From Anaerolineales bacterium (GTDB lineage: Bacteria; Chloroflexota; Anaerolineae; Anaerolineales; DRKV01): DNA of 34,645 bases. Both the position numbers and the translations under genes were made by a program. Shown here piece by piece: positions 1-34,645 of this stretch. Positions within the stretch are counted from its first letter, which is position 1; each line of letters opens with the position of its first letter. The notes under the pieces were generated by a model. It saw only the letters and a program-made list of their open reading frames with translations. It ran no database searches and was not told where the DNA came from. The stretch lies in the NCBI GenBank assembly GCA_024763355.1, contig JANTFR010000007.1:1-34645 (forward strand), written 5' to 3'.

Positions 1-344
1 GCGGGCTGGCAACCGCCCTCAACGAACTGGCGCAGACTTCGGGACAGGGCTTCGTCTTCGACGAGACCGCCGTCCCCGTGGATGAGGCCGCCCGCTCCGC
101 CTGCGGCCTGCTCGGCCTGGACCCCCTCTACGTAGCCAACGAGGGCACCTTCGTCGCCATTGTCCCGCCGGAGGAGGCCGAAGCCGCCCTGGAAACCATG
201 CGCGCCCATCCTGCAGGGAGCGGGGCGCGGCGCATCGGCGAGGTGGTCGCGGCCCATCCGGGCAAAGTCATCATGCGCACTGCTTTGGGGGCGAAGCGCA
301 TCGTCACCCCGCTCAGCGGCGATTTGCTGCCGCGCATCTGTTGA
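1..344 (+). CDS. hypE: HypE, [NiFe]-hydrogenase maturation protein, C-terminal fragment
   Basis: This is the 3' end of a gene that begins before the window; it reads in frame from base 3 to a TGA at 342-344. HypE accepts a carbamoyl group from HypF on its C-terminal cysteine and dehydrates it to a thiocyanate, the source of the CN ligands of the [NiFe] active site. The fragment shows the typical C-terminal domain: GLATALNE near its start, LGLDPLYVANEG, an MRAHP segment, and the diagnostic terminus PRIC, which ends in the acceptor cysteine. About 113 residues are present, roughly a third of the usual 330-350. The PurM-like N-terminal half lies outside the window. The rest of a hyp or hydrogenase cluster probably lies upstream, which I cannot see. 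Confidence 0.93.
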   Translation, partial: GLATALNELAQTSGQGFVFDETAVPVDEAARSACGLLGLDPLYVANEGTFVAIVPPEEAEAALETMRAHPAGSGARRIGEVVAAHPGKVIMRTALGAKRIVTPLSGDLLPRIC

Positions 345-635
345 AATTTTTTGCGCTTTTTTTGCACTTTTTTCGTTGCATTCTGTTTGAAAATCACCTA
401 CAATTACCTGAATTACAGATAAGGATATTTGCCTTGCCCTGCTGAACGAAAGCGATGAAGCCGCTGTAGCCGAGAGGCGTCTTTCCCATCTATATCGCGT
501 TTCGCCTGCAACCGTTTCGCTGTTTCCGTTCAACGTGCTGCCACTTTGTTGTGTCAGAACGCGGGTACCTTTATCTGTATTCGTTCTCGACCTTTCCTTT
601 GCTCTTGTTTTCACCCATCCCAGAAAGGCAGCCGC
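345..635. other. intergenic region: T-rich hypE tail and long leader of the MFS gene
   Basis: This 291-base gap has three T runs close to the hypE stop (347-352, 357-363 and 368-373), which could help end transcription. The only nearby dyad is a 5-bp GCGGC/GCCGC pair at 316-333 inside hypE, too far from the T runs to be a classic terminator. A candidate promoter sits at 376-404. If it is used, about 225 bases of untranslated leader precede the permease. The leader contains small potential stems around 447-478 and an 11-mer at 461-471 that recurs upstream of cheA. I did not recognise a known riboswitch class. Confidence 0.5.
376..404 (+). promoter_or_regulatory. candidate sigma70-type promoter for the MFS gene
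   Basis: TTGCAT at 376-381 and TACAAT at 399-404 are separated by 17 bases. The -10 box matches the consensus at five of six positions, and the -35 box at only the first three. Transcription would start near 411, far upstream of the permease start at 636. Confidence 0.35.
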
Positions 636-2012
636 ATGACCGAATCTGCTCCCCCTATCAACGACAAGCGCGAGATTTTTGGCTGGGCGATGTACGACTG
701 GGCCAATTCGGCCTTCAGCACCACCGTCGGGACGGTTTTTTTGGGGCCGTACCTGGCTTCGCTGGCCGCCAATGCCGCCAAAGCCTACCCCGACGGGATG
801 GCGCGTTTCTTCGGCATCCCCGTAGCCCCCGATTCCTTCCTCCCGTATGCGGTTTCCTTCTCGGTGGGGATGCAGGTGCTCTTCCTGCCCATCCTGGGGG
901 CGATTGCGGATTATTCGCACCGCCGCAAGCAGTTGATGCAATTGTTCGCCACCATCGGCGCCCTTTCCACCATCGCCTTTTTCTTCGTCACTCAGCCCCT
1001 GTGGTGGCTGGGCGGGATTCTCTTCGTGGTCGCCAACCTGGCTTTTGGGGCTGCGGTGGTCTTCTACAATTCCTACCTGCCAGACATCGCCAGTGAAGAC
1101 CAGCGTGACCGGGTTTCCTCCTACGGTTGGGCGCTGGGATACCTGGGCGGCGGCCTGCTTCTCTTCCTGAACCTGATTTTCTACCAGATGCATGAAAAAC
1201 TGGGCGTTCCGACGGGGCTGGCGGTGCGTATCAACCTGGCCTCGGCGGGCGTGTGGTGGATAGGATTCTCCCTGGTCACCTGGAGCCGCCTGCGTTCCCG
1301 CCATGCGGCGCGCGTCCTGCCTCCGGGGGAAAGTTACATAAGCATCGGTTTCAAGCAACTGTGGGGCACGCTGAAGGAAGTCGAACGTTTTCCGGAGACG
1401 CTCAAATTCCTGCTGGCCTATTTCCTCTACAACGACGGCATCCAGACGGTGATTGCGGTTTCGGCCACCTTTGCGGCAGCCCCTCTGGTACGCGGCGGGC
1501 TGGAGATTGAGCAGGGAACCTTGACGATGGTGATTTTGATGATTCAGTTCGTGGCCTTCGGGGGGGCGCTCTTTTGGGGCAAGTTGGCCGGCTGGGTTGG
1601 GGCCAAGCGTTCTATCATCATCAGTCTGGTGATTTGGGCTGGAGTGGTTACTTTTGCCTACGGCGGGTTGAAGGGCGAGACCCGCATCCTGCAATTCTGG
1701 ATTTTAGGAGCGCTCATCGCCGTGGTGATGGGTGGCAGCCAAGCCATCAGCCGCAGTCTTTTTGCACAGATGATTCCCGACGGGCGGGAAGCGGAATTCT
1801 ACTCGTTTTACGAAGTTAGCGAACGCGGCACGTCCTGGATTGGGCCGCTGCTCTTCGGGATAATGAATCAGGCCTTTGGCAGTCTGCGCCCTGCCCTGCT
1901 TTCCCTGATTTTCTTCTTCTTCGCCGGGCTGTTGATTTTGCCTCTCGTGAATGTCAAGAAAGCCATTGCCGACGTGAAAGCATATGAGATGGAGATGGGC
2001 GCTGGTTCTTGA
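636..2012 (+). CDS. MFS permease, UMF1 (Atg22-like) family
   Basis: This is an integral inner-membrane transporter of about 458 residues with roughly twelve hydrophobic segments. The family hallmark MYDWANSAF is near the N-terminus (about residue 19). Other typical features are the loop motif after the second helix (IADYSHRRKQL), a YNSYLPDIA segment and a C-terminal GGSQAISRSLFAQMIP segment, as in bacterial UMF1 proteins related to yeast Atg22. The yeast homologue exports amino acids from the vacuole; the substrate of bacterial members is generally unknown and I do not assign one. I chose the ATG at 636 because AGAAAGG at 622-628 is well spaced before it and the conserved region starts shortly after; the frame stays open upstream to 546 with no better signal. 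The gene stands alone, with a terminator-like hairpin after it. Confidence 0.88.
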   Translation: MTESAPPINDKREIFGWAMYDWANSAFSTTVGTVFLGPYLASLAANAAKAYPDGMARFFGIPVAPDSFLPYAVSFSVGMQVLFLPILGAIADYSHRRKQLMQLFATIGALSTIAFFFVTQPLWWLGGILFVVANLAFGAAVVFYNSYLPDIASEDQRDRVSSYGWALGYLGGGLLLFLNLIFYQMHEKLGVPTGLAVRINLASAGVWWIGFSLVTWSRLRSRHAARVLPPGESYISIGFKQLWGTLKEVERFPETLKFLLAYFLYNDGIQTVIAVSATFAAAPLVRGGLEIEQGTLTMVILMIQFVAFGGALFWGKLAGWVGAKRSIIISLVIWAGVVTFAYGGLKGETRILQFWILGALIAVVMGGSQAISRSLFAQMIPDGREAEFYSFYEVSERGTSWIGPLLFGIMNQAFGSLRPALLSLIFFFFAGLLILPLVNVKKAIADVKAYEMEMGAGS

Positions 2013-2053
2013 AGACACTTCAGGGGGAAGATTCGGCTATTCCATTTCCGGAT

Positions 2054-2089
2054 GGGAACGGGAGAAGATATAGGTCTGCTCCCGTTCTC
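2054..2089 (+). terminator. hairpin terminator after the MFS gene
   Basis: GGGAACGGGAG (2054-2064) pairs with CTCCCGTTCTC (2079-2089), giving 11 pairs including one G-T, with a 14-base loop. It lies 42 bases after the permease stop. The following TGTTTAAT is only a weak T tract, so efficiency is uncertain. Confidence 0.6.
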
Positions 2090-2215
2090 TGTTTAATCGG
2101 CACATACGAGGCCATTCATCCCTCATTACGCTGCGTGCCACTATTACAAAAGTCACAATTTGCGCATGACAATCAGTACTTACATCCCCTATCTGGCTGA
2201 TTTACAATCATATTG

Positions 2216-2231
2216 TTGACTGCTTAGGTAA
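2216..2231 (+). promoter_or_regulatory. candidate Rrf2/IscR-like operator before the regulator gene
   Basis: TTGACT-GCTTA-GGTAA is an imperfect dyad 19 bases before the Rrf2-family start. Its left half fits the type 1 IscR site (YYGACT followed by RWWT), and the right half is degenerate. Many Rrf2 regulators bind just upstream of their own gene, so autoregulation is plausible. This is inference from one site. A TTTACA at 2201-2206 may be an associated -35 box, but no convincing -10 box was found. Confidence 0.3.
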
Positions 2232-2250
2232 GGGTTTCTTTGAGGATTGT

Positions 2251-2664
2251 ATGTTGCGTATCAAGCGGCAAACGGACTATGCTGTGCGGGTCATCCTCGC
2301 TTTGGCACAGATGCCAGAAGGCAGCCGCCTGACGACAGCCGCCATTCAGGAGAGCATGCAGATTCCGCGGGCTTTTTTACAGCGCATTGTGGCGCAACTG
2401 GCGCAAAGCCATTTGCTCCAAACCTTCCCCGGGCGGGATGGCGGCGTGCAGTTGCTGCGCAAAGCGGAGGATATTACTCTTCGGGATGTGGTCGAGAGCA
2501 TAGAAGGCCCTTTGATGATTTCCGAGTGTCTTCCGGGGGATGCTTTTTGTCCTTTTGAAGAGCATTGCCCCGTGCGTCGGCGCTGGGCGCGTTTGCAAAG
2601 CGTGATTCTCAAGGAACTCTCGCAGACGACTTTCGCGGACCTGGCAAAGGAGGTGGTGGGTTGA
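2251..2664 (+). CDS. Rrf2-family Fe-S transcriptional regulator
   Basis: This is a 137-residue DNA-binding protein of the Rrf2 family (IscR, NsrR, RirA). The N-terminus has the family winged helix-turn-helix with the start MLRIKRQTDYAVR, the recognition region IPRAFLQRIVAQL (about 38-50) and the wing motif GRDGGVQLLR. Cys93, Cys100 and Cys106 give a C-x6-C-x5-C cluster motif, one residue longer in the first spacing than IscR or NsrR, so it probably holds a [2Fe-2S] or [4Fe-4S] cluster. The cluster would sense redox state, O2, NO or Fe-S supply. The length is typical. The cydA ATG follows 76 bases after its stop, so the likeliest target is the downstream cydAB-cydDC group. The ligand cannot be told from sequence. 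ATG 2251 is preceded only by a weak GAGGA. Confidence 0.9.
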   Translation: MLRIKRQTDYAVRVILALAQMPEGSRLTTAAIQESMQIPRAFLQRIVAQLAQSHLLQTFPGRDGGVQLLRKAEDITLRDVVESIEGPLMISECLPGDAFCPFEEHCPVRRRWARLQSVILKELSQTTFADLAKEVVG

Positions 2665-2740
2665 TAGATACTTGATGTGTATGGCCGATGTCTTCTCTCT
2701 CACAATCATCCAACCCCATTTCGCAAGGAGGAGTTTTCTT

Positions 2741-4066
2741 ATGAACCTGATTCTTGCACGGTGGCAATTCGCCATTGTCACTATCTACCACTTCTTCAAT
2801 GTCCCCCTGACCCTGGGTCTCTCTATTTTTCTGGCGATTCTGGAGACGCAGTACGTGCGCACTGGCGATGAAAAGTTCAAGCGCATGGTCAAATTTTGGG
2901 GCAAAATTTTTCTCATTAATTTTGCCATGGGCGTCGTCACCGGTATCGTCCAGGAATTTCAATTTGGGATGAACTGGGCGGAGTACTCCCGCTTTATGGG
3001 CGATATTTTTGGTGTGCCGCTGGCTATCGAAGCCTTGTTGGCTTTTTATCTGGAATCCACTTTTGTGGGGCTTTGGCTTTTCGGTTGGGATAAACTCTCT
3101 CCGAAACTTCATGCCGTCACGATTTGGCTGGTTGCGATTGGTTCTAATCTCTCCGCGATTTGGATTCTGGCAGCCAACTCCTTCATGCAGCATCCTGTCG
3201 GCTATGGCATCAACCCGGAGACCGGGCGTGTGGTAATGAAGGACTTCTTCGCTGTGGTGGGCAATCCGAACCTGTGGTATCAGTTCCCGCACGTCTTCAC
3301 GGCAGGTATGACCACCGCCGGTTTCGTGGTGCTGGCCTTTAGTTCCTGGCACTTGCTCAGGGGCACGAAATCCAAAGATTTCTTCCAGACTTCCTTCCGC
3401 TGGGCAGCGGTCTATGCCCTGGTCGGTATCCTCTCCGTCATCGTTATCGGGCACTTTCAAGGACAATTCCTGGTGCGCCACCAACCCCTGAAAATGGCCG
3501 CCTCCGAAATGCTGTGGGAGACCGAGAAGCCGGCGTCTTTCTCTGTGGTTCCCGGCATCAATATCCCCGGTGTGCTGAGTTTCCTCTCCTACAACAATTT
3601 CACCCAGGAAGTCAAGGGCATTCACGATTTGCAGGCGGAGATGGTTGCGCAATACGGAGAGGGACAATACATTCCCCCTGTCGCGCTGAACTACTGGGCT
3701 TTCCGCACGATGGTGTACCTCGGGTCCTTGCTGGCTCTCCTGGCTATCGTGGCTGTGTACTTCTTGAAAGGCAATGCTTTTGAAAAGTATCCCTGGCTTC
3801 TCAAGAGCATGGTTGTTGCCGGGTATGTCCCGTTCATCATCAATAGCATGGGCTGGATTATGGCCGAGACCGGACGCTGGCCGTGGATTGTGTATGGCCT
3901 GCTGAAAGTTGACAAGGCTGTATCGCCTAATGTGCCGGCTGGCAGTGTGGCCTTCTCCATGATTGCGCTGACGATTCTCTACACTGCAGTGACGGGCGTC
4001 ACCCTGCATCTGATTCTCAAATACGGCAAGAGCGAGCCGGATGTCGTTTTGGCGAAAGGCCACTAA
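2741..4066 (+). CDS. cydA: cytochrome bd quinol oxidase subunit I
   Basis: CydA carries the three hemes of the bd oxidase, which oxidizes quinol and reduces O2 to water at the cytoplasmic membrane. The 441-residue protein starts with the conserved segment ARWQFAIVTIYHFFNVPLT, where His17 corresponds to the high-spin heme b595 ligand. It contains the ALLAFYLESTFVGLW helix and the signature GRWPW at about residues 378-382, the equivalent of GRQPW in E. coli. About nine membrane helices are apparent. It is much shorter than the 522-residue E. coli protein, which points to the short Q-loop subclass. ATG 2741 is supported by AAGGAGGAG at 2725-2733; the frame is open upstream to 2672 but that extension lacks family similarity. 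A small ATAC-N7-GTAT dyad at 2668-2682 lies in the leader. cydB follows at once. Confidence 0.97.
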   Translation: MNLILARWQFAIVTIYHFFNVPLTLGLSIFLAILETQYVRTGDEKFKRMVKFWGKIFLINFAMGVVTGIVQEFQFGMNWAEYSRFMGDIFGVPLAIEALLAFYLESTFVGLWLFGWDKLSPKLHAVTIWLVAIGSNLSAIWILAANSFMQHPVGYGINPETGRVVMKDFFAVVGNPNLWYQFPHVFTAGMTTAGFVVLAFSSWHLLRGTKSKDFFQTSFRWAAVYALVGILSVIVIGHFQGQFLVRHQPLKMAASEMLWETEKPASFSVVPGINIPGVLSFLSYNNFTQEVKGIHDLQAEMVAQYGEGQYIPPVALNYWAFRTMVYLGSLLALLAIVAVYFLKGNAFEKYPWLLKSMVVAGYVPFIINSMGWIMAETGRWPWIVYGLLKVDKAVSPNVPAGSVAFSMIALTILYTAVTGVTLHLILKYGKSEPDVVLAKGH

Positions 4067-4074
4067 GGAGGCTG

Positions 4075-5094
4075 ATGATGTCATTAGAAACCCTTTGGTT
4101 TATCCTGGTCACTGTCCTGTTCATCGGATTCTTCTTCCTGGAAGGATTTGATTATGGCGTTGGTATTTTGCTTCCTTTCCTCGGAAAGGACGATACCGAG
4201 AAGCGGGCTGTCATCAACACCATTGGCCCCCATTGGGACGGCAATGAAGTTTGGATGATTACCGCCGGCGGAGCGGCCTTTGCCGCTTTCCCCCAGTTTT
4301 ACGCCACCTTGTTCAGCGGCTTTTACATCGCTCTGGTGCTGATGCTGATAGCCCTGATTGTGCGCGGTATCGGTTTTGAATTTCGCTCCACTAAGGACGA
4401 CCCCAAATGGCGCAACTTCTGGGACCAGATGATTTTCTGGGGCAGTTTGCTGCCCGCCCTCCTGTGGGGCGTTGCTGTCGGCAACCTGATGCGCGGTATC
4501 CCCGTTGACGCCGAGATGTACTACTGGGGCGGTCTCTTTCCCCTCCTCAACCCTTACGCCCTCATGGCCGGGCTGGTCTTCGTCGCTCTCTTCACCCTGC
4601 ACGGGGCCAACTTCCTGGCTATCAAAACCAGTGGCGTCATCGAGGAGCGCGTCAAAGGCATGATTGGTAAAATCTGGCTGGTCGCTACCGTCCTGACCGT
4701 GCTCTTTGTCATCTGGACTTTCCCGGCCACCGACATCCTCACCAAGCCGGGTGTCAATGGGCTGATTGGTGCTGTCCTGGCAGCGATTGCTCTCCTGGCG
4801 AGCGGCTGGTTCTCGAAAGCCGGGCAATACGGAAAGGCTTTCGTATCCGGCGGTCTGACGATTATCTTTGCCACCATCATGGTCTTCATGGGGTTGTATC
4901 CCCGCTTGATTATCTCCACCCTTAACCCGGACTGGAGTCTGACGATTACCAACGCTTCGGCCAGCCCTTATACCCTCAAGGCTATGACCATCGTGGCGGG
5001 TATCCTCGTGCCCATCGTCCTGATTTACGTCGGGTGGTCCTACTACGTCTTCCGCGGACGCATCAGCGCCAAGAAGGAAGATTTGGTGTACTGA
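4075..5094 (+). CDS. cydB: cytochrome bd quinol oxidase subunit II
   Basis: CydB is the structural partner of CydA in the bd oxidase heterodimer. The protein is about 339 residues with eight or nine hydrophobic segments. Family hallmarks are FFFLEGFDYGVGILLPFLG near the N-terminus, IGPHWDGNEVWMITAGGA at about 50-67, GFYIALVLMLIALIVRGIGFE, and a helix with LHGANFLAIKTSG. Start choice is between adjacent ATGs at 4075 and 4078. AAGGAGG at 4065-4071 overlaps the cydA stop and gives better spacing to 4078; I kept the first codon. The eight-base gap to cydA and the overlapping ribosome binding site indicate translational coupling and an operon. Confidence 0.96.
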   Translation: MMSLETLWFILVTVLFIGFFFLEGFDYGVGILLPFLGKDDTEKRAVINTIGPHWDGNEVWMITAGGAAFAAFPQFYATLFSGFYIALVLMLIALIVRGIGFEFRSTKDDPKWRNFWDQMIFWGSLLPALLWGVAVGNLMRGIPVDAEMYYWGGLFPLLNPYALMAGLVFVALFTLHGANFLAIKTSGVIEERVKGMIGKIWLVATVLTVLFVIWTFPATDILTKPGVNGLIGAVLAAIALLASGWFSKAGQYGKAFVSGGLTIIFATIMVFMGLYPRLIISTLNPDWSLTITNASASPYTLKAMTIVAGILVPIVLIYVGWSYYVFRGRISAKKEDLVY

Positions 5095-5115
5095 GTGCCC
5101 GTCCGAAAAACTGGA

Positions 5116-5137
5116 GGACAGTCTTTTCAGGCTGTCC
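5116..5137 (+). repeat. small hairpin after cydB
   Basis: GGACAG (5116-5121) and CTGTCC (5132-5137) form a six-pair stem with a 10-base loop. Flanking GTCC (5101-5104) and GGAC (5138-5141) could extend it as an outer stem. No T tract follows, so it looks less like a terminator than an RNA-stabilising or boundary hairpin between cydB and cydDC. Confidence 0.4.
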
Positions 5138-5143
5138 GGACGC

Positions 5144-5208
5144 AAATGCAGAATGCAGTCGCCCCAATGCTGCATTCTGCATTTTGTATTCCGCATTCAC
5201 CATTTCCC
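5144..5208. repeat. heptamer-period repeat forming a perfect 15-bp hairpin before cydDC
   Basis: The 15-base arm at 5144-5158 (two copies of AATGCAG with a leading A) is the exact reverse complement of 5170-5184, with an 11-base loop. The right side continues as five heptamers beginning ATT at 5174, 5181, 5188, 5195 and 5202 (ATTCTGC, ATTTTGT, ATTCCGC, ATTCACC, ATTTCCC). The left side has AAT at 5145 and 5152, so the period of 7 holds in both orientations. The tract ends against the cydDC start, preceded by pyrimidine-rich CTCCTCC (5209-5215). Its origin and function are unknown. Confidence 0.75.
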
Positions 5209-5215
5209 CTCCTCC

Positions 5216-8200
5216 ATGCGTCGTCTCATCGCTCTGGCTCGTGATAGCCGCACATCTTTCGCCATTACTGTTCTGCTCGGCCTGACGACAGGTTTCCTGA
5301 CCATTGCTCAGGCCTGGTTGTTCAGTAAGGCTGTGGATGCTGCTTTTCTGGGGGGCGCATCGCTGTCCGTCCTGCGCCCGATTTTGGAGGGCATGTTGGG
5401 GTTGATGACGGCGCGGGGTATCCTCGCCTGGGGCACGGAACTGAGCGCCAGGGCGATTGCGGCGCGGGTCAAGAGCGCTTTGCGTGCCCGCCTGCTGGCA
5501 CATATCGAGGCCCTCGGCCCGGCCTTTACCGCCTCCGGGCGTACCGGCGCTCTCGAAGCCGCCTTGGTGGATGGCATCGAGGCCCTGGATGCCTACTACA
5601 GCCAATATCTGCCGCAACTACTGATTGCGGCTCTCGTTCCCCTCAGCATTCTGGCCTTCGTCTTCCCGAAAGACTGGCTCTCCGGGCTGATTTTACTGCT
5701 GACCGCGCCTCTCATTCCTCTCTTCATGTACCTGATTGGCAAGGGAGCGGAGGCCCTCACCCGCCGTCAGTACGACACCCTCACCCGTCTCTCGGCGCAC
5801 TTCCTGGACAGTTTACAAGGACTGACCACCCTCAAACTGTTTGGCCGCAGCCGCGCGCATGCCCGCAAAGTCGAGCAGGCCAGCAACGAATTCCGCGACG
5901 TGACCCTCTCCGTTCTGCGCGTCACCTTCCTTTCTGCGCTGGCGCTGGAACTGCTTGCCACCCTCAGTACGGCGGTCGTAGCGGTGGAAATCGGCGTGCG
6001 GTTGCTCTACGCCAAAATCCAGTTTCAGGAGGCCCTCTTCTTGCTGGTGATTGCGCCGGAATTTTACATTCCCCTGCGCATGTTGGGGCTGCGTTTTCAC
6101 GCCGGGATGGCCGGCAGCAGCGCGGCGCGGCGCATCTTCGAGATTCTCGATACCCCCGTGCCGGCTGCCGTTTCCCCCCTTGCCGAGAAAACTTTTCCTC
6201 TCGGAGATATCACCTTCGAGAACGTGACCTATACCTATCCGGAGAGCGACCGTCCGGCGCTGGATGACGTCTCTTTTACCATCCCTCGTGGGACGCACGT
6301 GGCACTCGTGGGACGCAGCGGAGCGGGGAAATCCACCCTTTTTCAGATTTTGCTGGGATTTCTGCGTCCCCAAAGCGGTACAATCCGCGTGGATGGGTGT
6401 TCCTGTCCCCATCTGGATAGCGCATTGTGGCGGGCGAGGCTGGCCTGGGTCTCCCAATCCCCATACCTCTTCGATGCCACGATTGCCGACAACATTCGTC
6501 TGGCTCGCCCGGAGGCTTCCGATGAGGAAGTCGTCGCCGCGGCGCAGGCCGCCCGCCTGGATGATTTCATCCGCTCCCTGCCGCAGGGCTATCAGACCGT
6601 TGTTGGGGAGCGCGGGACACGCCTCAGTGGGGGGGAGCGTCAGCGGCTGGCGCTGGCGCGTGCTTTTCTCAAGGATGCCGACCTGCTCCTGCTGGATGAA
6701 CCGACGGCCAATCTCGACCCGGTCAATGAGGCCCTGCTCTCGGAAGCCACCCGGGATTTGCTGCGCCGCCCAGGGCGTACCATCGTGACCATCGCGCATC
6801 GCCTGGAGACCGTCACCCAGGCCGACTACATCCTCGTTCTGGAAGACGGACGCCTGGCAGAGCGCGGCACCCACGCCGAATTGCTGGCCCGCGGCGGTCT
6901 CTACGCAGCCCTGCGGGGTGAGAGTTCCCCCCAGGAAGTCGCCGCGCTCCCCTCCCCGCGCCGGGAGATGTCCCCTCCCTCGCCTCATCCCCATCCAGAC
7001 CGCCCGGCGCGAGTGGATTCGGCTGTTGCCCGCCCCGCGCCTGCCGCTGGCGGGCATGTCTTGGGACGTTTGCTAGGCTTTCTGCGCGGTGCGTGGGGCG
7101 ATGTGGCGCTTTCCGTCTTGCTGGGGGCGTTGACCATCGGTTCCAGCATTGCCCTGATGGGTACCTCTGCCTGGCTGATTTCCGCGGCGGCCTTGCAGCC
7201 ATCCATTGCCGATTTGCAGGTGGCTATCGTGGGAGTGCGTTTCTTTGGCATCACCCGCGGCGTCTTCCGCTACCTCGAGCGCCTGGTTTCGCACGGCGTG
7301 ACCTTCCGGCTACTGGCGCGTCTGCGCGCCTGGTTCTACCGCGCCCTGGAGCCGCTGGCCCCGGCGCGTCTGCAAAGTTTCCACAGTGGAGATTTGCTCA
7401 GCCGCATCATGGGGGATGTGGACGTCTTGCAGAATTTCTACGTCCGGGTGGTTTCTCCGCCTCTGGTGGCCGTCGTCGTGACGCTGGCAACGGCGGGCTA
7501 TTTATTTTTGCTTGCCCCTCGCCTGGGGCTGATTTTGCCCGTCTTCTTGCTTCTGGTCGGAGTGGCTGTCCCTGTGTTCAGCCGGCATTGGGGGCGCGCC
7601 GCGGGGCAATCCCTGGTGCAAGAACGCGCCGCTCTGAGCGTCGCTCTGGTAGACCACCTCCAGGGATTGGCGGATTTGCTGGCCTTCAACCGCGCCGCGG
7701 CCCATCGCGAGGCGGCTCTTGGGCGCGGGGAGCGCTACGAGACTGCCCAAACGCGTCTGGCGCGCCAGCACGGGGTGCAGGAGGGGTTGAACGTGCTGTT
7801 GAGTAATATGGGGATGTGGAGTCTGCTTGTGGCGGCTATCCCGCTGGTGCGCCTGGGCGCGCTGGATGGGCGGATGCTGGCCGCCGTGGCTCTGATTGGC
7901 TTTTCCGCTTTCGAGGCGGTGCTGCCCTTGCCGCAAGCGGCTCAGATGCTGGCATCCAGCCTGGAGGCGGCCCGGCGACTCTTTGAAGTGGTGGATTCGC
8001 CTCCGATGGTCAGTGACCCCCCACGGGCCGCGCCCGCTCCTGCCGGGGGACGCCTGAGCCTCGCGGGGACGCGCTTTCGCTATCCGGGTGCGGAACATCC
8101 TGCCCTGGCGGAGGTCACCTTCTCGCTGGAGACGGGCAAACGCCTGGCGGTGGTCGGGCCGAGCGGGGCGGGGAAGTCCACTTTGGCGACCCTTTTGCTG

Positions 8201-8785
8201 CGGTTTTGGGAGTACGAAGGCGAGATTCGTTTGGATGGACGTCCGCTACGCGCTTACGCTCAGGATGATGTACGGCGCTGTTTCGCTGTCGTTCCGCAGG
8301 ACGCTTACCTGTTCAATGATACGGTGCGCGCCAACCTGCTCCTGGCGAATCCCCAGGCCGATGAGGCCGCGCTGCGGCGCGCCGTGGAGCAGGCGCAACT
8401 GGAAGATTTCATCCGCACCTTGCCGCAGGGCCTGGATACCTACCTCGGCGAAGGCGGAGCGCGCTTCTCCGGCGGCCAACGCCAGCGTCTTGCCGTGGCG
8501 CGTGCCTTGCTCAAAGATGCCCCTATCCTGCTGCTGGACGAACCGACCGCTAATCTCGACCCCTTGACCGAGAAAGCCCTTCTGGAGACCATCTTTAGTC
8601 TCATGGAGCGGCGCACCACCTTGTGGATTACACACCGCCTGGTGGAGATGGCGCGTATGGACGAGATTATCGTTTTGGACGGTGGGCGGATAGTTGAGCG
8701 CGGTACCCACGCCGATTTACTTGCCCGCGGCGCCCTCTACGCCACCTTGTGGGCCTTGCAGCACCGCCACGCCGCGCTGGCCTGA
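5216..8785 (+). CDS. cydDC: fused CydDC heterodimer-type thiol ABC exporter
   Basis: In E. coli, CydD and CydC form a heterodimeric ABC exporter of glutathione and cysteine to the periplasm, needed to assemble cytochrome bd. Here both are one chain of about 1189 residues. The first half is CydD-like: a six-helix membrane domain including YYSQYLPQLLIAALVPLSI, Walker A GRSGAGKST near residue 364, and signature LSGGERQRLALARA near 470. A Pro-rich linker (about 570-610) joins a CydC-like half with SGDLLSRIMGDVDVLQNFY, Walker A GPSGAGKST near 980, and FSGGQRQRLAVARA near 1084. Both halves have LLLDEPTANLD. I chose ATG 5216 because similarity starts there; the frame is open to 5153, but that part is encoded by the heptamer repeat. 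No Shine-Dalgarno is visible before 5216, where the sequence is instead pyrimidine-rich. Confidence 0.93.
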   Translation: MRRLIALARDSRTSFAITVLLGLTTGFLTIAQAWLFSKAVDAAFLGGASLSVLRPILEGMLGLMTARGILAWGTELSARAIAARVKSALRARLLAHIEALGPAFTASGRTGALEAALVDGIEALDAYYSQYLPQLLIAALVPLSILAFVFPKDWLSGLILLLTAPLIPLFMYLIGKGAEALTRRQYDTLTRLSAHFLDSLQGLTTLKLFGRSRAHARKVEQASNEFRDVTLSVLRVTFLSALALELLATLSTAVVAVEIGVRLLYAKIQFQEALFLLVIAPEFYIPLRMLGLRFHAGMAGSSAARRIFEILDTPVPAAVSPLAEKTFPLGDITFENVTYTYPESDRPALDDVSFTIPRGTHVALVGRSGAGKSTLFQILLGFLRPQSGTIRVDGCSCPHLDSALWRARLAWVSQSPYLFDATIADNIRLARPEASDEEVVAAAQAARLDDFIRSLPQGYQTVVGERGTRLSGGERQRLALARAFLKDADLLLLDEPTANLDPVNEALLSEATRDLLRRPGRTIVTIAHRLETVTQADYILVLEDGRLAERGTHAELLARGGLYAALRGESSPQEVAALPSPRREMSPPSPHPHPDRPARVDSAVARPAPAAGGHVLGRLLGFLRGAWGDVALSVLLGALTIGSSIALMGTSAWLISAAALQPSIADLQVAIVGVRFFGITRGVFRYLERLVSHGVTFRLLARLRAWFYRALEPLAPARLQSFHSGDLLSRIMGDVDVLQNFYVRVVSPPLVAVVVTLATAGYLFLLAPRLGLILPVFLLLVGVAVPVFSRHWGRAAGQSLVQERAALSVALVDHLQGLADLLAFNRAAAHREAALGRGERYETAQTRLARQHGVQEGLNVLLSNMGMWSLLVAAIPLVRLGALDGRMLAAVALIGFSAFEAVLPLPQAAQMLASSLEAARRLFEVVDSPPMVSDPPRAAPAPAGGRLSLAGTRFRYPGAEHPALAEVTFSLETGKRLAVVGPSGAGKSTLATLLLRFWEYEGEIRLDGRPLRAYAQDDVRRCFAVVPQDAYLFNDTVRANLLLANPQADEAALRRAVEQAQLEDFIRTLPQGLDTYLGEGGARFSGGQRQRLAVARALLKDAPILLLDEPTANLDPLTEKALLETIFSLMERRTTLWITHRLVEMARMDEIIVLDGGRIVERGTHADLLARGALYATLWALQHRHAALA

Positions 8786-8835
8786 AGATGCAGTTTTGTC
8801 GCGTACGACGGGGGGAAATGCTTGTGCATACCATT

Positions 8836-8863
8836 TTCACCACTTCTTCACAACTTCTTCACA
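8836..8863 (+). promoter_or_regulatory. three 11-bp direct repeats, OmpR/PhoB-like operator
   Basis: TTCAC half-sites begin at 8836, 8847 and 8858, exactly 11 bases apart. The last two are perfect tandem 11-mers (8842-8852 and 8853-8863, ACTTCTTCACA). Direct repeats with an 11-base period are how OmpR/PhoB-type winged-helix response regulators bind, for example at Pho boxes. A TATTAT -10-like box follows at 8873-8878, with no -35 consensus, as expected for an activator-dependent promoter. The regulator itself is not in the window. Confidence 0.55.
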
Positions 8864-8872
8864 ACCTTCCCC

Positions 8873-8878
8873 TATTAT
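8873..8878 (+). promoter_or_regulatory. -10 box of the OB-protein/cytochrome b operon promoter
   Basis: TATTAT matches five of six positions of TATAAT. It sits 9 bases after the third direct repeat, so the repeats occupy the -35 position. Transcription would start near 8885, leaving a leader of about 60 bases before the ATG at 8946. Confidence 0.45.
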
Positions 8879-8909
8879 TGGGGACGTAGCATAGCCACAT
8901 TGCATAAGC

Positions 8910-8927
8910 CCGGTTTTGCATAACCGG
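8910..8927 (+). repeat. hairpin in the leader of the exported OB-like gene
   Basis: CCGGTT (8910-8915) and AACCGG (8922-8927) form a perfect six-pair stem with loop TTGCAT. It ends seven bases before the ribosome binding site (AAGGAG, 8934-8939). The 7-mer TGCATAA occurs at 8901-8907 and again at 8917-8923. This could stabilise the mRNA or modulate initiation; there is no direct evidence for either. Confidence 0.4.
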
Positions 8928-8945
8928 AATCACAAGGAGCGTATC

Positions 8946-9836
8946 ATGTTCAAGAAAATCGTTATCGCAGTTCTGGCTCTTACGGTTGTCGGCGCTGCAG
9001 GCGCGGCCATTGCCTACAACAGCACGCCGGAAGACGCGGCGGCCTCTCCCTCTCCGCTGGCGGTCAACGTCAACAATGCCCAGGGAAAGGGCAATCCTGC
9101 CTCCCAATCTCCCAATGCGGGACAGACCTCCAACGGCGTGCCGCAGGCCGGCTTCCCCGCTGCCGACGGCATGGAGGGTGACCCCTGGGAAGCCAGCGGC
9201 GAAATCGTCTCTCTGGACGACTTCGGCATGGAACTCAGCACGACCTCCGGCGAGACGGTCTACGTGGAATTGGGACCGCCCACTTACTGGCAGGAACAGG
9301 ACGTCGCCCTGCAAGTCGGGCAGACGGTCACGGTGAACGGCAGCATCAACGAAGGCATGATTCACGCCGCTCAGGTGCGCCTGGAAAACGGAGAAACCTT
9401 GCGCCTGCGCAGTGAGACGGGACAACCTTTGTGGAGCGGCGGGGCCTCCAACGGATATAACGGTTCGGCGGATGGCACGCATCAGCCTGAGCCTCAGGCG
9501 CAGGTGGACGAATGGGTTACCTATCAGGGCACACTCATGTCCTACCAGGGCAGCATGATGAGCCTGGGAACGGATGACGGTCAACTGATTGCATTCCAGG
9601 TTGGACGCCCCAGTTTCTTCGCCAGCCAGGATGTCACCTTCCAGGTAGGCGATGAAATCATCGTGACTGGTTTCTACGAGAACGACCAGTTCGTAGCGGG
9701 AGACATCACCAAAGTTGCCACTGGTGAACGCGTCATGCTGCGCGACCCCAACGGACGCCCCCTGTGGGCCGGCCCCGGCAACGGCAATGGCAACGGCGGC
9801 AATGGTGGACAGCACGGCGGCACGCAGCAGCCGTAA
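8946..9836 (+). CDS. exported protein with two OB-like repeats
   Basis: This 296-residue protein has an N-terminal hydrophobic segment (FKKIVIAVLALTVVGAAGAA, residues 2-21) typical of a signal peptide or anchor, then a low-complexity Ser/Pro/Asn/Gly-rich stretch. Two related modules follow at about 78-175 and 195-285. Each opens with an acidic strand, then an EL/QV-rich part with DVxxQVG, then GxxxxxxxxAxxI/V and a closing motif of the form LR(S/D)xxGxPLW(S/A)G. The C-terminus is Gly/Asn/His-rich. The pattern resembles the small OB-fold domains of exported proteins found near respiratory genes, but I do not know a specific function. It leads the cytochrome b, Rieske and cytochrome c operon, so a role as an assembly factor, accessory subunit or periplasmic binding protein is plausible. 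AAGGAG at 8934-8939 supports ATG 8946. Confidence 0.8.
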   Translation: MFKKIVIAVLALTVVGAAGAAIAYNSTPEDAAASPSPLAVNVNNAQGKGNPASQSPNAGQTSNGVPQAGFPAADGMEGDPWEASGEIVSLDDFGMELSTTSGETVYVELGPPTYWQEQDVALQVGQTVTVNGSINEGMIHAAQVRLENGETLRLRSETGQPLWSGGASNGYNGSADGTHQPEPQAQVDEWVTYQGTLMSYQGSMMSLGTDDGQLIAFQVGRPSFFASQDVTFQVGDEIIVTGFYENDQFVAGDITKVATGERVMLRDPNGRPLWAGPGNGNGNGGNGGQHGGTQQP

Positions 9837-9872
9837 AAAAGCGGGCCGTGTTCCCACCTGGAGAAAATTCTC

Positions 9873-11246
9873 ATGGCAGACCTCCCCCAAAAAGACCTTC
9901 CTCCCGTCACAGAGCGGCTCCGCCGCTCTGTGGTACGTACCCCCCTGCCCCCCAAAGACGACCGCGGGCGCATGAAACTGGTCATGGACAGCCTCGTGCT
10001 GCACCTGCATCCCGCCAAAGTCTCGCGCCCGGCGCTGAAACTGACCTACACCTTCGGGCTGGGCGGGCTGCTTATCCTGCTCTTCCTCGTCCTGGTGAGC
10101 ACCGGCATTTTGCTCCTCTTTGCCTACACTCCCTCGCCCGACGCCGCTTACCAGAGCATGATTGCTCTCCAAACCCAGGTGGATTTTGGTAACCTGATTC
10201 GCAATCTGCATCACTGGTCGGGTAATCTGATGGTGATTGTGGCCGTTCTGCACCTTTTGCGGGTCTTCTACACTTCGGGCTTCACCACGCCCCGCGAGTT
10301 CAACTGGGTGATGGGGGTGGGTCTCCTGCTCCTGGTGGTAGGCGCCAATTTCACGGGCTATTTGCTCCCCTGGGACCAATTGGCCTATTGGGCTATCACG
10401 GTGGGAACCAGTTTGCTGGAATACGTCCCCCTTGTGGGGGATACGCTCACCCGAATGCTGCTGGGCGGCCCCGAAGTGGGCGCGGCCACCCTGACGAATT
10501 TCTACGCCCTGCACATTGCCATCATCCCCCTGACGATTTCCGCCCTGGTGTCCTTCCACATCTGGCGGGTGCGGAAAGACAAAATCACCATCCCCCGCCA
10601 ACTTGACCGCCCCCCGGATACGAGCAAGGTGACCACCATCCCGCATCTGGTGAGCATCGAACTGGTCTATGCCCTGGTGTGGCTGGTCCTTCTGGTGGGG
10701 TGGTCGTCTTTCGTCAATGCCCCGCTGGAGGAGGCTGCCAATCCGGCGCACAGTCCCAATCCGGCCAAAGCGGCCTGGTACTTCATGGGTTTGCAGGAAC
10801 TCTTGATGCACTTCCACCCTCTCTTCGGAGCCATCATCATCCCTGCCCTGGGGCTGGCGGGACTGCTCTCCCTCCCCTACCTTTCGCAAGACATGGAGAG
10901 CGTGGGCGTCTGGTTCCGCTCGCGGCGCGGGCGCTGGATGGCCGGGGCGAGTTTTGCCCTGGGGGTTGTGGCGACCTTCGCCTGGGTGCTGGCCGATGAG
11001 TACTGGCTGGACTGGCCGGGCTGGCTGCCTTTCCTGCCCTCCTACCTCAGCAACGGATGGATTCCCTTTGCCTTGCTTCTGCTGGTCTTGATGGGTTATT
11101 ACGAACTCGTTAAAAGTTTGGGAAGTTCGGATTGCGAAGCCCGGCAGGCGCTCTTTACCTTTCTCCTGGCGGCCTTTCTGACGCTGACTTTTGTCGGTAT
11201 TTTCCTGCGCGGCGAGGGAATGGCATTGATACTTCCCTGGAGATAA
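9873..11246 (+). CDS. cytochrome b of a bc/b6f-type quinol oxidizing complex
   Basis: This 457-residue membrane protein contains the four-helix heme domain and the C-terminal helices (subunit IV-like) in one chain. Heme ligands are His113 and His127 (LHHWSGN and VLHLLR) and His214 and His229 (ALHIAIIP and SFHIWRV). The second pair has 14 intervening residues, as in b6-type rather than mitochondrial cytochrome b, which has 13. The quinol-site region reads AAWYFMGLQELL, replacing the classical PEWY with a form often seen in menaquinol enzymes. The N-terminus has about 45 hydrophilic residues before the first helix. The protein passes electrons between quinol, the Rieske centre and the two b hemes. 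It lies 36 bases after the OB-like gene and 4 bases before the Rieske gene, in one operon. Confidence 0.93.
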   Translation: MADLPQKDLPPVTERLRRSVVRTPLPPKDDRGRMKLVMDSLVLHLHPAKVSRPALKLTYTFGLGGLLILLFLVLVSTGILLLFAYTPSPDAAYQSMIALQTQVDFGNLIRNLHHWSGNLMVIVAVLHLLRVFYTSGFTTPREFNWVMGVGLLLLVVGANFTGYLLPWDQLAYWAITVGTSLLEYVPLVGDTLTRMLLGGPEVGAATLTNFYALHIAIIPLTISALVSFHIWRVRKDKITIPRQLDRPPDTSKVTTIPHLVSIELVYALVWLVLLVGWSSFVNAPLEEAANPAHSPNPAKAAWYFMGLQELLMHFHPLFGAIIIPALGLAGLLSLPYLSQDMESVGVWFRSRRGRWMAGASFALGVVATFAWVLADEYWLDWPGWLPFLPSYLSNGWIPFALLLLVLMGYYELVKSLGSSDCEARQALFTFLLAAFLTLTFVGIFLRGEGMALILPWR

Positions 11247-11250
11247 CCCT

Positions 11251-11736
11251 ATGAACAACGAAGAAATTACCCGTAGAGATTTTCTCACCCTGGCCTGGAG
11301 CGCGGCTGGCGCGCTGGCGCTCTCCGAAGGAGTGTTTGTCGGGCTGCGTTTTCTCACTCCCCGCTCCGTGGAGGGCGAATTCGGCGGCGAATTCAACCTG
11401 GGGCCTGCCGACCAGTACCCTTCGGGGACGGTAACTCCCGTCGAAGCAGGACGCTTCTATCTTGTGCGCTTGCAAGACGGCGGCTTCATGGCAATCTACC
11501 GCCGTTGCACCCATCTGGGCTGTGCGGTGCCCTTTGACCAGGCCAGCGGGCAGTTCGTCTGCCCCTGTCACGGCTCGGTTTTCACTATGGACGGGGAGGT
11601 GCTCAACCCACCAGCCCCGCGTCCCCTGGATTTATTCGCCTTGCACATCAACGAAAATGGCGAAATCATCGTGGATACTGCCTCGCCCATCGAGCGCGAA
11701 CACACCGACCCCGCCCAGGTGGTGTATCTCGGATAG
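11251..11736 (+). CDS. Rieske [2Fe-2S] protein
   Basis: This is the high-potential iron-sulfur subunit that takes the first electron from quinol at cytochrome b. The 161-residue protein has a twin-arginine signal-anchor (TRRDFLTLAW, residues 7-16) followed by a hydrophobic helix. The cluster-binding boxes are CTHLGC (Cys86, His88, Cys91) and CPCHGS (Cys104, Cys106, His107). Cys91 and Cys106 would form the disulfide, and Cys86, His88, Cys104 and His107 ligate the cluster. A Pro-rich APRPLDLF segment follows, as in b6f-type Rieske proteins. ATG 11251 follows the cytochrome b stop by four bases, with GGAG at 11239-11242. The next gene is a triheme cytochrome, the likely electron acceptor. Confidence 0.94.
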   Translation: MNNEEITRRDFLTLAWSAAGALALSEGVFVGLRFLTPRSVEGEFGGEFNLGPADQYPSGTVTPVEAGRFYLVRLQDGGFMAIYRRCTHLGCAVPFDQASGQFVCPCHGSVFTMDGEVLNPPAPRPLDLFALHINENGEIIVDTASPIEREHTDPAQVVYLG

Positions 11737-11767
11737 TCGCAGGCCTCCATCCCCGGAGAAACAAACT

Positions 11768-12841
11768 ATGACCAAAACACTCCAATGGACAGGTTTCCTT
11801 TCCACGCTCTTTCTGGCTCTGCTCCTGCCCGCTTACCTGGTTTGGCTGGAACCGGCCCAACAAGAGCAATCTCTGGAAGATTACTACACCAGGGCGGTGA
11901 TTGCCTCTACCGACATGTACGCTGAAAATTGCGCCGTATGCCACGGAGCGCAGGGCGAAGGCATCGGTACCAACCCCGCTCTGGATAGCGATGCCGTGCG
12001 GCAAATGTCTCCCGAAGACCTTGAGAAGACCATCGCCCGCGGACGCTTCGGCACGGCTATGGCGGCCTGGGCTGTGGAAGAGGGCGGCATCTTCACGACT
12101 GCCCAAATTCACGACCTGGCGACCTTTTTGCAGCAGGCCAACTGGGAGTACGTGGCGGCGCGGACGGATGAACTAGGCCTCACCCCCCCTCAGGTGATTG
12201 CCCTGGATGTTTCCACCGATACCCTGAATGCTCTCTCTGCTCTGCCCAACGGCGACCTGCTCGGCGAGGGGCTGCAACGCTATGCCGAAAACTGCGCCGC
12301 CTGTCACGGCGGCAACGCCTCCGGCACGCTCATCGCCCCTGCGCTGGATACCCCTGAAGTGCGCGCCCTCTCGCCCGAAGAAATCGCCGCCCGCATCCGT
12401 GACGGCGTCCCCGGCACGCTCATGGCTCCCTGGGGCGATACGCTCTCCGAGGCGCAAATCTCCGCCCTGGTGGAGACCATCATCCGCTGGCCGGAGATTA
12501 TGCAATCTGGCGTGGAGTTCCCGGAGGCTCCCCTGGCGGATTTTGCCGCCACCCCGGAGATGGTCGCTGCCGGAGAACGGCTCTTCAGTATCGCCTGCAA
12601 ATCCTGTCATGGCGTGGATGGGTACGGCTCACCGATGGCCCCCGCCCTCAATAACCAGATTTTCCTCTCCCAAACCCCCGATGCGGCGATTTACCAGATT
12701 ATCGCCGCCGGCGTCCCTGGAACGATGATGCCTGCCTGGGGAATCCGCCTCACGGATGACGAAATCCGTTCGCTGGTGGCCTACCTGCGGAGTTGGGAGG
12801 AGACTGCCCCGTCTATCCTCCCCCCTATTCGGGAACCGTGA
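11768..12841 (+). CDS. membrane-anchored triheme c-type cytochrome
   Basis: The product is about 357 residues, with one N-terminal hydrophobic helix (about 8-28) that anchors it or serves as a signal. Three monoheme class I cytochrome c domains follow. Each has a CxxCH motif (CAVCH, CAACH, CKSCH) and a downstream Met in a matching context (GTAMAAW, GTLMAPW, GTMMPAW), the expected sixth ligand. The domains look like internal duplications. Following cytochrome b and Rieske with a 31-base gap and GGAG at 11755-11758, it most likely replaces cytochrome c1 or f as electron acceptor. No separate c1-like gene is present. The frame is open upstream into the Rieske gene, but the helix and binding site support ATG 11768. 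A strong hairpin follows the stop. Confidence 0.92.
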   Translation: MTKTLQWTGFLSTLFLALLLPAYLVWLEPAQQEQSLEDYYTRAVIASTDMYAENCAVCHGAQGEGIGTNPALDSDAVRQMSPEDLEKTIARGRFGTAMAAWAVEEGGIFTTAQIHDLATFLQQANWEYVAARTDELGLTPPQVIALDVSTDTLNALSALPNGDLLGEGLQRYAENCAACHGGNASGTLIAPALDTPEVRALSPEEIAARIRDGVPGTLMAPWGDTLSEAQISALVETIIRWPEIMQSGVEFPEAPLADFAATPEMVAAGERLFSIACKSCHGVDGYGSPMAPALNNQIFLSQTPDAAIYQIIAAGVPGTMMPAWGIRLTDDEIRSLVAYLRSWEETAPSILPPIREP

Positions 12842-12863
12842 AGCATTTGCCCAGTGGAAATGA

Positions 12864-12893
12864 CAGCAGGACGGAAATCTTTCCGTCCTGCTG
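12864..12893. terminator. 14-bp hairpin between convergent genes, likely bidirectional terminator
   Basis: CAGCAGGACGGAAA (12864-12877) is exactly complementary to TTTCCGTCCTGCTG (12880-12893), with two bases between. It lies between the stop of the triheme cytochrome (+ strand) and that of the multiheme lipoprotein (- strand). T tracts on either side are weak, so termination in both directions is likely but not certain. Confidence 0.75.
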
Positions 12894-12934
12894 ATGTTTC
12901 AGATGACTGCGGGAAACGTTGCTGCGAGGCCGAT

Positions 12935-14704
12935 TTACTGGCTCTGGAGGCTCTGCGACGCTACGATGATAGGGGCGTTTTCAACTGCATCGTAATAGCG
13001 GGAGAAAGTCTGCGTTTGTTCGGTGTCGTATGCCAACACGTCCTGTGCCCAGCGGTAACTGACCGATTGGTACAGGAGTTCGACCTCGATGGTGAAGGGA
13101 CCGGAGGCTGAGGCGGCGGGGATTTGATAGGTGACGGTATCCTGCCCACCGATGAAATCATCATCCTCGGCGGCTTTCCCCAGCACGGCGATGTAAGGAT
13201 TGGCGTTGCTTTTGTCGAAGCCGGCGGGGAGCAGACGGTTGTCTTTGATATATCCCGAAGCCTTCATCTGCAAAGTCGTCACCTGCCCTGAAGGCGTTTG
13301 CATGATATCTTCGTAAATTTGCACCTGGTCGGGCGCGGTTATCAAGTCGTAGTGGGGTTCATACGTGCCAGGGGTTTCATCGTTGTCGTTGCCCATAATC
13401 TTGCCTTCGGAGGATACCTTCCCCGATTCAAAGATGATGGTTCCGCTGGAGTCTTTGACGGTGACATGCAGCCAGGCGCGCCGGGAAGGGAACGAGGTGG
13501 GGAATTTGTGACCGGTCAGCGTTTCGATGGTTACATCGAAGGTCAAAGCGTCCTCTTGTACTATCGGCGGAGAGATGCTCAACCGCGCCGTTTCCTGACC
13601 CAATGTGTTTGCGCTGCGCTCAATCAGCGTGGTGAAGTTCTCGTCGGTGGCCTGCACGCCGATTTCATCGCCGAAGGTCTGCAAGATGGAAAGCATGTAA
13701 ATGTTGCTGCCGTGGAAATTGTGAATCGCGAAATGGGGGTGCTTCTTGTCCGCCGTCAGGTTGGAGATGGGCGTCTTGCCCGGCACCCTGTCCATGTGAC
13801 AGGACTGACAGGAGGCCTGCTGGGCGTATTCGGAATGTAGCCATTCCGCGTAGGGGGTCTGTTCCGGGAACAGGTTGTCGCTGATTGTGCCGTCTTCGGC
13901 AATGTAGTTGATGTACAATTCGTGACAGGTAGCGCACAATTGGGACGAGCGAACGTGTTTGCTTTCCACAGGGACGAAACCGGAGCCGCCTTGCATAATC
14001 ATCGCACTGACGTCATCCACAGGGTAAGGGCCGTAGATGGTGCGCTCGCCGGCGGCTTTGGTGAAATCTATGTTCAGGTCGCCGTTTTGTTTAATCTCCG
14101 CATTTGTCTGGTTGGGAGGAATTTGATGGCAGGCGGTGCAGGAAACCCCGTCCCGGGCCAAATCGTACAAGGGGTGCTGAGGGGATGTGTAACCATTCTC
14201 GCCGAAGATGACCGGAAGAACGCCCGCATGGACATCACTGAAGACCGCCAATGGCATGTGGCAGGTGGCGCATTTTTGCTGAATGGCCTCAGAGTGTGCG
14301 GGAGAGACGGCCACTTCGATGCTGACGCTGGCCAGGTAGTATGGGTCACGCGCTGCGTTAGCCATCATCGTGGCGCGCCAATTTTCCGCCTGGGAGATGT
14401 CTTTTCCGTTGGCGTCTTTCAAGTTCTGGTGGCAGGCATTACAGGTGGCTGCGGTGGCAAACCAGTCATTCTGCGCCGAGACCAGGGTGCGCGCCTGAGG
14501 CGCAGATACTGCGCCCGCGGTCGGCGCTTTGGTTTCAACAGTCGGTGAAGGCATCTCCTCTGCCTGTACCGTGGGAGCAGGAGATGCGCTTTCCTGCGAT
14601 ATGGCTGGCGGCTGAGAGGTCGCCGCGGGAGGCTGGCTGCATGCACTCACCATCGATAGCAGGCCGATGGCAACCAACAGGATGAAAAATCGGGGCCGGG
14701 TCAT
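12935..14704 (-). CDS. pentaheme c-type cytochrome lipoprotein
   Basis: This 589-residue protein has a lipoprotein signal (hydrophobic run after MTRPR, then a lipobox ending VSAC), so it is probably attached on the outer face of the membrane. A Pro/Ser/Thr-rich linker leads to five CxxCH motifs: CNACH, CATCH, CTACH, CATCH and CQSCH. Many extra His residues, including the segment HPHFAIHNFHG, could supply distal heme ligands. The C-terminal 250 residues lack hemes and contain TGHKFPTSFPSRRAWLHV, typical of large multiheme cytochromes of the c554 or multiheme-reductase type. The substrate is unknown; it may be an electron conduit or a reductase. ATG 14704 is chosen for the lipoprotein signal and an AAAGGA upstream; the frame is open to 15037, but that part overlaps the glycosyltransferase gene. 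Confidence 0.9.
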   Translation of the reverse strand: MTRPRFFILLVAIGLLSMVSACSQPPAATSQPPAISQESASPAPTVQAEEMPSPTVETKAPTAGAVSAPQARTLVSAQNDWFATAATCNACHQNLKDANGKDISQAENWRATMMANAARDPYYLASVSIEVAVSPAHSEAIQQKCATCHMPLAVFSDVHAGVLPVIFGENGYTSPQHPLYDLARDGVSCTACHQIPPNQTNAEIKQNGDLNIDFTKAAGERTIYGPYPVDDVSAMIMQGGSGFVPVESKHVRSSQLCATCHELYINYIAEDGTISDNLFPEQTPYAEWLHSEYAQQASCQSCHMDRVPGKTPISNLTADKKHPHFAIHNFHGSNIYMLSILQTFGDEIGVQATDENFTTLIERSANTLGQETARLSISPPIVQEDALTFDVTIETLTGHKFPTSFPSRRAWLHVTVKDSSGTIIFESGKVSSEGKIMGNDNDETPGTYEPHYDLITAPDQVQIYEDIMQTPSGQVTTLQMKASGYIKDNRLLPAGFDKSNANPYIAVLGKAAEDDDFIGGQDTVTYQIPAASASGPFTIEVELLYQSVSYRWAQDVLAYDTEQTQTFSRYYDAVENAPIIVASQSLQSQ

Positions 14705-14805
14705 GGTCTCTCGTCCTTTCAGGTGAAATGAAATATGGGCAAGCATTTTCCTCTGCTGCGAGATAGCATTTTGCTGCTTACGGACAGTGAAAATTGTAAC
14801 ACTTT

Positions 14806-16005
14806 TTATGAGGACGAATTTCCGTGAGCGGTGCGTATCCACCCCATGGCGCGGCGCTGCACCCGGACCCGAATGGCCAGCCAGGTGCGCCACAGGATGA
14901 AGACCATCCCGCTGAGCATCGCTACGTAGGCCCGCCAGGGGGCGCGCCGGGCAGCCAGCCCCCAGAAAGGATACAGGAACAGGAATGCCCCCAGTCCTGC
15001 CCAGGCGAATAACAGGGCAGGGGAGGGAATACCCCACAACCGGTACGTGATGAGTTGCGCTCCCAGCAAGATGAGAGCCATCAGGGTGAGCGTGGAGTAG
15101 GAGGGCATGTATGCCTGGATGCCGCCCTCCAGCATGCCCCAGTGTTTTTGGCGGATGCCCTGACGGATGAGTTGAGGGGCGAACTGCCTGCCGGCCTGAC
15201 GCGCCCCGCTTATCCAGCGGGCGCGTTGCTTTTGGGCTGCTGCCCAGGTAGGAGCCGCTTCTCCGTAGCCGCGGGCGCGCGGGTCGTACAGGATGCGGAT
15301 GCCCTGTAGCAGCAATCGTTGGCGCAACTGGTAATCTTCCGTCAGACCCTCCCCCCAGCCCATAGCGCGCAAAACATCGGCCCGGAAACAGATGGAATCC
15401 CCCATGTGTTTGGCTGAGAATCCCAGGTTAACCCGTCCTCGGTTCTGGTAGTGGTTGTCCACCAGAAACATAGCCCAGGTAAGGCGGGGGAACCAGCCTG
15501 CCTGAGGGTTGCGGATGATGTGCTCCCCCTGCACGACGGGGACGCCGCGCCGCATGTGGGCATCCATGATGCGCAAAAAGTCCGCATCCACGCGGGTGTC
15601 GGCGTCGAAGACCGCGACTGCCTGTATGGATTGGTCTTGTAAGACGCGCTCCAAAAGCCAGGTCAGGGCGGCGCCCTTGCCGCTGCGCGGCCTTTCGTTC
15701 CGCTCGTGGACGATGGCCCCGGCCTGCCGCGCCAAAGCAGCCGTGTCATCGCTGCAATGGTCGGCCACCACAAAGATATGGTACAGGTCTGCCGGATACC
15801 GCAGGGCGCGCAGGCGTTCCACCGTTTGCGCGATGACCGCAGCCTCGTCATGGGCAGGCAGCAGAACAGCAAAGCGGGTTGCGGGCGGCCCGGTTGCCTC
15901 AGGCAAGTTTTTGAGAGGCTTCAGCGCCGCCAGGGGGAGGGCGTACCAGTACAGAGCGGCCAATCCCAGAAGCCCCAAGATTACAAGGGAACCCACAGAG
16001 AACAT
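14806..16005 (-). CDS. membrane glycosyltransferase, GT2 family
   Basis: This 399-residue protein has an N-terminal membrane helix (about 4-25), a cytosolic GT-A catalytic domain (about 44-270) and several C-terminal membrane helices (from about 285). Catalytic features of processive-type GT2 enzymes are AHDEAAVI (51-58), ADHCSDD (81-87), the metal-binding DAD at 134-136, the ED of GLTEDYQLRQR (about 223-224) and QxxRW at 260-264. That set is shared with BcsA and hyaluronan synthase-like enzymes and suggests transfer of a sugar to a polysaccharide or lipid acceptor. Sugar and acceptor cannot be told. It starts 33 bases after the alpha/alpha-toroid gene on the same strand and has no obvious ribosome binding site. 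The pentaheme lipoprotein gene follows after about 100 bases. Confidence 0.88.
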   Translation of the reverse strand: MFSVGSLVILGLLGLAALYWYALPLAALKPLKNLPEATGPPATRFAVLLPAHDEAAVIAQTVERLRALRYPADLYHIFVVADHCSDDTAALARQAGAIVHERNERPRSGKGAALTWLLERVLQDQSIQAVAVFDADTRVDADFLRIMDAHMRRGVPVVQGEHIIRNPQAGWFPRLTWAMFLVDNHYQNRGRVNLGFSAKHMGDSICFRADVLRAMGWGEGLTEDYQLRQRLLLQGIRILYDPRARGYGEAAPTWAAAQKQRARWISGARQAGRQFAPQLIRQGIRQKHWGMLEGGIQAYMPSYSTLTLMALILLGAQLITYRLWGIPSPALLFAWAGLGAFLFLYPFWGLAARRAPWRAYVAMLSGMVFILWRTWLAIRVRVQRRAMGWIRTAHGNSSS

Positions 16006-16038
16006 AACGGTATTCAGGAAAATGGTGGAAATTCCCCC

Positions 16039-17184
16039 TCACCCGGCGTACAGCGGAGCGGGGGCGTTGTCCTGGGTTGCAGACAGCCACAATAAGGCAT
16101 CTACAAAAAATTTGGCTGCCCAGTTGGGATATTTGAAACGCTCGTACCCTCCCCAGATGGGGGCGGAACCTGCAATCCCGCCGCGAATTTCAGAGCCGTT
16201 CCCTTCCAGAATTTGGGTGTGCGCCACGAAGCCGATGGCTTTGCGGGCGGCCTTCAGGTAGCGCGGAGCCGGCTGGAGACGGTAGAGTTGCAGCCACACG
16301 ATGCCCATCTGACAGTTGCCCGTCAGGCATGTGTACGTCTGGTTGGGACGCCATCCTTCGGCGTAGGTTCCCGCCAGGCTGCCGTCGGGACGCTGCAAGC
16401 GGAGCAATGCTTCCGCGCCGTGTCGGGCGGCCTCCACGTAGCGGTCTTCCTTCAAGTGCAGACCGCAGTGCAAGAGGCCCTCGATAGTGTAAGCCAGCGT
16501 GTGGGTAAAGGGCGGTTCCTGGGGTGTGAAAGCACAGTGCCGAAACCACCCGTCCGGTTCTTGCTGCTGGAGCGCCCAGTCCAGATTGCGGCGCGCAAAT
16601 TGCGTATAGTCGTCTCTTGCGCCAGTTTGAGCGGAAAGTTCCAGCAGCGCCCACGCCACGCGGGTATCTATCGTCTTGGGGGTGTTGAGATGCTGGTGAC
16701 GCAGCCACGCGCCGCTTTCATCCTGGATGCTTACCAGCCAATCGGCGGCGCGCTGGGCGGCCTCCAGATAGCGGCGCTCTCCACTGAGGCGATAGGCTGC
16801 CAGCCATCCAAAGATGACCTGCCCCGTATCAAAGACCACCGGCGGGTCGCCGCGCCGCTCCCAGTGCACCACGCCTCCCTCGGGAGTGCTTTGTTCCAGT
16901 AAGTAGTCGGCCATCCGCAGAGCGGTAGTTTGCCAGCCAGGTTGCTGCAGGTAGACCGCGGCGTTCAAAAGCGTGGGGATGGTATAGCCGGTGGTCTCCG
17001 GGTAGGAGGGAACCCAGCGGGCGCGCAGCAGGTCATAGCCCTTGGAGATGCCGCCGTCCCCGGCTGCAGCATGGGCGCGCTCAATCCAGCCCAGCGCCGC
17101 GGTCAGATGACGGTGGGTTGGGGTGATGGGCGCAGTGCGCCGGGTGGCGGTATGGGCGTACAGAAGATGAGAAAAAGGAGGCAT
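16039..17184 (-). CDS. alpha/alpha-toroid protein (prenyltransferase or six-hairpin glycosidase-like)
   Basis: The protein is about 381 residues, soluble by appearance, and made of repeating helical pairs. Repeats contain patterns such as AAQRAADWLVSIQDESGAW, ARRNLDWALQQQEPDGWF and AARHGAEALLRLQRPDGS, typical of an (alpha/alpha)6 barrel. The fold is shared by terpene cyclases, prenyltransferases, six-hairpin glycosidases and epimerases. No DxDD cyclase motif was seen, so squalene cyclase activity is unlikely. With a GT2 gene just downstream, a role in polysaccharide or glycolipid metabolism is plausible but unproven. The start is uncertain: ATG 17184 leaves a normal divergent promoter region, while earlier in-frame codons (ATG 17235, GTG 17265) would nearly abut or overlap the menC promoter. 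Confidence 0.75.
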   Translation of the reverse strand: MPPFSHLLYAHTATRRTAPITPTHRHLTAALGWIERAHAAAGDGGISKGYDLLRARWVPSYPETTGYTIPTLLNAAVYLQQPGWQTTALRMADYLLEQSTPEGGVVHWERRGDPPVVFDTGQVIFGWLAAYRLSGERRYLEAAQRAADWLVSIQDESGAWLRHQHLNTPKTIDTRVAWALLELSAQTGARDDYTQFARRNLDWALQQQEPDGWFRHCAFTPQEPPFTHTLAYTIEGLLHCGLHLKEDRYVEAARHGAEALLRLQRPDGSLAGTYAEGWRPNQTYTCLTGNCQMGIVWLQLYRLQPAPRYLKAARKAIGFVAHTQILEGNGSEIRGGIAGSAPIWGGYERFKYPNWAAKFFVDALLWLSATQDNAPAPLYAG

Positions 17185-17237
17185 TGTTTCTAGTTTAGCA
17201 TGATGGTCAGGGGTAATTCCTAACAACTTTGCCATGA

Positions 17238-17266
17238 TTGACGGTATTTGCAATTTCTTGTACACT
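17238..17266 (+). promoter_or_regulatory. candidate promoter for menC, nearly leaderless
   Basis: TTGACG (17238-17243) and TACACT (17261-17266) have a 17-base spacer. Transcription would start near 17273, only about four bases before ATG 17277, so the mRNA would be nearly leaderless. This fits the lack of a clear ribosome binding site. It lies in the divergent gap shared with the alpha/alpha-toroid gene. Confidence 0.45.
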
Positions 17267-17276
17267 TGAAGCGCCG

Positions 17277-18386
17277 ATGTACTTGAAACGCGTTACCCTC
17301 CACATCATTGCATTGCCGCTGGTGCGCCCGTTTCGCACCGCGCAAGGCGTGCTTCACACCCGCCGTCTTCTGCTGCTGGAAGCCGAAGTGGATGACGTCA
17401 TCGGCTGGGGAGAGTGCGCCGCCTTCGAGACCCCCTTCTACACTGCCGAGACGATAGAGACGGCCCGCCACGTCTTGCGGGATTTCCTCATCCCTGCGGC
17501 GCGACGCGCTCCTCTGGAGCATCCCGCGCAGGTGCAGACGCGCTTTGGGTGGGTGCGCGGTCACCCGATGGCGAAAGCCGCCCTGGAGATGGCTCTCTGG
17601 GATGCCTGGGGAAAACTCCGAGGGGTCTCCCTCGCTTCCATGCTGGGAGCAGCCCGCAAGGAAGTCCCGGTGGGGGTGGCCGTTGGGGTACAGGAAGACC
17701 TGAACACCCTGCTGGAAACTGTGGGGGCGTACCGCGCCCGCGGCTACCGCCGCGTCAAACTCAAAATCAAGCCGGGCTGGGATGTGCAGCCCGTGGCGGC
17801 GGTGCGCCGCGCCTTCCCCCACCTCCCCTTGCAGGTGGACGCCAACGCGGCTTATACGCGGGAGAGCGCCGAGGGACTTCTCTCCCTGGACGAATACGGG
17901 TTGTTGCTCATTGAGCAGCCTCTGCCCGAAGACGACCTGCCAGGGCACGCTCGTTTGCAAGCGCGTTTGCAGACGCCTCTTTGCCTGGATGAGAGTATCA
18001 CGTCTCCGGCGCAGGCGCGGGCGGCGCTGGAACTGGGGGCCTGCCGCGTGCTGAACATCAAGCCGGGACGGGTAGGGGGCTTGAGCCGGGCCGTGGAAAT
18101 CCATGACCTGTCCCGCTCGCGGGATGTCCCCGTGTGGTGCGGCGGGATGCTGGAGAGCGGTCTGGGGCGCGCCGCAAATCTCGCCCTGGCCGCTTTGCCG
18201 GGCTTTACGCTGCCGGGGGACATTTCGGCTACCGAGCGCTATTACCGGGAGGACATTACAGCGGAACGTTTTGTGCTTTCTGCCGATGGCACGCTGCCCG
18301 TCCCTGCCGCCCCGGGATTGGGCGTTCATGTGGAGCGGCGCCTTTTGCAACGCTTCTGTATGCAACACGACATGATAGATGGTTGA
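17277..18386 (+). CDS. menC: o-succinylbenzoate synthase (MenC, NSAR/OSBS enolase-superfamily type)
   Basis: MenC dehydrates 2-succinyl-6-hydroxy-2,4-cyclohexadiene-1-carboxylate to o-succinylbenzoate in menaquinone synthesis. The 369-residue protein is a full-length enolase-superfamily member with a capping domain (WGECAAFETPFYT) and a barrel. Catalytic and metal residues are in the expected places: Lys161 and Lys163 in KLKIKPGW, Asp188 in VDAN, Glu213 in IEQPLPEDD, Asp238 in LDES and Lys262 in NIKPGRVGG. This spacing is nearly that of the Amycolatopsis enzyme, whose family also racemises N-acylamino acids. Such a side activity cannot be excluded, although nearby menaquinol-type respiratory genes favour the MenC role. 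ATG 17277 begins the family-typical N-terminus; upstream in-frame TTG 17238 overlaps the promoter. No other men gene is in the window. Confidence 0.92.
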   Translation: MYLKRVTLHIIALPLVRPFRTAQGVLHTRRLLLLEAEVDDVIGWGECAAFETPFYTAETIETARHVLRDFLIPAARRAPLEHPAQVQTRFGWVRGHPMAKAALEMALWDAWGKLRGVSLASMLGAARKEVPVGVAVGVQEDLNTLLETVGAYRARGYRRVKLKIKPGWDVQPVAAVRRAFPHLPLQVDANAAYTRESAEGLLSLDEYGLLLIEQPLPEDDLPGHARLQARLQTPLCLDESITSPAQARAALELGACRVLNIKPGRVGGLSRAVEIHDLSRSRDVPVWCGGMLESGLGRAANLALAALPGFTLPGDISATERYYREDITAERFVLSADGTLPVPAAPGLGVHVERRLLQRFCMQHDMIDG

Positions 18387-18414
18387 AATGTGAATATATT
18401 TTTGTGGCGTATGC

Positions 18415-18443
18415 TTGACTTTCCCCTCTTTTGCAAGTATGCT
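18415..18443 (+). promoter_or_regulatory. sigma70-type promoter of the chemosensory cluster
   Basis: TTGACT (18415-18420) and TATGCT (18438-18443) are exactly 17 bases apart, matching consensus at five and four positions. Transcription would start near 18450, giving a leader of about 75 bases before the first cheY at 18524. It is the best-looking promoter in the window. Confidence 0.6.
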
Positions 18444-18523
18444 TTTTATGCTGACAAACTGGCGTATGTTTCTGCTTGCTTGCCAGACGGCGCGAGAGTT
18501 CTGCATCACAGGAGTGAGGAACC

Positions 18524-18886
18524 ATGACGAAAATCTTGATTGTGGACGATTCCAGTTTTTCCCGCAGCGGGCTGCGGCGTCTCCTCGAGAGCAGTGGGTA
18601 TGATGTGCTGGAAGCCGAATCGGGGATGCGCGCCCTGGAAATGCTTCAGAAGGAGGCCCCCGACGTGATTACCCTGGATTTGCTGATGCCCGGCTTGAGC
18701 GGGCAGGAGACTCTCCAGGCCATCCGCAGGGTGGCTCCTCAGACGCGAATCGTTGTCCTTACCGCAGATATTCAGGAGGCTACCCGGAAAGAATTGTTGG
18801 ACATGGGCGCGGATGCCTTCCTGGGCAAGCCGGTCGGCCGAGATGCGCTGCTATCCACCCTAGAGCGGATTCTTGCTGAATCCTGA
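18524..18886 (+). CDS. CheY-like single-domain response regulator (first of two)
   Basis: The product is a 120-residue receiver domain without output domain. Phosphorylation-site residues are intact: acidic pair Asp8-Asp9, phosphoacceptor Asp52 (LDLLMPG), Thr80 and Lys102 (GKP). It would take phosphate from CheA and act by protein interaction. It begins with IVDDSSFSRSGLRRLL, typical of CheY proteins. AGGAG at 18510-18514 and a GAGGA nearer the start support ATG 18524. It is the first gene after the cluster promoter, and a CheC-type phosphatase follows 20 bases later, the usual partner for dephosphorylating CheY-P. No flagellar switch gene is nearby, so the target may be something other than a flagellar motor. 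Confidence 0.92.
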   Translation: MTKILIVDDSSFSRSGLRRLLESSGYDVLEAESGMRALEMLQKEAPDVITLDLLMPGLSGQETLQAIRRVAPQTRIVVLTADIQEATRKELLDMGADAFLGKPVGRDALLSTLERILAES

Positions 18887-18906
18887 CCTGTAACGAGAAA
18901 ATAGCC

Positions 18907-19533
18907 ATGGCTGTGCTAAGCGAAAGTGAACGGGAAGTTTTACAGGAGTTGATGAATATTGCGGCCGGCAAGGCTGCCGATACGATGGCGCGCTTGTTCG
19001 GTAAACGTATCGGCATCAATATTGCCGCTATCCAGGTGCTTTCTCAAGAAAGTCTGCTGAATCTCTTGGGTGAGACCTTGTTTCCCGGCGGCGCTATCGT
19101 AGAACAGAATTTCTGGGGGGATATCCAGGGCCTGGCTCTCTTGCTTCTCCCTCACGATGAGACCGTTCGACTGGTGAACCAACTTCTGGATGTCAACGGG
19201 AGACCAACGCATCTTTCCGTTGAAGACCGCGGTGTGCTGAGTGAACTGGGAAACGTCATTTTGAGCGCCTGCGTGAGCACCTTTGTGCAGCAATTGCAAA
19301 GACGCGCCCGTTTTCAGTTGCCGGAGGTCCTGACTGACTTAAACGCAGAGCAGGTTATTGGCCGCGTGGACCTGCATACCCGGAGGCAGAACGCGCAAGT
19401 CATCTTGCTATCCACGCATTTCGAAATTCGGGAGCAGCGTCTGAATGCCTGGATAGCCTTGATTCTGGCGCTGGAAACGCAGCCCTTGCTGAATGCCTTG
19501 CACGCCATCCGGGAGCCATCGGATGCGCATTGA
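18907..19533 (+). CDS. cheC: CheC-family CheY-P phosphatase
   Basis: The 208-residue protein has the two-fold repeat of the CheC/CheX/FliY family. The first helix motif reads ELMNIAAGKAADTMARL (about 14-30), with Glu14 and Asn17 where the catalytic Glu and Asn of CheC lie. The second reads ELGNVILSACVSTF (about 113-126), with Glu113 and Asn116. Both potential active sites therefore keep the E-x2-N core, although the preceding acidic or Ser position is less typical. The expected reaction is hydrolysis of the phosphoaspartate on CheY-P. No cheD gene, the usual CheC partner, is found in the cluster. The gene lies between two cheY genes and is followed by the second with a 13-base gap. Confidence 0.85.
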   Translation: MAVLSESEREVLQELMNIAAGKAADTMARLFGKRIGINIAAIQVLSQESLLNLLGETLFPGGAIVEQNFWGDIQGLALLLLPHDETVRLVNQLLDVNGRPTHLSVEDRGVLSELGNVILSACVSTFVQQLQRRARFQLPEVLTDLNAEQVIGRVDLHTRRQNAQVILLSTHFEIREQRLNAWIALILALETQPLLNALHAIREPSDAH

Positions 19534-19546
19534 GAGGAAGGCTGAG

Positions 19547-19918
19547 ATGCCTCGTGTCCTGGTAGTAGATGATTCCCCAACCATGCGCAAAATGATTATG
19601 GCCGCCTTGCGCCCGTTGCAGGCCGAATTTGGCGAGGCTGCCAATGGCCTGGAGGCCATTGAACAATTGGCATTGGGGAAATACGATGCCATGACCTTGG
19701 ACCTCAATATGCCTGATATGCACGGATTGGAAGTCCTGCGGTACGTGCGTAAACTGTCGTCCTTGGATGAAATGCCGGTGGTGGTCATCAGCACGCGCGG
19801 CGATGAGTACAGTTTGCAGCAATCCTTGCAATTGGGTGCCAACCGCTATCTTGTCAAGCCGTTCCAACCTGCGGAGTTGCTGCGTATAATCCAGACTTTG
19901 TTGGCGCAGTCCGCTTGA
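19547..19918 (+). CDS. CheY-like single-domain response regulator (second)
   Basis: The 123-residue receiver domain starts MPRVLVVDDSPTMRKMI, close to chemotaxis CheY. Asp8-Asp9 and phosphoacceptor Asp52 (LDLNMPDMHG) are present, followed by a Ser/Thr position (VVIST) and Lys in YLVKPF. I chose ATG 19547, with GAGAGGAAGG at 19532-19541 before it; in-frame ATG 19523 lies inside cheC and has no such signal. It is clearly different in sequence from the first receiver. One may be the signal-carrying CheY and the other a phosphate sink or a regulator with a different target. Its 3' end contains a perfect TATAAT (19885-19890) that could serve cheA. Confidence 0.91.
   Translation: MPRVLVVDDSPTMRKMIMAALRPLQAEFGEAANGLEAIEQLALGKYDAMTLDLNMPDMHGLEVLRYVRKLSSLDEMPVVVISTRGDEYSLQQSLQLGANRYLVKPFQPAELLRIIQTLLAQSA
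19885..19890 (+). promoter_or_regulatory. candidate internal -10 box upstream of cheA
   Basis: TATAAT at 19885-19890 inside the end of the second cheY matches consensus fully. The base region 17 upstream (TTCCAA at 19862) is only a partial -35. If active, transcription starts near 19897 with an 80-base leader to cheA. The leader contains the 11-mer CCGCTGTAGCC (19940-19950), also found in the leader of the MFS gene. Confidence 0.25.
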
Positions 19919-19976
19919 GGCTTGCAAAGGGCGGACAAACCGCTGTAGCCAAAAGATAACGACCTGTCGGCTTTCT

Positions 19977-21980
19977 ATGGATTTCCTGGCTGCTGAATTC
20001 CTGCAAGATTTTTTGGACGAAAGCAACGGGCATTTGCAAACCATCAGCACGCATCTGCTCGCCCTGGAGGCCGCGCCGCAGGACGGCCTGTCTGAGGAAG
20101 CGGTCAATGCGCTGTTTCGTGCCATGCATACCCTCAAGGGTTTGTGTGGGATGGTCGGCTTGCAGGAGGCTGCGGAACTGGCGCATGCGATGGAAGGTTT
20201 GCTGCGCAGCGTGCGCCAGGGGGAACGGACAATTACGTTGGATATGGCGGATGCCCTGCTGGAAGGAACCACGGTCTTGCAGGCGCTTATTGAGAGTGTG
20301 CGCACGCCCGAAGCCTCCGTGCCGGATACTTCGGCTGTGATGCAGCGTTTACAGACGATTGGCGGAGAAAGCGAAGCAGACGCGCTCTCCCTGGCGGAAT
20401 CTGCCGTTCTTCCCCAGACGCCGCCTCGCCCCTCACCCCCTGCGGATGATGCACTCTGGCTGCCAGCGGAGGTGCGGGCGCTCATCCCGGAAGAGCATAT
20501 AGCCCGCGCTCAGCAGGCATTGCAGGCGGGGAAAGTGCTCCAACTGGCGGTCTTTACGCCCTCGGATGAACGCGCCGCCCGCGGGGTAAACGTGACTGCG
20601 GTGCGGACGCAACTCGAGCAGGCGGCTCAGGTCATTAGTGGGGTGCCCCTCATTGAGGGACAGAAAGTGCGCTTTGCCTTTCTCCTGGCGAGCGAGACGC
20701 CCCTGCCGGAAGAGCAATTCCCTGATGTCGTCTGGCTGCCGCTGGAAGAACCGGCCGCGCAGCGGGGAAAGGTTTCTGCTTCTCCAATGGAAGTTGCTGC
20801 TCCCCGCCGCCCGGAGCGCCAGGGACTGGTTCCCTCCATGCGGGTGGAAATCGCCCGTCTGGATGAAATTTTACGCCTGGTGGGCGACTTGGTGGTCACA
20901 CGGTCTCGTTTGCACGAGGCCTTGCAGCATCTCGGTTCGGAGAGGCTCGACGAGTTGGAGGGTGTCCTGGAATGGCAGATGCGCCAGTTGCGGGAGGCTG
21001 TCATGCGGGTCCGCCTGGTGCCGCTGGATGAAGTCTTCGCCCGGATGCCGCTGGCAGTGCGCGATATTGCCCGACAGAATGGCAAGCAGGTGATGTTGCA
21101 TCTGGAAGGCGGGGAGACCGAGATAGACAAATCCATGGTCGAAAATCTGCTCGACCCTTTGCTGCACCTGATGCGGAATGCTGTCACACACGGCATCGAG
21201 TTGCCGGAAGAACGCCGCGCGGCGGGGAAACCGCCCGAGGGCCGCGTGACCGTGCGCGCCCGTCCCTCGGGGGAGCACATTCTGATTGAAGTGAGTGATG
21301 ATGGGCGCGGCGTGGACCTGGAAGCGGTGGCCTCCAAAGCCCGCCTGCAAGGGTTGCTGACAGAGGAGCATCCCATCGGCCCTGAGGAAGCCCTGAAAAT
21401 TCTCTGCCATCCCGGGTTTTCCACCCGCTCCAACGCCGATATGGGAGCCGGACGCGGAGTGGGCATGGATGTGGTAGCCCAGATGGTGGCGCAGATGGGA
21501 GGGGCGCTTTCCATGCAGACGGAACTGGGGCAGGGCACGACGTTTACGCTGCGTCTCCCTTTAAGTCTGACGATTTTCGATGCCATCATCGTTCAGACGG
21601 GCGCGGAGCGGTATGCCATCCCGCGCAATAGCGTGGAGCGTATCATCGAGATTGAGGCCCACAAACTCAGCCCCCTGGACGGGCAAACGTGGTATCCCTA
21701 CGAAGGCCGGCCTGTGCCTTTGGCCAACCTGGGAACCCTGTTCGCTGTACCGCAGGCTGGTGCCGGCCGTTACGGGTTGGTGCTGGCTTTGCATAATAGC
21801 CAGCCCCTCATTTTGCAGGTGGATGCGCTGGTCGGGATGCAGGAAATCGTCATGCGCGCCATGCACGACCCTTTGACGCTTTCTCCCGGCGTAGCCGGCG
21901 CGACCGAATTGGGCGATGGACACCTGGTGCTGGTGCTTGATGCGCTTGGCCTGGCAACTCTCTATAACGGAGGTTTGTGA
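19977..21980 (+). CDS. cheA: chemotaxis histidine kinase CheA
   Basis: CheA phosphorylates itself on a histidine in response to receptor state and passes phosphate to CheY and CheB. The 667-residue protein has the full plan: an N-terminal Hpt domain with phosphoacceptor His51 (AMHTLKG), a linker with a middle domain (about 155-260, possibly P2-like), the P3 dimerisation helices (about 283-350), the ATPase domain (about 350-530) and a CheW-like P5 domain to the end. The ATPase domain shows the N box LMRNAVTHGIE near residue 398, DDGRGVD, and GAGRGVGMDVV near 490. The ATG at 19977 has no clear ribosome binding site, and the 58-base gap before it is the longest between genes in the first half of the cluster, so expression may be separately set. 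The stop overlaps the cheW start. Confidence 0.96.
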   Translation: MDFLAAEFLQDFLDESNGHLQTISTHLLALEAAPQDGLSEEAVNALFRAMHTLKGLCGMVGLQEAAELAHAMEGLLRSVRQGERTITLDMADALLEGTTVLQALIESVRTPEASVPDTSAVMQRLQTIGGESEADALSLAESAVLPQTPPRPSPPADDALWLPAEVRALIPEEHIARAQQALQAGKVLQLAVFTPSDERAARGVNVTAVRTQLEQAAQVISGVPLIEGQKVRFAFLLASETPLPEEQFPDVVWLPLEEPAAQRGKVSASPMEVAAPRRPERQGLVPSMRVEIARLDEILRLVGDLVVTRSRLHEALQHLGSERLDELEGVLEWQMRQLREAVMRVRLVPLDEVFARMPLAVRDIARQNGKQVMLHLEGGETEIDKSMVENLLDPLLHLMRNAVTHGIELPEERRAAGKPPEGRVTVRARPSGEHILIEVSDDGRGVDLEAVASKARLQGLLTEEHPIGPEEALKILCHPGFSTRSNADMGAGRGVGMDVVAQMVAQMGGALSMQTELGQGTTFTLRLPLSLTIFDAIIVQTGAERYAIPRNSVERIIEIEAHKLSPLDGQTWYPYEGRPVPLANLGTLFAVPQAGAGRYGLVLALHNSQPLILQVDALVGMQEIVMRAMHDPLTLSPGVAGATELGDGHLVLVLDALGLATLYNGGL

Positions 21981-22441
21981 TGCTGGAACCGTTCATCTTG
22001 TTCGAAGTGGCTGGGACGACCTATGCTGTGCCCTCGGAGCAAGTTGTGCAGATTGCCATGCTGGAAGGAGTTACCCGCGTGCCCAACGCGCCCCTTTTTG
22101 TGGACGGCGTGGCTTATGTGCGCGGGCGGGTGGTGCCCGTTGTTAACCTGCGGGAGCGTTTTGGCTTCGAGCGTCGTCCTTACGACCTGAAAAGCCGCCT
22201 GCTGGTTGTCGAGTTGGAAGGCCGTTGGATAGGGCTGGCTGCCGATTCGGCCCACGAGTTTATTCGCCTGGAAAGTGACGACATCCAGCCTCCGCCCGAG
22301 GGCTCGCTTTCTGAGCAGGCCCGCTATGTAACCGGTGTGTTCGCGCGCCGGGAAAATCTCATCCTTGTGCTGGATATCCGCCGTTTGCTTGATGAGGATG
22401 AGAGCCAGTCCCTGGCAGAGATGCGCCTGGATGAAGCGTGA
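21980..22441 (+). CDS. cheW: chemotaxis coupling protein CheW
   Basis: CheW bridges receptors and CheA in chemosensory arrays. The 153-residue protein is a single CheW domain: FILFEVAGTTYAVPSEQVVQ at the start, the GVAYVRGRVVPVVNLRERFG segment of the beta-barrel, and a C-terminal LILVLDIRRLL strand. Length and motifs are standard. The ATG shares its first base with the last base of the cheA TGA (21978-21980), and CGGAGG at 21968-21973 is its ribosome binding site inside cheA, so the two are translationally coupled in fixed proportion. The MCP gene follows after 54 bases. Confidence 0.94.
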   Translation: MLEPFILFEVAGTTYAVPSEQVVQIAMLEGVTRVPNAPLFVDGVAYVRGRVVPVVNLRERFGFERRPYDLKSRLLVVELEGRWIGLAADSAHEFIRLESDDIQPPPEGSLSEQARYVTGVFARRENLILVLDIRRLLDEDESQSLAEMRLDEA

Positions 22442-22495
22442 GCCGCTCTGCCGTTCTTGATGTTCAGCCTATTGCTTTTCGGAAGGAGCAACCCC

Positions 22496-24442
22496 ATGAG
22501 TATCTGGAATGTTTTTCGAGGGGAAAATAGAACCTATCAGGCGTTGCAGCGCTGGGCTGAGGAGGTAAGCAGCGGAGCGTCCCAATACTCGGAATGGCTG
22601 CAACGCGCCCTGGGACACACCAACGAAATCAGTGCCTCTCTGAATGAGACCGCCGAACAGGCTGCCTCTATTACCGTTTCTGCGGAGCAATTGACCTCCA
22701 GCGTCAATGAAATGGCCGCCTCTATCGAAGAGGTGGCGCGCTTCACTGAGGACCTGGCCTCCGCTGTCATTGAGACGAGTGCTTCCATTGAGGAAATTGC
22801 GGCTGCGGTACACAGCGTGGCTGAGGTCAGCGACGAATTGGGCACTTCCTCGGATGAAACTATGGCTGTCGTCGGGCAGGTCAATGAAAGTGTCCAGGAA
22901 GTGGCCGAGCGAGTTGACGACCTGGTCTCCAGCGCCAATCAGACCGCGGCGTCTATCGAGGAAATGGCCGCCTCTGTCAAGGGGGTCGCGAATTTTGCGG
23001 AAGACCTGTCCGCGGCGGCGGAAGAGACCTCTGCAACCACGCGTCAGATGGCCGCTTCCATCCGACAAGTAGAGGCCACGGTGGAGCACATGGTAGAAAT
23101 GGTCATGGATGTTTCCGCGGCGGTGCAACAAGTTTCGGCTTCCATGAAGCAGGTGGCGGGCAGCGCGGGAGAAATTACCCGTATCTCGGATGATGCCGCC
23201 AGTATGACGCTGCAGTTGGAGCGCACCTCGCATCTCTCGGCGCGGCTGGGGGCCTCGGCTGCGGAAAAGGCGCACAAGGTCAGTCAGAACGCGGAAGAAG
23301 GGGCCAGACAAGTGAGCCAGGCGATTGAGAATTTCCGCCAGGTGCGCGCCAGCATTATTCAGGCATCTGCCCAGATTGACGAAATGGGAGAGCAGGCTGC
23401 CGGAATCGGTAAAATTGTCGAGAGCATCAATCTCATCGCCGAGCGCACCAACCTCCTTTCCCTGAATGCTTCCATCGAGGCGGCCCGCGCCGGCGAAGCC
23501 GGCCGCAGTTTTGCCGTCGTGGCGGAAGAAATCCGTAACCTGGCCGACCGGGCGGCGCGGGCGGCGGGAGAAATCTCCGATATCGTTCACTCCTTGCAGC
23601 GCACCATCAATGATGTCGTAGAGGCCAGTGAGCAGAGCGCGCGCCTGGCGGATGCGGGGGGCAGCCTGGCCGATGCTTCCGGTGAAGGGTTGTCCACCAT
23701 CCTGCGGGGCGTCAATGAAATTGCGGAGATGGTCTCCCAGATGGCACAGGCTGCCGGTGAACAGCGTCAGGCCAGCGAGAGCGCCTCACAGGCGGTGCGC
23801 GATACATCTCAGCAGGCGCACAAAATTTCTGTGGCGATTGAGGAGCAGAGCAAGGGCGTGGATGCGGTAGCGCGCGCCTCCGACAAATTGCGCCAGGCTG
23901 CTGAAGAAATTCGGGTTGCGATGAAAGAGCAGACGCATGCTACCAATGATATTGTCCAGGCTACGGAGAGCGTCACCCGTCTGGCGGGACAGGTGGCTCG
24001 TTCTGCCAAAGAACAGGCCCTTGCCGTGGACCAGATTGTGCAAGCGGCCGCGGCGATGCGCCGGGCGACCGACGTGTCTTCCCGCTCCATCAAGCACATC
24101 GCGCAGTCCATGGAGCAACTGGAAACCGAAGCCGGTCATGTCGCCCAATTAGGCGCCCAGGTGGCCCGCTCCACGCGGGAGCAAAGTTCGGGCGTCGAGC
24201 AAATCGTTTCCGCCATTGAATCTATTCGCCGCCGCGCCGATGAGGTGAAACGCGCCACCGGAGAGCAGAGCAAAGCAGCCAATGAAATTGCCTCCGCAAC
24301 CGCCAATGTCAACCGTCAGATAGCCGTTATCTCACAGACGCTGCGTCAGCATGACCGCCGCACGACTGAACTGAACGACCTGTTCCTCAAAATGCAAGCC
24401 AGCATGGAGCAGATTACCCGCGAAATGCCCGACGGAGAATGA
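22496..24442 (+). CDS. sensorless, membrane-free methyl-accepting chemotaxis protein with very long coiled coil
   Basis: This 648-residue receptor has no membrane helix, no signal peptide and no recognisable sensor domain: almost the whole chain is coiled coil rich in Ala, Glu, Gln and Ser. The conserved hairpin tip that contacts CheA and CheW lies near the middle (about 315-355), reading [19 protein letters not shown], then [20 protein letters not shown]. About 315 residues precede it and 290 follow. Both arms carry repeated units such as [11 protein letters not shown] and [11 protein letters not shown]-like blocks with Glu/Gln pairs typical of methylation sites. An ordinary signalling domain is about 250-310 residues in all, so this one is about twice as long. 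AAGGAG at 22483-22488 fixes the start. It probably sits in a cytosolic array. Confidence 0.9.
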
Positions 24443-24463
24443 CGCAGACTGCCCATACCGCTT

Positions 24464-26734
24464 ATGGATTTTGATTTTCGCGACCTCGGTTCTTCCGATT
24501 GGCAGAAACGCCGTCAGGCTGTGGAGCGCCTGCTGCAGAACAGCACGCCTGCCGCCTTGAAAGAGTTGCTGCGCGTTCTGCGCGAGCGGCAAGAAGACCT
24601 TTCCTTGCTCAACGCTGCCATTCAGGTTTTGCAGCACAACGCTCTGCCGGTGATGGCTGACCTGGTGGAACTTCTGCAAGACGAAGACACCGACACGCGC
24701 ATCTATGCCGCCCAGGCGCTGGGACAATTCAACCATGTCCTGGCTATTCCCCCATTGGTGAAGGCTCTGGAAGACCCTGACCCTAACGTGCGCTACCACG
24801 CGATTGATTCTCTGGGGCAACTGCGCGCCGTTCAGGCTGTTCCGGCTCTGCGCTCCCTGTTAAATCCGCCCGATTTCTTCCTGACGTTCCCTGCCTTGCA
24901 TGCCCTGGCGCGCATCGGAGATACCTCCGTGGCTCCCGACATCCTGCCTTTGCTGGATGACCCTGTGCTGGGAGGAGCGGCGGCGGAGGCCCTGGGAGAA
25001 TTGGGCGCTCCGGGCGATGTCCCGGCTTTGCTGGCCTGGATGGATTCCCCGCAGGGAGACCTGCTGCAGGGATGCGCCGCCCTGGCGCGCCTGGCTGAAC
25101 GTTTTGCCTCTCAGGAGGACTGGATTGCCGACAAAGTGCAGCGGAACTTGTCCCCGGCCCTGAAAGAACGTCTGCTGGCCGCCGTGGGCCAGGCCTCTGC
25201 AGCGCAATTACCCTCCCTGGTAACGGTATTGGGCTGGCTGGACGATGAGCAAGTGTACCGGGTTCTCTTGACCCTGCTGGAACGCCCCGAGGCGCGCCCC
25301 TCGGTGGAGCGGACGCTGGTTGCCCGCGGCGCCTCCGCTTTGCCCGCTTTGCTCAAAGCCCTGCCTGCTTTCGACGGGGAGGCTCTCCGGACGCTGGTGG
25401 GTGTTCTGGGCGCGATTGGCGACGAGCGCGCCCTGCCGTTGTTGACCTCCTTATTGTCTTCGTCGGATATTTCCCTGGTGGTTGAGGTCGTTGCCGCTCT
25501 GGGAAAAATCGGTGCTCCTCAGTCCCTTGATGATTTACTGGAATTGCTGCGCCACCCTTCGGGCCTGGTGCGCCGTGCTGCGGTGGCGGCTGTCAACTCG
25601 CTGGGACATCCCCGGCACACCGAGCGGCTCTTGCCTTTGTGTACGCACCCCGACCCGCGCGTCCGCGCTGCCGCGGTGGAGTCGTTGGCGTATTTTGCCG
25701 ACCATCGCGCCGTGCCGTGCATCTTGCAGTCCGTGGATGATGAAGCGGAAATTGTGCAATTGGCAGCGGTCAAGGCCCTGGGAGTGCTCAAAATAGGCCG
25801 CACGTTGGACGTCTTTGGCCGGGCAGTCCGTTCTCCGCATGCTTCGGTGCGCGCCGCAGCCATGCAGTCCCTGGCGCTAGTGGAATGGGAGGCAGCGCGT
25901 CCCCTCCTGGACGCCGGGCTGCACGATGAGGACGATTGGGTACGTCTGCATGCCTGCCGTGCCCTGGGCGTGCGAAAAATTCCGGCCGAGTCTATTGTGC
26001 CCTTACTCGCGTCTCTGGCGCAAAGCGACCCTGCCCTGCACGTGCGTTTGACGGCTATTGAAGCCTTGGGGCAGGTGGGTGGCTCTCTGGCCTGGGATGC
26101 CTTGTTGTCCCTCCTGGATGATAATTCGCCCGAAATAGTCGAAGCCGCTTTGCAAGGGCTGTCTCTGGCCTACACGCCGGAGAAAATGCTGCCCCTGCCT
26201 TCTGCTTTGTTTAGAGATGCACCGGAGAAGCGCCAGGCTTTCGTGCGCCGCCTGGGAACCAGCGTCTCTCCGGGAGCGGTTTTCTTGCTTCGGTCTGTAG
26301 CGGAGCAGGACCCCAATTTCGAGGTGCGTACCGCTGCCCTGGAGATGCTTGCCGCCTTGCCTTTGCCGGATGTGCCTCGGGCCTTGGTTGTTCTTTTGGA
26401 GCGCAGCCCCGATGTCCTCCGGACACAGAACGTCTGTTTGCGCTACGGTCTGGCCTGTCTGGATTTTATCCTGGAACGCCTGCCGGAAAGCCGGTCTCTG
26501 CGCCGGCGGGCTGTGCCGGTTCTGCAGGGCTGGGCGTCTCAATCTCCCCGCTCGTTGAACGCCTTGTTGAATCTGAGCCGTGACCCGGATGCCGGGATAC
26601 GTAAGGCGGCTGCTGCTGCCCTGTTTGTCCAAACGCATCCATCTGCGTATCAGCGCCTGCGGGAGATGCAGAGGGAAGACCCCAACCCTGAGGTACGTCT
26701 TGCTATTCAAGACCTTCTTGAGAATCAAGCATGA
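24464..26734 (+). CDS. HEAT-repeat protein within the chemosensory cluster
   Basis: The 756-residue protein consists of about twenty helical HEAT repeats of 30-33 residues and nothing else recognisable. Repeat cores include DPDPNVRYHAIDSLGQL, HPDPRVRAAAVESLAYF, DEDDWVRLHACRALGV, EQDPNFEVRTAALEMLAAL and EDPNPEVRLAIQDLLE, each with the conserved Asp/Pro turn and Val-Arg. No signal peptide or membrane helix is seen. HEAT arrays are protein-binding solenoids. It starts 21 bases after the MCP stop and its own stop overlaps the cheR start as ATGA, so it is surely co-expressed with chemosensory proteins. Possible roles are a scaffold for the array, an adaptor linking the sensorless MCP to an input, or a guide for CheR. 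None can be chosen from sequence. The ATG at 24464 has no strong ribosome binding site. Confidence 0.88.
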   Translation: MDFDFRDLGSSDWQKRRQAVERLLQNSTPAALKELLRVLRERQEDLSLLNAAIQVLQHNALPVMADLVELLQDEDTDTRIYAAQALGQFNHVLAIPPLVKALEDPDPNVRYHAIDSLGQLRAVQAVPALRSLLNPPDFFLTFPALHALARIGDTSVAPDILPLLDDPVLGGAAAEALGELGAPGDVPALLAWMDSPQGDLLQGCAALARLAERFASQEDWIADKVQRNLSPALKERLLAAVGQASAAQLPSLVTVLGWLDDEQVYRVLLTLLERPEARPSVERTLVARGASALPALLKALPAFDGEALRTLVGVLGAIGDERALPLLTSLLSSSDISLVVEVVAALGKIGAPQSLDDLLELLRHPSGLVRRAAVAAVNSLGHPRHTERLLPLCTHPDPRVRAAAVESLAYFADHRAVPCILQSVDDEAEIVQLAAVKALGVLKIGRTLDVFGRAVRSPHASVRAAAMQSLALVEWEAARPLLDAGLHDEDDWVRLHACRALGVRKIPAESIVPLLASLAQSDPALHVRLTAIEALGQVGGSLAWDALLSLLDDNSPEIVEAALQGLSLAYTPEKMLPLPSALFRDAPEKRQAFVRRLGTSVSPGAVFLLRSVAEQDPNFEVRTAALEMLAALPLPDVPRALVVLLERSPDVLRTQNVCLRYGLACLDFILERLPESRSLRRRAVPVLQGWASQSPRSLNALLNLSRDPDAGIRKAAAAALFVQTHPSAYQRLREMQREDPNPEVRLAIQDLLENQA

Positions 26735-27603
26735 CATCCGTCTGGAAAAGTTTATACCAGTATTCGCGGCAGGATGTGGATTTGTTGAGTGCGCTTGTGC
26801 GGCAGCGTATTGGATTGCACTATCCAGATGAAAAAGAAGACCTCCTGCTGGAAAGAGTTTTCCCTCTGATGGCAGAACATGGGCTGGACGCGCTGCGGGA
26901 TTATTACTATTTTTTGAAGTACGACCCGCAAAGCGAGGAGGAGTGGGAGCGCCTGGCGCACGTCTTGACCGTCAATGAGACCTATTTCTGGCGGGAATTC
27001 CGGCAGATACGCGCCGTGGCTGCCGAGATTGTGCCTCAATTCCAGCGCGCTGCCCCGGGAAAGCAGGTGCGTATCTGGCACGCCGCCTGCGCCTCAGGAG
27101 AAGAGGCCTATACGATGGCCATCGCGTTGCTGGAACGGGCGCGCTTTCTGTACGGTGAGATAGATATTCTCGGCACGGATATCGACCGCCAGGCTCTGGC
27201 GCAAGCGGAGGCTGGCGTGTACGGAGAACGCTCCTTTCGCAGCATCCCGACTGAGATTTTAGAGCGCTACTTTATTTCCGAAAACGGTCTGCGGCAGACC
27301 TATCGTATCACCGATGTCGTGCGCCGGAGGGTGCGGTTCCGCCGGCACAACTTGCTGGACGATGAGCAGATACGCACCCTGGGGCTGTTCGATGTCATTT
27401 TCTGCCGTAACGTATGGATTTACTTTTCAGAAGACGTAGCCCGTAAAGTTGCCGAGAGTCTGTACGGGGCCCTCCGTCCTGGCGGTTATCTTTGTGTAGG
27501 CGCTTCGGAATCTCTGCTGCGCTATCCCCAATGGTTCGAGCCAGTGGAACAATCCGGCGCATTTATGTATCGTAAAATTCCCGCGGCCGTTCAACCTCGC
27601 TGA
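26731..27603 (+). CDS. cheR: chemotaxis protein methyltransferase CheR
   Basis: CheR methylates glutamates of receptors using S-adenosylmethionine. The 290-residue protein has an N-terminal helical domain (about 1-85) and a Rossmann-type methyltransferase domain. Motifs are LTVNETYFWRE (about 78-88), the SAM-binding HAACASGEEAYTMAIAL (about 115-131), GTDIDRQAL and the late motif FCRNVWIYF. ACASGEEAYT stands for the usual CSTGEEPYS. There is no C-terminal TPR and no visible pentapeptide-binding specialisation. The ATG at 26731 overlaps the stop of the HEAT-repeat gene by four bases, indicating coupling. About 120 bases separate it from cheB, and I see no clear promoter there. Confidence 0.95.
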   Translation: MTSVWKSLYQYSRQDVDLLSALVRQRIGLHYPDEKEDLLLERVFPLMAEHGLDALRDYYYFLKYDPQSEEEWERLAHVLTVNETYFWREFRQIRAVAAEIVPQFQRAAPGKQVRIWHAACASGEEAYTMAIALLERARFLYGEIDILGTDIDRQALAQAEAGVYGERSFRSIPTEILERYFISENGLRQTYRITDVVRRRVRFRRHNLLDDEQIRTLGLFDVIFCRNVWIYFSEDVARKVAESLYGALRPGGYLCVGASESLLRYPQWFEPVEQSGAFMYRKIPAAVQPR

Positions 27604-27724
27604 GAAATATCATTGCGATTTTGCAAAGCGATGGGAAGGTAAGGAGCGTTTTGAGGGCAAAGCCTGCAACACACTCCTCCCCCGCGCAGAATTTACGTCC
27701 ACCGCGTTTGTGTCTTGGAGATTC

Positions 27725-28777
27725 ATGATGGAAACTCAACCTATGGTGCGTGTCCTCGTCGTAGACGATTCAGCCTACATCCGTAAGGTGGTTTCGCAAA
27801 TGCTGGAGCGCCATCCCGCTATTCAAGTGGTTGGCACGGCCCGCAATGGACGCGATGCCTTGGAAAAAGTAGCCCGCCTCTCCCCGGACGTCGTCACGCT
27901 GGACCTGATGATGCCGGAACTGGACGGTCTGGGTTTTCTGCGGGAACAGATGAAACGCAACCCCCTGCCCGTTGTTGTGGTCAGCATTGCCTCCTCCCAC
28001 GGGCAGATGGCGATGCAGGCTCTGGACCTGGGGGCGCTGGATTTCGTACAGAAACCGACCGCCCTGGCGCTCAGTTCCGTCTTTGAAATCGAAAAGGACC
28101 TGACGGAAAAAGTCCTGGCTGCCGCCAGCGTGTCCGCCGAGCGCCTGCCGCCTGTGTTTGCAAAAACTTCCGTCTCCCCTGTGCCTTTAGGGGGCGCCCC
28201 TCGCGGCAGAGTGGATGCCGTTTGCCTGGGTCTGTCAACCGGCGGGCCGCAGGCGTTACGTTACCTTCTGCCCCGACTTCCGGCTGAATTCCCCGTACCG
28301 ATAGCGGTGGTACTGCACATGCCGCCCGGTTATACGGCTTCCTTTGCCCAGCGGCTGGATGGACAAACTGCCTTGGAAGTACTCGAAGCGCGAGACGGAA
28401 TGGCGATGCGTGCCGGACGGGTTATCCTGGCGGCGGGCGGGTTGCACCTGACCCTCAGACGCTCCCCTGAGGGAGAAGTCGTTGCCCACCTGGATACATA
28501 CCCTGCAGATAAGCCCCATCGCCCCTCCGTGGATGTCCTCTTTCACTCGGCGGTCAATGTGTATCATGATAAATTGCTGGCTGTGGTGATGACCGGTATG
28601 GGCAGCGACGGCCTGGATGGGGCCGCCTGGGTCAAGGCTCAGGGCGGCCTGGTCTTTGCCGAAGCCGAGGCATCCTGTGTGGTTTATGGGATGCCCCGCG
28701 TAGTTGCCGAAGCCGGTCTGGCGGACCGCGTTGTCCCGCTTGACGAGATGGCAAAGGCGATTCTTGCTGCTTTGTGA
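27725..28777 (+). CDS. cheB: chemotaxis methylesterase/deamidase CheB
   Basis: CheB removes methyl groups from receptor glutamates and deamidates glutamines, resetting the array. The 350-residue protein has a receiver domain (about 8-125, with Asp14-Asp15, phosphoacceptor Asp60 and Lys110) and a linker followed by the esterase domain (about 163-350). The catalytic triad is visible: Ser171 (GLSTGGP), His198 (VLHMPPG) and Asp295 (TGMGSDG). Phosphorylation by CheA would activate it. Adjacent ATGs occur at 27725 and 27728, with GGAG at 27717-27720; the second gives better spacing. The gene completes the adaptation pair with cheR. A CheC-like gene follows after 39 bases. Confidence 0.95.
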   Translation: MMETQPMVRVLVVDDSAYIRKVVSQMLERHPAIQVVGTARNGRDALEKVARLSPDVVTLDLMMPELDGLGFLREQMKRNPLPVVVVSIASSHGQMAMQALDLGALDFVQKPTALALSSVFEIEKDLTEKVLAAASVSAERLPPVFAKTSVSPVPLGGAPRGRVDAVCLGLSTGGPQALRYLLPRLPAEFPVPIAVVLHMPPGYTASFAQRLDGQTALEVLEARDGMAMRAGRVILAAGGLHLTLRRSPEGEVVAHLDTYPADKPHRPSVDVLFHSAVNVYHDKLLAVVMTGMGSDGLDGAAWVKAQGGLVFAEAEASCVVYGMPRVVAEAGLADRVVPLDEMAKAILAAL

Positions 28778-28816
28778 AAACACCCCGCAGTGCCTTTCCC
28801 GTGAAGGGATTTTCTG

Positions 28817-29434
28817 GTGCCTACTCTTCCCCCTGACCATCTGGATGCTTTGACCGAACAGGTGAATATCTGTTCGGGGCGCGCCGCGCAGGTTCTCTCG
28901 CGGCTTCTTAATCGCCGCATCCTCCTGAATGTCCCCGAAGTTTTTTTGTGCCCCTTGGAGGAAGTTCCATCCCGGATGGACAGACTTGTGGGCGGTGAGG
29001 TGTTTTCTGTCCATCAACATTTCAATGGCGATTTGGTTGGAGATATCTTTCTCCTGTTGCGCCATCGCCATGCATTCGCCTTACTTGCGCTTTTAACGGG
29101 AGACCTCCACCCACCGGTCTCACTGAATGCCTCGGATTATGAAGCCCTTACGGAGATGGGCAACATCGTTTTGACCGCATTCTTGGGTAATTTTGCCGGC
29201 CTTTTGGGCATGCGGGTTTACCTTTCCGTGCCGCAATTCCGGGTGGATACCTTGCGTGCCATTTTTCGCCTCCTTCCCACCGGAATGACGGGTGTGCGCT
29301 ATGCCGTAGTAGTGCGCGTTCGCTTCCGGGTGAGCAGTGAGCAGGTCGAGGGACATATCGTTCTGGTACTCGAAGCAGGCTCATTGCAAGATGTTTTAAA
29401 TGCTGAAATATTTGCCCAGCCGGAGCGTACTTGA
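28817..29434 (+). CDS. second CheC-family protein
   Basis: The 205-residue protein is a diverged paralogue of the CheC encoded near the start of the cluster. The second helix motif is well kept (LTEMGNIVLTAFLGNF, about 112-127, Glu and Asn in place). The first reads LTEQVNICSGRAAQVLSRLLN (about 12-32), where Glu-x2-Asn also survives but the neighbourhood has changed. The acidic or Ser residue usual before the Glu is unclear in both. It may be a phosphatase for one of the two CheY proteins or a binding partner without activity. Start is GTG 28817 with GAAGGGA at 28803-28809; there is no ATG near the family start. It follows cheB by 39 bases. Confidence 0.8.
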   Translation: MPTLPPDHLDALTEQVNICSGRAAQVLSRLLNRRILLNVPEVFLCPLEEVPSRMDRLVGGEVFSVHQHFNGDLVGDIFLLLRHRHAFALLALLTGDLHPPVSLNASDYEALTEMGNIVLTAFLGNFAGLLGMRVYLSVPQFRVDTLRAIFRLLPTGMTGVRYAVVVRVRFRVSSEQVEGHIVLVLEAGSLQDVLNAEIFAQPERT

Positions 29435-29582
29435 ACGGCAGCGAGGGTTGTTCCCTGGTTAGCAGGGTGTCAATGGAGCACTTTATCTTTGCACGTCTTT
29501 GGAACTTCGTGCTGGTTGTCGGGCCGGATTTTACAGAGTTTGAGAAGATACATGTAGAGTGTTATGTACCGGAGACCAGGTC

Positions 29583-32522
29583 ATGTTTGGTTTTTGCACG
29601 CTGGATACTGATTTGAACATCACACAATGGGATACATGGCTGGCCAACGTGACTGGAAAGCCGTCGGGTGAGGTGCTCGGCCGGCACGTGGCCGATGTTT
29701 TCCCCGATTTGCGCCCTCGCGGCCTTCTGGCCGCGCTGGAATACGCCGCCGAAACGGCCGCTCCCGTGATGCTTTCATGGCGCCTTCATCACTATTTCTT
29801 CGCGCCTGCCGATGGAGAGCCTTTCCCTCAATCGGCTCTCATAGACCCGGTCTTTGAAGGAGATGTTTTCACCGCTTTGCGGGTCTCTGTTCAGGACGTG
29901 CGAGACCGCCGGGCCGCGGAGGACGAATTGCTCCGGCGCATCCGTCAACTGGAAGCCTTGCGAAAATTGGACCAACTCATCCTGCGCGGCGACCTGGAAG
30001 CCACCCTGCAGTATGTCGTCGAGACCGTGACTCGGCTGTTGGGAGGGTTGCACGCCGAAATTTTTCTCATCGAAGGCGCGCATCTCGTGTTGCGGGCGGC
30101 CTGGGGATTGTTGAACGAAGATGCCCCGCGCCGCGTGCCGCTGGAAAAGGGCCTCATAGGGCGGGCGGCTCAAAAAGGTGAGCCGTTCTTTACGCTGCGT
30201 GCCCCTGATGAATTGGGGTATCTGCAGGTGGATGCGCGTACACAGGCAGAAGCGGTTGTGCCCATTATCGGCAGCGACGGGACGGTTCTGGGCGTTCTGA
30301 ACCTGGAGAGCGACGCCCCTCAGACCTTGCTGCACGGCGGTGTGCTGGAATTCATGGACGCTGTTGCCCGGCAGGTCGCCGTGGCTTTGCATGCCGATGC
30401 CTCCCGGTGGGCGGAAAGAAAGCGCCTTGAAGATGTGCAGACCTTGCGCTCTCTCGGCGTCCAATTGACCGGCGCCCGCGATATTGAGACCATCTACGCA
30501 TCGATAGTGCAAGCCGCGGCGCACTTGTTCGAGGCTCCCGCAGTCTGGCTGTATTTGCATGCCACCCTGTATGACGGCGCATCACCTTTGCACCGCGTCT
30601 CCGCCTTTCCGCAGGATGGCGCGGGAGATGCCCCCGCGGGAATTTCGCCGGAAGTCTTCTCGCGGGAAATGGAGGCGGGAAATCCAATCGTATGGAATGA
30701 ACCGCCTTTTCCGGCTCCCCTGGCTGGTTTGAGGGAGCAATGGCGCAGTGTAGCCCTGCTGCCCCTCTCCGGCGGGCGGGGAGTACTGGGCCTATTGCTC
30801 CTGGGCTTTGCCGCTCCCTGGAAGTTTGCCCCCGAAGACATTCATGTTTTGAATTTATTCACGGAACAACTGGATGCCCATTTGCGGAGTTGGTATTTGC
30901 AACTGGATTCGCTTCAAAATCTGGCTGAACTTCAGGCCCTTCATCAGGTCAGTCTGCGCCTGCGCGAGGCCGGGAGCAGCGATGACCTCCTGCGGCTGAC
31001 TCTGGAAGCCGCCATGCAGGTGCTCAACGTGGACCGCGGTGTGGTTTTCAAGCGTATTCCGGGCGTTGAAGAACTGAGCGTAGTGTATGCCCGCGGCTGG
31101 GGTTTACAGGACGGGGGGCTTTCTCCAAAAATGTTTTTGGGAGATTCTCTGGCCGGGAAAGTGCTTTTGGAAGGCTCGCCGCGCCTGGTACCCAATCTGG
31201 CGGAGATTCCCCTGGACTCATTACCCGATTGGGTGCGGGATATCTTGCGCCGCGAGGCGCCTTCTGCCATTTTCGTCCCCATCAAGGTGCCGGATGTCTT
31301 CGATGCCGTTTTCGTCCTCGGCGCGCCTCCGGAGCGACATCTGGAAGAGCGAGACGTACACCTGATGGACACGATTTCTCAGATGGCGAGTACGGCCATT
31401 CAACGTAATTTCCTCCACGAGCGCACTCGCCAGCAGATGGAACGCTTGCTCTCTCTCAACCAGTTGACCACAGCCATTAATGCCAGCGTAGATGTGAGCC
31501 TCTCGCTTACCGTACTTTTGGAAGAAGCCCGTAAGCAATTGCAGGTGGATGCTGCCGCGGCTTTCCTGCGCCAGCCTCCACGATTGGCGCTCCAATTGCA
31601 GGCCTCGTTGGGCCTGCCAATGGAATTGCGTTCAGCGTTGCGTAACATCTCACTGGATGGGAGTTTCCCCGGCATCTCGCTTTCCTCTAACCGTCCCCGC
31701 GTGGTTCCCGACTTGACCATCGCTGTCGAACATTCCAGATATCAGGCTTTGTTTCTGGATGCCGGCTTTCGCGCCTGTGTGGTTTTCCCTCTGATGGTTA
31801 AAGGACAGGTGCGCGGTGCTCTGATGTATTTCTTCCGCCAGCCGTTTACGCCTGATTTCTTCTGGATGGAATTTGCCGAAACACTGGGAAAAGTTGCCTC
31901 TATGGCGGTGGATATGTCCGCCATGTTTTCCGATTTGCAGCGGGCCAACATGGAATTGCGGATGGCTTACGATGCTACCATCGAGGGATGGTCTCGGGCC
32001 CTGGAACTGCGTGATAACGAGACCAAAGGACACAGCGACCGGGTCACCGATATGAGCGTTCAACTGGCTGCCCTTATGGGGTTTCAGGGTGACGACTTGA
32101 CTGCTGTACGCTGGGGGGCCTTGCTCCACGATATTGGTAAAATGGGAATTCCCGATTCGATACTGCACAAACCTGGCCCTCTTACCGCCGAAGAGTGGAG
32201 AATTATGCAGCAGCATCCCGTGTATGCTTACAACCTGCTGCGTGAAATTGAGTTCCTGCGTCCCGCTTTGGACATCCCCTATTGCCATCACGAGCGCTGG
32301 GATGGTACCGGCTATCCACGCGGCCTGAAAGGGGAGGAAATTCCCCTCTCGGCGCGGGTCTTTGCCGTTGTGGATGTCTGGGATGCGCTTACTTCCGACC
32401 GGCCCTATCGCAAAGCCTGGCATCCGGAAAAGGCGGTGGCGTATATCGCGGAGCAACGCGGTATCCACTTTGACCCCCAAGTGGCCGATACCTTCTTGCA
32501 CATGCTGGAGCAAAGCGCGTGA
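29583..32522 (+). CDS. PAS - four GAF - HD-GYP c-di-GMP phosphodiesterase
   Basis: HD-GYP enzymes hydrolyse cyclic di-GMP to pGpG or GMP. The 979-residue soluble protein starts with a PAS-like domain (about 1-105), then four GAF-type domains (about 110-270, 280-430, 455-605 and 620-770). The catalytic domain (about 790-975) shows ALLHDIGKMGIPDSIL with metal-binding His849-Asp850, then HHERWDGTGYPRGLKGEEIP (about 902-921), the GYP signature, and a SDRPYRKAW segment. All diagnostic motifs are intact, so activity is likely. Its inputs would be small ligands or redox signals bound by PAS or GAF; none can be named. ATG 29583 is supported by GGAG at 29571-29574. The gap of 148 bases before it shows no clear promoter. 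The next gene, a diguanylate cyclase, overlaps its stop. Confidence 0.93.
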   Translation: MFGFCTLDTDLNITQWDTWLANVTGKPSGEVLGRHVADVFPDLRPRGLLAALEYAAETAAPVMLSWRLHHYFFAPADGEPFPQSALIDPVFEGDVFTALRVSVQDVRDRRAAEDELLRRIRQLEALRKLDQLILRGDLEATLQYVVETVTRLLGGLHAEIFLIEGAHLVLRAAWGLLNEDAPRRVPLEKGLIGRAAQKGEPFFTLRAPDELGYLQVDARTQAEAVVPIIGSDGTVLGVLNLESDAPQTLLHGGVLEFMDAVARQVAVALHADASRWAERKRLEDVQTLRSLGVQLTGARDIETIYASIVQAAAHLFEAPAVWLYLHATLYDGASPLHRVSAFPQDGAGDAPAGISPEVFSREMEAGNPIVWNEPPFPAPLAGLREQWRSVALLPLSGGRGVLGLLLLGFAAPWKFAPEDIHVLNLFTEQLDAHLRSWYLQLDSLQNLAELQALHQVSLRLREAGSSDDLLRLTLEAAMQVLNVDRGVVFKRIPGVEELSVVYARGWGLQDGGLSPKMFLGDSLAGKVLLEGSPRLVPNLAEIPLDSLPDWVRDILRREAPSAIFVPIKVPDVFDAVFVLGAPPERHLEERDVHLMDTISQMASTAIQRNFLHERTRQQMERLLSLNQLTTAINASVDVSLSLTVLLEEARKQLQVDAAAAFLRQPPRLALQLQASLGLPMELRSALRNISLDGSFPGISLSSNRPRVVPDLTIAVEHSRYQALFLDAGFRACVVFPLMVKGQVRGALMYFFRQPFTPDFFWMEFAETLGKVASMAVDMSAMFSDLQRANMELRMAYDATIEGWSRALELRDNETKGHSDRVTDMSVQLAALMGFQGDDLTAVRWGALLHDIGKMGIPDSILHKPGPLTAEEWRIMQQHPVYAYNLLREIEFLRPALDIPYCHHERWDGTGYPRGLKGEEIPLSARVFAVVDVWDALTSDRPYRKAWHPEKAVAYIAEQRGIHFDPQVADTFLHMLEQSA

Positions 32523-34645
32523 ATCCTTTGCCTCCTGAAACACTGGATATGCTTCCCTTTGGGGTCTTGTCGGTCACCTCAGACCTGACGATAGCGTTTG
32601 CCAATCGCTGGCTGATTTCCCAAATGGATGCTTCCCCGGAGTCCGTGCAGGGGAAGATGCTGACAGATGTTTTCCCCGAGATAAACGAAGCCCAAAAACT
32701 CTACGCCTTCCGTCTCGTCTTGGAAAGCGCCCAGCCGGTTGTGCTGTCTGCCGCTTTGCACGGCTACCTCATTCGCCTGGGAGGGGGCCTTCAAACAGAG
32801 TTGGAGTACATGCCTCAGGAGGTGCATCTCCTGCCGGTGTTTGGGACAAGCGGAGATGTAGACGGCGTTCTGGTACTCATTTACGACCGGAGCAAAGCCG
32901 TCACTCAGCAACGGCTGTTGAAGAATGAAATTCGCCGGACTCGCTTGCTCCAGAAAATTGACCGCGCTATGGCTGCCTTGCAATTGGACGACTGCCTGCG
33001 CATCATTGTGGAGGGAATGCAGGAGTTGCTGGCAGCCGATAGCGCCGCGGTTTTCCTGCGCCGCAAAGGCCGGCTGGAGACCGCCATATGTGCCGGAGAT
33101 TGCCGCTTTGCTGAAAATACCTCTTTTGCCGCTGCGGGAGGGGCTTCTGCATGGGTAGCGCGCACCGGCGTGCCCTTGCTGCTGGACAAACCTCGCCGGG
33201 AATTGCAGTATCGGATGCTCGGGGAAAATTCCCGCTCCTTTTTAGGGGTTCCGCTGGTGTTTCAGGGACGTGTCAAGGGGGTCTTGGCTGTAGAAAGTCG
33301 CTTGCCGGCGGCCTTCACCGCAGATTCGCTGGAAACGCTGGAAATGTTATCTTCCCGCGCTGCGGTTGCTATTCAGAATGCCATCCTGTACGATGAAGAA
33401 CAAAAACGCCGCTCCTATTTCCAGACCATTCTCAACCAGTCCAGCGACATCATTGTCAGCCTCGATACCGACTTGCGCATTACTATGGTCAATGCTGGTT
33501 GGGATGCTTTCGCCTGGAAGAGCGGGGCATCCGAATGGATTGGACACAAAGCCGTGCAGCGTTCTGTTTTGGATGTCTTCCCGCGAGAACACCGCGCCCG
33601 CTGGAAGGCGATACTGCATGAGGTCTTGTCCGGGAAGGTGGAATCCCAAAGCGAGGAGTTGTACTGGCCGATTGGGGAACACGAGTATTGGCTGAACGTG
33701 CGGGTGGCCCCCTTGCATCGGAGGGACGGGACTGTCATCGGGGTGGTAGCCAGTGCCCGCGATATCACCGACATTATCCAAACCAGCCGGCAGTTAGAGC
33801 GGGTCAACCAGCAATTGAGCACTCTCGTGGAGGCCATGCAAATACTCAATGCCCAATTGAGCGTTCGCGCTTTGCTGGATGCCTCTGTCAATTTCCTCTA
33901 CCGAATTTTCGATGCCGCCGGAGCCGCCTTTTATGCCTGGGATGCCGAGCGTTCGGACTTCGTCTTGCGCTCCGCACGCGGCCTGTCCGAGGTGTACTAC
34001 TCGATTCGTCTGCCCTCCCTGGAAACGCTGCCGGAAGAACATATCCGGCACTTTGGAGTAACCGCTTATCTTGCCGACGTGCGCTTGTGGAGTGCGGGAT
34101 TGCGGCAAGAGGAAACGCGGGGAGTCCTGCTGGGACGCGTCTTCTCCCGGCATGTTCTGGCCGGTCTTTTGGCGGTTTACTTTGACCATCATCGGCTGCC
34201 CACCCCGGAAGAGCGGGAACTCCTGGAGTCGTTCAGTACGCAATTTGGCGTCGCTTTGGAGAACGCTCATGCTTTTGCCGAGCAGCAGGAACTCGCCCTC
34301 ACCGATGCTCTTACCGGCCTGGCAAACCGCCGCCAGTTCAATGAACATTTGTTGGATGCCGTCGAGAGGGCTGCCCGGTATCACGAATCTGCCACGCTGG
34401 TAATGGTGGATATCGACGATTTCAAGTCCTTCAATGACACCTTTGGGCATCCGGCGGGCGACGAGTTGCTCAAAGCCCTGGCTATCATTATGCGCAGCAA
34501 TTTGCGCCGCCTGGATTTGTTGACGCGTTATGGGGGAGAGGAGTTTGCCATCATTTTGCCCAAAACGGATTTGCATGATGGGTATAACGTGGCCGAACGT
34601 CTTCGCGCCTCGGTGGAACGGCAAATGCCCCCCATCCTGGCCGAT
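32519..34645 (+). CDS. PAS-GAF-PAS-GAF-GGDEF diguanylate cyclase (runs off the window)
   Basis: The reading frame stays open for 709 codons to the last base of the window. Start is GTG 32519, which overlaps the TGA of the HD-GYP gene as GTGA, with GGAG at 32507-32510. Domains are a PAS-like module (about 1-115), GAF (about 135-295), PAS (about 298-420), GAF (about 435-590) and GGDEF (about 595 onward). The cyclase domain has LTDALTGLANRR, DIDDFKSFNDTFGHP, and the active-site GGEEF at 672-676. RRLD at 663-666, five residues before GGEEF, forms the inhibitory I-site, so product feedback is expected. It would make c-di-GMP, opposing its neighbour. The N-terminal PAS resembles that of the HD-GYP protein (both have a DVFP segment). 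Only the C-terminal end is missing. Confidence 0.93.
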   Translation, partial: MNPLPPETLDMLPFGVLSVTSDLTIAFANRWLISQMDASPESVQGKMLTDVFPEINEAQKLYAFRLVLESAQPVVLSAALHGYLIRLGGGLQTELEYMPQEVHLLPVFGTSGDVDGVLVLIYDRSKAVTQQRLLKNEIRRTRLLQKIDRAMAALQLDDCLRIIVEGMQELLAADSAAVFLRRKGRLETAICAGDCRFAENTSFAAAGGASAWVARTGVPLLLDKPRRELQYRMLGENSRSFLGVPLVFQGRVKGVLAVESRLPAAFTADSLETLEMLSSRAAVAIQNAILYDEEQKRRSYFQTILNQSSDIIVSLDTDLRITMVNAGWDAFAWKSGASEWIGHKAVQRSVLDVFPREHRARWKAILHEVLSGKVESQSEELYWPIGEHEYWLNVRVAPLHRRDGTVIGVVASARDITDIIQTSRQLERVNQQLSTLVEAMQILNAQLSVRALLDASVNFLYRIFDAAGAAFYAWDAERSDFVLRSARGLSEVYYSIRLPSLETLPEEHIRHFGVTAYLADVRLWSAGLRQEETRGVLLGRVFSRHVLAGLLAVYFDHHRLPTPEERELLESFSTQFGVALENAHAFAEQQELALTDALTGLANRRQFNEHLLDAVERAARYHESATLVMVDIDDFKSFNDTFGHPAGDELLKALAIIMRSNLRRLDLLTRYGGEEFAIILPKTDLHDGYNVAERLRASVERQMPPILAD

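Follow-up and report, generated by a model that had tools for sequence, protein, structure and literature searches.

A cytosolic chemosensory gene cluster occupies the second half of the window, by which we mean the whole stretch of DNA analysed (34645 bp, the entire contig C7 of an assembly of 2.76 Mb in 285 contigs that is 91% complete). Its core, RR-CheA-CheW-receptor-HEAT-CheR-CheB-(RR)-CheC, is common to seven Chloroflexota genomes from two branches and, judged by gene order and phylogeny, is not a chance arrangement. We read the cluster as a Chloroflexota array in which a HEAT-repeat protein would serve as a hub that reads CheY-P and acts on a PAS-bearing enzyme, with no tie to the bacterial flagellum. 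This reading is tentative, with a probability of roughly 0.4. The twelve genes follow one another from 18524 to the contig end at 34645, and their domains were assigned with Pfam at curated scores (the PAS domains of the last two products are listed separately):

18524..18886, plus strand: RR1, single-domain response regulator of type b (Response_reg, 1e-30)
18907..19533, plus strand: CheC1, CheC-like phosphatase (CheC, 2e-7)
19547..19918, plus strand: RR2, single-domain response regulator of type a (Response_reg, 4e-28)
19977..21980, plus strand: CheA, with Hpt, dimerisation, ATPase and CheW domains (Pfam; HTLKG and DDGRG boxes)
21977..22441, plus strand: CheW (CheW, 2.5e-34)
22496..24442, plus strand: chemoreceptor with neither a membrane segment nor a recognised sensor domain (MCPsignal, 2e-52)
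24464..26734, plus strand: HEAT-repeat solenoid, proposed CheY-P hub (HEAT_2, 2e-91)
26731..27603, plus strand: CheR, prototypal, without TPR (CheR, 8e-54)
27746..28777, plus strand: CheB, receiver and methylesterase (CheB_methylest, 2e-61)
28817..29434, plus strand: CheC2, orthologue of the relatives' CheC (CheC, 3e-9)
29559..32522, plus strand: PAS-4xGAF-HD-GYP phosphodiesterase with intact motifs, without receiver (HD_5, 1e-41)
29577..29942, plus strand: PAS of the HD-GYP protein (88.9 bits with the window left out of the profile; pLDDT 95)
32519..34645, plus strand: PAS-GAF-PAS-GAF-GGDEF cyclase, truncated at the contig end, without receiver (GGDEF, 8e-36)
32546..32932, plus strand: PAS of the GGDEF protein (75.3 bits with the window left out of the profile)

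The preliminary description of this DNA had named twelve co-directional genes with these domains, and this was borne out at curated Pfam scores. Its statement that the operon ends in a c-di-GMP pair could not be upheld: the contig stops inside the GGDEF gene and the operon end lies out of sight. The terminal 31 bases of the contig overlap no other contig of the assembly. Overlaps of 4 bases were found between cheA and cheW, between the HEAT gene and cheR, and between the HD-GYP and GGDEF genes. The intergenic gaps range from -4 to 58 bp, except for those between cheR and cheB (142 bp) and between cheC2 and the HD-GYP gene (124 bp). As far as the sequence goes, a single transcript for the twelve genes is plausible; promoter and terminator scans gave no excess over shuffled sequences.

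CheA, CheW, MCP, CheR, CheB and CheY, the set by which a Che system is recognised, are all present together (Pfam, curated scores). The CheW domain is matched exactly twice in the genome, in CheA and in CheW, both within the module, which is therefore the only recognisable array of this genome. A convincing membrane segment was found in none of the twelve products. For the receptor, whose start at 22496 agrees with that in G108 (L053), the best 19-residue hydropathy mean was 1.2, indicating no membrane-like segment. With an MCPsignal domain and neither such a segment nor a recognised sensor domain, it fits the sensorless cytosolic MCP described earlier.

The two response regulators represent types that are distinct across the genomes, with the phosphorylation residues kept; the type-b protein of G063 is shortened. 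RR2 is 51-61% identical to the type-a regulator of all six relatives, where this type lies upstream of CheA. RR1 keeps DD, D52 and K102 and groups with the type-b regulators of G436, G786 and G788 (42-51% identity), type b being the one that precedes CheC in the relatives. One CheC was found in each relative checked, and CheC1 is an additional copy. Both CheC-like proteins of the window pass as CheC, the CheX match being weak, and both keep the two ExxN motifs, with E14/N17 and E113/N116 invariant. The family profile also matches the CheC of Thermotoga maritima (2f9z) at 3e-21. Given the conserved motifs and this match, resetting of CheY-P would be expected. CheB is 53-65% identical to that of the six relatives.

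The other carriers are G063 and G108, same-order genomes from two further families, and G436, G782, G786 and G788, from a different class. Their CheA orthologues score far above the remaining CheAs. When 34 CheAs were analysed by maximum likelihood, those of the seven modules grouped in a single clade (100/100) apart from the CheAs of flagellated relatives, and within this clade the same-order and other-class members separated. A FastTree analysis of 52 sequences gave the clade a support of 0.999 against 45 other CheA rows. CheW is fused to CheA in G782, G786 and G788. The clusters run on with CheR and CheB and usually with RR and CheC, except on the first contig of G108. There, contig C160 ends in the HEAT gene and contig C10 starts in the end of CheR and continues with CheB, CheC and PAS-GAF-HD-GYP; we infer that the two contigs join. 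The G108 module is preceded by genes for a PAS-GAF-HisKA_3 kinase and a response regulator of LuxR type (L053:1-2353), and the window lacks both in that position. In G782, the frames of the final RR-CheC-PAS part (L124:5133-6978) are broken, through either decay or frameshifts, and only 50 residues of CheC were matched.

The HEAT gene has the same position in all relatives (33-41% identity). No HEAT match was present in the flanks of about 1.5 kb of the 45 other CheA rows of the FastTree analysis, nor beside CheA at 19 other Chloroflexota loci (read up to 20 kb) or at 9 loci from other phyla. When GTDB contigs were searched for close homologues with back-translated patterns, only CheAs of 26-38% identity from other phyla were recovered, with no HEAT match nearby. 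The HEAT protein itself was unusable as a genome-wide probe owing to an excess of unrelated HEAT matches. The module is rare: when 400 genomes of the order were sampled, the own genome among them, 3 had it at full-length scores; in the other class 4 of 158 genomes had it, and it was absent from two genomes of the same genus (59 and 84% complete) and from one of the same family (92%). Either old inheritance with many losses or an old transfer would fit this distribution. The HEAT gene had been described as a member of a cytosolic non-flagellar module, and seven genomes with a single CheA clade support this. The synteny proposed at that time held in part: the linkage of cheA to the HEAT gene is conserved in the seven Chloroflexota genomes, but the HD-GYP/GGDEF pair is not.

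We therefore distinguish the core from what follows it. On comparison of the clusters, the two terminal genes of the window are one local version of a variable slot and not a conserved part, and the c-di-GMP pair should not be taken as belonging to the conserved system. In the window, the HD-GYP domain has the motifs HDIGK and HHERWDGTGYP, as had been noted, and matches the solved HD-GYP protein 4mcw at 4e-51. The cyclase had been called intact. It does have GGEEF and, five residues before it, the I-site RRLD, but the domain is cut by the contig end: the GGDEF match spans profile positions 1-113 of 161, and the remaining third lies beyond the contig. In G108, the tail after CheC consists of PAS-GAF-HD-GYP alone. 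The G063 tail has three members: a kinase with PAS-GAF-HisKA domains, a GGDEF protein, and a frame for RR-HD-GYP that is broken by one TAA. The tails of G436, G786 and G788 hold a PAS histidine kinase and that of G782 a broken PAS frame, in all four cases without a c-di-GMP enzyme.

Of the three members at the level of the order, two thus have a c-di-GMP tail with signs of degeneration: HDIGM in G108 and the stop in G063. In the G108 protein (L157:3261-5738), HDIGM replaces HDIGK and no HSxR-like motif is found; the HD-GYP domain in this slot is possibly catalytically dead. The TAA of the G063 frame (L056:11630-12570) is in the receiver, the catalytic motifs are otherwise intact, and the frame may be a pseudogene or reflect a sequencing error. 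These tails bear on the earlier suggestion that the module sets the c-di-GMP level. Such a role is possible in this organism, but the pair is not conserved and neither enzyme has a receiver. Moreover, the own genome has 15 GGDEF matches, so the pair of the module need not dominate c-di-GMP. A search for the c-di-GMP receptor PilZ found none in G063, G108, G436 or the own genome.

A particular PAS subfamily connects these different tails. It was found at the N terminus of the HD-GYP and GGDEF proteins of the window, on the kinase and the GGDEF protein of G063, on the kinases of G436, G786 and G788, and at the N terminus of the HEAT proteins of these last three genomes. It is also present on the G108 HD-GYP protein, at 72.9 bits with G108 outside the profile, a match that led to the missing half of that cluster. 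Within the clusters, the profile scores were 149-188 bits, which is circular for profile members. When one genome at a time was left out, they were 75-172 bits, versus 19-24 for a control, a different PAS from the same GGDEF protein. The best match outside the clusters in the seven genomes reached 50.6 bits and the next 37.8. The subfamily is therefore nearly private to the cluster, where it is carried either by the HEAT protein or by the terminal enzymes. Its structure model (pLDDT 95) has a standard PAS fold whose nearest Foldseek matches, the ThkA PAS, PYP and LOV domains, name no ligand.

Could the last two genes be a separate operon, recruited by chance beside a complete chemosensory cluster? 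The 124-bp gap before the HD-GYP gene and the lack of conservation of the pair are what such a recruitment would leave. However, the same PAS family marks the post-CheC gene in G063, G108, G436, G786 and G788, whether fused to HisKA or to HD-GYP, and the slot itself is thus conserved. We consider a chance recruitment very unlikely.

Since neither terminal enzyme has a receiver domain, direct phosphotransfer from CheA to the enzyme, as in Wsp, is not expected, and a signal would have to pass by protein contact. The HEAT protein, the conserved non-enzymatic member of the module, is a candidate for this contact. Its structure model is an all-helical solenoid (pLDDT 88.5), and fold comparison returned generic solenoid matches, so the fold does not reveal the partner. 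Myxococcus and Halobacterium provide published cases of HEAT proteins adjoining CheY. In Myxococcus, the HEAT protein Cpc7 binds CheY7 (Darnell 2014, as cited in PMC11514114). In Halobacterium, motor switching requires OE2401F, which binds CheD and OE2402F, a protein of CheF type; when OE2401F is lost, the Che system is no longer coupled to the motor (PMC2666748). The open-access literature held nothing specific on HEAT repeats in Chloroflexi che operons. By analogy with the two published proteins, both on the CheY side, and because the HEAT protein is conserved and non-enzymatic, we favour it as the putative CheY-P reader, with PAS as the connector. In this model, the CheA-CheW-receptor array would phosphorylate both CheY types, CheC would reset them, and CheY-P would dock on the HEAT solenoid. 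Where the HEAT protein carries a PAS domain, the hub could act on the PAS enzyme by PAS-PAS pairing; alternatively, it could contact the PAS of the terminal enzymes. The local output in this genome would be c-di-GMP turnover by the HD-GYP and GGDEF enzymes, and that in relatives a histidine kinase.

The HEAT protein and the PAS domain might instead belong to the input, with a soluble PAS-HEAT protein sensing a cofactor or redox cue and driving the bare receptor in place of a sensor domain. The receptor indeed has no sensor domain, its gene adjoins the HEAT gene, and PAS is fused to the HEAT N terminus in three genomes (G436, G786 and G788). Yet the HEAT proteins of the window and of G063 have no PAS while the terminal enzymes carry one, and both published precedents act on the output side. 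An input role seems unlikely to us.

We also looked at the possible outputs. The flagellar export protein FlhA was absent from all seven module genomes and present in the flagellated relatives G015 and G665. A flagellar output (class F) was rejected on these grounds and on the separate position of the module CheA clade, in agreement with the earlier view of a non-flagellar module. Archaella are reported in Chloroflexota, where CheF is absent (PMC12488501). An archaellum was sought as an ArlI-type ATPase in the genome, in MAGs that are incomplete. The T2SSE matches over the cut-off in G063, G108, G436 and the own genome were best matched by the TadA model and not by the archaellum or PilB/PilT models, and an archaellum output was not supported.

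These TadA-type matches and the absence of FlhA would also suit an array that works a surface appendage, such as a Tad pilus, or gliding through CheY, with the c-di-GMP enzymes as stand-alone PAS/GAF sensors travelling along; the absence of receivers from both enzymes points the same way. A Tad pilus locus is present on contig C45 of the own genome (L129:3751-9822), with CpaB/RcpC, an RR-CpaE-like ATPase, CpaF and two T2SSF proteins (TadB- and TadC-like), and is a candidate output of the array. On the other hand, no pilus gene was recognised beside the module in G063, G436, G786 or G788, where the neighbours are partly annotated, and Tad loci may also exist in genomes without the module. We hold this explanation to be rather unlikely.

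Among known systems, Che7 of Myxococcus xanthus is the nearest in its parts. As described in PMC11514114 and PMC9040617, it is non-flagellar and its HEAT protein binds a single-domain CheY. A HEAT protein encoded with the system was found in all seven module clusters; the likeness of this protein to Cpc7 is one of description, CheY binding being only proposed for the module. The module differs in its two CheY types, CheC phosphatases and PAS-linked enzyme tail. The Che system of Halobacterium salinarum likewise has a HEAT_PBS protein, OE2401F, encoded among the che genes and needed for output (PMC2666748), but it has CheD, CheF and an archaellum, whereas the module genomes lack FlhA and those examined have TadA-type ATPases. 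Chemosensory systems tied to c-di-GMP fall in classes ACF and TFP, and Pseudomonas Wsp (class ACF) is one of them (PMC8846402). Its output is the REC-GGDEF protein WspR, phosphorylated directly, and its receptor is transmembrane. In contrast, the enzymes of the module have no REC and include an HD-GYP protein, its receptor is cytosolic, and CheC and a HEAT protein are present. Chloroflexi pathways have been classed as ACF, commonly with CheR-TPR, and such clusters can hold c-di-GMP response regulators (PMC3447774); the CheR of the module is prototypal without TPR and its c-di-GMP enzymes have no REC.

A further reading is a separate chemosensory class, with CheY-P read by a HEAT solenoid in place of a motor switch and the PAS of the cluster driving whichever enzyme occupies the last slot. 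We regard such a class as possible but doubtful; if it exists, it would be a plug-in output design, with histidine kinase, HD-GYP or GGDEF in the last slot. The core stayed while the terminal enzyme changed among these three activities and PAS appeared on the HEAT protein or on the enzymes. If a HEAT hub does read CheY-P, the clusters would offer a ready-made set of variants for studying the transfer of a CheY signal to another output where neither a motor nor a receiver-enzyme fusion is involved. They would help to decide whether reading CheY is a general function of HEAT solenoids, and by extension such hubs could be considered candidate adaptors for CheY in further Chloroflexota without CheF.

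The part of the window upstream of the module encodes other functions. A cytochrome bd island (2251-8785) starts with an Rrf2 regulator and includes CydA (2672-4066), CydB (4075-5094) and a single CydD-CydC fusion of 1210 aa (5153-8785). It is followed by a cytochrome b (9873-11246) and by a protein (11462-12841) that contains three cytochrome c domains of class I. A frame on the opposite strand (12935-15037) has weak multihaem cytochrome matches only. A family 2 glycosyltransferase (14806-16005) and a squalene-hopene-cyclase-like protein (16039-17265) are encoded on the minus strand, and an enolase-superfamily MLE protein (17238-18386, plus strand) lies 137 bp upstream of RR1.
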